Part shown: one piece after another, positions 1 through 64,000 of the stretch
Layout of the letters: every line of letters starts with the position of its first letter
Position numbering within the stretch: the first letter of the stretch is position 1
Assembly (NCBI GenBank): GCA_003116975.1
Contig: BGKB01000008.1
Span: 558,001 to 622,000, forward strand
From: Aurantiochytrium sp. KH105
Lineage: Eukaryota > Sar > Bigyra > Thraustochytrida > Thraustochytriidae
Length of the DNA stretch: 64,000 nt
Direction: 5' to 3'
Program-made: the position numbers and the translations under genes
The notes under the pieces: model-generated
What the model was told of the DNA's origin: nothing
Seen by the model: the letters and a program-made list of their open reading frames with translations, nothing else
The model's database searches: none

Positions 1-723
1 CGAGGCGAGGCGAGGCGAGGCGAGGACCTGCGTGCGAGCGCGTCGCGGCGCGGTGCGGCGCGGCGCGAGGGAGGAGGCGATGTGCGCGTGCATGGCGCGG
101 CAGCGACGTACCTTGGGTCGCGGGCGGGATTTGGATTTTGAATTTGAATTTGCATTCGAATTCGAACGATTTCTTTTCATCCCCGAAAAACTTTGCAATG
201 CAGGCCTCGGTATTTCTCCGTCCCTGCCCACATCTCGTCTCGGGTCATTCTCACATACCCTTCACCGCGCCGCCCGCGCCCCTGTCTGCGGCGCTTCAGC
301 GTGCCTCTGCGCTACCCTCTTAGCGGGGACATCGTCCCATCGTACGCGCCTGCAACGCGCAGGGTCCGTGCGTGCGAGGGGGGCGGCGCAGCCCAGTGGC
401 GGGAGTAAACGCAGAGGGCGCGCAAGTTTCGCCGGGGCCTCGGGAAAGAAGGGAAAGAAACCAAGAAAGAAAGGATTCGGAAAAGGCAAGAAGCAGGCGC
501 AGCAAAGAGCAGAGGGAGGGAGGGAGGGAGAGAAGAGGGGGGAAGGATTTGAAATGAAGGGCAAGGAAGCAGGAGGAAGGAAGGGAAGGAAGGCAAGTGA
601 AGGAAGGAAGGGAGGGGGGGCAGGAACCAGTGACGAGGAGGAGCAGGACGATGATGATGATCATGCAGAGGAAGAATGAAGGCAGCGGCAGCAGCGGCGG
701 CGGCGCGAGGAGGAAAGCCGCCA

Positions 724-778
724 GGAATGGAATGGAATGGAATGGAATGGAATGGAATGGAATGGAATGGAATGGAAT
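724..778. repeat. (GGAAT)n pentamer array
   Basis: About eleven uninterrupted copies of GGAAT. A second, degenerate cluster of the same unit lies at about 917-948, on the far side of a GATCC-type pentamer run. The unit matches the simple-satellite pentamer known from animal pericentromeres, but an array this short may simply be a microsatellite. Confidence 0.9.
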
Positions 779-869
779 GACCAGCAGCCGCGGCGCTTGG
801 CGGGTGACAGCGAAGCGGCACGGGCGGTTTCTTTGTCTGCAGCAGCTGCTCGCTGTCGATCCGATCGAT

Positions 870-904
870 CGGATCCGATCCGATCCGATCCGATCCGATC
901 CGAT
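870..904. repeat. (GATCC)n pentamer array
   Basis: Seven or so copies of GATCC, preceded by GATCGATC. It sits between the two GGAAT clusters, so two different pentamer arrays alternate within about 230 bp. Confidence 0.85.
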
Positions 905-1508
905 GCGGCATGGAGATGAATGGAATGGAATGGCGTGGAGTGGAATGAAATGACCCGAGGACCACGCGTTCGTTGCGCGGATGGTCGAGAGCGGCGACCT
1001 TGCAGGCACGCTCGCACGCTCGCACGCGGACGGAGAATCAACACACGCGCTGAGCGCGAGACGCACTGCGCGGCCAGCCAGCCGGAACAGGCCTCTCTCT
1101 CTCTGAGCAAAGCCCTGCAGAAGAATTTGAAAAAAGCAGTGATCGAGCCCTCTGCGAAGACCTTGTTACCGCTGCTGGCTGGCTGGTGCGGCGCGCCGAC
1201 GCGGCGAGGGGCTGGCCGGATGGCTGGCTGTGCACCTGCTGCTGCAACTCGCACGAGTTCGAGTTCGTGGTGAGCAGGTTCCGCCAAGCAGGCAAACAAG
1301 CAAGCAAGCAAGCACGCCTGCTGAGCTAAGCTAAACTGAGCTGAGCTGAGCTGAGGCCGCTGACCGCTCGCAACTTCCGCTTCTCCTGCTCCTGCTCGCT
1401 CGGTGCTGGTGCGCTTCGGGTGGTGGTCAGCACCTGCAGCTGCAGGCAGCTAGCTAGCTCGCTGGCCACCGCGACATCAGCCACACCAGCACCAGCACCA
1501 GCAGCAGT

Positions 1509-1565
1509 GGCTTTCTTCTTTTTCTTCTTCTTCTTCTTCTTCTTCTTCTACTTCTTCTTCTTTCA
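1509..1565. repeat. (TTC)n polypyrimidine tract
   Basis: A nearly pure pyrimidine run dominated by TTC triplets, with one adenine interruption. It lies in non-coding sequence. Confidence 0.9.
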
Positions 1566-1979
1566 TTATTTCGATGAAAAACCTGTGCGTAGCGCGGCTC
1601 AACACTCACGGCGCAGCAACGCTTGACCGGCCACGGAGCGACCGCGTCGCATCGCAGTGGCAAGTTGTTGGTTCCACGATCGCGGATCCGTCCTCGCTGC
1701 TGCTATTGCTTATTACGGCGGGCTTCCGTGGCGCGCCACGCCTCCGGCGCCGCCCCGACGAGTGGTCCTGCGAGCCTGCCGCCGCGCACACTCCCGAGTC
1801 AACAGCGTCGAGCCGAGCCGCGCCCGAGCCGACTTGCGCCATTCCGTCCGCACGCTCTGTTGCAGCTGCTGCGGCGACCGCGTTGAGGAGAGGAGAGGAG
1901 AGGGAAGAGCCGAGAGCGGCGGGAGGCTCGCCCCCGCCACCAGCCCCTGCGAGGCCAAAAAGATCACACACACCCCGAG

Positions 1980-2130
1980 CATGCATCTGCTGCTGCATGT
2001 GATGCAAGCAATGCATGCACTGCGAGCAAATGCAATGCGATGTAGTGCAATGCAGAGCAATGCAATGCAGTGCAGTGCCGCGCAAGGCGTTGTGACGCGA
2101 TGCAGTGCAGTGCGATGTAGTGCAATGTAC
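1980..2130. repeat. degenerate TGCAA/TGCAG repeat
   Basis: About 150 bp made of variants of TGCAA, TGCAG and TGTAG with irregular spacing. Short open frames here translate to CIALHC-like repeats and are artefacts of the repeat. Confidence 0.75.
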
Positions 2131-4243
2131 AACACCGTGGGCGTTGCAATGCACAGCGATCGCTTGCACTCGTGCACTTCTTCATGATGACGAGCGGGGG
2201 GACCTGCTCGCTGCAGTAGCTGTAGCTTGCAGTTGCAGTTGCTGGCTGGATGGCTGGCTGGCTGGCTGGCTGGCCGCCAGGACTTACATTTTAGCCAACC
2301 ATCCTCCCGTGCAAGGATAGCTGCTGTGAGGCCGGAGGTTTTTTTGGGGCAAACCGAGGAGCGATGATAGGAAAAGAGCGGCGTCCTTCCTCGACCCCCG
2401 CCTCTTCATTCGCTCCTCCCGCCCGGTCGCTGCGGCAGCGGCACGTCTCGCGTCCTTCCTCGCCTCCTCCTTCCGTCGCCTGCCGCTCGCACGTCTCGCA
2501 GTCGCTGGTCGACGCCCGAGACCGCGGCTTGGAAAAAGAAAGCCTGCAACCAACAACTAACCCGAGGCTGGAGCCGCTGCTGCTGCTGCCACTGCTGCTC
2601 GAGGATACGTAGCAGCCATCGCCACTGCTTTGCTGCAGCACGCCGCTGCCGCGGAAGAGAAGGACAGGCGAGCAGCTGCAGAGGAAAGCGAGAAGAAGGA
2701 AACGAAATCGCCCTGCGCGCCCGAGAAATCTTCGACACGGACGACGCGGAGCGGTATGTCGCGCCGCAAAGTCCGCGGCTGCGAGGCAGGCAAACAGGCA
2801 GGTAGGCCGGGCGTCGTCGCGCAGCAGGGCCGTGCGTGGGCGCCGGCCGTGCCTCGCACGATCGCAGCTGCAACGCGGAGCAGACGATGGGCCGCGGCAG
2901 CTCACGGGGCCGGGCGCGGGCCAGGAGCCAAACGAGGTCGTCTCGAGGGTGCACGCACGCACGCACGCACGCACGAGCAGGCAGCGAGCGAACGAGCGTG
3001 GCGACGTGTCCCGGAGCGGCCAGAGGCTCGCTTCCTGTGGCGGAAAACGCGAGAGGCGAGAGCGAAACAAAGGTGGCCAGTCGGTGGCCAGCCTAATTTT
3101 AACTCAGAGGACAAAATCTGCATCTCCCCGGCCCGGCGGCCGGTACGGCCTTTTTCCGCGGAGCAGCTGGCTGCAGCAAGAGCAGCAGCAGCTTGCGGAA
3201 CAAAGCGATCAAGTTGTTGGCAGCAACTAGTATGCATACAGAACGGGCGGGCGGGCCAGAAAGGATGTATGTCACGAGAGAGCGTTGAATGGACCGCTCC
3301 CTCGTGACAGCGAAAAGCGTACGACGTTTCCCCGCCTCGGTCTCCAGTATCGCCAGCGCAGTGGTCGGTAGGGGGTTGGTTCCTTGTCCTTGGCTTCACT
3401 CTCAACGCTTGCACTGACCGAGCCCACGGCATGGCATGGCTTTCAGTGCACGACGCAGCTGGCAGCCGGTGAGAAGCTTCGGGGCGTTGATTGAACCCGC
3501 GAATGGACCTGTGAGCCCGCCGCAGCCGGCTGGAAGCCTCTGAAGCCACGACACCGAGAATCTCGGATGCGCTTTCCGCGCGCCCGGGTCGTGGTCTCCT
3601 GGGTAGGACCATCCGCGAACGAAGGATGTGGCAGTCAGTAGCCATGGTGGCAGGCTGCACTGGCCGCCAGCCACAACACCAGTGGCAGGTTGTACTGCTG
3701 CAGTGTAGTCGCTGTCGCAGTCGTCAGTCGTTAGCTCTTGGCCTTCCTCGAGCGTTCCGCGACGTCCATCCCTGTCGGCAGGGGTGTCCAGCCAGGACGG
3801 AAGGCTACGTAGTTCTCCTGCGGGACCCGCGAAAAAAGTGTCAGCAGAGGAAAATCGCCAGTGGAGAATCTGGCATCCTGGGATGGTGACTGACCTGAGA
3901 GCGCAACGAATTCTCTTCAGCGAACCGCTACCCACCTCGCCAGGGCTTTCCAATTTCTTTTTACTTGTTTATTACTCACAGTCAGTGCCAGTCAGTCTCT
4001 GTCAAAGGGTTCTTTTTCGCGGTGCAACGTCTCAGCGCAGCTCAAGCAAGGTCTCGGTTGGTTGGCAGTGGTAGTCAGTCAGCAGTCGTGGTCGGTCGAC
4101 AACATCGCCGATGCAACAATCAGCTGCAGCAACAATCAGCTGCAGCGACTGCTGCGGAGACCGAGAAACATCGATCACATGCAGCCATCTCTCCATCGAT
4201 CATATACCGTGGCTGTAGCCACGATTGATTTCGGCGCGAGCGA

Positions 4244-7200
4244 TCAAAAGTCGGCCTTGGATCGGTCGAAAAGCCCGCTGCGATCGACAACCACGTCGCA
4301 AATGCGTTTCACGAGAGGCTCAAAGCCCGACGATGCAACGCCACCGATTCCGCCGCCGCCGCCGCCAGGGAGAGGAGCATCGACGTTTTCGAGTTCCTCG
4401 TCGCCCTCGGGGGCCGGCGGAGGCGTGAAAAACACGCCGGGCTCAATTTCGCACCTCGACGCTGGGAACTGGCTCAGCACAGGCAACTGCGGGAGCTCCT
4501 GGTCGATCTTCATCTTGACATAGTCGCGGCGTGTCGTCTCGAGGACGATGCTCGTCCCTCGCACGTGATGCAACTCCACCACATGCGTGCGGTCGTGTTC
4601 AATGGCAACTTCCTGCGCTTCCTCGGCGCCGGCCTCTATTGACCCGCGACCACGCCCAGTCACCGAGGAAGAAGCATCATCCCTTGCGCCGACAAGCACG
4701 AAGCGTCGGTACGCCAGAAAACGCCGCTCAAAGCGGTCGGAAAAAAGCGCCACCACACGGCCCAAATGCTCACGCCCTCGCCGCGGGTTCCACACATGCA
4801 CCACAGTCTTGGTGTGGCCCGAGAGGGGCAGCTCCCCGTGAAGCACGGCGCTGTTGAAAAAGTGCAGCGGGGAAACCGGCACGCCCCGCGCAATCACTTC
4901 GACACACTCCTCACATCGCGGCTGCGCCATCGCCCAATGTTTCGAGCAGCACGGCAGACGAATTCCAGCAGGCAGCGCGCTCGGCGGAACGTGGAACAAG
5001 GATCCCTGCAAGTCGATCCAGGACCTTGCTGCCACCTCGCCCACCAGCGCTTTGAGCTGCTCCGGACGAGCGTGCACTGTCTGTTCGTGCGCATGCAGCT
5101 CCTTCTTGGTATGGAAACGTTCAGGACACCCTTGTCGCGAGCAGCAAAAGGGGTAGTAGGCCCGAACTTCCTGGTCCGCGAGCCGCTTCTCCTCGCCAGC
5201 GTCGTTCAAAGCCTTGATGCCCGCCGCAGCGCGCGCCTGCAGCACGCCCTTGGACGACTTGGGGATCCACGGAGCCACGCGCGGCCAATACGCGTGCAGA
5301 CGATGGTCAACGGCGTGCTCGCCGTTGGCAAGGCGAAACTTGCCCACATGCTCTTGCTGTACATGCGCTTCAGCATCGCGATCCGTCATAAACGCTTGCC
5401 CGCAGCCCGGAAACGTGCACGAGTACTTGCGAATGTCGCGCTCATTGTGCTTGTGCACGAGCGACGGACGCATCCGCGGCGCCCGCTTCAAATCGTACAC
5501 ATCCTTCACCGCAATGGCTTCCACAAGTGCTTTGCGCTCCTTCTCAGGCAAAGTGTCAAGCTCCAGACTCTGGGTGTGGGGATCAGATGCAATTCTGAAT
5601 GCGTCAACATTGCCGCTGCGAAGAAGGCTCTCCGGAGTCGAACGATCGGGCGTCACAGCCAGTGGCAACGTCACCGAAGCTCGTCTTTTTCGCGTTCCCG
5701 CAGCCTCACCCTCAACACCGCCGGCGGTGACGGCTCGTCGACGCTTGCCCGCAGCGCCTGCAGCGCCTGCAACACCCGCAATCGACGATGGCACACCCGA
5801 AGGCACGCCGGATGGACCGCTGTTCGATTTATAGAATCCAAGCTGCTCCAACGCTGCGTCCAGCATCTCCGCGCGCGCTGGATCCGCCTCGAGCTGCGAC
5901 TCCACCTGCGCGCGCATTCTGGCAGACACCGGAAGAAGCTTGTTCAGCGTGCCAGTGCGAATATCGTACACCAGCTTGCGCCAGTGTCGATCAATAAAGG
6001 CAAAGGACTGGAACACATACGCCACAAAGGCAGGCCAATCTTCCAGGAGCCCGCATGACCTGCTCGAAAGCGCGAGCAACATGTCCACGTACAAGGGTGC
6101 TGTCTTGGTCTCCATGCGCAGATTATCATTCACGATCAGAGGAACAGGATCTGCCACATGAAAGCCCCGCGCAAAGTCGTCCGGGCTCGACCACAACTCG
6201 TCCTTTGCGAGCTCCTCGCGGAGTTCTCGGCGTCTGCTCTCAGCCCTCACCACGCGCTTCACATAGGCTGGACTCACGCCGTTCTGCAAATGGTCCGGCA
6301 TTGCGCGACCCTCGCGGGTCCACGGCCGCACCACATGTGCCGCTGTGTGCGGCCGTGCCGCGCTTTGCAGCAGCAGGCTGCCCAAGGCCTCCGGCCCGCA
6401 CGTTTCCGCGCGTATCGCTGCTTTTTCCAACTTGGCCTGGTCTTCCTGATACGCTGCCGCTTTCGGGTCGAGCACAGGTGTGGGGAGAGGGTTCTGCGCC
6501 ATGGCAGCCGCCACGCGCCGCGAACCTCTTCGCCTCCGAGACGACAACCGCGTCGTGGAAGGCCTTGGTCCGTCGAAACGTTCATTGGCCGCCGCTGCCG
6601 AGGACGCTGCGGCTGCACCGGTCCGCGGCCGAGGGCGCGCTTCCAGGCGCTCAATTTCGCCCACGCCCGGAACACGGTGCGAGGTCTGCGGACGTGCTGT
6701 CCCGGGAAAACTATCACGGGGATTAACACTGTTGTTCCATGCGCCATCTTGTTTGAGCTCGCGCACAATCTGTTCCGATTCCTTGGCAATGTCGCCAATA
6801 ATCCGCTCCCCGAGCCGTTGGAACGCTGTTGTTGCGCGGCGTTTCGACATGTTCACCGCCGGCAGAACTTCGATCGGCGTTTGCGCCCGTAGCGCACTTT
6901 TCATGCTCCTTGCGGCCCCACGAAGTCGCGAGCTCCCCGCAGCCGCCGTCTGTGCGCGTACCCCGAGGTCGTGCTGTGCGAAATGCATACGAAATTGACT
7001 CGGAGCAAGCCTCGTGCCCTGCACAGTGCGCGGTAGCTCGGCCGGGGCCGGTGGCGCTAGCATGCGCTTCAGCTCTGCCTTGCTCAAGGCCTCTGACTCG
7101 GATCCAGGCGTACGACCCGTGTGAATTTTGGGAATCATACAATGCATCGCCACGTAGTGGCCGCAGCTGCACACCGCTCGTCCGCTGCCGCCATGCGCCC

Positions 7201-10129
7201 CAGCCTTGTATCGCCTGCAATCGCACTTGAGGCAAGGCCCATACGAAACGCACGTTGGGCAAGCCCACGCACGGTGCTTTTCGCAAGCGCTTGTTTCCTG
7301 TCGCACGTATCGCAGAAAGTTGACATAGTTGACGGAGCCATCATTGCGGGCCCACCGTTTCACCACGAGGTCAATTTGCGAATCAGGCATTTGGTACATC
7401 ATCTGCCGCAGTCCCTTCGCAAATTCGTACCGTCGAATGCGCCCTGTCTTGCCCGGATCGAATTCCACAAAGGGAAGCTTGCTCCACAGGTGCGCTTGTT
7501 GGCCTTCCCCACTCTCGGAGCGAGGTGATGACGATGGTGAGGTGTCCGGTGTCCTTGACCTTGGATCCTCCTCTTCCTCTTCTTTACGGGACGCTTCCTT
7601 CTTGGCGTCGACGCCATCACTCTCGTTCTCCTCTTGGTTCGACGACAAACACGATGACGGCGACGGCGACGACGACGTGAACGACGACGATGATGATGAC
7701 GATGATGATGATGATGTCACTGAAGAACGACGACTCTGCTTGAGACGCCGGCGCAATGACGGAGGCGGGCCGCGGCGAATGCCCGCCAAGAGATCTTGCA
7801 TTCGCACGGCATCACGGTCCATCCAAAAACGGGTCGCCCCGTTCGTGAGAACAGGGTTCCCATAGTTGGTGCGCGGCAAGTAGCGCTCGTAAGAGGTGCG
7901 TGGACGTGCGTCGCCAAGCCAACGCCACGCCTTTTCAACAGCTTCGCGCTCCATATTCGCTTGAATCCGGACGCGGAAGCCGCGCCACGCTGCCTGTATC
8001 AGAACGATGCCGCTTTCGTCAATAACTTCCTTCACAAGCGACCTCCGAAAACATAAAAACGACTTGACACGGTACTGGATGATGCTGGCCGCACGATTTG
8101 TCCTCCGAATCTCAATCTTGATGTCTCGAATGCGGTTGCGGTAGATTTTAGCTCGCGCTGCGCGCTGGATCTGCGTCGCGCAAGCGTGAACATACTTTTC
8201 GTGCTCACGGACTTTGTACGCTCGCCAACGGGCAATGTACCGCTTCAAGTACCGCACGATGAGCAGATTCGCCCAGACCGCGTCTGCTTTCATGGCACGA
8301 AACTCAGCCACCACCTTGCGAGCCACGGTGATCAACCGCGTGGCAAACCCGCGATAAACGCGCTGGATTGTTCGCGCGGCGCGCATGCGTCGCATTTCGC
8401 GCCGTGTAATGTGACCCCGTGCGACACGCTGCAAGAGTGCAGTAGCCTTACGCTGTGCCGACCGAAACTTGATCACGTGCGCGCGCGCCTGGACTCTGCG
8501 CACTGTCTTTTGGATGGTGATGGCGGCAGCCCAGCGAATTTGCGTCACCACCGCGCGTCGGAGCGAAGCTGCTCGGTTTCGATGAGAATAGCCACGAAAA
8601 GCGCGCTGGATTCGCGTTGCAAACTCGTGACCAAAAAGAACGCGTCGCAGCGCTTTGCGCTGTTCGTGCATATGAGCAACAGCCAGTTGCATTGTCTTGT
8701 GTTTTCGTGTGAATTCGTCAAAATTATCCTTGACGCGCGCGGCAAAGTCGCGGCTGGCGCGAAGCGGCTGAAAACGCTTGGCCATTTGCACAAGCGGATT
8801 TGGCGCGCGAAAGCGTTTTCGTTCGCGCTCAGGCAGCAGCTGGAATTTGGCATTGCGTCGCGACTGCGCACGCTCGGCGATGCCCTCCCATTCAGAGTGC
8901 TCGAGGCGGTCTTCGTCCGGGCGAAGCGAATGCACACGCAATTCCTGTTTTTCTGGTCGCAAGGATCGCACACCAGGAGGCACCAGCAGGCCGCCAATGT
9001 AATTCCAGTCGGCGCGAGTGGCGTCTGGGGGTCTGCCCTTGATCACTGTGTAGTGAGACCGACAAAGTCCAAGTTCGTTGGCCTCGTGCAGCTTGACTGA
9101 TTCGCCTGGGTGCTTCATTTGACAACGCTGCGTATGATAGCCGCACGCCTTGCTAAAGCGATTGAGCGTCACATTGTCACACACAAGGTGATCGCCATGC
9201 GGTGCAATCTGCGTCCATCGGCACTTGACACCCGAGACAGCAGCGTTTGCCTCCTTGTTTGCGTCTGCGGCGGCTGCAAGTGCCAGCTCCTTGACCTGGG
9301 CCATCTTTGTCACAACCTCGGGACGTACCTCGTGCGTTCCTGGACATCGATGTCGTTCTAGCCGACGAGGCACCCTTCCTCTGTGCTTTTTATAGCATGC
9401 ATTGCACAAGGCGGCGTCGTTGGGGTGCCGGATGCGACTCACAGCCTGACCGGCATGGGCTTCGGAGTCTGAGCACACTTGAGCATGAAAAGCGCACCAT
9501 CGAAGTGTACCACCGAGAGGGCCAGAAAAGCGTGGATTCACACAGTAATAGTTGACACCGTCAACAGTGTCCTTGTACAAGCACGTGTCAATGCGGAGTT
9601 TAAGAGAGTTTTCGGCTCGCTGTCGCTCAAGTTGCGCTTGTTTCCTTTTTTCCCGCTGGCTCACTGAGTTTTTGGATTGACGCAAGACGGCCTGTTTGCG
9701 CTGGCGCGCTCGTACTTTCATATCATACCGTTTTCGTGCCTCGCGGTCCTTGTAAAAGAGGGATCTCGTGTCGAGTCGCCAGTCCCAGGCCTCGTTATCC
9801 TCATACTCCTTTTTCCATTTATTGGCGTGCGCAAGCTCGAATTCCTCATCGTCCTCTGCGATTTCCTCCGCCAGAGAGCGTAATCGTTTGTGCTGCTTGG
9901 ATAAACCTTGCTGCCGCTCGTTCCAGGCCAATTTTTGCTCTTGGTCGAGCGCTTTGCGCAAGAGAACGACGAGCTCACCGCGACTTCCTGATGTGTTTTG
10001 GAAACCTCGCGCGCGCAAGTGCAAACGGAGGTCGCGCAGGCTTAGCGTTTGCGGGTCAATGACGCTGCCCCACGGACCGCACTTTTCCACAAAGATGACA
10101 TTGTCCGCGTCTGCGTCCTCGCCTAGCAT
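4244..10129 (-). CDS. giant SAP / IQ-motif / zinc-binding protein
   Basis: A single-exon protein of about 1,961 residues. The start is the ATG at 10129; the frame stays open a few codons upstream but has no other ATG there. From the N-terminus: a SAP-like helix pair (about 27-62, SLRDLRLHLRARG), a long basic coiled coil, two related Cys/His modules (about 190-262 and 300-370, the second ending CRSHY..KGRPP), and about seven IQ motifs (500-735, for example RIQRAFRGY and TIQRVYRGF). Then come a poly-Ser stretch (about 800-830), a degenerate EF-hand-like segment, a compact Cys/His cluster (about 947-1000), and two C2H2-like fingers near 1566-1595 and 1655-1688 with a further Cys-rich patch. IQ motifs usually bind calmodulin or EF-hand light chains and SAP folds bind DNA, so a Ca2+/calmodulin-linked scaffold is plausible. 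The exact role is unknown. Confidence 0.85.
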   Translation of the reverse strand: MLGEDADADNVIFVEKCGPWGSVIDPQTLSLRDLRLHLRARGFQNTSGSRGELVVLLRKALDQEQKLAWNERQQGLSKQHKRLRSLAEEIAEDDEEFELAHANKWKKEYEDNEAWDWRLDTRSLFYKDREARKRYDMKVRARQRKQAVLRQSKNSVSQREKRKQAQLERQRAENSLKLRIDTCLYKDTVDGVNYYCVNPRFSGPLGGTLRWCAFHAQVCSDSEAHAGQAVSRIRHPNDAALCNACYKKHRGRVPRRLERHRCPGTHEVRPEVVTKMAQVKELALAAAADANKEANAAVSGVKCRWTQIAPHGDHLVCDNVTLNRFSKACGYHTQRCQMKHPGESVKLHEANELGLCRSHYTVIKGRPPDATRADWNYIGGLLVPPGVRSLRPEKQELRVHSLRPDEDRLEHSEWEGIAERAQSRRNAKFQLLPERERKRFRAPNPLVQMAKRFQPLRASRDFAARVKDNFDEFTRKHKTMQLAVAHMHEQRKALRRVLFGHEFATRIQRAFRGYSHRNRAASLRRAVVTQIRWAAAITIQKTVRRVQARAHVIKFRSAQRKATALLQRVARGHITRREMRRMRAARTIQRVYRGFATRLITVARKVVAEFRAMKADAVWANLLIVRYLKRYIARWRAYKVREHEKYVHACATQIQRAARAKIYRNRIRDIKIEIRRTNRAASIIQYRVKSFLCFRRSLVKEVIDESGIVLIQAAWRGFRVRIQANMEREAVEKAWRWLGDARPRTSYERYLPRTNYGNPVLTNGATRFWMDRDAVRMQDLLAGIRRGPPPSLRRRLKQSRRSSVTSSSSSSSSSSSFTSSSPSPSSCLSSNQEENESDGVDAKKEASRKEEEEEDPRSRTPDTSPSSSPRSESGEGQQAHLWSKLPFVEFDPGKTGRIRRYEFAKGLRQMMYQMPDSQIDLVVKRWARNDGSVNYVNFLRYVRQETSACEKHRAWACPTCVSYGPCLKCDCRRYKAGAHGGSGRAVCSCGHYVAMHCMIPKIHTGRTPGSESEALSKAELKRMLAPPAPAELPRTVQGTRLAPSQFRMHFAQHDLGVRAQTAAAGSSRLRGAARSMKSALRAQTPIEVLPAVNMSKRRATTAFQRLGERIIGDIAKESEQIVRELKQDGAWNNSVNPRDSFPGTARPQTSHRVPGVGEIERLEARPRPRTGAAAASSAAAANERFDGPRPSTTRLSSRRRRGSRRVAAAMAQNPLPTPVLDPKAAAYQEDQAKLEKAAIRAETCGPEALGSLLLQSAARPHTAAHVVRPWTREGRAMPDHLQNGVSPAYVKRVVRAESRRRELREELAKDELWSSPDDFARGFHVADPVPLIVNDNLRMETKTAPLYVDMLLALSSRSCGLLEDWPAFVAYVFQSFAFIDRHWRKLVYDIRTGTLNKLLPVSARMRAQVESQLEADPARAEMLDAALEQLGFYKSNSGPSGVPSGVPSSIAGVAGAAGAAGKRRRAVTAGGVEGEAAGTRKRRASVTLPLAVTPDRSTPESLLRSGNVDAFRIASDPHTQSLELDTLPEKERKALVEAIAVKDVYDLKRAPRMRPSLVHKHNERDIRKYSCTFPGCGQAFMTDRDAEAHVQQEHVGKFRLANGEHAVDHRLHAYWPRVAPWIPKSSKGVLQARAAAGIKALNDAGEEKRLADQEVRAYYPFCCSRQGCPERFHTKKELHAHEQTVHARPEQLKALVGEVAARSWIDLQGSLFHVPPSALPAGIRLPCCSKHWAMAQPRCEECVEVIARGVPVSPLHFFNSAVLHGELPLSGHTKTVVHVWNPRRGREHLGRVVALFSDRFERRFLAYRRFVLVGARDDASSSVTGRGRGSIEAGAEEAQEVAIEHDRTHVVELHHVRGTSIVLETTRRDYVKMKIDQELPQLPVLSQFPASRCEIEPGVFFTPPPAPEGDEELENVDAPLPGGGGGGIGGVASSGFEPLVKRICDVVVDRSGLFDRSKADF

Positions 10130-11038
10130 GTTTGTTGTCGCGCACTGCGAGCAAGACAAATCAATGCAATGGCAAAGGTGCGCGTCGCGTTATCGACAAG
10201 CACGCAAGGACGCGAGCAAGCCACCCGATTGGAATAAAATATTGGGCGCAGAATCGTGTGCTCTTTCCGCGGCGCTCAGCTGCGCTGCGACGCACTTCGC
10301 TACGGCCCGTACGGGCCGTGCGGGCCGGCGCCGCGCCGCGTCACGCCGACGCCACGGCTTACCTTAGCTTGTGAAGCTTGTGACTCTGATATTGTCGAAG
10401 GCGAGACGAGCAAAACGGTGTGTACTCTATGCTAGGCCTATGCTTGCAACGGTAGCTGCGGGCTGTCACAACGGACCCTTGCAATCTCTAAAGAAAGCAC
10501 CTTTGCGGTCCGCATCTCTGGGAGAGAGCTTCGCGCAGCTCTACGTTCGGAGAACGCTACTGCTTTGGCGACTGCTGTCATGGACGGATCATTAGAGAGC
10601 GCCCCGCCGTCTTCACCACTCGCATGGCCTTTTCTTCGCCACAGGCCAAGGCTGATAAGAACGAACGTTCTTTGACGGTCAAACGGAAAAATCAGTACTT
10701 GCTTCGCCGGCAAAACTAATTTAACCGGCGAAGCTCCTTTGGCAAGCCGGGGAAGAAGAAGCAAAGCCAGACCTACAAGAAGACGGCGACGACGACAAGA
10801 AGAAGAAGAAGAAGAAGAAGAAGGAGGAGGAGGAGGCAAGGCGAGGCGCGGCGCGGCGAGGCGAGGCGAGGCGGCGATACGCCGGAGCTTTTCGAGCGAC
10901 CCCAAGCCGCTCGTGACGTGGTGTCGCGCGAAAGGGTGCCTTCGCGGCGCCATTACGAGCCAGCCCGCCCCCTGAGCCGGAGAGAGTGTGCGACGTGACC
11001 ACGGAGGTTGCGTCGAGGGCGTGAACGAGGAGGAAAAG
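10130..11038. other. divergent intergenic region
   Basis: Separates the minus-strand giant gene from the plus-strand WBP2-like gene, so it should hold both promoters and 5' leaders. It contains a GAAGAA purine run (about 10796-10832) and GCGAGGCGAGG pentamers (about 10850-10875). The 78- to 220-codon frames here are arginine- or serine-rich repeat artefacts. No clear core promoter motif was found. Confidence 0.6.
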
Positions 11039-11774
11039 ATGGTGCTTAACCCGTACGTTGTAAGAAGACGAGATCTCGGAAAGAAGAACGCTCTGATCAT
11101 TGGTGACGAACATATTCACTGACAAATGACGGCGAGACAGCCCAATGTATGATGCCCGGACGCCCATGTCCAAGGTCGGCGAGTTCTTCTTGGTCCAGCG
11201 CGAAGGCGTCTCTGTTGAGATCGCGTGCGATGGGCTTCCCAAGCTCAAGGCGTCGAGTGGAATCCTGTACTTGACGACATTGCGCATCGTCTTTGTGGCC
11301 ACGCCCCCCAAGGCCCTGGACCACGGTGCCGAGTTCAAGTCCTTTGAGTTTTCACTGAGCAAGATTGAGGATGAAAAGTTCAATCAACCTATTTTTGGAG
11401 CCAATAATCTTGGTGGCACCTTGCACCCAACGCAAGGCATGGGACTCACCGTGGACGCGCGATTCAAGCTTTTCTTCAAGCAAGGTGGAGCCGGGACGCT
11501 GCTGCCGCTCTTCTTTCGCGCTTTGCTCGACGCGCGTCGCGGAGGTGCGCAGTCGATCGCCGAGGCTATTCAAGCTGGTCGCTTTGCCAGCATGGCCGTC
11601 GCTGACCCGAGCGATCCCTCCGTGGTCTACCTGACGCAGCCTGATATTCCCGTAGCCACGGAGGTATCTGCGGACGAAGTTGACGCCGAGGACGACCACC
11701 CAGACGCTGCGAAGGACGACAAGGGAGCGCACCGTCGTAACAACGGCGGAGCGAATGGGCCCACTAACTTGTGA
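11039..11774 (+). CDS. WBP2: WBP2-like GRAM-domain protein
   Basis: Inferred as two exons, 11039-11052 and 11141-11774, giving 215 residues. Exon 1 starts at the ATG at 11039 and encodes MVLNP; joining it in phase to exon 2 gives MVLNPPMYDARTP, which resembles the MxLNP start usual in WBP2 proteins. The body carries the GRAM-fold landmarks GEFFLVQREGV, a TTLRIVFVA strand and the KFNQPIFGANNLGGT motif, matching the family's IKQPVFGAN box. The C-terminal 50 residues are acidic and lack the PPxY motifs that let animal WBP2 bind WW domains. The family acts as a cytosolic and nuclear adaptor or coactivator; in protists the role is undefined. Without the intron, translation would have to start at the ATG at 11145, losing the MVLNP start. 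Confidence 0.85.
11053..11140 (+). other. intron in the WBP2-like gene
   Basis: An 88-bp inferred intron, GTACGT at the 5' end and GAGACAG at the 3' end, placed after 14 coding bases. It restores the conserved MVLNPP start in frame. The sequence between is closed in the coding frame (TGA at 11127). Confidence 0.75.
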
Positions 11775-12390
11775 TTGCCGCGCCTGCTGTGCTGCTTCTT
11801 TTTTCGCTTGACAACTACTTTTCCTTTTTTCCACATCTACGCGGCGTCAGCGTGTGTCTCGCGTTTTCTACGGCCGGCATTATGGCCCGCAAAGGCCAAG
11901 CCCATCCGCGTTTCCCCCTGCTAACAGTAAATCGATCCTGCAAGATGTTCCTCTTCTCCGCTTCTCGCTCGAATCGGCCATGCACCGCGCTGAGCAAGCG
12001 AGGGATCCCTGTGCTGCCAATGGAAGAGAATTCTCGCCTTTTTCCAGGGCGAACGAGACTCGACGCGACGCCACGCGACGCGGTCCGGCACTCTTTCGAG
12101 GCTGGCTGTGGCGTCTTCGTCCGAGTCGTCCCAGGAAAGCTGACAGGGACTTTGGTCCTTGGGAAGCGCGGCCGCCAGACCGACCGACCGTGGCGACGGC
12201 GAGGGACAATGTTTGACCTCTTGACCTGGCCGGGCCCACGGAAATCCCGAGCAGGTCTCTATCTATCTCCGGCGCGCGCGCGAAGACGCGGTCGGGAGCG
12301 GCGCCCGGCGCGGCCGGCGGGCGGGCGGGCAGACAGACAAGGCGCGAGGCAGACGGGCGAGCGAGCGGTCGGTCGCCCGGCGCAGGGAGG
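11775..12390 (+). other. intergenic region, no gene seen
   Basis: Follows the WBP2-like stop and leads into the next plus-strand gene. A 263-codon frame beginning at 11771 crosses it, but its residues are arginine- and alanine-rich and it ends inside the next gene in another frame, so it is not called. The last 100 bases hold GCGC and CGGGCGGGC runs that look like a GC-rich 5' leader. Confidence 0.55.
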
Positions 12391-13494
12391 ATGTTCGCCT
12401 GCCCGAGCGGCGGCAGGCCGCTCGAGGCGCTGGTGCGCGAGCTGCGCGTGGCGAGCGACCCGGCAGACCCGTGCAGACAGCAGGCGCTGGCGGAGCTCTG
12501 CGAGCGCTGGAGCAGCGAGAAGGGCCCCGTGCAGCTGCTTAACGTCTGGGGCGTGGACCTGACCGCTGAAGAGCTCGACGAGGTCGTCAAGGTGCTGAAA
12601 AAGCAGCGTGCGCGCGACCTGATGATTTCCACGCGACTCCCGTGCGAAGTCTTGCCGACGCTTTTAACGCAGACGGTGCAGTCACTAACCATGGAGCTCG
12701 ACACGAGCGATCAGGCGCGCATTGTGGTCGACTGGCTCCGCCAAAATCCCAACGGCCCGCTTGTCAAACTATTTCTTCAGCTTAGTGTTGTGCAGCCCGA
12801 CGATGCGGCTGCACTCTTTGATGCCGCGCAAACGCATGGGACGCTTCGAGAGCTATCCATGCCAGACTCTGTCATGATTGGCAACCAGGGGGCTCGTGCC
12901 GCAGGGAGGTTGCTCGCACGGAACCCAAATATGAAACGCACTCGGCTCGAGTACCTGGAGACTGGCTGCCAGCTGCAGTGCGCTGCAGCTCGTGAGTTTC
13001 TCAAAGAGTCTGCCCTGGATACTTTACGGCAGCAATCGCGCCAGGGTATTGTCTTTACGAGTCTCGGAATTCGCGATTCGACCGTCTTTCCACATTTCGG
13101 TATTGAAGACTCGCTTGGGAATCGAAAGCATCGCTTCCGTGTCTTCGCGGTGGCGCTAGGAGAAACCTCTGGCTGGCCTGGTGCAGAAAGTCGAGGAGAA
13201 GCACACGTGCGTCTGCCCTTGGACCAAGTGAGCCACACTGTCGCCACGCAGATGGGCACTTGTAACGACATGATGCACGATTATTTCGACTTTGTCTCCG
13301 AGGAAAGCAGCGAGTTTGGCAGCGACATAGATGATTATGAAGATGTCGATATGGAGGTTGCAGGGGCGGGCAATGACGGCGATCACGTTGGAACCGCCGG
13401 CACCGCCGCCGCCTCTGCTGCTGTTGATAATGACCATGTTATAAGTGGCGGCGTTGGCGAAGGTGGTGTCCAAGATTCTCTTACGCTACGATGA
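12391..13494 (+). CDS. leucine-rich-like protein with acidic tail
   Basis: A 367-residue single-exon frame starting at the ATG at 12391, preceded by a GC-rich leader. Residues about 60-220 alternate helices and short strands in a ribonuclease-inhibitor-like leucine-rich style (for example VKLFLQLSVVQPDDAAALF and TLRELSMPDSVMI), with perhaps three or four degenerate units. Residues about 240-300 form a compact hydrophobic block (HRFRVFAVALGETSGW). The C-terminus is strongly acidic (EESSEFGSDIDDYEDVD) and then Gly/Ala-rich. No signal peptide or membrane segment is seen. I do not recognise the gene; the leucine-rich reading is tentative and no function is proposed. Confidence 0.75.
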   Translation: MFACPSGGRPLEALVRELRVASDPADPCRQQALAELCERWSSEKGPVQLLNVWGVDLTAEELDEVVKVLKKQRARDLMISTRLPCEVLPTLLTQTVQSLTMELDTSDQARIVVDWLRQNPNGPLVKLFLQLSVVQPDDAAALFDAAQTHGTLRELSMPDSVMIGNQGARAAGRLLARNPNMKRTRLEYLETGCQLQCAAAREFLKESALDTLRQQSRQGIVFTSLGIRDSTVFPHFGIEDSLGNRKHRFRVFAVALGETSGWPGAESRGEAHVRLPLDQVSHTVATQMGTCNDMMHDYFDFVSEESSEFGSDIDDYEDVDMEVAGAGNDGDHVGTAGTAAASAAVDNDHVISGGVGEGGVQDSLTLR

Positions 13495-14042
13495 GAGGAG
13501 CGATACAGACATTTATGTAGAATAGGCTAGGCCCTGGAAGTTTGTTTCTATACCGAGCGTGTCTCCAAGAATTAGCGATGCGGACACATGGACATAGATT
13601 GTCTTTCCAAGTTGGTGTTTATGTACATGTACATGTTTTTGCAAAGTGCATTAGCGCTTTCATGCAAAGGAAAAACAGAAGCCTCATGATCATGGCGCTT
13701 TCACTTTTTCTTTCTTATGCTACTGCAATGAGAGTTCACTACCGCATGAACGTGCTTTCCGTCCAAACATCGTCTTAGCGACGGCTCATCCGCTATGGGT
13801 ACGAGAGCAATGTAGATGAATCCTCTTCTCGGTTTTTTGGATCGAGGAAGGACACGACATACAAGTGATGACATGTTTGAGTGAGCAAATTTGGAAAGGA
13901 GCAACTGTTTCTTTCTCTCTGGCTGATGTCGAACGGCAAAAAGTGAGATTCTGATCTGTTTGTGTTTAGAATCTTATTTTTGCTTCAGATGCATGCATGA
14001 TGAGCGAGTATTTTTATCAAAGAGAAAAGAAGAAGAGGGGAC
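13495..14042. other. convergent 3' intergenic region
   Basis: Lies between two genes that converge, so it should hold both 3' untranslated regions. It is more AT-rich than the surrounding coding DNA. No gene, structured RNA or clear repeat was recognised apart from a short TGTACATGTACATG run near 13622. Confidence 0.6.
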
Positions 14043-15161
14043 TCACGCGAGTGCCTCGAGCAAATCTTTGACATCAACTGTCGATGGATGATCGGGCCCA
14101 AGATGCGAGACGTAGAGACTATGTGCAGTTGCGATACTTTGCTTTGCCACATCAAGCTCGCGCTCCATGAGGAGCCTGAGAAGCCCAAGAGTGAAGTGCG
14201 CCTCGCCTGTTGCAATGTGATTGTCGCCAAGAAATTGTCTTCGGACGTCGAGAATCTTTAAAAGCATCTGCATCGCTTCCTCGCATTGCGCTTCGGAAAG
14301 CGGATCCGTATCGTCGCCAGACATGCGTACCGCCGAGAGATACTTGTACCAAATATCAACAACCTTGTCATAGAGCGCCAGAGCGGCTTCCACACGATGC
14401 TGTGCGTCAAAGACGCACGCAAGGTTGAAATACCCAACCGAGACTTTGACGTGCTCCGGTCCGGACGCGAGGCTCGTCCAGTAAATGTCCTTGGCAAGGT
14501 GCTCGGCAGCTTCGGCATGCTTGCCCTCAGCAGCACATAATTTACCGAATGTTCGTTCGAGCTGTGCTTTGATTTCGTTCGGACAGTCGGGCGTCTTGAG
14601 GACACTCCAATTGGCGAGTCCAAGAAATTCCTGCACCGGGCGAAAGTTTCGCATGCCGAGATGGCACTGCGCAAGAAGCAGATACGCTGGGACGAGATCA
14701 ATGGTATCATCACCATAGACCTCTTTGGAAAAGGAGAGACACTGCATGGCACCCGGAATGCTCAGCTCGTACTCGCCCTTGATGAGAAAGCGTTGCGCGA
14801 TACGCTGAGTGAGGTCCACAAGAGCGCGCTTGCTCATGAGAATCGAGTACTCGCGCTTCTGTCGCTCCTCCTCAGAACCGATGATGACAGGTTTGGCACG
14901 CAATTGGCTCACCAGTGGCAAGAGCTTGTGCATGATGCCTTCCCAAGAGAGAATGGCGTCTTCCTTGCTGCCATAGTAGAGCGAAGTGAAAGGAGTAATC
15001 ATTTTCACGCCTGCTGCCACCCCAGTGAGCTCGCATACATACCTGACGCCCTTGGGCGCGGAAAGCGCATTCAGGGTCTCGATGCGGTACCCCTGCACCT
15101 TACTTTGCTGCTCCCACGTCGGGTACAGCTCGGGCTGCTTGCCCTCCTTCATCTCGCCCAT
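14043..15161 (-). CDS. ZMYND12: ZMYND12-like TPR protein, MYND ligands lost
   Basis: A 372-residue protein from the ATG at 15161 (context ACCATGG); the frame is open upstream but that part is not conserved-looking. After a short N-terminus comes the segment that aligns with the MYND finger of ZMYND12, then TPR-like helical repeats. Family landmarks include SEEERQ, LVPAYLLLAQCHLG, a WSVLKTPDC block matching WTVLKSTDC of the animal protein, AAEHLAKDIYWTS, and VSVGYFNLACVF. In animals ZMYND12 is an axonemal protein that partners TTC29 and supports inner-arm dynein, so a flagellar role is likely here, consistent with a zoosporic life stage. Only one of the usual zinc ligands remains (Cys in YVCELTG), so the finger is probably not a zinc site. 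The orthology reading is strong over the TPR part. Confidence 0.85.
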   Translation of the reverse strand: MGEMKEGKQPELYPTWEQQSKVQGYRIETLNALSAPKGVRYVCELTGVAAGVKMITPFTSLYYGSKEDAILSWEGIMHKLLPLVSQLRAKPVIIGSEEERQKREYSILMSKRALVDLTQRIAQRFLIKGEYELSIPGAMQCLSFSKEVYGDDTIDLVPAYLLLAQCHLGMRNFRPVQEFLGLANWSVLKTPDCPNEIKAQLERTFGKLCAAEGKHAEAAEHLAKDIYWTSLASGPEHVKVSVGYFNLACVFDAQHRVEAALALYDKVVDIWYKYLSAVRMSGDDTDPLSEAQCEEAMQMLLKILDVRRQFLGDNHIATGEAHFTLGLLRLLMERELDVAKQSIATAHSLYVSHLGPDHPSTVDVKDLLEALA

Positions 15162-16236
15162 GGTGAGTGGTGAACTTGGCCTGTGTCTCCAACCAAGCAC
15201 GACAGCAATGCCGCGAAAGGTCTTTGTTGGTTCGCTTCGATCGCAAACGACCGCACGATGAAGCAATCAATCAAATCAAATCAAATCAACTCAAGCGATC
15301 AATAAAGCGGACGCTGCACCGATCGAGAGGCACCGAGGCTTCCGATCGATGCAAGATGCGTCAGCGTGTCTGATCAATCGGATCGAGGGCCTCGCACTCA
15401 GACCCGGTGTGTCGCCTATCGAGCAAGAAGGAGGCCAAGAGGCAGGCAGGCCAGGCCAGGCCAGGCCGACTTGGCAAGCAAAGCAAAGCTGCCGTCAAAC
15501 AACAGGACGAAGCAAGCAAAAAAAGCACGTGCAAGCCAACATGAACGCAGCCAATGCAGCCAGTCGCTCAGTCTCCAAGTATCGCTCGATACCTTCCTTG
15601 CTCAAGACAAGCAAAGGACGCCCCCCGCCCCTCCCCCCAAAAGACTAACCAAAGAAGAGATCCGTTGGCCAGGGTTCGCCGTCGACCGAGACTGCGAAAC
15701 CCGTTTTTGCGCGGGCCGAGCCCAGTGGGGCCGGAGGGCGGGCGAGTGAGCCTCCTTTTTTCTTATCTTTTCTTATCTTTTCTTTTCTTTTCCTTTCTGT
15801 TCTTTCCTTTCTTTTCTTTTACTCTCCTTTCCTTTCTTTTCTTTTACTCTCCTTTCCTTTCCTTTCCTTTCCTTTCCTTTCCTTTCTATTCTTCTTTCTG
15901 CCGGCCCGGGCGCGACAGACGACCAACGAGCCCGGCAAGGCAAGGCACGGCACGGCACGGCACGGCACGGCAACGCGCCCCGCCCGCCGCAGCAGCCCCG
16001 AGCCCGCGCGCGAGCACGCTCTTGCGCCCACGACCTCTCCCGGAGCGCCGGCCGCCAGCGAGGGAAGGAAGGGAGGGACGACAGATCGTGGGCGAACGAT
16101 CGATCGATCGGCTCGCGAGCGAGCTCGAGCTCGGTATCTATCTTTCGGGTGCGCGCGCGCGCGGACGAGGAGGAGCAGGGAAAGAGGCCTCGCGCAGCAG
16201 CGGCGGCGGCAGCAGCAGTAGACTCGCCACACAAGC
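15162..16236. other. divergent intergenic region with pyrimidine repeats
   Basis: Separates the minus-strand ZMYND12-like gene from the plus-strand ubiquitin-fold gene and should hold both promoters. It includes TCAAATCAAAT runs (15270-15290), AGGCC runs (about 15445-15465), a long TTTTC/TCTTT tract (15760-15895), a GGCAC pentamer run (15945-15970) and a CGATCGATCGAT run (about 16095-16113). No gene is supported. Confidence 0.6.
15760..15895. repeat. TTTTC/TCTTT pyrimidine tract
   Basis: About 135 bp almost entirely of C and T on the plus strand, with TTTTC, TCTTT and CCTTT units. It lies about 340 bp upstream of the ubiquitin-fold start codon and is a candidate for nucleosome exclusion or triplex formation. 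Confidence 0.85.
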
Positions 16237-16881
16237 ATGCGCGTCTTTGTTCGATTCGGAGACGCAAAGGTACGTGGACGCAAGACTTGCTCGGGAGTGG
16301 AATCCTTGGAGAACGCGCGCAGTCGAACCGAGATGACTGAATAACTAACGACTTGTCACGCTGCGAAAATTGAAAATGACCACTTACGAAAACGTGGCGT
16401 CATCCTTTTGCTGCTCTCTTTTGCTGGGACGCAGGGTCTGGAGGTGAAGACCAGCCCAGAGGCCACGCAGGAGACGATTTTTGAGGCGCTCTCGAACCAG
16501 GCTGGTCTCCCTGCCAACGCCGTGTCAAGCCTCCGGCTGTCGTGTGGACGCGGAGTGCTCGAGGCAGGTTCGTCTCTGAGCGCGCAGGGCGTCGAAGACG
16601 GGTCAACGCTCGTTGTAGCCCCGCGCGCGCTTGGTGGCATGCAGATCTGGATCAAGACGCTGACCGGTCGCAAAACACCATACAACTTTGAGACCGATGT
16701 CAAGGTGATTGACGTCAAGCACGCGCTTCAAGAAAAGGAAGGTATTCAAGTCGACCAGATCCGCCTCATTTTCTCAGGCAAGCAGCTTGCTGACGACAAG
16801 CAGCTCGGTGACTACAACGTCAGTGCCGGCGCCGTCATTCATATGGTGCTCCAGCTCCGTGGTGGTGCTGCTACCCATTAG
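16237..16881 (+). CDS. tandem ubiquitin-like fusion protein
   Basis: Inferred as two exons, 16237-16269 and 16435-16881, giving 159 residues. Residues 1-79 form a divergent ubiquitin-like domain that starts MRVFVRFGDAK and ends PRALGG. Residues 80-155 are a second domain of exactly 76 residues starting MQIWIKTLTG and ending LQLRGG, followed by a four-residue tail AATH. In the second domain the ubiquitin positions L8, I44, V70, K6, K27, K33 and K48 are kept, K63 is Ala, K11 is Arg, and position 72 is Gln instead of Arg. Residue 72 is the position by which ubiquitin and NEDD8 activating enzymes discriminate (Ala in NEDD8). DYNVSAGAVIH resembles the NEDD8 segment as much as ubiquitin. Both GG ends could be cut by a deubiquitinase-type protease, releasing two modifiers, but this is inferred. 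Confidence 0.85.
16270..16434 (+). other. intron in the ubiquitin-fold gene
   Basis: A 165-bp inferred intron beginning GTACGT and ending GACGCAG, placed after 33 coding bases. It joins MRVFVRFGDAK to GLEVKTS and so completes the first beta strand of the ubiquitin fold. Reading through from the downstream ATG at 16408 would remove that strand. Confidence 0.8.
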
Positions 16882-17604
16882 TGGATGTCATGTCACGCTA
16901 CGTCACTTTCGCTCCGCATCCGCTCACGTCCCCGCTCGTGGTGCCCGCCCAACCACGGAGAGGGCTTTCCATCTCAACTCACAGTCAGCTCAGCCCACAA
17001 ACTGCCTATCCCCGCGAGCAACCACTGCCAGCCCCATCCCACCCACCCACCATTACGCACGCACGCACGCACGCACGCACGCACCACTAGGCCTAATTAA
17101 CCACCAACAACAATGACAACAGACAATTTTAATCACATGCAAGCCAATCTTGTTGCGTCGTCACAAGTTAGCCCCTACCTTATAAAATGCCTGCGCAACC
17201 CATTTTCAAGAATAACCGCCTAACGGCTATTTTCTTTCGGAACCCTCATCTCTCTCTCTCTGTCAAGTGGAGGCCCGCTCTCGGGGTGTCTGGGCTCGCT
17301 GCATCAACTTCGATTATGCATGGACATACGACTATAGCACACGCATTCACTGCTTGCGGGAAGAGTGCAAAAGAGCGCCTGTAACCACCTGCCCCATTTT
17401 GCGCGGCGTCTCGGTCTGGCCTTTCTCGACTGAAAGTCTTACTTGTTGTTGGTCTCAGGCAAGCAAACCCTTCGGCAGAACGCAAGGTCCGGGCGGCGGC
17501 CAAGGCGGTGCGTCTGCGTCTGCCTTTGCCTCTGCTTTTTAAGCTGCCGTCGCCGCTCGCTTCTGCAGCTGCTGACTCAGCAGCTGTCGCCACCTGTTGC
17601 GACG
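16882..17604 (+). other. intergenic region and 5' leader
   Basis: Holds the 3' end of the ubiquitin-fold gene, an ACGC run near 17057-17083 and the leader of the giant Tudor-repeat gene. The frame of that gene stays open upstream to 17443, but the added residues are low-complexity (CVCVCLCLCF) and a pyrimidine-plus-CAG acceptor-like site ends at 17459, so a 5' untranslated intron is possible. Confidence 0.5.
17181..17187 (+). promoter_or_regulatory. possible TATA box
   Basis: TATAAAA in a local AT-rich patch about 420 bp upstream of the ATG at 17605. The distance is long for a core promoter unless the leader is long or spliced. The call rests on the motif alone. Confidence 0.25.
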
Positions 17605-20600
17605 ATGAAGGACGTCGAGATGCTCGAGGCCGAAGCCATGCGCGTGCTTCAGCGCATTCGGGCCATACCCAAGACGCCAATACCAGCAGGCAAAAAGTCC
17701 AAGAACAGGACCATGACGGACGACTTCCGGCGCAACAGCCTCGAGAACGGCAACTACGTCGAGGAGGCTCGCGAAGAAGGGAGCTCTGCCCTTGCCCGCG
17801 TCAAGATGGGCCTCGATGCTGAGCAGGCCATCGCCGTCAGGGCATACGTGGATCGCACCTCTGACACGGTCATCACAGGCGCGTCTTCGCCACCCGCTTT
17901 GCGCGAGGAGCACGTCGCCCGCTTACGCGAGCTAAAAAACTGGGCGCAGGGTCGCAACGAGCAGCTTGACGACCTCATTGATATTGCTGTCAACGCATGT
18001 AAAAATGGAGTCGCCCCGCTAACAGGTGTCCGCTACGGCGCCGCGTTGCTAACACGCGGAGGCTTCGTTTACAGTGGGTGCAATATTGAGAGCAACGAAA
18101 CTACGCTGAGCACGAGCGCGGAAAAGATGGCCATCCTCAAGGCCATCAGCGCAGGTGAGAACGAGTTCGAGTGCATGGTCCTCACATGGGACCAAACCGA
18201 GAACCCTCGTTTCCCTATGCCCAGCGGCGCTTCGCGACAATACCTGGCCGAGTTTGGCGACTTTGAGGTTGTCCTTGTACGTGCAGACCCAGCGCGCACG
18301 CGGAAAGAGCTCACCACTGCAGAGCTTTTGCCACAGATGCCTTCGGCACGGGCAACGCAAGGCGACAGACACTCGCTTGGGTCTCCAGGGATGATTCGAG
18401 GACCTCGTGGGCGCAGTCCGCACTCATCACCAAGACGAAGCGCCCTGCGGATCACGGAGAAACTCCGCTCTCCAGGGCCCGCGCACGTACGCAAAGTCTC
18501 GGTGCCCGACATCCATGCGACTCCTGTGCGGGACTGGGCTGTGCGCCATGTGCTCACATGGCTTGATCAGGAATGCGACCTGCCCTCGTACAAGTACAAC
18601 TTTCAGGAGGCGAGCGTGAATGGGTCGATGCTCTTGCAACTCGCACCGCAAGATATGCAAGAGCTTTTGGGCGTACATCATCCTCTTCATTTGAGTAAAT
18701 TGCAAAAGGGATTGCAAGAATTGCGAAGACGCGAAGTCATGGAGTCTGGGGTCGAAGAAAATGACATGGCTGGCGTCGTCGATGCTCTGCGCGAGAATGA
18801 AATTGTGCTTGTGGCGCGTCTGAAGGAGGCTTTTGACCAGGCCGACACCCAAGGTCATCGCCTTTGCGGTGTTGAGCAGCTTCATGGTGCTCTGGCGGCC
18901 CTTGGCTTCGAGATCCCCAAGGAAGAGCTGCAAGCTTGGGTGGGCAGTTTTGGTCAGGGAGCGCCGGGACTCTCTTTTGCCCAGTTTGTGCAAGCGTTCT
19001 TTGCGTCGACGCGGGCATCCTCGTCAGAGCTTGGACTGGGCGCGACGAGCCCTCGACGCAGCGCGCCCGGAGAGGACAAGAACGATCGGCTTCTTTTGCG
19101 CGAGGACGGCCATGTTCGCTGCAGAGAGAACCGCGCGTATAGCTCTTGGGTTGAAGAGCAACGTGCGCAGTCTGCGCAACGAGTGCTAGGGGGCGGCACC
19201 GTGGGCAGTGATGCAGCAGACACCAAATTGCAGCGCGGGCGGAATCATGAGCTTGCTCTGTGGCTCAAGGGCGAAGATGGCGCAGAAACAAGCAACCGTG
19301 TCAAGTCTTTCATGCGCTTGCGCAAACGACCAGCCTTGGCGCTCAACATCTCGCAAGAAGTTGGCACCGAGGATTTTGCCCGACTTAAGCGAATCTTCGA
19401 CCGCGCTGACCGTGACCACGTGGGTGAAATCACGCGCCATGAGGCAGCTCGTGCACTCTCGCACACCGGCATGCGTGTGTCTGCAGTAGAGGTAGGACAG
19501 TACTTGCGGCTGCAAGGGCTGGATAGCGCGACGCCTCTCGACCTCTTTGAGTTCGCGCGCGCCTTTGCATACTTTGTCAAGCAGCGGGACATTGCGCTCG
19601 CAAGCGAAACACTCGAAAACCCGACGTTAGAGACTGTGGGCAGTCGAAACACCGTCGAAATCTCCTCCAGCAATAAACGCTGGCCTGTCGCCTATGACCC
19701 TACAGGTTTCTTGCTTAAAGCACGCAAACATCGCAAACACCATAAACAACGCAGGACGTCCAAGCGGCGTGGGCGATCTCCTCGTTCCAAACGCCGCGCA
19801 CGTAGGTCACGTTCGTGGTCCAGCAGTAGCGGGAGCTTTAGCAGCGAGAGCTCTGAGGATAGCAGTAGCGATTCTGCGAGCGGTAGCTCGGAGAGCGAGA
19901 CTGGCAGCTCAGAAAGCGACTCTGGGACCAGTAGCCAGAGCAGCGGCTCGGATAGCTCGCGAACGTCCACGTCCGCTTCAGAATCTGATTCTGACTCTGC
20001 GTCCACATCCAGTTCGGCTTCGAGCTCGCGGTCTCATCGTCGCCGCCGCAAAGAATTTCGATCACGCCATGGCAAGAAGTCAAAGACCGAAAAACGCAAA
20101 CCCGTCGTCATGGGTCGCCACGTCGTTCGCAAGGTGGAACGCGCGTTTGAAAAGCACCAAAAAAGTGGCAGCCGCGGTCAGCTTGCTATGAATAATGTCT
20201 TGATGGCTTTCAAGTCCATTCCTCGTAGCGGAAGGAGCAAGCCACTCCCTTCCGCGGATGAACTGCGTAACTACTTTCGCAAAGAGGACATTTACTACTA
20301 TGTGACTCGCAAGCAGTTTGTGCGCGCATATGCAAGATTGTGCTACGATGTTGTCGATGAAGATTACGAGGTCAAATCAACGTCTCGGTCTTCGTCCGCC
20401 CGACGACGTCGAGATGGGTCTGGCAGCGACAATGCGTCAGGAAGCGACGCGGAGACATGGCGAAAGGGCGACATTGTCGAAGCACGGGCACGAGGAAGCT
20501 CGAGCTGGCGGCGTGGTGAGCTGACTCGCGTCAATGCCGACCGCACAGTGAATATTCTCTACGATGACGGCGACACCGAACGCTCTGTTCGCCCGTCACT

Positions 20601-23600
20601 TCTTCGGCGCTACAAGCGGCGTGGGAGGCGACCTGATGTCCCAGAGCTTTCCTCTGGTTCCGACTCTGATAGTCGGGATCGAGGTCGCACGCGGTCTCGT
20701 GATGAAGATGATACTGTGCGACGCGGCGACCGCGTGGAGGCGCGCTTTAAAGGTGGCTCGAAGTGGTACAAGGGCCGGGTAACTCGTGTGGGTGCTGGCG
20801 GCAGAGCCTTTGATATTGATTACGACGACGGCGACAAAGAGCGCAGTGTTCCTGCGTCGAGGGTTCGACGACTCGACAGTGGATCCTCGAGAGATCAAGA
20901 TGATGATGCTCTTGCTGAAGGCGACCGCGTCGAAGCACGATACAAGGGCGGCTCCAAATGGTACAAGGGAAAAGTTGTTCGTGTTAATGCGGACGGAAGC
21001 TACAATATTGATTACGACGATGGTGACCAAGAGCGCCGAGTTGCCGCAAGCAAGGTCCGCAAGCTCGGCGGTAGCAATGGGGGTGGTCGAAGAAGTAGTC
21101 CTCGACGTGGTGGCCGAGACGATTTTGATACTGAAGATGATGGTGGTGGCGCACACCGCGAAGGCGACCGCGTTGAAGCTCGCTTTAAAGGTGGGTCGAA
21201 GTGGTACAAGGGCAAAATCACACGCGTCAATGCCGATGGTACCTTCAATATTGACTACGATGATGGCGATAAGGAACGTCGCGTTGCTTCGAGCAAGGTG
21301 CGCAAGCTTGGAGGTGGTGGAGGAGGTCGAGGGAGCCCCCGTCGTGGCGGACGTGACGATTTTGATACTGAGGATGATGCCGGTAGCAGTCTTCGCGAGG
21401 GTGATCGCGTGGAAGCTCGCTTCAAGGGTGGGTCGAAATGGTACAAGGGCAAGATCACGCGCGTCAACGCCGACGGTAGCTATAACATCGACTACGACGA
21501 TGGTGACCAAGAGCGTCGCGTTGCGTCAAGCAAGGTACGCAAGCTTGGCGGCGGTGCTGGAAGAGGAAGCCCTCGGCGAGGTGGTCGTGATGAATTTGAT
21601 ACCGAAGACGATGCTGGTGGCGCTTTACGCGAGGGCGATCGTGTGGAAGCTCGGTACAAGGGCGGGTCAAAATGGTACAAGGGCAAGATTTCACGCGTCA
21701 ACGCCGATAGTAGCTACAATATCGACTACGACGATGGTGACAAGGAGCGCCGTGTTGCAGCAAGCAAAGTCCGTAAAGTTGGAGGTGGAAGTCGAGGAAG
21801 CCCTCGTCGCGGCGCACGTGATGAATTTGATACTGAAGATGATGCCGGCGTCAGTCTTCGCGAGGGCGATCGTGTGGAAGCTCGGTACAAGGGCGGGTCG
21901 AAATGGTACAAGGGCAAAATTACTCGCGTCAATGCAGATGGCAGCTACAACATCGACTATGACGACGGCGACCAAGAACGTCGTGTCATTCCGAGCAAGG
22001 TGCGCAAGCTCGGCGGCGGTCGAGGGAGCTCTCGGCGAGGTGGCCGCGACGAATTCGACACCGAAGACGACGCAGGTGGCGCTTTGCGTGAAGGTGATCG
22101 TGTGGAAGCCCGGTACAAGGGCGGATCCAAGTACTACAAGGGCAAAATTAGCCGCGTTAATGCCGATGGAAGCTACAACATCGACTATGATGATGGCGAC
22201 AAGGAACGGCGTGTTGCTTCGAGCAAAGTTCGTAAGCTTGGTGGAGGTGGACGAAGCAGCCCTCGCCGAGCTGATCGTGGGGACATCGATACAGAAGACG
22301 ATGTTGGCGGCGTTCTGCGCGAGGGAGATCGCGTGGAAGCTCGGTACAAGGGTGGATCCAAGTGGTACAAGGGCAAGATTACTCGCGTCAATGCAGATGG
22401 CAGCTACAACATTGACTACGACGACGGCGACCAAGAGCGCCGCGTTGCATCAAGCAAGGTGCGCAAGCTTGGTGGCGGTGCTGGAAGAGGAGGAAGTCCT
22501 CGGCGAGGTGGTCGTGACGAATTTGATACCGAAGACGATGCAGGTGGAGTCTTGCGTGAAGGCGATCGAGTGGAAGCTCGATACAAGGGCGGATCCAAGT
22601 ACTACAAGGGCAAGATTAGCCGTGTCAACGCTGACGGGAGCTATAATATTGACTATGACGATGGCGACCAAGAGCGCCGCATTGCACCGAGCAAGGTGCG
22701 TAAGCTCGAAGGAAGCCCTCGTCGAGGCGGGCGGCCGAATTCGGATACCGAAGACGACGCCGGCGGAGTCTTGCGCGAAGGTGATCGTGTGGAAGCTCGG
22801 TACAAGGGCGGCTCCAAGTACTATAAGGGAAAAATTAGCCGCGTCAATGCTGACGGAAGCTACAATATCGACTATGACGATGGTGACCAGGAGCGACGTG
22901 TTGCGGCGAGCAAGGTGCGCAAGCTTGGAATGGGTGGAACGAGAGCAGGAAGTCCTCGTCGAGGCGGGCGTGATGAATTTGATACTGAAGACGACGCTGG
23001 TGGCGCTTTACGCGAAGGCGATCGCGTGGAAGCTCGATACAAGGGCGGCTTTAAGTGGTACAAGGGCAAAATATCTCGTGTCAACGCTGACGGGAGCTAT
23101 AACATTGATTATGACGACGGTGACCAAGAGCGGCGGATTGCACCAAGCAAAGTTCGTAAGCTTCAAGGTAACAAACCTGGGCGAGGCGGGCGACCAAGCT
23201 CGGATACGGAAGATAACGCCGGTGGCGTCTTACGCGAAGGCGATCGCGTCGAAGCTCGATACAAGGGCGGATCCAAGTACTACAAGGGTAAGATCAGCCG
23301 CGTCAACGCCGACGGTAGCTATAATATTGACTACGATGACGGCGACCAAGAGCGACGTGTCATTCCCAGCAAGGTTCGTAAGCTTGGTGGTGGTGGAAGA
23401 GGCAGCCCTCGACGAGGTGGTCGTGACGAATTTGATACCGAAGACGATGCCGGTGGAGTCTTGCGTGAAGGCGATCGCGTGGAAGCTCGATATAAGGGCG
23501 GATCCAAGTACTACAAGGGCAAGATTTCCAGGGTCAACGCTGACGGAAGCTATAATATTGACTACGATGACGGCGACCAAGAGCGCCGCATTGCACCGAG

Positions 23601-25119
23601 CAAGGTTCGTAAGCTTGGAGGAAGTCCTCGACGAGGTGGCCGTGACGACTTTGATACCGAAGACGATGCCAGTGGCGCTTTGCGCGAAGGCGATCGAGTT
23701 GAAGCTCGGTACAAGGGCGGATCTAAGTACTACAAGGGCAAGATTTCCAGGGTCAACGCTGACGGCAGCTACAATATTGACTACGATGACGGTGACCAAG
23801 AGCGACGTGTCATACCAAGCAAGGTGCGCAAACTTGGCGGCGGCGGCGTGAGAGGTAGCCCACGTCGCGGAGGCCGAGATGACGTTGATACGGAGGACGA
23901 TGCTGGCGGCGCCTTGCGTGAAGGCGATCGTGTCGAAGCTCGGTACAAGGGCGGATCCAAGTATTACAAGGGCCAAATTTCCCGGGTCAACGCTGACGGC
24001 AGCTACAATATTGACTACGATGACGGCGATCAAGAACGGCGGGTCATACCAAGCAAGGTGCGCAAACTTGGCGGCGGCGGCGTGAGAGGTAGCCCACGTC
24101 GCGGAGGCCGAGATGACGTTGATACGGAGGACGATGCTGGCGGCGCCTTGCGTGAAGGCGATCGTGTGGAAGCTCGGTACAAGGGAGGATCCAAGTTCTA
24201 CAAGGGCAAGATTTCTCGTGTCAACGCCGACGGTAGCTACAACATTGACTACGATGACGGCGACCAAGAGCGACGCGTCATTCCCAGCAAGGTTCGTAAG
24301 CTTGGTGGTGATGGCGGAAGTGGCGATTTTGGTCGGGGCAGCCCTCGTCGAGGCGCACGACCGAGTTCAGATACGGAAGATGACGCCGGTGGCGTTTTAC
24401 GCGAAGGCGATCGCGTTGAAGCTCGGTACAAGGGTGGATCCAAGTACTACAAGGGGAAAATTAGCCGTGTCAACGCTGACGGCAGCTACAATATTGATTA
24501 CGATGACGGCGATCAAGAGCGACGCGTTGCATCGAGCAAAGTCCGTAAGCTCGGAGGAAGTCCGCGCCGCACTGGACGGCCGAGCTCGGACACGGATGAT
24601 GACTTTGGGGCAAAATTCCGGGAAGGCGACCGTGTGGAGGCTCAATTTAAGGGCGGGACCAAGTATTACAAGGGCATCATTACTCGCGTCAACGCCGACG
24701 GAAGCTGCAACATTGACTACGACGACGGCGACCAAGAGCGTCGCGTTGCGCCGAGCAAGGTTCGCAAATTGGGCGATACAGGGTCAAGTTCGCGACAGTC
24801 AGTCCGGCCGAGCTCTGCCAACGTTGAGGAGAGCTCGAACTTGCGTGTGGGAGACCGCGTCGAGGCGCGCTTTCGGGGCCAGAACCAATGGTATCCGGGA
24901 TCGATATCCTGTGTGAACCGCAATGGAACGTACGACATTGCCTATGATGACGGCGACGCGGATCAGTCACTGAGTCGATCATTTATTCGAAAGATTGAGA
25001 CGAGTCCGAGGTCAGGTTCTCCTCGTCGGTCTGGTCGTGTTGTTCAGAGTCGGACGAGTTTCTCGCGGGACGATAGCAGTGCGGGCCGGCAGCTTCGACG
25101 CGGCAGGTCGGATCTTTGA
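17605..25119 (+). CDS. pseudo-cytidine-deaminase / SAM / Tudor-repeat giant
   Basis: A 2,504-residue single-exon protein starting at the ATG at 17605. Residues about 120-230 match the tetrameric cytidine deaminase fold (GAALLTRGG, SGCNIESNE, SAEKMAILKA, PSGASRQYLAEFG). The catalytic glutamate is kept (E173), but the three zinc cysteines are Ser (171, 207, 210). A SAM domain follows at about 306-373, then EF-hand-like segments (390-462 and 588-658), a basic and Ser-rich stretch (705-808) and another EF-like segment (835-915). The C-terminal 1,500 residues are 20 Tudor- or Agenet-like units of the type GDRVEARYKGGSKWYKGKI...DYDDGDQERRV, joined by Arg/Ser/Asp-rich linkers. Tudor-type folds bind methylated Lys or Arg, so a chromatin or scaffold role is possible. 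The deaminase domain is probably a catalytically dead binding module. The combination is not one I recognise. Confidence 0.9.
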   Translation: MKDVEMLEAEAMRVLQRIRAIPKTPIPAGKKSKNRTMTDDFRRNSLENGNYVEEAREEGSSALARVKMGLDAEQAIAVRAYVDRTSDTVITGASSPPALREEHVARLRELKNWAQGRNEQLDDLIDIAVNACKNGVAPLTGVRYGAALLTRGGFVYSGCNIESNETTLSTSAEKMAILKAISAGENEFECMVLTWDQTENPRFPMPSGASRQYLAEFGDFEVVLVRADPARTRKELTTAELLPQMPSARATQGDRHSLGSPGMIRGPRGRSPHSSPRRSALRITEKLRSPGPAHVRKVSVPDIHATPVRDWAVRHVLTWLDQECDLPSYKYNFQEASVNGSMLLQLAPQDMQELLGVHHPLHLSKLQKGLQELRRREVMESGVEENDMAGVVDALRENEIVLVARLKEAFDQADTQGHRLCGVEQLHGALAALGFEIPKEELQAWVGSFGQGAPGLSFAQFVQAFFASTRASSSELGLGATSPRRSAPGEDKNDRLLLREDGHVRCRENRAYSSWVEEQRAQSAQRVLGGGTVGSDAADTKLQRGRNHELALWLKGEDGAETSNRVKSFMRLRKRPALALNISQEVGTEDFARLKRIFDRADRDHVGEITRHEAARALSHTGMRVSAVEVGQYLRLQGLDSATPLDLFEFARAFAYFVKQRDIALASETLENPTLETVGSRNTVEISSSNKRWPVAYDPTGFLLKARKHRKHHKQRRTSKRRGRSPRSKRRARRSRSWSSSSGSFSSESSEDSSSDSASGSSESETGSSESDSGTSSQSSGSDSSRTSTSASESDSDSASTSSSASSSRSHRRRRKEFRSRHGKKSKTEKRKPVVMGRHVVRKVERAFEKHQKSGSRGQLAMNNVLMAFKSIPRSGRSKPLPSADELRNYFRKEDIYYYVTRKQFVRAYARLCYDVVDEDYEVKSTSRSSSARRRRDGSGSDNASGSDAETWRKGDIVEARARGSSSWRRGELTRVNADRTVNILYDDGDTERSVRPSLLRRYKRRGRRPDVPELSSGSDSDSRDRGRTRSRDEDDTVRRGDRVEARFKGGSKWYKGRVTRVGAGGRAFDIDYDDGDKERSVPASRVRRLDSGSSRDQDDDALAEGDRVEARYKGGSKWYKGKVVRVNADGSYNIDYDDGDQERRVAASKVRKLGGSNGGGRRSSPRRGGRDDFDTEDDGGGAHREGDRVEARFKGGSKWYKGKITRVNADGTFNIDYDDGDKERRVASSKVRKLGGGGGGRGSPRRGGRDDFDTEDDAGSSLREGDRVEARFKGGSKWYKGKITRVNADGSYNIDYDDGDQERRVASSKVRKLGGGAGRGSPRRGGRDEFDTEDDAGGALREGDRVEARYKGGSKWYKGKISRVNADSSYNIDYDDGDKERRVAASKVRKVGGGSRGSPRRGARDEFDTEDDAGVSLREGDRVEARYKGGSKWYKGKITRVNADGSYNIDYDDGDQERRVIPSKVRKLGGGRGSSRRGGRDEFDTEDDAGGALREGDRVEARYKGGSKYYKGKISRVNADGSYNIDYDDGDKERRVASSKVRKLGGGGRSSPRRADRGDIDTEDDVGGVLREGDRVEARYKGGSKWYKGKITRVNADGSYNIDYDDGDQERRVASSKVRKLGGGAGRGGSPRRGGRDEFDTEDDAGGVLREGDRVEARYKGGSKYYKGKISRVNADGSYNIDYDDGDQERRIAPSKVRKLEGSPRRGGRPNSDTEDDAGGVLREGDRVEARYKGGSKYYKGKISRVNADGSYNIDYDDGDQERRVAASKVRKLGMGGTRAGSPRRGGRDEFDTEDDAGGALREGDRVEARYKGGFKWYKGKISRVNADGSYNIDYDDGDQERRIAPSKVRKLQGNKPGRGGRPSSDTEDNAGGVLREGDRVEARYKGGSKYYKGKISRVNADGSYNIDYDDGDQERRVIPSKVRKLGGGGRGSPRRGGRDEFDTEDDAGGVLREGDRVEARYKGGSKYYKGKISRVNADGSYNIDYDDGDQERRIAPSKVRKLGGSPRRGGRDDFDTEDDASGALREGDRVEARYKGGSKYYKGKISRVNADGSYNIDYDDGDQERRVIPSKVRKLGGGGVRGSPRRGGRDDVDTEDDAGGALREGDRVEARYKGGSKYYKGQISRVNADGSYNIDYDDGDQERRVIPSKVRKLGGGGVRGSPRRGGRDDVDTEDDAGGALREGDRVEARYKGGSKFYKGKISRVNADGSYNIDYDDGDQERRVIPSKVRKLGGDGGSGDFGRGSPRRGARPSSDTEDDAGGVLREGDRVEARYKGGSKYYKGKISRVNADGSYNIDYDDGDQERRVASSKVRKLGGSPRRTGRPSSDTDDDFGAKFREGDRVEAQFKGGTKYYKGIITRVNADGSCNIDYDDGDQERRVAPSKVRKLGDTGSSSRQSVRPSSANVEESSNLRVGDRVEARFRGQNQWYPGSISCVNRNGTYDIAYDDGDADQSLSRSFIRKIETSPRSGSPRRSGRVVQSRTSFSRDDSSAGRQLRRGRSDL
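20458..25000 (+). repeat. 20-unit Tudor-like coding repeat array
   Basis: Twenty tandem units of about 195-245 bp (65-82 codons) inside the giant gene. The first two and last two are most divergent; the central units differ mainly in linker length and in Trp/Tyr/Phe at the aromatic position (SKWYKG, SKYYKG, SKFYKG). Two neighbouring units (about 23809 and 24043) share more than 120 bp of near-identical DNA at a 234-bp spacing, indicating recent duplication or conversion. The repeats keep other frames open, which explains long spurious frames on both strands. Confidence 0.9.
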
Positions 25120-25370
25120 GCGACTTTATGAGTTGGAGATGGGAGTCTTCGTTCTTAGGCGCATGGTTGCACTCACAGCGTACTGAGCAGCCACATTGCG
25201 CAAGCCGGTTAGACGTGGCAAGCGAATTCGATCGATACAAAAGAATATACTTGATTTGCTTCGCTTTTTATAAAAATCCACAAACAAAGAAACAAAAGAA
25301 CAAACAACCTTGAATACACTCGCTGCCTAGGTTGGAGTCGATGCCTGATCATTGTTCGCACGCACGAAGC

Positions 25371-25916
25371 CTAGCTTACTTTTTGCACGTCCATGTCGAC
25401 CTCTGTCTCGGAGCCATCCTCAAAGACGACCTTGACCTTGAGCGTGTCGCCCTCGGGAAAGGCAAACTTGCGCGCCATGTAGCGCGGGGCGTCGGCCGAG
25501 CCTTCGTTCTGGACTTCAACGGTCTGCTCGCCAATCGTGGCTGTCTTGGGCGTGCCGTCGACGTCCTTGAAGATGATGTAATCGCGACCCCCGGGATTCT
25601 CGCCCACAAAGGGCATGGAATTCTGGATGCCCTCGAGGATCATCTTTCCCAACTCGGTCCCGAGCGCTCTTGGCGCTTCCCGCGACGAGTCGGCGGCGTT
25701 CACCGGTGCCGTCGCGAGCAGGATCACAAGCACAAGCGTAAGCAGGAGCACGAGCAGCGCACGCGGTCCACGCAGCAGCTCGCGAGCGGCCTTCGGCGCT
25801 GGTCTTTCTTCGCCACGGCGTCGCGACTCGCAGAGAGTTCTTGGCCTCCTTGTCCGTCTTGGAGCGTTACGGGTTTGCCAAGCTTGAGCATGTCGCGGCG
25901 TCTCGTTCATCGTCAT
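25371..25916 (-). CDS. small membrane-anchored protein, unknown
   Basis: A 181-residue frame from the ATG at 25916. About 48 Arg-rich residues precede one strong hydrophobic segment (ALLVLLLTLVLVILLATA, about residues 53-70) ending in a signal-peptidase-like APVNA-A site. The remaining 105 residues are soluble and acidic, with beta-type sequence (RDYIIFKDVDGTPKTATIG, TLKVKVVFEDGSETEVD). It could be a type II membrane protein, a protein with a long basic signal peptide, or one whose true start follows an unseen intron. It converges with the Tudor-repeat gene. I do not recognise the family. Confidence 0.65.
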   Translation of the reverse strand: MTMNETPRHAQAWQTRNAPRRTRRPRTLCESRRRGEERPAPKAARELLRGPRALLVLLLTLVLVILLATAPVNAADSSREAPRALGTELGKMILEGIQNSMPFVGENPGGRDYIIFKDVDGTPKTATIGEQTVEVQNEGSADAPRYMARKFAFPEGDTLKVKVVFEDGSETEVDMDVQKVS

Positions 25917-26306
25917 AGACCGTGCGATCTATCCACTTCTCCGTCGCCTCGAACGCACGCAGACTCGGCAGCGGAAGCCTGGGCGAAGGCGTTCTGCTCC
26001 GCGGTGTGGCGGGTGGGGAGTCCAGCGTCGTCGGCGCTCCTGCACGGTCCGGGGGTCTTGACCTCGCTCTTGACTTGCCTCCGACTCGCGGCCCTGGTGG
26101 GACGAGATTTTGGATTCCTGGACTCTCTCTCCTTGAGGCCCTGCGATGCTGCGCTTGCTGACGATTCCAGACCGTATCTCCGAGCACGCTCGCGGCAGCC
26201 CGGCGCGAGGAAGCCGCAGACATGCGACCTCGGACCTTGACGAGAAGGCGGGATGCAGGCAGGCATGACATGCCCAGATCAGCACGACTCGACGACATAA
26301 CGCAAC

Positions 26307-26351
26307 GATGATGGACCTGAAAGACGACGGGCGAACTTGATGAAGAAGGGA
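26307..26351. repeat. 45-bp direct repeat, copy A
   Basis: Differs from the copy at 26469-26513 at two positions by eye. Both lie upstream of the dehydrogenase start at 26674. Confidence 0.85.
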
Positions 26352-26468
26352 AAACAAGTTGAACTTGGCCAAGGTGGGCGGCGACATCTGGCTCAGAATG
26401 CGCGCCAAGAAGTTAGACGGCATCGCGACACGACACGACACGATACGACACGACACAACACAACACAA

Positions 26469-26513
26469 GATGATGGACCTGAAGGACGACGGGCAAACTT
26501 GATGAAGAAGGGA
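26469..26513. repeat. 45-bp direct repeat, copy B
   Basis: Second copy, 162 bp downstream of copy A and about 160 bp before the dehydrogenase start codon. Confidence 0.85.
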
Positions 26514-26673
26514 CATCAACATCGGCTCAGGAAGCGCGGCAAGGAGCGAGACGGCGTCGCAACCGTGGTAGTAGTATCCTCGGCGGCGTCGCAATCCTGG
26601 AATCCTCTTGCGGCGACTCGGAGGCGCGCGCGAAGGCGGGCGGGGCCGAGGCGCGGAGGCAGCGGGCGGGAGG

Positions 26674-28056
26674 ATGCTGGGCAGGGCCGCGAGGGCCGCG
26701 AGCGCCGCGCCGGCGGGCGTGCGGGGCGGCGCAGGCCGCGCGCGAGGGCTCCATGTGGGCGGCGGCACGAGCGATCTGGCGCGCGCGCTGCAGGAGGCCG
26801 GCGTGAAGCGCGCGTACGTGGCGTGGCGCGGCGGGCGCGTGGAGGCGAGCCACCCGGTGGTGGAGCCGCTGCGCGAGATGATGGAGCGGGACGAGGTCGA
26901 CTACGACGAGCACGAGGCGGTCTTCCTGGAGGCGCACAAGGACTGCGTCTTCGGGGCCTTTCTCTGGCGCACCGCGCGCGGCCAGGGCTGCGGCGGCATC
27001 CGGCTGCGGCCGTACGAGTCCACCGAGGCGTTCTTGCGGGACGGGCTGCGTCTGGCCATCGGCATGGGCCGGAAATCGGCACTCGCAGGGCTCTGGTGGG
27101 GCGGCGGCAAGGGTGTGATTGCCCGCGGCGAGGACGACGATCTCGTGAACGACCCAGCGAGTCGCGTGGAGCTGCTCCGGGCCTACGGCGCCTTCATCAC
27201 GAGTCTGCGCGGCGCCTACGTGGCTGCCGAGGACGCGGGCATTTCGGTCGCGGACATGGACCACGTGTTTGAGACGACGCGCTACACGACGTGCATCAGC
27301 CCTTCGCTTGGAGGCAGTGGCAACCCTAGCGTGCCGACTGCCCTCGGCGTGGTCGCGGGCATGGAGGGCGCGCTCGCACAGCTAGGCATGGGCACGCTTC
27401 AGGGCAAGACCGTGGCTGTGCAGGGCTGCGGCAATGTCGGTGGCCCGATGATTCGCTATCTTTTGGAGCGTGGCGTTGCAAAGGTCACCGCCGTCGACAT
27501 TGACGCTGCCCGCGTGGCTGCGCTGGAGCAAGAGTGCGCCGACATTGCCGACGGCCGTCTCTCCGCGTCTGTCGATGCTTCTACCGCCATTCTCGCGCAG
27601 GAGGCCGACATTGTCTCGCCGTGCGCCTTTGGCGGCGTGCTCAATGCCGACACTGTGCCCAAGATTCGAGCCAAGATCGTCTGCGGCGCGGCAAACAACC
27701 AGCTTCTTGACCCGACCACGGACTACGGAATGCAAGCTCAGGGTATTACGTATTGCCCGGACTTTGTCGTGAACCGTATGGGCATTGTCAACTGTGCCAA
27801 CGAGCAGTACGGTCGCGTGGGCAACCCCGGTGGCGTGGAGGATCCGCTGGTGTCGCGCCATCTTGGAATGGATTTTGCTAGTTCTATTCCCAACGCTGTC
27901 TCTGCGATCATTGCACGTGCCGAAGCCGAGGGATCCACGACGAACGAGGTCGCAAATGCGATGGCCAACGAGAGCGCCGCTCAGTTGCACCCGATTCTCG
28001 GTCATCGCACCAAAGACATTGTGGATCGCCTTATCAAGGACGGCTGGGCAGCGTAG
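26674..28056 (+). CDS. leucine-dehydrogenase-like amino acid dehydrogenase
   Basis: A 460-residue member of the Glu/Leu/Phe/Val dehydrogenase superfamily, predicted to deaminate a branched-chain amino acid to its 2-oxo acid with NAD+. The start at 26674 gives an Arg/Ala-rich leader without acidic residues (MLGRAARAASAAPAG), typical of a mitochondrial presequence; an ATG 22 codons upstream is in frame but less plausible. Conserved features are Lys134 in GMGRKSAL, Lys146 in GGGKGVI with the family's 12-residue spacing, Asp187 in AAEDAG, and the dinucleotide-binding GCGNVGG followed by VTAVDID. Bacterial leucine dehydrogenases have about 365 residues; the excess here is the leader and small insertions. 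It resembles the bacterial leucine rather than the eukaryotic glutamate enzyme, so ancient transfer is possible. A role in mitochondrial branched-chain amino acid catabolism is inferred. Confidence 0.9.
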   Translation: MLGRAARAASAAPAGVRGGAGRARGLHVGGGTSDLARALQEAGVKRAYVAWRGGRVEASHPVVEPLREMMERDEVDYDEHEAVFLEAHKDCVFGAFLWRTARGQGCGGIRLRPYESTEAFLRDGLRLAIGMGRKSALAGLWWGGGKGVIARGEDDDLVNDPASRVELLRAYGAFITSLRGAYVAAEDAGISVADMDHVFETTRYTTCISPSLGGSGNPSVPTALGVVAGMEGALAQLGMGTLQGKTVAVQGCGNVGGPMIRYLLERGVAKVTAVDIDAARVAALEQECADIADGRLSASVDASTAILAQEADIVSPCAFGGVLNADTVPKIRAKIVCGAANNQLLDPTTDYGMQAQGITYCPDFVVNRMGIVNCANEQYGRVGNPGGVEDPLVSRHLGMDFASSIPNAVSAIIARAEAEGSTTNEVANAMANESAAQLHPILGHRTKDIVDRLIKDGWAA

Positions 28057-28450
28057 GCCTAGGCTCTAGGTCTGGACCTCGGCTGAGTGGCCTCGAGCTG
28101 CAGCTTGGTTGCGCACTACAGCTTGGATTTCCTCACGTACGACCCACCACCACTCACTCACCCAACCGGCCACCTCCCCTGCCACCCCGAGTAGGAAGAG
28201 GAAAAGGAGAGGGGTGGGGCAATTAAAAATATTTTTTATTTTCTTCTGGTCGACAAAATGGATGAGCATCATTTGCACTACAACTTGTGACATTGATTGT
28301 CCATTTCGCATGCCTCGGGCGTGGACTGACTTGATAGATGCAAGGCATTGCCGCCAGTCTTGAGGGCAAGCAAGCAAGCAAATAAGCATGAAGATGGGCA
28401 AATCCCGATTCCTTGCTTGTCCAGGCTGAATAGGCGATCAAGTCGACACG
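28057..28450 (+). other. short intergenic region
   Basis: Holds the 3' end of the dehydrogenase gene and the leader of the first LPMO-like gene. AT-rich patch near 28220-28245, and a GCAAGCAAGCAA run at about 28365-28381. Nothing else recognised. Confidence 0.55.
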
Positions 28451-29818
28451 ATGCTTGGAGCTCGCGAGCGGTCCTCCCAACGTGGCAATGTCAGAGGTTG
28501 GCATGTGAGCGTCTGGCTGGCGATCGCGCTTGCGATGGCGACTGCTCAATGCGCAAGCGCAAAGGGATTCATCTCCTTTCCACCTTCGCGCAAGATGATG
28601 GTCCTCGAAGCCGGCAGCCAGCCGCTGCCCAACAATGCAGGTGGCGCGGAACTCGAGTTTCACAAGGGCCACGGCCTCTGCGGCGCCCTAGGAAAAGATG
28701 CCGACCTTGACGTTAACGCTACGATCTCGCCTAATGCCTTCTTTACCGAAGGAGACGTCATTGACGTCGACGTGACACTCGAGTCGCATCGCAAAGGCCA
28801 CTTTGAGTTTAGGCTGTGCTCGCTTGACGCCAATGACTTCTCACAGGAGTGCTTGAACGAGCACGTGCTGGAGTTCGACGCTACTTTTACCGCTGCGAGC
28901 TACTCTGGACAAATGGAGGACGCCATGCGGTGGTCTCCGGCAGATCTCTTGGAAAACGAGGCTTGCAAGAGCGACGACGGCATGCCGTTGGGGTCGTGTT
29001 GCAACCATGGAGGGGCGTGTTCAGATGAAGCGCAAAACAGACACCGGTGGGCTGTGCCGTCGTCTGCAGCGGGTCCGATGTATACGATGCGTCTCGTGCT
29101 GCCAAGGGGTGTGAGGTGTGAGCATTGCGTTCTTCAATGGTTCTACCAAACGGGAGACGGCCGTGGCAGCTTTCACGGGTATCCCGAAGGGTTCTGGGAC
29201 TGCGCCGACGTAGCAATTCGAGAAAAGACTGTCTCGGTCTCAAGTGAAGTGCAGCGGCGCAAGCTGTTGGCGATACTCCCGGCAAGCGCAAAAGCACGAG
29301 AGCTGGGCAGCGATGATAACGATGTTGAGGTGGGGATCGATTTATCACTTTTAGGCGAAACAACATCGGCTCCCACAAACGCGCCTAGCTTTGCATCGAC
29401 ATCCGCTCCGACAACGGATCAAGCGCAAACGCCATCGTCCAACGAAACTTCGATTGATGGCGCAGTCCCGGATGACGGAAGTGGGTCGGCGAACGTTGAT
29501 GACGATGAAGATACAAGTGAGGATGATCCTACGAATGCAGCGGCCACTGTATCTACGGCGCTTATCGTAGGCGCTTCGGTGTCAGCAGCAGGGGCCGTTT
29601 TTATGCTTTTCGCACTTTTGCGCATGCGCCACAAGAGGTCGCATGGCGTCCTAGAAGCTATTCCTGTTTCGTTGCATGCGGCAAGACCAGTCAGCGCGTA
29701 TCCGAGCTCTCTATCAAGGTTACGCGGGTTCTTTTCGAGGTCTCGAGCGACGGACAGACACGCCTTCACGGCCAAGGAAGTCGAGGCGGTTGTGATTGAG
29801 AGTCCGGTAGACCATTGA
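28451..29818 (+). CDS. membrane-anchored LPMO-like protein, copy 1
   Basis: A 455-residue type I membrane protein. A signal peptide (1 to about 37, ending QCASA) precedes an LPMO-like ectodomain (about 38-258) with the landmarks GFISFPPSR, KGHGLCG, HRKGHFEFRLC, CVLQWFYQTGDG and FWDCADVAI. These match the Chitin_bind_3/AA15-like fold. The mature N-terminus should be Lys-Gly where copper-active enzymes have His-Gly, so the histidine brace is missing. A Thr/Pro/Ser-rich acidic linker follows, then a transmembrane helix (about 366-392) and a cytosolic tail ending in AKEVEAVVIESPVDH. The ectodomain probably binds a polysaccharide at the cell surface rather than oxidising it; this is inference. It is the first of three tandem paralogues and nearly identical to copy 2 over the ectodomain only. 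Confidence 0.85.
   Translation: MLGARERSSQRGNVRGWHVSVWLAIALAMATAQCASAKGFISFPPSRKMMVLEAGSQPLPNNAGGAELEFHKGHGLCGALGKDADLDVNATISPNAFFTEGDVIDVDVTLESHRKGHFEFRLCSLDANDFSQECLNEHVLEFDATFTAASYSGQMEDAMRWSPADLLENEACKSDDGMPLGSCCNHGGACSDEAQNRHRWAVPSSAAGPMYTMRLVLPRGVRCEHCVLQWFYQTGDGRGSFHGYPEGFWDCADVAIREKTVSVSSEVQRRKLLAILPASAKARELGSDDNDVEVGIDLSLLGETTSAPTNAPSFASTSAPTTDQAQTPSSNETSIDGAVPDDGSGSANVDDDEDTSEDDPTNAAATVSTALIVGASVSAAGAVFMLFALLRMRHKRSHGVLEAIPVSLHAARPVSAYPSSLSRLRGFFSRSRATDRHAFTAKEVEAVVIESPVDH
28556..29205 (+). repeat. 650-bp homogenised segment, copy 1
   Basis: Collinear with 30639-31288 (offset 2,083 bp) with six mismatches counted by eye and no gaps. The match begins at the signal-peptide cleavage site and stops at the end of the ectodomain. 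Flanking signal peptides, linkers and tails are not alignable at the DNA level. Confidence 0.9.
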
Positions 29819-30560
29819 AGAATCATTCCTTGACATTGATAACGATTTTTTTTTCTTTTCTCCTTTGGCGCAATGGTTACTACCTGATCCTCTCTTTGGG
29901 GGGGGGGGGAGCGGGCGGGCAGAGTGATTGGCTGGTCTGCCATGGGTTACGTTTTCCTGTAAAAATTGGTCAGGCAAACAGATGCCAATCTCGCGGAACT
30001 ATGCATTCCTCGCTTGTCTCGCCGGTCTGGTCACTCCGGAAACGCGATAGAGGCCTCGGGCCGGGCGGCCGGCAAGAGTCAGGACACGTTCCAGCGATCG
30101 TGGATAGCTTTGACGTGGCTTTTCTCCATTACTCCACGCAACTCTTTGCTTCCTTTCCATTGGCAGCGGCCTGCACCTGGGACCATTTCATTTTCCTCTG
30201 TTCCCTGCCTTTAGCTAGAAGGACTTTGTGCTGTTTTAATTTCACAATCACCGCACCGGACCTATACGTGACTTTGAAAGACCTGTGACCGAAATGGTGT
30301 GTACTATATCACACGTGCAAAAGACTGGATTTCGGGTTGGAAGCGGCTGCGGCCGCTTGCGAGACAGTGCGAGATTGTAAGATTTTTTACGCGGGCGAGC
30401 GAGCGAGCGAGCAATTCAAGCGCGCAGCCTGGTCCACTTTTGTATGGGTCCGACGATTCTTCCGGGCAGCGGGGGACTCGCGTATTTTGGCGTGTTGACC
30501 CTGGAGGGCGCGGAGTCGGCAAACCAGAATTGAAGGCTAGGCGAAGGAGAACCGAGGCAG
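29819..30560 (+). other. intergenic region between LPMO-like copies 1 and 2
   Basis: Contains a T-rich patch after the copy 1 stop, a ten-base G run near 29900, GCGAGCGAGCGA units near 30391-30412 and the leader of copy 2. The 157-codon frame at 29815 shows no domain and is not called. Confidence 0.55.
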
Positions 30561-32048
30561 ATGCGTCGGCGCCTGCAGCGCGTGCGCGCAGCTGCTGGAC
30601 TGCTGGGCGTGCTCGCTCTGGCCGGCGCGCATCATGCTAGCGCAAAGGGATTCATCTCCTTTCCACCTTCGCGCAAGATGATGGTCCTCGAAGCCGGCAG
30701 CCAGCCGCTGCCCAACAATGCAGGCGGCGCGGAACTCGAGTTTCACAAGGGCCACGGCCTCTGCGGCGCCCTAGGAAAAAATGCCGACCTTGACGTTAAC
30801 GCTACGATCTCGCCTAATGCCTTCTTTACCGAAGGAGACGTCATTGACGTCGACGTGACACTCGAGTCGCATCGCAAAGGCCACTTTGAGTTTAGGCTGT
30901 GCTCGCTTGACGCCAATGACTTCTCACAGGAGTGCTTGAACGAGCACGTGCTGGAGTTCGACGCTACTTTTACCGCTGCGAGCTACTCTGGACAAATGGA
31001 GGACGCCATGCGGTGGTCTCCGGCAGATCTCTTGGAAAACGAGGCTTGCAAGAGCGACGACGGCATGCCGTTGGGGTCGTGTTGCAACCATGGAGGGGCG
31101 TGTTCAGATGAAGCGCAAAACAGACACCGGTGGGCTGTGCCGTCATCTGCAGCGGGTCCGATGTATACGATGCGTCTCGTGCTGCCAAGGGGTGTGAGGT
31201 GCGAGCATTGCGTTCTTCAATGGTTTTACCAAACGGGAGACGGCCGTGGCAGCTTTCACGGGTATCCCGAAGGTTTCTGGGACTGCGCTGATATTGCAAT
31301 CGCTCGAGAAGAAGACTTGCTAGACTCAATCGAGGCAGAACAGATGAAAAGACGCTTAACTGTTGATGACCAGCTTGCTCAAAGAAGTACCGAAACCGGC
31401 TGCTGGTCTGCAGTTGGGACTGATCACACATTTTGCAGGACATATAAATGCAATCAAAAGCACATTAATGATGGACTCTGCACGACAGATGATCCTTATG
31501 ACGAGCAAGGAAGCTCTGAAGCCCCAACGGCATCGCCAACAGCGGATAGCACTTCGGAAGGGGATGAAAGTGAAGGAGAAAATTCACAAGGACCAACTTG
31601 GTCGCCATCAACGCCAGCGCCGACGATTGAACACAATTCTACAGAACAAGAAGAATCTGGGGCACCAACCCCAGCGCCAACACTTGCTGGAAAAGTCAAT
31701 GATGATGATTCTGGTAAAAACAGCGATCAAGACGAGGAGGACTTTGAATCAGATGATCGTCAGGACTCGTCAAAATCCATGATTCTCGGGGCATCGGCTG
31801 CAGCAGTTGGGGCCGTAGCAGTTGCTGCCAGTGTATTCTATGTGCATCGAAACAAGCACACCCATGTGCGAGAAGCTTTACCGGTTGCAATGCACGCAGT
31901 CGATGTCAATGATGACGACGCACCTCCGAAGAGTGGAGCCTTGGGCAAACTACGGCGAAGTATTTTTAGGACACCACGCAGCGATGCACAGAACGTCTTT
32001 ATGGCCAAAGAGGTCGAAGCTGTTGTCGTAGCAAGTCCCGTGCCGTGA
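30561..32048 (+). CDS. membrane-anchored LPMO-like protein, copy 2
   Basis: A 495-residue paralogue of copy 1. The signal peptide is different (MRRRLQRV..., ending HHASA), but the ectodomain (about 27-245) is almost identical, again starting Lys-Gly in place of His-Gly. Beyond it is a small Cys module absent from copy 1 (GCWSAVGTDHTFC..., about residues 280-310, five cysteines). Then come Thr/Pro-rich linker repeats (APTASPTA, PAPTIE, PTPAPT), a transmembrane helix (about 405-430) and a tail ending AKEVEAVVVASPVP. The different signal peptide, linker and tail around a common ectodomain suggest the ectodomain was copied into or homogenised between two genes. Surface polysaccharide binding is inferred; enzymatic LPMO activity is unlikely without the N-terminal His. 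Confidence 0.85.
   Translation: MRRRLQRVRAAAGLLGVLALAGAHHASAKGFISFPPSRKMMVLEAGSQPLPNNAGGAELEFHKGHGLCGALGKNADLDVNATISPNAFFTEGDVIDVDVTLESHRKGHFEFRLCSLDANDFSQECLNEHVLEFDATFTAASYSGQMEDAMRWSPADLLENEACKSDDGMPLGSCCNHGGACSDEAQNRHRWAVPSSAAGPMYTMRLVLPRGVRCEHCVLQWFYQTGDGRGSFHGYPEGFWDCADIAIAREEDLLDSIEAEQMKRRLTVDDQLAQRSTETGCWSAVGTDHTFCRTYKCNQKHINDGLCTTDDPYDEQGSSEAPTASPTADSTSEGDESEGENSQGPTWSPSTPAPTIEHNSTEQEESGAPTPAPTLAGKVNDDDSGKNSDQDEEDFESDDRQDSSKSMILGASAAAVGAVAVAASVFYVHRNKHTHVREALPVAMHAVDVNDDDAPPKSGALGKLRRSIFRTPRSDAQNVFMAKEVEAVVVASPVP
30639..31288 (+). repeat. 650-bp homogenised segment, copy 2
   Basis: Partner of 28556-29205. The six differences are two near the 5' end and four in the last 160 bp or so, leaving a central stretch of about 350 bp or more without change. 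Only one difference changes the protein (Asp to Asn). Confidence 0.9.
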
Positions 32049-32574
32049 CGCACTAGGCCTACTACCGTACTTATACCACCATGTTCATAAGCCTAGTATC
32101 AAAAATCAATGTTGCAGTTATTATCGGTGGGCGCCCCTGCTTGTCTGTCCGTGCGAATGATTATCGGTCGCGCAAAAAGCCGGAGGGAGCGCCCCGGACG
32201 TTCCCTCGCTCGGGGCACAAGCCTCGTGTGTCGCGCAGGCAAAGCTAAGCAAGACAAGCTAGCCAGCTGTCTAGCACACACAGGCTGGCTGATGTGAGTC
32301 CATTTTTATCCTTTTTTCTTCTTCTTTTCTAGCTGCGGTATGGCAAGTTTTCTTTCGTTTGGCTGCTTTTGCAACTTCCGCTTCCAAGCCACGATGATGC
32401 GGCGGCCCTAGCGCAACATTCACGCGCTCGCGCGCTCGGACGATGGCAGCTACGGCGCAGACTGGAAACGCCCCTGGGCTAGGTCTCCACCGCCGTTGCC
32501 GTCGCCGCAGCCGCACGCGATTCTGCACACGCGCTGCAGACGGGCAGCTTGGCAAGCGCTCCGCGGGTGAGGAG
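32049..32574 (+). other. intergenic region before LPMO-like copy 3
   Basis: Contains the 3' end of copy 2 and the leader of copy 3. The copy 3 frame is open upstream to 32443 but that part is Arg-rich and lacks signal-peptide character, so it is treated as leader. CGCTCGCGCGCTCG and short TTCTTC runs are the only repeats. Confidence 0.5.
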
Positions 32575-34308
32575 ATGGCGTTGTCAGCGAAGGCAATACG
32601 TCCCGTCGGGACGACGAAGTCGAAGACTTTGGCCGTGGTGGCTGCGCTCGTGCTGAGCGCAGTAGTAGGCGCGCGAGGCGAAGGGTTTTTGCTGTACCCG
32701 CCTTCGCGGAATCTTGTATACAATGGCGGCTCGCGAGGGGAGAACGGAATTGACGACATGGATGCCGGAGGCGCTCAGGCGGAATTCTCAAATGGCCACG
32801 GGTTGTGCGGAGACCAAAATTCGAGACGCGAGATGCAATCGCCGAACAAATTCGGCGGAGGGTTACCTCTCGTTACGTACGTGGAAAATAGCACGATCGA
32901 GATCAATGTGACGATCACCACACACCGTAAGGGCTACTTTGAGTTCAGGCTCTGCGACCTCGACGACGACGGTCTCGATCTGAATGAAGCTATTACGCAA
33001 AGCTGTTTAAATGAATACGTGCTCGAGTTCGACATGGAGTACACGGAATCAAGCTATAAGGATCAGATGGAAGATGGCCGGATTTCGCCGGCAGATTACA
33101 AAGGCAGCGGAAGTCTGGCATCCTCCTCGGAAGCGTACAAGTGCAAAAACTTGTACGCTTCCCCAACAGGCAGTTGCTGCAACAATGGCGGAGATTGCTC
33201 GCAACCGAACAACAACAAGGAACGCTGGGTTGTTCCTCTTGCTGAGGCTGGGCCAGTGTACACTATGCGATACAGTCTTCCACAAGGCGTAACCTGCGAT
33301 CGCTGCGTGCTCCAATGGTACTATCAGACCGGCGACGATGAGATTGCATACGATGCTCCGAACGGGCTTGCAACTTTTCTCTACCCCGCAGGAACATGGA
33401 ATTGCGCTGATATCGCGATCGTTCCAGAGGGCGCAAATATCTCCACTCCTGTCAACGTGAGTAATTTCTACAAGAGTGTCCTCCTTTCGGGGGAGGAAGA
33501 ATCAATTGAGATTGCTAGCGGGCAAGAAGATTGCCAGTCCGCAATTGGTGACGATCATGCCTTGTGCAGATTTTACGAGTGCTCACAAGCGCTCATTTCC
33601 AATGGCATGTGCGTGATCGCGCAGGTGAATTCAACCGAAGGGAATGCATCTGGTGATGAAAGCGATTCTGGCGACGGAAGCGATTCTGGTGACGGAAGCG
33701 ATTCTAGCAACGGAGCAGGGACCAAGACGGGCGACGAAGACGCAAAAAATGCTGATTCATTCGTTCCCATCATGGCCGGCGCGGTCGGTGGCGGTGTTTT
33801 TCTTATCGCGAGTGCGTTGGCACTTGTTTATCGGCGCCGGAAACATGAACGACTTGGACGCGTGATGGAGGCACTCCCGGAAGCAATGGACCCAGAAGTT
33901 GGGGGCCGAGGCTCCGGGGCGAGCGCATCTCGCGGAAAGACGATGAAACGAGGTGGGGGAGGTCTCTTTAGCAAGGGCGGATTCTTTTCCCGTGGCACGA
34001 ACCGGAACTCTGTGTATTATGCGAAGGAAATTGAAACTGTGGTGATTGCCAGTCCTGTTGCCGATTTCTCGCCTGCGGCTTCTGTGCCAACTGCTGCAAG
34101 GTTTCATACGAGCGCACGAGGCGCATCAACGCAAGGAGGAGAAAGTTCACGTCGAGCGCGACAACAGCAGCAGCAGCAGCAACAACGACAACGAGAAGAA
34201 GAAGAACTTGATGCTGAAGAGCTGGAGGAAGAGGAAGAAGAAGAAGAAGAAGAAGAAGAAGAAGCAGCATCAGGCAAGGAGGAGGATGACGTTGAAAGTA
34301 TGTTGTAA
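32575..34308 (+). CDS. membrane-anchored LPMO-like protein, copy 3
   Basis: A 577-residue divergent member of the array. The ATG at 32575 is chosen because it places a signal peptide (KTLAVVAALVLSAVVGA) directly before the ectodomain; an ATG 44 codons upstream would bury it. The ectodomain starts Glu-Gly-Phe (EGFLLYPPSRN), so it too lacks the copper histidine. Landmarks include FSNGHGLCGD, THRKGYFEFRLC, CVLQWYYQTGDD and WNCADIAI. Like copy 2 it has the extra Cys module (DCQSAIGDDHALC...). An acidic SGDGSDSGDGS linker, a transmembrane helix (about 395-423) and a tail with AKEIETVVIASPV follow. The tail then extends into poly-Gln and poly-Glu runs not present in the other copies. The function is inferred as for the paralogues. 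Confidence 0.85.
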   Translation: MALSAKAIRPVGTTKSKTLAVVAALVLSAVVGARGEGFLLYPPSRNLVYNGGSRGENGIDDMDAGGAQAEFSNGHGLCGDQNSRREMQSPNKFGGGLPLVTYVENSTIEINVTITTHRKGYFEFRLCDLDDDGLDLNEAITQSCLNEYVLEFDMEYTESSYKDQMEDGRISPADYKGSGSLASSSEAYKCKNLYASPTGSCCNNGGDCSQPNNNKERWVVPLAEAGPVYTMRYSLPQGVTCDRCVLQWYYQTGDDEIAYDAPNGLATFLYPAGTWNCADIAIVPEGANISTPVNVSNFYKSVLLSGEEESIEIASGQEDCQSAIGDDHALCRFYECSQALISNGMCVIAQVNSTEGNASGDESDSGDGSDSGDGSDSSNGAGTKTGDEDAKNADSFVPIMAGAVGGGVFLIASALALVYRRRKHERLGRVMEALPEAMDPEVGGRGSGASASRGKTMKRGGGGLFSKGGFFSRGTNRNSVYYAKEIETVVIASPVADFSPAASVPTAARFHTSARGASTQGGESSRRARQQQQQQQQRQREEEELDAEELEEEEEEEEEEEEEAASGKEEDDVESML

Positions 34309-34312
34309 TAAA
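34307..34312 (+). terminator. AATAAA overlapping the copy 3 stop codon
   Basis: The hexamer shares its first two bases with the TAA stop (34306-34308). If used as a poly(A) signal, the 3' untranslated region would be only about 10-30 bases. Use of this signal in the organism is assumed, not shown. Confidence 0.4.
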
Positions 34313-35161
34313 AACTAGTATTTTGCCCATTGTCAAGTCAAGACCTGCCTGTCGTTCCAGGGCCAATATCCCTTCTTCACCGCAAGCACATGCTCACCGT
34401 GCTATCATCGTCATTTGTGTCGTCCTCATGAGCAGCGGCTGCGGCATTGGGCCTCATTCTCTCTTCTCCTCCCAAATCCTTGCGCTCGCTGCCGCTCGAC
34501 GCGTCATGCGGGGTGAGTGATGACGCTCTCCAGAACGCCGATCAACTCGCGGGATTCTGGGACTTTCATGATCCCCCTGCTTGACGCGTCCGACCGTTGG
34601 TGCAGAGGCGCGGATATACGTCTTGTTGCAGAACATCCTTGTTCTGCGTTCGCGCTGGGCTCAGCTAACCATGGTAAGCTGGGTCTCCTTCTTCCGAGCG
34701 AGTGGTCGAGAAGCGCGTGCGTGAGCTCGCGAGCGAGCGACTGCGAATGACTGCCTGCCTGGCGGCAAGCCCCGGAGGCCACACGCGCTGGACGACGCCG
34801 ATGCCGATGCCGAGGGACGAGCGCACGCACCTTGGCGGGCCGTGGTCGCCGCCGAGGCGACCTTGAGCGACCGGGATGAAGCAGCAGCAGCAGCAGCAGC
34901 AGCGATGACTCATGCTGGCGCCTCGTTGCCTCGGTCCACGGTGGAATGACTGGCTGGTGCCCGGAAGAAGAAGAAGAAGAAGAAGAAGGAGAAGCGCGAG
35001 AAAGGGGCGCAGAAACAAACCCCAAAGAGAGAGAAGGGAGCGGCAGCGGGCGGCCAGACGACCAACCAGCGGCGGCGGCGACGCGCAGGGCCCGGGCGAG
35101 CGAGCGAGCGGGCGGGCGAGCGAGGGCGAGCGGCGAGGGAGCGAGGTCTCGCGGCGGCAAG
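34309..35161 (+). other. intergenic region and leader of the ABCF gene
   Basis: Holds GCAGCA repeats (34882-34902), AAGAAGAAG (34965-34990) and GCGAGCGAGCGGGCGGGC (35097-35125). The ABCF frame is open upstream to 34946, but the extra residues are low-complexity Glu/Arg, so the ATG at 35162 is preferred. Confidence 0.55.
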
Positions 35162-37351
35162 ATGGGCAAGAAGGGCAAGTACGCGACGGCGCCCAAGAGC
35201 GAGAAGTCGAAGAAGAAGGCGGAGAAGAAGGCCTCGAAGGGCGCCGATGCCGCCGCCGAGAAGGCTGCCGCCGCCGAGGAGGCGGCCAAGGCGGCGCGAC
35301 TGGGAAGGCCCGTGCCGGAGATGTACCCGGACATCATCGCGACCTTTGGCACGAACGAGAAGAAGATCGCAGCGAGCGCCAAGCAGATCCTCGTCGAGAA
35401 CCTGACCGTGCTCTACCACGGCTACGAGCTACTCTCCGACACAACGCTGACGCTGAGCTGGGGCAACCGGTACGGCTTGATTGCGCGCAACGGTGAGGGC
35501 AAGTCGACGCTGCTCCGCGCGCTGGCCAGTGGAATCATCCCGAGGCCCGCCAACATTGATGTGTACACCGTGGAGCGCGGCATGGACAAGACGGACAAGA
35601 CCGCTCTGGAGGCGGTGCTCGAGGTGGACCAGGAAAAGCAAGAGCTGGAGACCGAGATTGACCGGCTCACAGACATGATGGGCGACGAGTCTCTCTCGGA
35701 CGACGAGCAGAGCGCCCTCAGTGACGAGTTGAGCGACCTGTATGAGCGTCTCGACGAGCTCGGCGCCGATACGGCCGAGGCTCGCGCGGCCTCGATCCTG
35801 AACGGTCTTGGTTTCACCAAGGAGATGCAGGCAAAGAAGACGTCTGACTTTTCCGGTGGCTGGCTGATGCGCATCTCGCTTGCCAAGGCGCTGTACCTGA
35901 ACCCGAGCTTTCTCATTCTGGACGAGCCCACGAACCATTTGGACATGGGTGCCGTGGTGTGGCTGGAACAGTACCTGAAGAAGTTCAACCGTATCTTGCT
36001 GATGGTGTCGCACTCGCAGGACTTTCTCAACGGTGTGTGCTCGAACATGATTCTGCTGCGCGACCGCAAGCTCGAGTATTTCGGCGGCAACTACGATTCG
36101 TACGTGCGGACGCGCTCCGAGAAGGAAGTGCGCCAACAAAAGGCGTACGAGTCGGAGCAGGCGCAGATTGCGGACATGAAGAACTACATTGCGCGTTTCG
36201 GTCACGGTTCCGCCAAGCTGGCCAAGCAGGCGCAGTCCAAGGAGAAGACGCTGGAGAAGATGATGCGCAGCGGTCTCACGGAAAAGGTCAAGGATGAGAA
36301 GCGGCTCAAGATCAAGTTCTACCCGTGCGGCAAGCTCCCGCCCCCTGTTCTTCAGCTGCAGGAGGTCGGCTTTGCGTACCCGAACTGCGAGCTCTTGTAC
36401 ACTGGCGTGGATCGCGGTCTGGACTGCGACTCGCGCGTGTGCTTGGTGGGTCCCAACGGCTGCGGCAAGTCGACGCTGTGCAAGCTGCTTATGGGCGACT
36501 TGATGCCCACCGAAGGCATGGTGCGCCGTCACCACCACCTCAAGATCGCCTCGTACCAGCAGCACACCGTGGACCAGCTCCCGTTTGAGAAGTCGCCGCT
36601 CGAGTACATGCACGAGGTGTTCCCCAAGGATCTGGTGACTGGCGAGGTGAACTCCGTGGACAAGATCCGCAGCATGGTGGGCCGCTTTGGCATTACCGGT
36701 GCTGCGCAAACGATGAAGATCTCGCAGCTTTCGGATGGCCAGCGCTCGCGTCTGGTGTTTGCGGTGATTGCGGAGCAGCGGCCGAACTTTATCTTTTTCG
36801 ATGAGCCAACCAACAACATTGATATGGAGACAATTGACTCGCTGGCCGACGCCATTAACGAGTTCGAGGGCGGTGTCTGCGTGGTTTCGCATGATATCCG
36901 TCTCATTTCGCAGGTTGCGCAAGAGATTTGGCTCGTCGAGAATGGTCAGGTGATTACCTTTCCGGGCGATATTGCCGACTTTAAGAAGCAGCTCGAGCGC
37001 CAGGTGCAGGAAACCGGCTCGGCCAGCAACACGCCAGTGCTGCAGGGCGACAGCTCGCGCGCCAAGACCACCCCCACCGAGGCTCCCAAGGCGGCCCCGA
37101 AGCCCAAGGCCTCGATTTCTGTGGCCAAGCCTGCGAGCAATAACGCGGCGCCTAAGCCTGCTTCGGAGACTCCGCCGGCGTTTGAGGGCCTGAAGCCGCT
37201 CAAGAAGAAGGACGACGACGAGGGTGGCTTGTTGCAGCCCTTGGGCGCTGACGAAAAGAAGGCGGCCCTTGCCGCTGCCTCCGCGCCGTCTGAGGAGAAG
37301 AAGGCCTCTTCGCTCGAGGCTCTTCTCAAGGAGCAGGAGAAGGGTCTTTAA
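35162..37351 (+). CDS. ABCF2: ABCF2/ARB1-type ribosome-biogenesis ATPase
   Basis: A 729-residue soluble twin-cassette ABC protein with no membrane segments. The start at 35162 gives the basic MGKKGKY N-terminus. Cassette 1 has Walker A ARNGEGKST (K114), signature FSGGW and Walker B LILDEPTNHLD. Cassette 2 has GPNGCGKST, signature LSDGQ and IFFDEPTNNID. Between them lies the ABCF linker with NYIARFGHGSAKLAKQAQSKEKTL, a hallmark of the ABCF2/ARB1 branch, as are WLEQYLKKFNRILLMVSHSQDFLNGVC and ADAINEFEGG. ARB1 in yeast acts in 40S and 60S assembly and export; the same role is inferred. Oddities are the Ala for Gly at the start of Walker A 1, Asn for His in the second EPTN motif, and a C-terminal extension of about 120 Ala/Pro/Lys-rich residues beyond the usual end. 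Confidence 0.95.
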   Translation: MGKKGKYATAPKSEKSKKKAEKKASKGADAAAEKAAAAEEAAKAARLGRPVPEMYPDIIATFGTNEKKIAASAKQILVENLTVLYHGYELLSDTTLTLSWGNRYGLIARNGEGKSTLLRALASGIIPRPANIDVYTVERGMDKTDKTALEAVLEVDQEKQELETEIDRLTDMMGDESLSDDEQSALSDELSDLYERLDELGADTAEARAASILNGLGFTKEMQAKKTSDFSGGWLMRISLAKALYLNPSFLILDEPTNHLDMGAVVWLEQYLKKFNRILLMVSHSQDFLNGVCSNMILLRDRKLEYFGGNYDSYVRTRSEKEVRQQKAYESEQAQIADMKNYIARFGHGSAKLAKQAQSKEKTLEKMMRSGLTEKVKDEKRLKIKFYPCGKLPPPVLQLQEVGFAYPNCELLYTGVDRGLDCDSRVCLVGPNGCGKSTLCKLLMGDLMPTEGMVRRHHHLKIASYQQHTVDQLPFEKSPLEYMHEVFPKDLVTGEVNSVDKIRSMVGRFGITGAAQTMKISQLSDGQRSRLVFAVIAEQRPNFIFFDEPTNNIDMETIDSLADAINEFEGGVCVVSHDIRLISQVAQEIWLVENGQVITFPGDIADFKKQLERQVQETGSASNTPVLQGDSSRAKTTPTEAPKAAPKPKASISVAKPASNNAAPKPASETPPAFEGLKPLKKKDDDEGGLLQPLGADEKKAALAAASAPSEEKKASSLEALLKEQEKGL

Positions 37352-38138
37352 AGCAAAAGGGAAAGAAACGAAGGGAGAACACCAACAAAAAAACAAAAAA
37401 ACAAAAGCAAGTCACAGCATTGTGACGACCTGTTTCTGTAGAGGCAACCCGAGCGCGAGTCTAGGTATCGACGCCTTTTTCTCCTCCTTTCATCGAGCAC
37501 TTTTTCGCCTTTTGAAGTGTTTGTGCTGGCTCGCCGTAGCGTGAGCCGGTGGCGGCATTGTTGTTGTTGTTGCGCACTGCCTCGCACGGTGTAGGGCGGC
37601 TTGCCGTATCGTGTGCGCCACTTTGTTGAATGAATGAGCGAGCGAGCGAGCGAACAAACGAACGAACGAACGAACGAACGAACGCATGCATGAACTGGGG
37701 AGGAGTTATAACCAAAAATAAAAGTCAAATCAAAAAGTCAATGATCGAAGTTGAAATGTCCGTCTCTTCTCGGTGCATCAATCAACCAACAAGCTCTTTC
37801 TATAAATGAGTTCCTTCATTTGTTGTGGTCGGCCGGCCGGCCAGCCAGCAGTCAAGCTAGATTAATTGTGCAAGTCCTAGGCTTACTTTTGTTGTTGTTG
37901 TTGTTGTTCTTGCTCGCCTGCCCAAGTTCGTTCGTGCGTCCCAAAATTTGTCCCACTCTCTTTGCTCGTTGACAGGCCGACGCCCGGTGCACCAGGCAGG
38001 CAGGCAGAGGCGGCGCGAGCGAGGAGTACACGAAGTGGCGCGAGCGACTGCCCGCCTGGAGCCCGCCCGCCTGGCACGGCGCCTCGCTGTCTCGATCGTG
38101 CTCCCGGAGCGGAAGAGGAGAGCGCGGGGCATACGACG
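37352..38138 (+). other. intergenic region with GCGA/ACGA microsatellite
   Basis: Contains the ABCF 3' end, a GCGAGCGA-to-ACGAACGA array (about 37637-37684), an AATAAA at 37717-37722, a TTGTTG run (about 37888-37910) and GCCGGCCGGCC. The leader of the CaaX gene is open in frame from 37962 but is Arg/Pro-rich and unlike a protein N-terminus. Confidence 0.55.
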
Positions 38139-39389
38139 ATGAACCAGAGCGTGGAGGCCAGTCGGACGGCAGTGCTCGTTTGCGAGGTTCACCTCGCCAA
38201 TCCAGAACTCACGCACGGAGAGGTGGCTGCTCGCGTGCGGCGGCAGCATCCAGGGGCTCGGGTGTCGGCTGCATTGGTGCAACAAACGCTAGCACGCATG
38301 GACACCGTGGAGAAGGAGAGCTTGCGCGAGATTGGCAACGAGGAGAATTGCGCGTTTAACGTGAACTCGACGCTGCACAAGGGGTCAAACAAAATGATGA
38401 GCGAGGCTTCGGCAGACGATGCGCAAAAGCTTCGCGGAAAGCAAATCGACGATCAGATCCACACCATTGTGCGAGCACTGGAGGATATTGAAGACAATAG
38501 CGCCATCGCCTTTGAGGATGTGGAGGAGGAAGAGGAGGTCAAGGCTGCCGACGAGGACTCGCCTCCGCCCGAGCTTGTTTGCCAGGATGAAGAGGTTTTC
38601 AATGACGAACAACCGGAAGAAAGCAAGGTTATTGCCAGAGAAGAAGAAAAGCGTGAAGTTGTGGAAGTGGTGGATTTTGTCACCAAGGAGGAAAAAGATG
38701 GGTTGCAGTACGACGTCAGGTGTTCGTGGAAGGAAGGCTCGGACGTCCGTGCCTCACTTTTTGCCCTGCTGGTATCACTGAGAGGAAATTCGGGATCCGA
38801 GGATGGAGAAGCGCCGTCGTCACCTCTTGCGACGGAGCAAAAGGCATCAGCACCTCCACTTGCAAAGGTGCAAAAGGCATCAGACGCGGAGAATGAGCTT
38901 TTGATTGCAAAGCAAGTGCTCGAAAGACCCTGCAAGATGATGGTGTCGCAGTGCAACTGGCAAGAAGGATCCGAGGCACGAGGAATGCTTTTTGCGCTTG
39001 CAGTTTTGAACAAGACAGCAACGTTTACAAGTGCAAAAGGCGACATGATGGCGGAAAAGAATGCTGACACGGATGGCACGGAGGCATCGTGCGATGAGAA
39101 CGAAGAAGACTTGCCAAGTGAGAGCGCAGCCTCTCCGGAGCAAGCGATAGAGCAAGACGTGTCGGCTGAAGAGCGTGCAGACGAAGAGGAGGAAGAGGAG
39201 GAGATAGAGGAGAGCGCATCGGCCAAATCGACGAAAAAGGTGAATTTTCAAGACAGCGAGAAAGTAGTTTACAAGGCTGCTGTGGTGAGCGGCAAAAAGG
39301 CCAGCGAGAGCGACGAAGAGGTGACGCAAGCTTTGCCCGTAGATCGCATGGATCCCACGCCAAGGGAGTGTTCGTGCGCGCTGTTGTAA
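38139..39389 (+). CDS. acidic protein with C-terminal CaaX box
   Basis: A 416-residue protein from the ATG at 38139. The N-terminal 60 residues are helical with a possible helix-turn-helix (ELTHGEVAARVRRQ), and the middle and end are strongly acidic with Glu runs. Two related segments occur (CSWKEGSDVRASLFALLVSL and CNWQEGSEARGMLFALAVLN), suggesting an internal duplication of a C-W-EGS-R-LFAL motif. The chain ends ECSCALL. Cys413-Ala-Leu-Leu is a CaaX box of the type preferred by geranylgeranyltransferase I, and Cys411 is a plausible palmitoylation site. Membrane anchoring on the cytosolic side is therefore likely. I recognise no known family. Confidence 0.8.
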   Translation: MNQSVEASRTAVLVCEVHLANPELTHGEVAARVRRQHPGARVSAALVQQTLARMDTVEKESLREIGNEENCAFNVNSTLHKGSNKMMSEASADDAQKLRGKQIDDQIHTIVRALEDIEDNSAIAFEDVEEEEEVKAADEDSPPPELVCQDEEVFNDEQPEESKVIAREEEKREVVEVVDFVTKEEKDGLQYDVRCSWKEGSDVRASLFALLVSLRGNSGSEDGEAPSSPLATEQKASAPPLAKVQKASDAENELLIAKQVLERPCKMMVSQCNWQEGSEARGMLFALAVLNKTATFTSAKGDMMAEKNADTDGTEASCDENEEDLPSESAASPEQAIEQDVSAEERADEEEEEEEIEESASAKSTKKVNFQDSEKVVYKAAVVSGKKASESDEEVTQALPVDRMDPTPRECSCALL

Positions 39390-39560
39390 ATGTGTATATA
39401 ACGGAAGCAAACAGAAAAGTTGGTGACTTGTGGTGAAGAGAAGAAAGATTTGTTACATGAGCACAGTTCGGAATGGGTTGGGTTGGTTGGCAGGTTGATC
39501 AGAGTTCGTTTTTTTCTATTGTTGTCGTAGCGCCGCGCGGTTCAGGCAGGTATACGACAA

Positions 39561-41126
39561 TTAGTAGCAGTTGGTGCTGATTTTATCAGCAGCAGGAAGC
39601 ATGCTCTGGAGCATCTGGTCCCAAGGTGTGCTGGGCTTTGCGTCCTGCATGACGGAGAGCAAGAAGCTGGTGCGCTCGGGTGTAAGGTTGGCCGGTTTGA
39701 GAGCGCGGAAGGCATTTGCCCGGAGGAGAATTTGCTCGAGGCTGCGGTCTCCAGGGTAAATGGACTCGTACGAGGCGGTTCCCGTGCGAAGCGCCGCGGA
39801 GGGAGCCTCGTTGCCCGGCTGGAGCGGGAAAAGGGGCGGGGTGGCGTCGGCCTGCATGGGGCTGCAGAGCCGCGGCGCGCTCGTGGACCTGCCAGAGTTC
39901 GCCATCCCGGAGGAGAACTTTTGCAGGAAGGAGCGCCCGCTGGTGCCCGGGTGGAAGGTGGTGTTGCCCGATGCGACGTGGGAGAAGAGATCTGCGTTTG
40001 TGGCCGGGGACGCGGGCGCAGATTGAGGCGAGAGCAGCGAGGAGTGCGGGTTGCTGATGCTGGATGCGACGGACTGCACCGAGTGCGTCCTCTGCATTTC
40101 GGGCGCGGAGAGGTGGCGCTGGAGGGCAAAGTCTGCCGTGGAGGAGCGGTGGAGTTTGTGGGTTTGATGTGGTGCCGCAGCTGCAGCTGCAGTGGCAGCG
40201 TCGAGCGCGCGTCCGTGCTGGTAGGATGTGTTGGAGGAAGCGCGGTTCTCGTTTGTGGAGAGGAGCGCGGGCGAGGGCGGCATGTCGTGGTTGGGCTCGG
40301 TGGCGTCGCTGCTCTCGGAGAGCTTGCGCTTGCGCTGGTGGAGGTGGGTCTTGTAGTGCGAGTTGCGGCCCGATGTCTGGGTGAAGCGCTTGTTGCAGCC
40401 CTTGAAGAGGCAAGGGTAGGGGCGGTCGCCGGAGTGTACGCGAAAGTGGGTTTGCAGGTTGGCCTTGAGGGCGAAGCGCTTGTTGCATCCTTCAAAGGTG
40501 CACACGAAGTTCTTTTCGCCGGTGTGGACGAGGTTGTGGCGCTTGAGCTTGGCGCGTTCGTAAAAGCTCTTGTGGCACCCGGGGTAAGCGCAGTGGAAGC
40601 GCTTGGGCTGGTGGGTGAGGAGGTGCTTGCGCAGGACCTTTTTCTCCTTGAAGGACTTTGTGCAGTTGGGAAAGGTGCACTTGAAGGGGCGCGGGTCCGC
40701 GCGAGCCTTGGCAATGACGGCGCCGGCCTGGCTCTCCTCGAGGTAGACCTGGAGCTCGTGCTGGCGGAAGGCTTCCTCGACGAGCTTGGAGTGGGCGGGC
40801 TCGGCGTTGCTGAGCGCGATGGTTTGCCTGTGCATCTCGGCGAGCTGTTCCCGCACCTGGTGGGATCTCGCCTGTGCTGCGGCGTGGGCGGCGACTGGGT
40901 CGACTTCGAAGCCCCGCGACGCGAGTTCCGGCTGACTCAGGACGGCGGGGAGCGGGGGCGGCGGCGGCGGCGTTGTCGTCGTCGTCGTGTGCTGGAACTG
41001 GTGCGCCTGCCTGTCGGGCAGCGCGTGCTGGTGCTGGTGCTGGTGCTGGTTGCTGCTGCTCAAGGCGAGTTGACGGAGGACGGCGGCGACCGATTCGCCC
41101 GGCACGGTGTTGGCGCTCATGGCCAT
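39561..41126 (-). CDS. four-finger C2H2 zinc-finger protein
   Basis: A 521-residue protein from the ATG at 41126 (a second Met two codons later is equally possible). The N-terminus is His/Gln- and Pro-rich (a HQ repeat and poly-Pro), followed by a helical segment. Four consecutive C2H2 fingers occupy about residues 146-262, each of the form C-x4-C-x12-H-x3-H with TGEK- or SGDR-type linkers (FKCTFPNCTKSF, FHCAYPGCHKSF, FVCTFEGCNKRF, YPCLFKGCNKRF). A basic HQRKRK patch follows the last finger and may be a nuclear localisation signal. The rest is Ser/Pro/Ala-rich. The C-x4-C spacing is of the TFIIIA/YY1/ZIC type. A sequence-specific DNA-binding regulator is the likely role, with targets unknown. 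Confidence 0.9.
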   Translation of the reverse strand: MAMSANTVPGESVAAVLRQLALSSSNQHQHQHQHALPDRQAHQFQHTTTTTTPPPPPPLPAVLSQPELASRGFEVDPVAAHAAAQARSHQVREQLAEMHRQTIALSNAEPAHSKLVEEAFRQHELQVYLEESQAGAVIAKARADPRPFKCTFPNCTKSFKEKKVLRKHLLTHQPKRFHCAYPGCHKSFYERAKLKRHNLVHTGEKNFVCTFEGCNKRFALKANLQTHFRVHSGDRPYPCLFKGCNKRFTQTSGRNSHYKTHLHQRKRKLSESSDATEPNHDMPPSPALLSTNENRASSNTSYQHGRALDAATAAAAAAPHQTHKLHRSSTADFALQRHLSAPEMQRTHSVQSVASSISNPHSSLLSPQSAPASPATNADLFSHVASGNTTFHPGTSGRSFLQKFSSGMANSGRSTSAPRLCSPMQADATPPLFPLQPGNEAPSAALRTGTASYESIYPGDRSLEQILLRANAFRALKPANLTPERTSFLLSVMQDAKPSTPWDQMLQSMLPAADKISTNCY

Positions 41127-42143
41127 GGCGACGACGGCGACGCGGCAGACGTTCGCTTCCTCGCTGCTGCTGCTGCTGCTGCTGCTTGGCGTGGCTTGTG
41201 CTTGGCTTGGGCTACCTCGACCTCAGCTCGACTTGACTTGGTCGACGCGAGAGAGGCGAGCTCGTACTCTGTTTGCTGTCTCGGGTCTACCTCGGCGCGC
41301 GAGTGAGCGAGCGAGTACCCTTCCTTTCTTCTTCTTCTTCCTCTCGTTTCTTCTCGCTCGGCTTCGCTTGCTTGCTTTCTTCGTGCGGCTGCGTACTTCT
41401 TTCTGCCCTACTCGCGTTGCTTGCGTGCTTGCTCGCGTGCTTGCTGCGCTTGTTCTGCTTGCTTGCGTGCGTGCGTGCGTGCGTGCTTGCGTGCGTGCGG
41501 CGCGTGCGTGCGAGCGGCAGGTTCTGGTTTTGGTTTTGCTGGCCGGCCGGCGCCGGTGCCGGGAAGCGAGCTTGAGGAAGGCAGGCGGCAGGGAGGCAGG
41601 GAGGGAGTCGGCGACAGAGAGAGAGAGAGAGGAAGGCAGGCAGGCAGGCTAGCAAGGAAAGCAACCAACGAGGCCTGACAGAGGCGGCCGAGTCGAGACA
41701 GCGCGCGCGGCTCTCCTCTGCAGGCCGGCTGGGCTGGCTGGGCTGGGCTTGGCTTGGGAGGCAGGCAGGCAGGAATGCAGGCAGGCGTGCAGGCGGGCGG
41801 GCGCGGGAGAGCTAGCGAGCGAGCAAGCGAGCGAGCGGAGAGGGCAGAGCGGCGCGGAACGAGTGAGCGACTCGAGCTAGCCGGAGACTGAGTCGGTGGT
41901 GGATGTGAGCGCGCGATCTTCCACTTGCTTCTTTCGCCCCCCTTCGTTTCGCGCCTACTCGATCCGCGAGCCGCCGCTCTCTCTCCGCGCTCTGCCTCCC
42001 CCTTCCCTCCCTCTCTGCGCGGCGTCGCTCTGCGCCGCTCTGGGCTGGTCGCGGGAAGCGCGAGGGGGGCCAGCCGGGCGGGCGGGCGAGCGAGGCGCGA
42101 CGAGCCAATCGGCTGCGCGGCCAGAGGCAGAGCGAGGGAGGAG

Positions 42144-42181
42144 GACGGGAGGGAGGGAGGGAGGGAGGGAGGGAGGGAGGG
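42144..42181. repeat. (GGGA)n array
   Basis: About nine copies of GGGA. Similar shorter arrays occur near 47090-47118 and 55890-55924. Confidence 0.85.
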
Positions 42182-44490
42182 ATCGAGCGCCCGAATGAAA
42201 GAGCGAAGGAAAGCCAATTTTTTTTTTATGCATAGAAAAGAAATGGGAACGAGAAGGAAATTTTTAAAATTTAAAAAGAATTGGGAAAAGAAAAAGTGAA
42301 AGGATTGAGGGAAAAAGGAAGGGGCGGTTCGTCCGGACGCGGCGTCGCCTCGCTCGCAGGAAGGCGGCGGTGTGGGAAGGTGTGGGAGAAGGCCCCGGCT
42401 CGCTGGAAGAAGGCGCCGCGCCCGCCGGCAGGAGAGACCGTGCGAAGCGAGTGTCTGCGGGAGCCCCGACGCCGCCGAAGCGCGGAGGAAGGCGTGCGCC
42501 GCGCTGCGGGTCTACGTGCGTGCGCTGTGGGCGGTCTGCTCTGGCCGACCAGCCCGGACCAGATAGCGAGGCAGCCAGCCAAGAGAGCGAGCCGGCCCAG
42601 CACGGCCGGCTGGGCGGAGGCAGCTGCGCTGGCGGTTGGCGGACGAGCGGGGCGGGCTGGCTGCTGGGAACCCGCCGACCGCGAGTTTTTGGCCGCTGAA
42701 GGCGCGCGGCGGCGAGCAAGCGGCCGGCCCGCACGCACGCTTGGGCTGGTACCGCGAGCCCCGCGCATGGCACGTCACGATGGAGCTAGTTTGCGATGAA
42801 AGACCTCGCGAGAGAAAAGAAAAAAGAACAGAAAGAACGGACGGCGGCTGAAAGTACTAACTAATGAAAACAAAAACAAAATAAAACTTTCTTTCTTTTT
42901 TCTTTTTCTTTTTTATTTCTCTGCTTGAGGAAGGGATAAGAAAGAAGAAGATTTTTTTTACTTTTTCGTTTTTGCGTTGAATCTGGAGCGTCGTGTTTGT
43001 CCTTCTTTCTTCCCTGATCAATATTGGAATGAGAATAATAGCAGCCAAGCAGTAAGGATGCCAAGTGGAAGCAAGTTCGGCTTCGCGAAGTGCCGCCCTT
43101 CTCTCTCTGTCTCCTTGGCGAACAATACATGCATAAATTAAAAACACTGGTTGTACGAGTTGAACCTACATACGCGAGATAACAGGTCCTTTTAAAGAGG
43201 ATCAAAGTTGTTGTTGCCGTGTGTGTGCCTTGGACGGACGACTTTCTGAGGTTTCGCCTCTCGCCATCTAGTCGCCAAGCCATTCACGCCCCGCCTCGCG
43301 CGTCCTCGCCAAGATCGCTGCGCGGACAAGAACGCGTGATTACCCGCCCTCGTGACGGCCTCCTTCGCCCCATGGCGAGCGCAGGAGTGGCGGTCGCCAC
43401 CGTGTTGGCCATAGCCCCTCGCTCCATGCCGCGCCATTCGTCCATCCATCCCTGACTTTCCTTCTGCTTTCTTTCTCAGTGTGAACACAACATCGCGATT
43501 GGAATCTGCGAGCTCGTTTTTATAAAAGTAAAAAATAAATCTGCGAGTGTGCAAAAGCAGCAAGCGAGCAAGCGAGGAAGCAAACCCTCGAGGACAGGAT
43601 AAACAGCCACCCAAGAAGAAGGCTACGTGTGAGTGCACCGCACTCGTCTCCCTCTCCTTGCGTCGGAACTCGGTTCGCGCGAGCAATGACAGCCTTGCTG
43701 CGGTTTCTCGAAAAGCCCGTCGCACGCAGGATCCGCGGCGAGGGAGGGTCAGCCGCCGTTGGCCGTCACTATCTATCCACCTTCAAGATCATCTTGCCTC
43801 GCCTCTCCTCTCCTCCCCTCTCTTCTCCTCTCGCGGTCAACCGGCCCTAGATCTCTCGAGAGATCGATCATTCGATCGATCTACCATCCATCCAGCGCGA
43901 GGTCGCTCGATTGGGCGACGCCTTGGCGCCAACTTTGAGTTCTCGAGCCCTCGCTTGCCCGCTCCTAAAAAGGCACCTGCCGCGGGCTCTCTACCTCCCC
44001 CTTCGCTTTTGCTTTTCCCCCTCTTCTATTTCATTACCTTCGTTATTTTTTATTTCCTTTATCTTTTTTATTTACCCCCCTTGGAGGTCGGTCGTGCGGA
44101 CTCGATTGGGGGTGCCGGTCCTCCGCGCAGCCCGCTGGCTGGCCGCACCGCCGCTCTCCGTCTGTCGGTCTCTCCACTCCGCCTGACTCTCCGTCTCCGT
44201 CTCCTTCCGGGCTCTCTCCCTCCCCCTCTCGAGCGTCTTTCACCGCCAGCCTCCACTCCTGGGACGCGCGTCCCTCTCTCGCTCTCCCCCCCTCTCTGGC
44301 CGTCCGCCCGGGCCCCGGCCTCTCGCTGCCGCGCTGACAAGGGTGCGACGTGAACTGGGGGCCTCGCGCGGGCGGCTCCCAAGTCACAGCTGCCTGCCCT
44401 CCGTGGCAGGAGGCAGGGAAGGAGGGCCCAGTCGCGCGTCGAGCCGATGGCGCATGGCGCGTCAGTCCAGGGCTCGCTCGCGGCACGGCG

Positions 44491-44513
44491 ATCGATCGAT
44501 CGATCGATCGAAC
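44491..44513. repeat. (GATC)n array
   Basis: Five or six copies of the self-complementary unit GATC, running on into GAAC units. Confidence 0.85.
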
Positions 44514-44621
44514 GAACGAATGAACGATCTTGTACACGGGGAAAGCGAGTAAAAGAACGCGACGCGACGCGACTCGATCGCCGCGCCGCCAGCCCCTTGC
44601 TCTCTGCGCCGTTGACCCGTG

Positions 44622-44657
44622 GATCGATCGATCGATCGATCGATCGATCGATCGATC
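44622..44657. repeat. longer (GATC)n array
   Basis: Nine copies of GATC, about 130 bp from the previous GATC array. Every register of this array is self-complementary, so a single strand can fold into a hairpin and duplex DNA into a cruciform. Confidence 0.9.
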
Positions 44658-45453
44658 TCCCGCCCGCACTTGACATTCCGAATCAACCACGTTGATCGCG
44701 CGCCTCGGCCCCGCGCGATTTGTCTCGATTCGGCCTCTGGATCTCCAGCAGTCGGCCTCCTCGCGGCGCCGCGCTGCGAGCCTGCCTACCGCGAGACAGG
44801 CGTGGCGGCGCGCGCATGGCGTGGGGCGAGCCATAGCCGGCGGCCATGCCAAGCCGAGCCACGCCTTGCCAGCCAGGTGGCCATGAAAGACGCGCGCGGA
44901 GGCGGGTCTTTCGTGTCCATCAACGCGCGCGCGCAGCCCCATGCTTCCTTGCTTTCTTGCTTTTTTCTTTCTTTTCCCCCTTTTCTTCTTTCCTTCTTTC
45001 ATGCTTGCCTGCTGGCTTGCTTGCTCGCCTCGCCTCGCCTCGTTTCGGTCCTGCGTTATGCTGCCTTCGAGCCAGATCTTTCTTATTCTTTTCCTGTGCT
45101 GTGCTGTGCTCTGTCTTGCCTTGCCTCGCCTTGCCGGGAGGCGAGGGAGGAAGGCCGGCGGAGCTTCCCAGCCCCGGCGCACGGGCAGTCAGTCCCACGG
45201 CGCCGGCGCTGCGGAAGGGCCCCTACCTCAGCCCGAGCGCGATCGCGAGTCGGGGACCGCGCGCGCGCCGGACCCAGAGGGGACCCCCGCCGAGGATCTC
45301 GCACAGTTCATGCCGCTGCGGGAGCTCCGAGCCGCGGACCCGCGCCCTGTGAACCGCCACAACATGCGCAGGACAGAGGGGGGGAGGGATCGACGAGGGT
45401 CGACCGTCCATTCATCACTCCATCCATCCATCCACCATGGCCATTTGTTCAGC

Positions 45454-45482
45454 CGACCGACCGACCGACCGACCGACCGACA
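45454..45482. repeat. (CCGA)n array
   Basis: About seven copies of CCGA. It generates the PTDRPTDR peptides of spurious frames. Confidence 0.85.
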
Positions 45483-47875
45483 GGCCGGGCAAGCATGCAC
45501 ACAAAAGCACGCAGGCCGGAACCAGCACAGCGTCGCCATGGATTCACAGTCCGAGCAAGCAAGCTTCGCATCGCGGCGCTCCGACCGTCGGGGGCGGGAC
45601 TGTCCGCTTGGGCGCGAACGTGCCCAGGAGGCGCCGCGCCATCTTGGCCGTGGCGAGCGGCCGGCCTTCTCTCCCTCCCGACGGCACGGCTGCTGCACTG
45701 CTGGAGCCAGGTCCCCGAGGTGGAGAGGGAAAGAGGACGCGCGCTGTCCCGGCGGCGTTCGTGCGCCGGAGACAGGTCTCGAGCCGTCTTGGCGGCCGAA
45801 GCTGCGCGGGCAGGCGGGCGCCTGTGAGGCGATTGTGATGTGACCAACGGAAGGCGCCGGCGGATGTGACTTGAAAAGGCGTTTTTGTGAGGTGAGGCGA
45901 GGCAAGGCGAGGCGGGGCGATGGGGGCGAGGCAGCGAGGCCGTTGCTTGAATTTGCGCTGCTTAAGTTTGTTTTTTTCTTGCGTTGCTTTCAAGTTGCTT
46001 GGCAGCGGGCTTGAGCAGGCGAGGGACGAAGATTTGTCCTGACTGCCTGCCGATTCGGACCGAATGGCTGCTGGCGCTTCTTGGACGAGGGGAAGTTGTT
46101 CAGAGCGCGGGCGAGACTCGAATCGAGCGACGAGTCAAGTCGCTGTTGGGCTTGCTCTTGTATGGTGCTAATGATCCTGAATCTGCACAGCCAGCTCGAG
46201 TCAGTTCGTCGTGGCGACTGGCAGCCAGCATACTTAGTCAGTCTAAGAGGCGACATCCTTCGACGCTAACGAGCTGCTATTTTCTCCTCGTCTTGACGCC
46301 TTTTGTCAATTTCTCAAAGCCACCGGGGCTGGGACTAAGTTCAAACACAAGGAGAAGAAGAAGAAGTTAAGAAAGCTGCCTGCACGCGTTCAAGTCCCCG
46401 TCCAACTGCCCTTACTCCTTTGGCTCCCTTCGCCAACCAACTTGGTTGGCCGTTCTTTTTCGTCGAGCTCCGCCACTGTTTGCCTCTCTCCAGCAAGGTT
46501 GGACAGCGTGGCAAACAAGCGAGCGAACGGCCGGCCAGCGGCCAGCGGCTCGACCTCCGGACTCGTCCCAGCGCAACCGAGTGCGCAAGGCGTACGGTGC
46601 GCGAGCCATCGCGCAAGTATGGCACGCACGGCACGGGGCGTCTCGTCTCGCCTCGTTCGTGTGGGCTTTCAGTTCCTTTTTCGTTCCCCTTTCATCCGCT
46701 TGCACCTTCTTTCCTTTCCTTTCCTTTCCTCGAACTTTTTTTTCTTTCATTTCATTTCATTCCAATTTCTTTCGCACTGTCGCGCCAAGTCTCCCCCCCC
46801 CTTGCGACGCGCTGGCGCCCTCGACGCCGCAAGAAGCCCGATCGGCGAGGGACCGACCGACGCACCACCTTTGCCTTGGCCCTCGCCTTTGCAGCCAGCC
46901 AGCCAGACCGCACTCCCGCTCGCGCTGCTTCCAGCCCCGCCTCATCACAGAGCGGGACGTGCTCAGCCCGACTCTCGCTCGGAGCAAGGCGGGGCTGGGC
47001 TCACCGAAGCAAGGCTTTATTAAAAGGGCAGGCAGGGCTCCTCAGAGGTCCGCGGGTCCGGCCGGGCGGGCCTCGGCGCATGCAGGAGAGGGAGGGAGGG
47101 AGGGAGGGAGGGAGGGAGGAAGCAAGGAGGGAGCGTCCGCGCGCTTGTAGCGAAGGCTGCCTCGGCCTGGGCTGCGTTGGTTAGCTCACATAAGCTTGGG
47201 GCCCGGTCTGTCGTGTTGCGGGCTCGCACGTGGTGCGTGAAAGACAGGCAGACAGACCAGGCTGGCTGTGGACAGCGTGGCGAAAGACGCGAGGGTCGAG
47301 ATCGCGCAGCTGCAGCGCGCGAGGCCGCCTCGGCGCCATAACCTCCCTCCGCGCGACGCAGCGCAAGGCCGGCGAGGTCGGCCATATTCTCCGCCCCTCG
47401 CATGGTCGGCTGAGGCCCGTCGCAGCGCGAGAGAGGAGAGCGAGCGGCGGAGTCAAGGCCGTCCGGCCCGCGCAAAAGGGGGCAGGTGGGACAAGGACAG
47501 AATTCCTTCGCGCATGCACACACGCGTTCGGACATGCATGCGAGCATGCCTGCATGCATGCGAGACCGCAGCTGCGTGCTCCCTGCGTTCCTGCCGGGAC
47601 CGGCCGCGCGGGCCGGCCGCATGCTGGAGCCAACCGCCGCCGGGGAGCGCCGCTGAGCAGGCGGCGCGGCGGCGGTAGGCGGCCCTGCGCGGAGGCAGTT
47701 TGGCAGGCTGGGTCAGGCTGGCACGGTCCCGTCGGTTCACACCTCCCACATCTGTCTTTCATCGCACACACGCGGTCAATCAATCCTTCAATCAACCAAT
47801 CAATCGATCAATCAACTGGCTGATCCACCCATCCATTGATTGATCAAGACCCCATCCATCATCCATTGTTCGCCC

Positions 47876-47912
47876 GGTCAGGCAGGCAGGCAGGCAGGCA
47901 GACAGGCAGACA
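47876..47912. repeat. (GGCA)n / (GACA)n array
   Basis: GGCA units merging into GGCAGACA, about nine units in total. Confidence 0.8.
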
Positions 47913-48845
47913 GGCCGCCAGCTGCGGTACCGAGTGACGAGCGTCCTCGTTCTGTGTCGCCTCGCGCCGCTCGGGTGGTTTGTGTCAGCCGCGAGAGCAG
48001 TTAGGTAGACCTGGCTGGCAGCGACAACTGCGAGTGCGTGCGGCGGCTGGAAGGATGCGCGAGCCAGCGAGAGGCGGCGCGAGAAGTCTTGCTACGACGG
48101 CGGAGGAAGGGATGGAGGGAGGGAGGGAGGAAGGAAGGAAGGAAGGAAGGAAAGGAGGGTGTGTTGGCGCGATGGCGCGATGAGCCCGGTCCCACCTCGT
48201 TTGGCCGGAGGCTGAGCAGCCAGGCTAGCTCGCCAGCCCCTCGCGGTTTGAATTCCTGCTTGCTTTGATGAAGATTTTTTGAGTTTGCTGCGTTTAGGTA
48301 GATGGCGATGGTGACTGCTGGCGAGAGAGGGGGGCAGGCAGGCATGCGGGTACGCGTACGTGCGTGCGTGCGTGCTTGACTTGAATCGCAGGAAGGACGC
48401 GGCGCACGTGGGCGAAACTCATTTTAAATCATTCATTCATTTGTTCTCTATCAACTATTCTTTCTTCTGCCTTTTTTCCCTCCCCCCCCCCCCCTCTGGC
48501 GACTTGTTTTCGTTTCTGCGAGCACTGTGTGTCCGAGCGTCGGAGCAGCGGAGCTCTCGTTGGAAGGTAGTAACCCCGCAACGACGCAGGCAAGGCCGAC
48601 CGACCTAGGCTCCGGCCGTGCTTGGCCGCCAACCAGATCGGTGCCACCGTCGCAGATCGACACGAATCGCCACCGATGCATTCGTCCCATCCTCTTCCCT
48701 CCCCTGCCCGTCCGTCGCGGCCTCGCGGTGGCGTGACGTGGCATGGCGCGGCCGTGCGGACTGCCATGAATGAATGGCGAATAGATTAGAGTTGATTAGG
48801 GCCAGTGACCTGTTGGACCTCACTCGTGTCGATCTTACCTCCAAC

Positions 48846-48928
48846 ACCACGACACGGCACGACACGCCACGGCACGCCACAACACAACGCGACACGACAC
48901 GACACGACATGTCACGACATGCCATGAC
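48846..48928. repeat. degenerate (CACGA)n pentamer array
   Basis: About sixteen CACGA-like pentamers with scattered changes, followed at once by a GATC array (48932-48950). The same ACGAC unit occurs at 26423-26467. Confidence 0.8.
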
Positions 48929-50036
48929 GTTCGATCGATCGATCGATCGATTAATTCAACAAAGATGCGACGCGGTGATTCGTCTCGCGCCCAGCAGCCA
49001 GCCAGCCAGCTGGATAGTGCCTGGCCGCGCGGAGGCGTCGCCTCCAACCAGAAAGTCCGAAAGGCTCGCTAAAGTCATGTTTTCCCACCCCTGCGGCAAC
49101 CTGTGAGCGAGCGTGAAAGCATGAGCAGCCAGCCACCACCACTGCCAGCCAGCAGGCCGGCCTCGAGCCAAATGTCAGCCCAGGTACTGGCCACTTCTGC
49201 ATTAATTAATTAATAGCGGCCAAACTGAATGGCAACCGCCGCACATCGCAGGTAGCTCCGGTGCGCAGATCGACCGACTGCTCGTCCCACCCATCAGCCC
49301 TCCGCAGCCGCGCGCACTTACTCGCACTCACTTTCTCGTCCCTTCGCTGGTCGGTTGGTTGGCTCGATCCTTCGTACGTTTGCTTTGTTCGCTCCCTCCT
49401 CCCTCGCTCACTCGCGCGCTGCTGCGGCTGCGAAGCGAGGCCGGGCTTCCGACCCTCGCTTCCGCGCTTGTTCAGGCGAGAGAGGCGCGTTAACGCGTGC
49501 CCGGAACTCAAACGAGGCGACTCACTTGCGGCGGTTGGCAGCAGGCTGCTCCGAGACATTGCGTAGGTACTACGGGCTGGGCGGGCGGACCCTGAGTAGT
49601 ACGGGGTTCGCTGCCGTGCGCGCATGCCTCCGAGCGTGTTTACGTGCGCGCGTTGCCACGAATGAACCAAAGGTCCGCACGAAAGAAAGAAAGAAACAAA
49701 GAAACAAAGGACGAACGGACAAAGAACCAGCCTGCGCACAAAGATATTTTTTTGTTGAAAAGTTTTTTGTTTTTTTGTAAAAAAATAAATAAAAATCCGA
49801 CGTTGAACCAAGAATCGAAGGCACGAACCAACGAAGCGACGCACAGACGATCTGGCTGTGCAGCCTGTCAGTTAGCTGCTGGCTGCCCTACCATTGGCGG
49901 CCGATCGATCGATCCATCGACGCAAGGCAGCCCCGCGACACACACGCCCCACTCACTTCTCCACACGCGCACTGCACCGCGGTGATCGTGCCTGTGCGTG
50001 CCAGCCAGCTGCTGCTGCTGCCTTCCTTGCAAACCA

Positions 50037-50102
50037 GGAAGGAAGGAAGGAAGGAAGGAAGGAAGGAAGGAAGGAAGGAAGGAAGGAAGGAAGGAAGGAA
50101 GG
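50037..50102. repeat. (GGAA)n array, about 16 copies
   Basis: The longest pure tetranucleotide array in the window. It is preceded 10 bp upstream by CCTTCCTT, the complement of its own unit. Confidence 0.95.
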
Positions 50103-50714
50103 TCGACCATGGCGCGGCGAAGTGCGAGTGAGCGCGCGAGCGAGCGAGCAGCGTGCGTGCGTGCGAGTTGCCCCGTTTCTGCGAGTAGTTGCGAGCTTCG
50201 AGGCACCCGCACGGCCAGCCGGGTCAACCGTCCATCGACGCCGCCATTTGTTTGTTTATTCGCCCCGCCGCCCGCCCGCCCGCCCGTCCGTCCGTCCGCA
50301 CGCAGCCATCCGATTGGTCCGGGCGGCCTCGCGCGCGGGCAAGGCCGGAGTCCGAGACGCGGCCGCGGTCGACGTGCATGCGGGAGCGCCCTCCGGCGGC
50401 ATCCCGCTGATTGCTTCGGTATTTCGGAGTGAGCCAACAAACGAACAGAGACCAGCGGCGAGGAGGAGACCCTCCCGTTCCAGAGAAGCCAAGGCGATTC
50501 CAGGCGAGGCGAGGCGAGGCGTCTTCCTCCGAGCCGTCCGGGCCCGGTCGTCGACCGGGGCATTTTTGCATTCCTGCATGCATGGATGCAGGAGTGTGCA
50601 TGAAAACGGCGCTAGGGACGCCTGCCTGGCTGGTCCGCCAATTGTGGCCGATGGAATAGGTGTCGTGAGCGCCGTGGCAGTGATTCCTTTTGTTCATTCT
50701 TTTCATGGCCATGA

Positions 50715-50715
<1 letters not shown>

Positions 50716-50746
<31 letters not shown>
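50716..50746. repeat. (GCAA)n array
   Basis: Seven to eight copies. Related GCAA/AAGC arrays lie at about 54352-54373 and 54403-54416. Confidence 0.9.
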
Positions 50747-51247
50747 GACACATGAAGAAAGCAAACGACTAACCGAAAGAAATCATGGTGGATGGCGCAT
50801 CGCGCGGACGCCACGATCAATCGATTGATCTACTCCAAAAACACGATCGAGCATCCTCCAATTTTATCTGCAGCTGCCACTGCAGCTGCCGAGCAAGCAA
50901 TCTATCTTTCTATCTACCACTATTTGGCCTGCTTGGCGATGGAGCGCGTCTTTCACAGTCGCAAACCTGACTTGAAGTGAAACAAATTGCAGTGGCGAAT
51001 CCACGCAGCTAGCATTCGTGCCTGGAACCGTTCGTGTCTGTCCGCGGCAGCTGCAGCGCAGCGCGGAACGCAGACGGTGCTGGCTGGCTGGGGACGGACG
51101 CTCCGGTTTGGGGAAGGATGGCCAAGTGGAACCGCCCGTGAGGACACGTCTCGTCGCGACAAGGTGCTGGTCGACTCGATCCCTCGATCTGTCGATGCGT
51201 CGGTCTCGGCGATGCTGCCTTCGTCAGCCATGTCTCCTCGCAGCGTC

Positions 51248-51291
51248 TGTTTGTTTGTCTGTCTGTCTGTCAGTCTGTCTGTCTGTCTGTC
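51248..51291. repeat. (GTCT)n array
   Basis: Eleven or so copies of GTCT/GTTT with one CAGT interruption. Confidence 0.9.
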
Positions 51292-51773
51292 CGCGTCTTC
51301 GCCCCACATTGCCTCGCCTAGCTGCGCCAGTGCTCGTGCCGCGTTCAGGCAGTCCCCGACCGGGAGCGGGGGGAGATCAGGGGGAAAGGGAATCGAAAAG
51401 GACACGCGACCGACCGACTGGCAGGGACGGCAGCGGCCAGACAGGCCCGCAAGTGGCTGCGCGCGGCGTTCCGGCGCCGCGGCGATGCAGCTGCGATTCG
51501 AATCGTGGCTCCACTCGTGTCAGCATCGCGCTTGCTCGCTTGGGTGCTTGTGCACTTGCTTGCTCGCTTGCTGCGGCTGTCTGGCTGACTGACCTAGGTT
51601 GATCCTTGATTTTATTTGCGGCCTGCCTGCCTGTCTTTCGTACTTCGGTCCCACCTGCGCCGTGCTGTGTGAAAAATACATGTATTCACCACAGCACGTG
51701 TGCCAGCTGTGGCCCAGTCCACAGCCGTTCGACAACCCTGCCTGTCTGCCTGCCTGTCTATCTCTGGCTGCTT

Positions 51774-51808
51774 GTTGGTTGGTTGGTTGGTTGGTTGGTT
51801 GGTTGGTG
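51774..51808. repeat. (GGTT)n array
   Basis: About nine copies of GGTT. A shorter array of the same unit is at about 55137-55170. Confidence 0.9.
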
Positions 51809-53896
51809 GACCGTGGCGGACGCGCCCCGTCAGCTCAAAGAATAGCAACCAGCCCCATGGCCAGGACCCGCCGGAGGCACGGACAGCGGCGGCAGACAGC
51901 TTTGTTCGAGGAGAGTCACGCAGGCCGGGCAGACGGCACACGTCGACGGGGCGCAGCGAGGAACAGTGGCAGGCAAGGGGCGGCGATCGACGGACGGCAG
52001 CTACAGCTACCATGGCTACAGCTACTGAAAGGAGTATCCAGACGAAAAAGAAGCAAGGAAAATGGAAAGCGAAGGAAAGAACGAAAGTAGGTAGTAGGTA
52101 TACTATACCTATACCGTATACAAGTAAAAAAATGAAAACGAAAACGAAAACGAAATCGAAAACGAAAAGAAATCAGAAAATAGAAGGAAAAGGGAATAGA
52201 AAAATAGAAAAGAACGAGAGGAAGATAAGATTGGCTGTGAAATAAAACAGGGAATCGCGCGCAGGTGCGACGCAGCAAGCGATGTGAGCGAGATGTGAAC
52301 CACGCCAGCCGAGGCAGGCGTGCCGGCGGACACTGCATCGACATTTTTTGGCGGTTGTCGGCTGGATGCGGCCGGGCCGCCTCGCTTCGTCTTGCTTTGT
52401 GCGTAACGTGTCGCTCGCGTGATCACCGATCGGCCCTCGCGGCCCCAGCGAGCAGCAAGACAGTCCATCCGCCTTCGAGCAGCCACCGCCGGATGCGGAC
52501 GCGATCTCAGCCATAGACGAAGAGCAAGGTCAAATTGAATCAAGCCAAGTCAAATCAATTTGATCCAAACTAGCGTTTAAAAAAAAAAAAAAAGAATGAA
52601 AAAGCCGAGAGCTCTTTCGTTTCTGGTCGGCTGGCTGGGCGAGTGGTGGCTGCGAAGCTGTTTGAAACAACCGCCACTCGTTCTCCTCGACGAAAATCCT
52701 TTTGCCATCCCTTGCTCCCTCCGTTTTCCCCCTCCTGCGCTTTCGCGCTTTCTCTCGCCTTCTGCCTGCGAACGACCACGAGCGGCTGCTCCCGATCCCC
52801 GCTTGCTCGATGCCTCCCTCCCTCGCTCGCTCTCTTCCTCGCCGCGCCTTCGGGAAGCCCTTCGCGGGCAGAAGGAGAGGAAGAGGCTTCCCGCGCGACG
52901 TCCGCGAGGCCGTTTGTTTATGTGCGCATCGAATCTCTGACTTGCTGGCTCGCGGAGGCGGCAGCAGCGACGGACCTGGAGGCGCAGCTGGCTGCACTGC
53001 AGCGCGCAGAGAATGAGAGCAAGAGGAAAACGAGGAAGGGGCCGACTGTGAAAGACGCGCACGGCGAGAGCACGGATGGATGATGCGATGGATGAATCGG
53101 GAAGGCAAAGGCAGCGGAGGAGGAAGACGACCAATTTGCCTGGCGATGGACGTCCGGCCGGCCGGTCGATCGCCAGTGGAAACGGGCTTCCTGTCCTACT
53201 CTACTACAACAGCACGTCACGGCAGGGCATCCGGGCTTCGTGGGCCGGACGCTTACTGTGTCGCGGAGCGACAGGTAGTTCCTAAGGTAAACACGAACAA
53301 CCCCGCTAGGTGGGTCGCAGTTTTCCTGGGAAAACAAGAGCAGCTCGCGCAAGCTTGGGCTGGCGACAGGGCATTCACAACCGCCGGGCGCAGAGGCGCA
53401 GCCAAGGCGTGAGGCAAAGACGAGCTGCTGCCGCAAACGACGCACTTGTGTCGTCCTTGCGCGGTGGCCAATACCGCGCCAGTGAGTCGCAAAAGCTGTC
53501 AAATCTCGAAATTCGTCTCGTCTGAAATGGCGCAACACTATCAAAAGATCTTACAATTCGCGCAAACTCGCATGGCGCCTGCAAATTTTTTAAGAATGCA
53601 CGACTTCCGCAGCTGCGACGCGGGGGCGGCCAGTTCGACGTCGCGCGGAGCTACGCTGCCCCTGCGTCCGTCTGTCTGTTTGTCTGTCTGTCGGTCTATC
53701 TGGCTGGCTCAGACCGACTGGCCGACCGACCCACCACCACGCCCAGCCCGCGCAGTTTGCAAGCAAGCGAGTCCTCTTACGCAGCAGCGAACCGCAGCAG
53801 AGAGCACGCTCGGCACAGGGTCTCTCGTCTCGTTCCGGAAGGCGCGCTCACAGTCGCGGGCCCGGGGCTTGCTGCTTGCTTGCTGCTTGCTGCTTG

Positions 53897-54017
53897 CTTG
53901 CTCTTGCTCTTGCTCTTGCTCTTGCTCTTGCTCTTGCTCTTGCTCTTGCTCTTGCTCTTGCTCTTGCTCTTGCTCTTGCTCTTGCTCTTGCTCTTGCTCT
54001 TGCTCTTGCTCTTGCTG
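53897..54017. repeat. (CTTGCT)n hexanucleotide array, about 20 copies
   Basis: Roughly 120 bp of near-perfect CTTGCT. It is preceded by GCTTGCTGCTTGCTTGC variants and ends sharply at a GGGGC. Because the unit is six bases, every frame stays open and gives Leu-Leu, Leu-Ala, Ala-Arg, Lys-Ser or Glu-Gln dipeptide runs. Confidence 0.95.
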
Positions 54018-55317
54018 GGGCTGCGCAACCTGAACGCGCTCGCATGTCGCGGAGGGTTGGTGCCCCGGAGGTCGGTCCGCGCTGCCTGCGAGGCCGTCTT
54101 CCCCACGCCCGTTGCGACCAACGGCCGGGCTCGAAGCGCTTCCCGAGGGGGCGAGGCTTCCCGGCGCGGCAGAGTGGCTGGCTGGTTTGTTCGTTCGTTC
54201 GAGCGGGCTGGGGGTAGAGTTCGTTGGTTGCCTCACAGGAGACGCGAAGCCTCGGAGCGAGCCCGTCGAACCGGCCGGCGGCGAAAGAGGAAAACTTGCT
54301 CTCTCCCTCGCGCTCGCTCGCGCCGCGTTCAACCCACCCTTGGCAAGTACGCAAGCAAGCAAGCAAGCAAGCAAAGTACAGCAAGCAAAAGCAAAGTAAA
54401 TCAAGCAAGCAAGCAAGTATCACTCGGCACTTGGATTTTAAAATCAAGTTGGGAAGCCAGCGAGCTAGGAGCGAGCAAAGGCCTCGTCTCTGGGGCCTCG
54501 TCTTGGCCTGTTCGTAAATCGATCGACTGTCGTCACGATCCCTGCTTGCTTCCGTTTGCTTGCTGCGCTTCCGGGCTTGCTTCCCTTGCTTGATTCCGTT
54601 TGCTTTCGTTTGCGTGGCTTCGGCTTCCTTGATCGCTCGTGCTCACCCGTCCACACCTTTGCAATGGCAAGTGGCGCCAGGGTAAGCGAGCCTTGTATCT
54701 TTCGTTCCACTCTCGGGCTCGGTTGTGCAGAGCGCGCGCTTCGCGTCCCGGAGAAAGCCTCGGCGAGGCAGGCGAGCCACCGTTGCTGTCAGCCGCCACG
54801 GCCAGCTTTCAGCTGGCTGGCCGCAACCGGCCATCGCTGCCAAAGAGCCGCGACCACGCCCCGCCCCGCCCCTGACGATGGTGTTGTCTTGCCCTGCTAA
54901 CCCTGGCTGGGACAGCTGGGACAAAAGCCTTGGCGCGCCCGCAGCCGAAAGTGCAGCTGCGGGGATGGGGATCCGCACAGCGGGGAGAGGCGGAGAGGCG
55001 AGGAGAGAGAGTGCATGGTTCTTGCCATACCGCCGCGGCGGCGAGACGAGTCCGGCCGTCAAGGTAATTCAATTCGTGCGTGGGTGTTGATCGCGGCGGC
55101 GGCTGGGAAGCGATCGCTCGATCAAATGGTTGATTGGTTGGTCGGTTGCCATTGGTTGGTTGGTTGGTTGCCAAACGTATGTCTGACGGGGGAGTGAACA
55201 GTGTGCGGAGGCGAACAGGCCGGCACAGAGGGAGAGAAAGGAGAAGAAATTCGAAATTTTGAAGTGAGGAGCAGTAAGATCAAGTGGTAGACGACGTGGC
55301 AGTGACCATGGTGAGTG

Positions 55318-55345
55318 GCATGCATGCATGCATGCATGCATGGTC

Positions 55346-55378
<33 letters not shown>
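55318..55378. repeat. (TGCA)n followed by (GA)n
   Basis: A self-complementary TGCA array (about 55318-55342) abuts a GA dinucleotide run (about 55349-55378). Confidence 0.9.
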
Positions 55379-55382
<4 letters not shown>

Positions 55383-56104
55383 GCCGGAGTGCTGCCTGCG
55401 GCGAGTCTGTCGGTCGCTGCGGCGAATCTGGCGGGCGGACGGTCTTCGAAAGCCACGGCTGCCGCCGTGACTGCGAGGGCGGTGAAGAACGCAGCGAAGT
55501 GGCCGGCGCTGTAGTAGGGAGGGGGAAGCAAGCGACGCACAGAAAGACAGAGAGAGACGGATGATCACAAGTTTTGGATGCGGCGTGCGGCCACCTCCAC
55601 TGTCCACGCACAACACGGGCAGGACGTACGTACTACGTACCTAGTACTACGTACGTACGCGCGCACGAACGTGGGCACGAAAGCCTGGGCAGCGCGCTCG
55701 AAGGCGGCACGACGACCGGGCCTCGTCAGGACGCGTTTTTGCGCAGCCACCTACATGCATGGGTGCATGGATACATGCATGCTTACATGCATTGCGTGCA
55801 TGGCCGTGCCTGCCTCTTGACGCGATTCGCGGCTACGACCTGGTCTGACCCGAGGCGAACGCGTGCCGAGGTGGGCGGGCGGGCGGGCGAGGGAGGGAGG
55901 GAGGGGAAGGAGGGAGGGAGGGAGGGGGCAGCGAGCAAGTAGCCATGGTAGATGGATGGTTGATTGGGGGCAGGTGGATAGATGGCGGCATCCGATTGGC
56001 CAGGGCCTCTGCACAAGCCGCTGCGTCTGCTCTCCGGGCCTTGATTGACCTGAAAGACACCGCGTTCTTTCCCGACTCCGTGCAAAGCTCTTCTTCCTCC
56101 GAGC

Positions 56105-56148
56105 AATTTCTTTTCTTTTCTTTTCTTTTCTTTTCTTTTCTTTTCATT
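56105..56148. repeat. (TTTTC)n pentamer array
   Basis: About eight copies, followed by a T-rich region extending to about 56350. Confidence 0.9.
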
Positions 56149-57732
56149 TCCATTCATTTTTTAACTTAAAAAATTCTTTTATTTTTATTCTCTCGCCTTG
56201 TGTTCTTTTCCGCGTCGTCCCTCTTTCCCCTCCTTTTTTTTCTTTTTTCTTCTTTCTTTTTCTTTCTTTTCTTTCTTTTTCTTTTCTTTCACCTTTTTCT
56301 CTTTCCTCTTTTCTATTCTTTTCGATTCTTTTCGATTCTTTTTTTTCGTGCGTTCTTTGTTTGTTGCTTGCGCGTGGCAGTTCGTCTGGCAGGTGGGGGC
56401 TGGTCGGGCTCCGCGTCGCCGCTGTTCACTTGCGTCGTCTCCCTCCTCCCTCCCTCCCTCCGCACGCTCGCTCGCTCGCTAGCACGCACGCGTCCCTCGC
56501 ACGCTCGCGTGCACCCGCCCCGCCCCGCCCCGCCTCGCCTCGCCGGGATCAAGTCTTCGAGGCCACCCCGTCCGGCCCGCTGCCTGTCGCTGCCCGCCGC
56601 TCGAGCCCCGGCCGCGCGCTCTCGAGCCCCGGCCGGGCCCTGGCCGGCGGCTCTTGAGCGACTGACTACTGGCGGACGCGAAGGCGAGGCGAAGCGAGGC
56701 GCGGGATTCGTATCTTTCGCGCCCCACCTCCCCGCCGAGCCAACCAACGAACGAACGAACGAACAAACAAACGAACGAGCGTCGTGGGAAGCGCCGGGGC
56801 AGCGCAGACCCGCGGCGATGGAGCAGAGAGCTGCGTTCCGGCTGGAGTGCTTCTCCTCGTCGGAGGGGCCGGGAGGAGGGAGCTGCAGATCCAGGGAGGG
56901 CGCGAAGGTGAACGAAGGAAACGAAAAGAAAGGGAAGGAGGAGAGAAGAAAGTGAAAAGCGGTAGGAAGAAGCGCAGGAAGCGACAGACAGGAAGAAAGA
57001 AAAGAAAGCAAATGAAAGAACGCGCGCCAAGGGAGGAAGGAAGGCAAGCACAAGAAGCAACCAACCAAGTGACGAGACACGGGCATCGATCTTCCCTTCT
57101 TTCCTCTTTTCCTCCTTTCCTCGACTCGATCGTGCCGCGCGTGTCGCGCCGACCGGGCTCGCCCGCGCGAGGCGAGGCGAGGCGAGGCAGGCCGGTCCCA
57201 CCCAGCGAGCCGCCATGCCCTGCTGCCCGCCTGCCTGCCAAATGCCTGCCAAATGCGTGCCAAATGCGAGGTGGCGCGCGGCCGCCATGACACGCACGAG
57301 CTCCGGAGGGAGGGAAGCGGCGGGAAAGGGGCTGCGCGTTGCGCGGGACGGCCTTGTCCACGGTCTCGCGCTCCTGTCCCGGGCCTGAGGGCGCGGATCC
57401 GGGACGCGGCGCGACGCGAAGCGGAAGCGAAGCGAAGCGCGCGAGAGAGAAAGGAGAGAAGGCCAGCCAGGCCAAAGACGGGAAAAGAAAGGGCAGCGGG
57501 GAGAGAAAGAAACGGGAAAAAAGAAGCGGGCGATGCAGGAGAGGAGGAATCGAGGTGAATCACATTGCAGAGCAGAAAGAAAGAGCAGAAAGAGCAGTCG
57601 GAGAAAGAAAAGAAGAGCACCCACCGCGGCGTGATTCGGAGCGACGAGGTGCGGGTTGAGGGGGAGCCACGCCGGTCTTGCTTGCTCTCTCGCTTGCTTG
57701 CTTTCTTGCTTGCTTGCTTGCTTTGTTTTTTC

Positions 57733-57768
57733 TCTCTGCTCTGCTCTGCTCTGCTCTGCTCTGCTCTG
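57733..57768. repeat. (CTCTG)n pentamer array
   Basis: Seven copies of the pentamer. GCTT tetramers lie just upstream (57680-57722). Confidence 0.9.
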
Positions 57769-60161
57769 GGTTGGTTTCTTGGTTGGAGAGAGAGCGGGTC
57801 GCTGCATCGGCCGTGCGTTCGATGCGGCTCGTGCCGGACCAGGATTGGCGGCGGCGCGTGACGGAAAGCGAGCGAGCGAGCGAGCGAGCGAAGCCGAGGC
57901 ACGCAAGAGAGGCAGGCAAGGCAAGCAGCAGGGCAGGGCGTTTGAACAGACGATCACGCGAACGACCTGTGCGGGTCTGCGCACGTCCGTGCGTACGTAC
58001 GGGGGACAGGGCCGGCGAGGCCCAGGCGGAGAAGCAGGAGAGGCGAGGACGGTAGGGCTAGCTGGGGCCCGGTCGCGGTCTGAGGTATGGGCGCGCAAGA
58101 GGAGCGGCGGCGACGGGCAGCGGCCACGGCCAACTAAGGCCCGCGCCGCGTCTGCAGCTGCAGGCAGTGCAGCGCAGTGCAGCGCAGCGCAGTGCCGCGC
58201 AGGCAGCCAGGTTGGTCGTGTCGCACGTGCCGCGGGCGCACCCCACATCGGGGCGCGAGGCCGCAGCTGGGGGGCTGGGGGGCTCCACATCTGCGGCGCA
58301 GGAAGGCATACTCACTTATGGCGCCCCGGGTACCTGTAAGTTGCGGCGCAGGTAACGCCTAGAGCGCGCTGGCCTTTTCGAGTGCGCGCTTCGAGTGGCA
58401 GCGGCCGCCACAGCACGAGAGGGAAAAGCGAGGCAGAGCGGAGCACAGCAGCAGCAGCCAATCAACAGGGCAGAATAAACAACGCAAAATGAAGCGGAAT
58501 CGAGCAGAGCAGGGCGAGTATCGGGCGTCGAATTCGGGGCGGGCGGGCAGGGAGGGAGTGGCAGCAGAGCGGCCGAAGGGAGGGAGAAAAGGGGAGGGAG
58601 GGACAGAGAATGGCGAGATCGCAGGCGAGACAGCGCAGCGCGGCGAGCAGAGGTGGAGTTCGGAGGCGGACAGGGACGGCAGGCGAAGAGTCTACGGAGG
58701 AGCGCACGTGACGGCGGGGCAGGCGAGAGGTTGCGGAGTGGCAGCGGCGAATAGTGAAATGACACAGGGGCCGTGTCGCATCAGCATCGCGTGCACTGCA
58801 CGCAGCAGCTCCGGCGCGTTTACGTGCATAGTGTAAGGTCTCCCATTTTTTCCCTTGCAGTGCCCATGGCCGTGCAGATGGCGGCTCGGTTCGCTCTTGA
58901 GAGTTCGTTTCCGACTCGTTCACGGTCGGCTGGTCGAAAAGCAGACGCTCGGCGAGCCAAAGAGCTGGCGTCCCTGCCTCGCTTTCGTGCGCCCAGGGTC
59001 GTTCGGCCAGCATTGCACGCGGCAGCAGCAACGTAAATGGCAGCAAGGCCGTCCATGCGCATGCCCGCCGCCGGAAGAAGAACTTCTACCGCAAACATCC
59101 AGCAGCTGCAGCAGCGAGGTAGTCAGCGGCCAGCGCGGAATGAGTGCGCCTCGTGTGGAACGGCTGGGCAGACGAGATGCGCACGCGGCGGTGGCGGTTG
59201 TTGTATAGTCTTGCTGCTGTTCTGGCTGGCTGTGGCTGTTATACAGTGGACGTTGCCGTTGTCGGTGTTGTTATTGTTGTTCTTGCAGAGAGTGTTGCAG
59301 TCGCAGCTTCGGGCAGCAAGAGCGGCAGCGGAGCGTGCAAGGAAGGAAGGGGCGGCTGCGGCGCGGTCAGAGGTCCCGAGTTCTCAATCCAGCCGCGAGC
59401 GATCGGTCTCCGTTCCTCCCTCCACCTGTCGCGCCAGGGCACACGGCGAGTGGCCGGCGACGAGCGAGGGAGCGAGCCTCGTTTGGAGCTGCCCCCCGCG
59501 ACCGGCTGGCTGGCTGAATGAATGAAGGAATGAATGATGTGGCGGCAGCCAGAATGAGTATGTGGCGACCCCTTCCAACACAAGTGAGTTGGAACGCGCC
59601 GGGCGGCCAGCCACTGCCAGCCACAGCCGACGCTTCCATCCAGGTAGCCACGACTCTAGCTGGCCAACCGTCGATCGGGCTTTGTTCGTGCGTGTGTAAG
59701 CGCAGCGCGTAAGTTAGGGGGGGGGGGGCAAGGGGGGAGAGAAGGCTAGTTAGGATGGGGGGTATTGAAGGGAGGTGGAGGGAGAGGCCTGCACGCCGCA
59801 TCGACGAGCTTGATGATTGGAAAAATAAATGGAAGAAAGAAAAGAGAGAACGAGACAAAGAAAAAAAATGAATGAATGAATGAAGGGAACAAAAAAAGAG
59901 GAGCAACAAGAAGAAAAGAAAAAAGAAGAACAAAATGTGGTTGAAGGCCCAATACATGGTTTGTTCGTTCTCGTTTTCTTTTTCCCTCCAGTTCGGCAGC
60001 CAATCGCGCCATCCATGTCTCCATGACTGACAAGGTAAGGAAGGTGTACATCATCAAAAAAAAAAGATGGAACATTCTCATTTTTCCTGGCTGCAAATAG
60101 TCGTCACTTCGTCTGCGACGAACGACACGACACAACCGTCAGACAGACAGACAAACGGACC

Positions 60162-63100
60162 TTAAAAGTCGACCTCTTCCTCGCCGTCATCCTCGTCGCC
60201 AAGAACCTTGCGCTTCTTTGCCGCCGGACCCTCCGGCTCTCCACTATCATCCTTCTTTTCTCCGCCATTCGCGGCGTCCTTGCCGCCAGCATCGTCGTCA
60301 TCATCATCGTCGTCATCATCATCATCACCGAAAAGTTCCTTCTCGTCATCGTCATCCTCTTGCTGTTTCTTTTTTGCAAGCTCGGCCGCATCCGCATCGG
60401 CATCGGCGCTCGCGGCAGGAGCAGCGGCCGCAGCATCCGCGTTCGCACCACCCACGCGAAGCCGCTTCTTGCCTGCACGAGGCTTCTTGCCCTTGCTCTT
60501 GGTGATGCGCTTCGACGTCACCTTCTTGCCCTTGCCGTCGAGATTCTTGCGCTTCTTGCTGGACTTCTTCGCAAGCTTCTTGCCATCCGCACCGCCCGCC
60601 TCGTCGTCGGAAGACTCCGATTCGCTCGATGACGACGAAGACGAAGAAGACGAAGAAGACGAAGAAGAAGACGACGACGAAGACCCCTCGTTGTCGGACA
60701 CGGGCGAATTGCCCGCGAGATCGTTTGTCGCCTCGGCCTTTTTGCTGCCACGCTTGCGCCCAGCCGCCTTCTTTTGCTGCTTTTGCGCCTGCTCCTCCTC
60801 GAACTTGCTCCGAATCTCCTCCAGCTTGGCAGCCTGCTCACGCAGACGCTCCGCATGCAATCGTTCCTCTTCCTTGCGTAGCTCCGCCGCGCGCAATTGC
60901 GCCTCGCGCCGCGCCTCCTCTTGCTGCTTCATGCTCTCCTTGACCGACATGAGCTGTTTCTCTTCGTCCTCCTGACGGCCCTTCTCCAGCATCACGTACT
61001 TGCCAGAATTCGTCACAAGTTTCGCCACGGCCTTGACGCGCGTCTGCGACGAGCGCGCGCGGATCGTACCGTCGCCCCGTGGCGCGCGATCCTGCACTGG
61101 CCGCCGCCACGCCGGGACGTCGGGTCCATCTTCATGCAGGCTTTCTACGCCGCCATCTTGCTGGCCCGCATCCTCGTTCCCTCCGCCAGCAGCGGCGGCA
61201 TTCTTCCAGTCCATGGCAAAGTACGCCTTGTTCTGCGCCGTGGGCTTGCCGCGACGTGGCGAATGCGGCGGCTGCAGGTACAGCTCCTTTTTCGCACCGT
61301 CCTGCTGCTGCTGCTGCTGACCCCGTGAACCGTCCTCGACACGCTCTCGCGTCAGCGCGAGCCACTTGTGAATATCATGCGCAAGCTCGAAACCAGAAAC
61401 CGCACGCAGCACTCGCTGCAGAGACCGCGTCTTGGTGTCCTCGCACGTTTCCACACCGTGCTCAATCAACAGCTCCGCCATGTTGTAGCGCAGAGCGAGA
61501 TTGCCCGGATCCAGATACATGGCCTTCACCAATGCAGACTGCGCATCACTATACTTGCGCGCACACATGTACGCGTTCGCAAGGTACAGCAACAACTCTG
61601 TGTCGTTGTCCAACTTGAAACGCTTCATGCACTGCTGGTACAGCGAAGCCGCCGTCTCATACCGCCCCTCCTCCACGGCAACGTGCGCCAAATTCACCCA
61701 CACTGACGAGTTTGCCGCATCGTCCGGCTCGCGAAGCTTTTCGAGCAACGAGCGCGCCTGCTTCACATGGCCTTGCGACGCAAGAACCACAGCCATGCCA
61801 TTTGCAGCATACACGCAGTTCGGATTGCCGTCCAGGATCTTCTCGTACCAGTTCTTTGCAAAGTCAACTCCCTTGCGCCAGCTCGAGGCATTCCGCTGCC
61901 GCTGGCTCGCGCCACCCACCTTGCGCAGGGCATCATTTGCAATCGAAAGCTTGGCATACACATCATATGCGCGCTCAGACTTGGCCTCTTTGCGTTTTAG
62001 CTGGTTCAGCTTGTTAAAGGCATCCTGTGCCTTGCCATGCTCGCCTCGCTTCGTCAGCAAACGACCCAAGAGCGCGAGCGCGTCCCCCGCTGCCGTCGTC
62101 GTCGATGCGGCCGCCTGCTCGTACAGCGAAATCGCCTCACTCCACCGACCGTGCCGTTCCGCCATCTCGCCACGCCGCAGCAATGGCTCCGACAGGCGCG
62201 GCAGCTCCTTGTGAATCTCGCGATACAGCTCGTCAGCGCCGTCGAGATCGCCCGTGCGCTCCAGCACCAATGCAAGGTTCAGACGCAGCGTCACAGAGTC
62301 CACCTTGCTCAGCTCGTCCTTGGACTCTTCGAGACCGTTGCGAAAAGCCACCAGCGCCGCACGCACGTCGCCCAAGGCAAAGTTCAATTCGCCAACGTTG
62401 TTAAATACGTAATGCGCGAGCTGCGGCATCCCGCGCGCCGCCTTTTTGTACGCTCGCATCGCGTCCTTGAGGTCCTTGCGCTTTGGGTTATCCACCTTTT
62501 GCAACACCCGTGCCTCCTCGAGCCACGCCTCCCAGTCGCCCGGGTCGTCCTGCGTCAGCTGCCGCAGCTGCGCAAGCGCCATCTCGCGCCGCTTGCCACG
62601 GTGATGCAGCCATGCAAGCATCAGCCGCGTGTCGCGATCGTTGCGGAACTCGGGCTGGCGCAAAATCTCTTCGCCCAGCTGGATTGCCTTGTCCGGCGCA
62701 TCGCGCGCATCGTCATCATCAGCACCTCGCTCCATCTGCCACACGCGCATTTGCATCTCGCCAAACATGGCCAGTGGGTACGACGGTACCATGCTGCGAG
62801 CCCGCTTGTAGCACTCGAGTGCCTCCGAGTACTTGGCCTTTTCCTGGTAGTACCGACCCAGAATGAAGAGCGACTCTGCTCGCACCTCCTTGTCACCCAC
62901 GGCAGAGTGGTATGCTGTCTTTGCCAAGTTGGCCACGCGGTCCTTGGCCTGTGCCCCGCCTCCCTTGCTCGCACTCTGCTTCGCGCCCTTGCCGTCGGCC
63001 TGCTCGGTTCCATTGCCCGCGCCGCCAGCCTGCTTGCTGCTGTCCGCAGTGCTCTTGCGAAAGAAAAAGTGGTTCGCCAGGTGGTTCAGGGCCGTCGCAT

Positions 63101-64000
63101 TGGTGTGCTGCAGCTCAAAGGCGCGCCGGATGCGCTGCATCGCGCGCTGGGAAAGGCTCACATCAAAGCTCTTGCTTTGCGCCTCGCCGAGCTCCAAGAC
63201 CGCCAGCGCAACCAGAGCGCTCGTGTCGTCCTCGTCCACCTCGAGCGCCCGAAGAAAACATTCTTTGGCACGCTGCAGCTTTTTAAGCTTGTAGTAGCAC
63301 AGACCCATGTTCACGCGCACCACGGAGCCACAGCCTGGGTGGTCCTCGAGCGCCTTGCGGTAGTCCTTGAGCGCAGCCTGGTAACGTTTTTCCTCCCAAG
63401 CGACGCCACCGCGACCCAGCATGGCCAGCAGGTGGCGGTTGTCAAGCTCTAGAGCGTCCTCAAAGTGGCCTGCTGCGGCATCGTATTCCTTCCACAGCAA
63501 TTTGAGCACGCCTCGGATGGCAAGCGTCGACGCCGTCTCTTGGATGGTACTGGCGCGGACAAGCAGGTCCAGAGCATCTCCATGTTGGCTCTTGCTAGCC
63601 GTGCTCTCCATCGTTTTCGGGTCCGTCGTGACGGAGATCATGAGCGCCGCGCGCGCGTTGAGCAGATTCACGCGACCCTCGCGATCATGCTCAAATTCGC
63701 GCTCCACATCTGGTCCAGTGCCGATTTCGAGGATGCGGTTGCAATCCTCCAGCCGGCCCTGCACGTAGTACGCCACTGCCACTGCTAGCCACCGGTGCAG
63801 CGCCGCGCGCTCACCGGCCAGCACGGGCAGCAGCGCGTTCGCTGGCGGCAGGTCGTTCACTGGCACCGTTACCACCTGGTCGGTCTCGTTGCCGTCGGCG
63901 TCGCGGACGGGGATCTCTAGCACCAGGTCATTGGCGTCGTCGTCCTCGTCGTCCTCTACCGGCCCGCCTGCGGCAGCGTCCGCGGCGCGCGCGCCCGCCC
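60162..64000 (-). CDS. CTR9: CTR9, Paf1-complex TPR subunit (5' end off window)
   Basis: The frame runs from the stop at 60162 to the window edge without a convincing ATG, so the first residues lie beyond 64000; about 1,278 residues are visible. It begins in an acidic stretch before VLEIPVRDADGNE, matching the CTR9 N-terminal beta strand. About 800 residues of TPR repeats follow, with typical CTR9 segments (NHLANHFFFRK, GRYYQEKAKYSEALECYKRA, YEKILDGNPNCVYAANGMAVVLA, WVNLAHV). The C-terminal third is a charged coiled coil (EEARREAQLRAAELRKEEE) and then Ser-, Lys- and Asp-rich runs with a classical KKRKV nuclear signal close to the end. CTR9 is the scaffold of the Paf1 complex, which travels with RNA polymerase II and supports histone H2B ubiquitination and H3 methylation. 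It is slightly longer than the usual 1,080-1,170 residues because of the C-terminal repeats. Confidence 0.95.
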   Translation of the reverse strand, partial: AGARAADAAAGGPVEDDEDDDANDLVLEIPVRDADGNETDQVVTVPVNDLPPANALLPVLAGERAALHRWLAVAVAYYVQGRLEDCNRILEIGTGPDVEREFEHDREGRVNLLNARAALMISVTTDPKTMESTASKSQHGDALDLLVRASTIQETASTLAIRGVLKLLWKEYDAAAGHFEDALELDNRHLLAMLGRGGVAWEEKRYQAALKDYRKALEDHPGCGSVVRVNMGLCYYKLKKLQRAKECFLRALEVDEDDTSALVALAVLELGEAQSKSFDVSLSQRAMQRIRRAFELQHTNATALNHLANHFFFRKSTADSSKQAGGAGNGTEQADGKGAKQSASKGGGAQAKDRVANLAKTAYHSAVGDKEVRAESLFILGRYYQEKAKYSEALECYKRARSMVPSYPLAMFGEMQMRVWQMERGADDDDARDAPDKAIQLGEEILRQPEFRNDRDTRLMLAWLHHRGKRREMALAQLRQLTQDDPGDWEAWLEEARVLQKVDNPKRKDLKDAMRAYKKAARGMPQLAHYVFNNVGELNFALGDVRAALVAFRNGLEESKDELSKVDSVTLRLNLALVLERTGDLDGADELYREIHKELPRLSEPLLRRGEMAERHGRWSEAISLYEQAAASTTTAAGDALALLGRLLTKRGEHGKAQDAFNKLNQLKRKEAKSERAYDVYAKLSIANDALRKVGGASQRQRNASSWRKGVDFAKNWYEKILDGNPNCVYAANGMAVVLASQGHVKQARSLLEKLREPDDAANSSVWVNLAHVAVEEGRYETAASLYQQCMKRFKLDNDTELLLYLANAYMCARKYSDAQSALVKAMYLDPGNLALRYNMAELLIEHGVETCEDTKTRSLQRVLRAVSGFELAHDIHKWLALTRERVEDGSRGQQQQQQDGAKKELYLQPPHSPRRGKPTAQNKAYFAMDWKNAAAAGGGNEDAGQQDGGVESLHEDGPDVPAWRRPVQDRAPRGDGTIRARSSQTRVKAVAKLVTNSGKYVMLEKGRQEDEEKQLMSVKESMKQQEEARREAQLRAAELRKEEERLHAERLREQAAKLEEIRSKFEEEQAQKQQKKAAGRKRGSKKAEATNDLAGNSPVSDNEGSSSSSSSSSSSSSSSSSSSSESESSDDEAGGADGKKLAKKSSKKRKNLDGKGKKVTSKRITKSKGKKPRAGKKRLRVGGANADAAAAAPAASADADADAAELAKKKQQEDDDDEKELFGDDDDDDDDDDDDAGGKDAANGGEKKDDSGEPEGPAAKKRKVLGDEDDGEEEVDF

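Follow-up and report, generated by a model that had tools for sequence, protein, structure and literature searches.

A cytidine deaminase domain with serine at all three zinc-ligand positions, fused to a SAM domain and a Tudor-like array in Aurantiochytrium

Serine is a poor zinc ligand, and the half of dimeric cytidine deaminases (CDAs) that has a "broken active site" binds no zinc. According to the part of the source drawn on here, that half lends residues to the active site of its partner (PMC6686228). ADAT3 is described, in an equally partial source, as a subunit that has the deaminase fold and whose role is structural only (PMC7713142), and a kinetoplastid CDA-like protein is joined to a CCCH motif, with no loss of zinc ligands named in the portion of the paper considered (PMC12064671). 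The metal site of one enzyme, CDA_F14, has been altered by mutation: in the sections used here, mutants with two or three zinc-binding cysteines changed to histidine were completely inactive, EDTA abolished activity, and a mutant combining Cys53 to His with Arg56 to Gln had some activity left (PMC9897663), so that one altered ligand alone need not kill the enzyme. Docking in the same excerpts places Asn42, Glu44, Gly54, Glu55, Cys88 and Tyr24 beside the substrate, with Ala46 and Tyr48 from another subunit also near it and Phe126 of another subunit lining the pocket (PMC9897663). For the T. brucei CDA, the extract at hand lists Phe42, Asn60, Glu62, Ala71 and Phe158 as substrate-binding residues, and Ser40, Arg117, Gln118, Glu122, Leu154 and Tyr39 as subunit-contact or quaternary residues (PMC6686228).

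The gene described here lies in the window, a stretch of 64,000 nucleotides (C8:558001-622000) within a 76 Mb assembly (Table 1). Its frame runs from stop to stop over 17434-25119, with an ATG at 17605, a stop codon that ends at 25119 and no internal stops, and, as read from genomic DNA alone, it gives no sign of an intron. A second copy is found on contig C218, where the flanking aligned blocks are syntenic and 93-95% identical, and we take this copy as the other haplotype. Both copies are open (2504 aa on C8, 2517 aa on C218), and the codons for S171, E173, S207 and S210 are AGC, GAA, AGC and TCG in both. Because the diverged contig has the same three serine codons, an assembly or sequencing error behind them is ruled out, which answers an objection that the first-pass annotation had foreseen. 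The search of the genome with aa 1-250 gave two matches, which are the two contigs of the gene itself, and no other paralogue.

Table 1. Features of the gene, in positions of the window
Feature	Position	Strand	Basis or remark
Whole gene, one open frame, 2504 aa	17605..25119	+	zinc-less CDA, SAM, EF-hand-like pairs, Ser/Arg-rich stretch, 20 Tudor-like repeats
Tetrameric-type cytidine deaminase domain, zinc ligands lost (aa 118-245)	17956..18339	+	
Ser171 (AGC) replacing zinc ligand Cys53 (B. subtilis numbering)	18115..18117	+	Cys in 86/87 aligned relatives, His in 1
Glu173, retained catalytic glutamate Glu55	18121..18123	+	Glu in 87/87 relatives; within one of two search patterns
Ser207 (AGC) replacing zinc ligand Cys86	18223..18225	+	Cys in 87/87 aligned relatives
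Ser210 (TCG) replacing zinc ligand Cys89	18232..18234	+	Cys in 85/87 relatives, Ser in 2/87
SAM domain (aa 310-374)	18532..18726	+	Pfam 9e-11; closest solved relative liprin-beta-1 (3tad_C, 1.3e-17)
EF-hand-like pair 1 (aa 394-474), degenerate loops	18784..19026	+	EF-hand_7 E 0.06, sub-threshold; 28% identical to pair 2
EF-hand-like pair 2 (aa 583-668)	19351..19608	+	calmodulin-type matches from 1.3e-5; loop scan
Basic, then Ser/Arg-rich low-complexity stretch (aa 700-860)	19702..20184	+	composition of aa 666-860: Ser 29%, Arg 14%
Candidate third EF-hand-like pair (aa 862-950)	20188..20454	+	inspection only; fragment without Pfam match; aligns poorly with pairs 1 and 2
20 Tudor-like repeats (aa 955 to about 2468)	20467..25008	+	repeat count and Pfam

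Other frames of the window deserve mention in their own right. Two adjoining LPMO_10 frames on the forward strand (28430-29815 and 30534-32045, E 1.1e-10 and 2.3e-10) form a tandem pair in a eukaryote; this family of lytic polysaccharide mono-oxygenases is more usual in bacteria. A short forward frame at 16408-16878 has a divergent ubiquitin at its end (Pfam 3e-23), preceded by what looks, by inspection, like a second ubiquitin-like unit, and a long frame on the reverse strand (4247-10189) combines IQ motifs with a GH3-type domain (E 2.3e-9).

The cytidine-deaminase fold that had been assigned to the N-terminal part of the protein is borne out by several comparisons. Homology to deaminases is far above chance in the comparison with structure chains (1jtk, E 7e-18), and the matches to the NCBIfam profiles PRK05578 (E 2.8e-18, 66.2 bits) and TIGR01354 (E 4.1e-16, 59.4 bits) are strong, though under the curated equivalog cut-offs of 74 and 113.65, respectively. 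Pfam dCMP_cyt_deam_1 scores 27.1 bits with the N-terminal fragment and 22.7 bits with the whole protein (cut-off 25), and dCMP_cyt_deam_2 is under its cut-off. By a combined test of sequence and fold similarity, the domain resembles tetrameric CDAs over its whole length. A structure prediction also recovered the deaminase fold, from an alignment of 57 canonical CDAs that favors that fold; these 57, taken from 80 loci, are prokaryotic true CDAs with 32-44% identity to the domain. For residue counts we used 87 relatives, of which 80 came from among 574 confirmed loci (among the matches listed) and 7 are plasmid-borne CDAs of the 39 records matched. The patterns used to scan for the loci contain GCN[IV]E or AE[RK], and neither includes a zinc cysteine; agreement at Asn160, Glu162, Ala172 and Glu173 is partly built in because the patterns include those residues. 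Two scans of viral contigs for relatives of the domain gave 5 and 90 pattern matches, none of which was confirmed.

None of the three zinc-binding cysteines (CxE ... PCxxC) is present in the domain; the serines and the retained glutamate are exactly where they had been reported from the letters alone. Twenty-six of the 35 columns that are at least 90% conserved in the relatives are kept, some of them within the search patterns. The nine changed columns comprise the three ligands, Lys174 in place of the arginine next to the ligands (Arg56, B. subtilis numbering), positions 136, 139, 140 and 144 within the Y-x-P-Y-S-x-F-x-V segment, and Pro246 in place of the C-terminal phenylalanine (Phe125). 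Ligands are thus over-represented among the changed conserved columns (3/3 vs 6/32, P = 0.013, in a test framed after seeing the data). Their loss is not part of a general loss of cysteine, because the domain retains three others (Cys132, Cys159 and Cys190), which rules out general depletion as the cause for the domain; the whole protein is cysteine-poor, with 9 in the regions counted. The first-pass annotation had also argued that the same residue appearing three times points to selection. This argument is poor, and we set it aside as weak evidence, since, of the seven missense changes that one step from either cysteine codon can produce, two give serine. A BLOSUM62 estimate (P = 0.008 for three equal residues, P = 0.0004 for all serine) is not relied upon because it ignores burial and codon access.

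Selection was assessed from the haplotypes. Across the 128 codons of the CDA domain, C8 and C218 differ by 8 silent and 0 replacement changes (binomial P = 8e-6, from site counts of S 89.2 and N 294.8, about three quarters replacement sites, with equal mutation rates assumed and one pair of haplotypes compared). Because of this imbalance, we conclude that the domain is being kept as it is in this species, and the earlier claim of maintenance under selection stands on this ground. Counts of silent and replacement differences are 5 and 0 in the SAM domain, and 10 and 5, 7 and 0, and 9 and 1 in EF-like regions 1, 2 and 3, respectively. There are 3 of each kind in the N-terminal 117 residues, and 69 silent and 18 replacement differences in aa 1-955 overall. 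The best explanation for a domain in this state, and one that we consider reasonably likely, is that it is a pseudoenzyme whose task within a scaffold is to associate or to dock; what was once an enzyme now probably serves as one of the units from which a scaffold protein is built.

What remains of the pocket bears on whether the domain could do more. In addition to the changed columns listed above, Val142 stands for Phe/Tyr24, Asn164 for Ala46 and Thr166 for Tyr48. The equivalents of Asn42, Glu44, Ala54 and Glu55 are kept, and the same residues occur in 87, 87, 85 and 87 of the 87 relatives. Within the substrate-binding set Phe24, Asn42, Glu44, Ala54 and Phe125, mapped by motif and spacing from the partial source, three of five are kept and both phenylalanines are lost; of six subunit-contact or quaternary positions mapped in the same way, four are kept, and the Ser40 equivalent is a mild change to Thr. 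Read from these residues, the domain has preserved the ribose side of its pocket (Asn42, Glu44) along with some of the subunit surface, and it has lost the metal and much of the pocket's base side. The first-pass annotation had called the surrounding motif intact and concluded that the domain binds a ligand, which is too strong because the equivalents of Phe24, Ala46, Tyr48, Arg56 and Phe125 are changed (to Val, Asn, Thr, Lys and Pro). A metal-free sensor, whose pocket would bind a (deoxy)nucleoside or nucleotide through Asn160 and Glu162 and report to the SAM/Tudor scaffold, is possible because these two residues, Ala172 and Glu173 are kept. The four kept residues leave room for a bound ligand, with the qualification that the search patterns contain them, and the lack of any amino-acid difference in the domain between haplotypes also fits such a role. 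We nevertheless regard a sensor as rather unlikely, given that Phe24, Phe125, Tyr48 and Ala46 of the pocket are all replaced and that the pocket would have no zinc-bound water to meet the base.

Another reading is that the domain is a recently inactivated relic that now drifts, carried within a useful protein. In the tree, the domain is placed beside a Chloroflexota sequence (93/79), on a branch of 2.68 changes per column against a median end branch of 0.48; two other rows were also flagged as long. We draw no conclusion about origin from this tree because the branch is far too long and eukaryotic CDAs were left out. The length of the branch fits fast change after the loss of catalysis, and it is what a drifting relic would lead one to expect. 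The haplotypes already speak against drift, as no replacement accompanies the eight silent differences, and so does the retention of most of the highly conserved columns, some of which lie within the search patterns. A relic is therefore improbable.

Clear matches in the genome to TIGR01354 or to a bacterial CDA are limited to this gene and one other, each on two contigs, in searches that intron-split genes, or genes overlooked in the initial pass, could escape. The other CDA has intact ligands (HAE, PCGHC) plus a second half; it looks like a dimeric-type enzyme and presumably serves pyrimidine salvage. The zinc-less domain matches the N-terminal half of this two-domain CDA weakly (blastp E 5.4e-5) and gives no match to the C-terminal half, and the profile TIGR01355 aligns to the domain at positions 153-243 of 283 (E 3.5e-6). 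These searches bear on whether the domain might be a regulatory partner, a dead subunit that, in the manner of ADAT3 with ADAT2, oligomerizes with another CDA and changes how active that enzyme is or where it is located. ADAT3, a subunit whose deaminase fold serves structure alone as far as the cited extract goes (PMC7713142), offers a precedent, and the subunit-contact residues, as listed in the partial T. brucei source, are partly kept. The searches just described, however, turned up no intact tetrameric-type CDA in the genome, and we consider such a partnership very unlikely. It is barely credible that the domain is still an active enzyme, one that uses the retained Glu173 and the three serines of the former metal site for a different metal site or chemistry, given that serine binds zinc poorly and that the pocket phenylalanines are lost. 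A CDA with two or three zinc cysteines changed to histidine is, moreover, dead in the sections of the CDA_F14 paper used here (PMC9897663).

The genome holds another deaminase with a broken metal site. On C95, at about 59.9-61.0 kb (with matches on C186, 37.9-38.9 kb), a two-domain deaminase has an intact first domain (HAE and PCxxC) and a second domain that reads ATSE and PCLMS; by inspection, this protein looks guanine-deaminase-like.

The remainder of the architecture that had been proposed for the protein, SAM plus EF-hand-like regions plus 20 Tudor-like repeats, was recovered by Pfam, structure matches and the repeat count. Pfam SAM_1 scores 42.4 bits in the fragment and 38.2 bits in the whole protein, above the cut-off of 23, and the closest relative of this SAM domain in the genome itself belongs to a protein that also carries IQ motifs and ankyrin repeats. 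EF-hand-like pair 2 has one near-canonical loop at aa 602 (D-x-D-x-V-G-x-I-x-x-x-E), with valine at position 5; the loop scan found no canonical 12-residue EF-hand loop with oxygen ligands at positions 1, 3, 5 and 12. On the same pair, Pfam EF-hand_6 scores 25.6 bits in the whole protein and 20.0 bits in the fragment (cut-off 25), and the pair resembles the giant protein on contig C70 (33% over 70 residues, E 2.4e-4). A scan of viral contigs for relatives of the SAM and EF parts gave 7 pattern matches, none of them confirmed. The Ser/Arg-rich stretch, located between EF-like regions 2 and 3, resembles, by inspection, an RS region with a nuclear-import-like basic cluster.

In the whole protein, Pfam Tudor_5 matches 19 stretches (E 6.3e-132, 429.8 bits, cut-off 31), and the repeats are spaced by 73-83 aa in 17 of 19 cases. 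Of the 20 stretches that follow the repeats, the last of which is the C-terminal tail, 17 have an Arg/Gly-rich or SxRR motif and 17 have an acidic motif. All 20 repeats have W, Y or F before a conserved Tyr/Arg, and Tyr before DDGD; an aromatic residue thus stands at the cage position expected from other Tudor domains in every repeat. The nearest solved chains to the repeat, four weak profile matches (0.0027 to 0.01), are PHF20 Tudor entries and CG7008. The make-up of the array differs between C8 and C218, with 309 gapped alignment columns and, from aa 956 on, 52 amino-acid differences; a repeat that recombines might well behave in this way.

The same type of Tudor repeat, with up to about 60% identity, occurs in other giant proteins of the genome (C29/C39 and C70/C274). 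The C29 stretch combines a Tudor array with several EF-hands. At C70:9801-16000, a giant open frame of 8945 aa joins three PUB-domain stretches to Tudor repeats and EF-hands, and a similar frame of 6656 aa lies on C274; PUB domains are known p97/VCP binders. Neither a CDA nor a SAM domain is among the families shown for these giants, which were 25 of the 30 in the C29 stretch and all 18 in the C70 stretch. The window protein is akin to these other EF-hand and Tudor-array giants, and the Tudor/EF-hand/PUB set looks like one of intracellular scaffolds rather than plain chromatin readers. The suggestion that the protein acts on chromatin is weakened by this company, in which the same kind of repeat stands with EF-hands and, in one case, with PUB domains. 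A zinc-free CDA fold acting as a metal-independent sensor, with SAM assembly controlling the grip of the 20-fold Tudor array on methylated nuclear partners, is distinctly improbable; if true, it would connect pyrimidine pools directly with chromatin or RNA granules.

As a docking pseudoenzyme, the domain would derive from an ancestral tetrameric-type CDA domain that, to judge from its residues, is now unable to hold zinc or deaminate, and it would be retained, folded but without catalysis, within a large intracellular scaffold. It may act through its surface, by self-association or partner docking; self-association is an option because four of the six contact positions listed in the partial source are kept. 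The SAM domain could add further association, and the Tudor-like array might give many weak partner contacts, possibly with methylated Arg or Lys. Ca2+ sensors may be the ancestors of the EF-hand-like pairs, whose role would now be mostly structural. Against a reading of the CDA domain as structural only are the kept equivalents of Asn42, Glu44, Ala54 and Glu55, which a structural domain does not obviously need.

Our search of the open-licence literature, covering titles and the starts of abstracts, found no description of a protein with such an architecture among the matches listed, and found 0 papers on labyrinthulomycetes and cytidine deaminase. Within that literature, and among the matches listed, three things seem to be new: that a tetrameric-type CDA has lost all of its ligands, which units it is fused to, and that it is maintained. 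The principle of a catalytically dead deaminase-fold half or subunit is not new, as dimeric CDAs and ADAT3 illustrate in the partial sources cited. The domain provides a clean natural case of a metalloenzyme domain that is missing every metal ligand and yet is seemingly guarded by selection, permits a direct test of how a CDA fold is used without zinc, and adds a module to the Tudor-array giant proteins of a microbial eukaryote.

Among the known systems, the other EF-hand and Tudor giants of the genome share the Tudor repeat type and EF-hands with the window protein, but have EF-hands above the Pfam cut-off (C29, C70) and PUB domains (C70). Liprin and SARM1 provide the best solved relatives of its SAM domain, in a comparison that covered the SAM domain. 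With tetrameric CDAs (TIGR01354/PRK05578; the B. subtilis, mouse and human enzymes), the domain shares the whole fold, the catalytic glutamate, the NxE motif and the RQ after the last ligand. It differs from them in having serine for all three zinc cysteines, in the changes at Phe24, Ala46, Tyr48, Arg56 and Phe125 and in parts of the Y-x-P-Y-S-x-F-x-V segment, and in being fused to a scaffold that exceeds 2200 residues. The C-terminal domain of dimeric CDAs (E. coli/Arabidopsis type) likewise retains the deaminase fold without a working metal site of its own. The window domain, in contrast, is closest to tetrameric CDAs and only weakly like the catalytic half of the genome's two-domain CDA; its best match to a tetrameric CDA and the lack of a match to the C-terminal half hint at a separate loss, alongside the TIGR01355 alignment given above. 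ADAT3, as far as its partial source describes it, is also an inactive deaminase fold that has been kept. Yeast ADAT3 lost the glutamate and kept zinc, whereas the window domain kept the glutamate and lost the zinc ligands (PMC7713142), which makes each the mirror image of the other.
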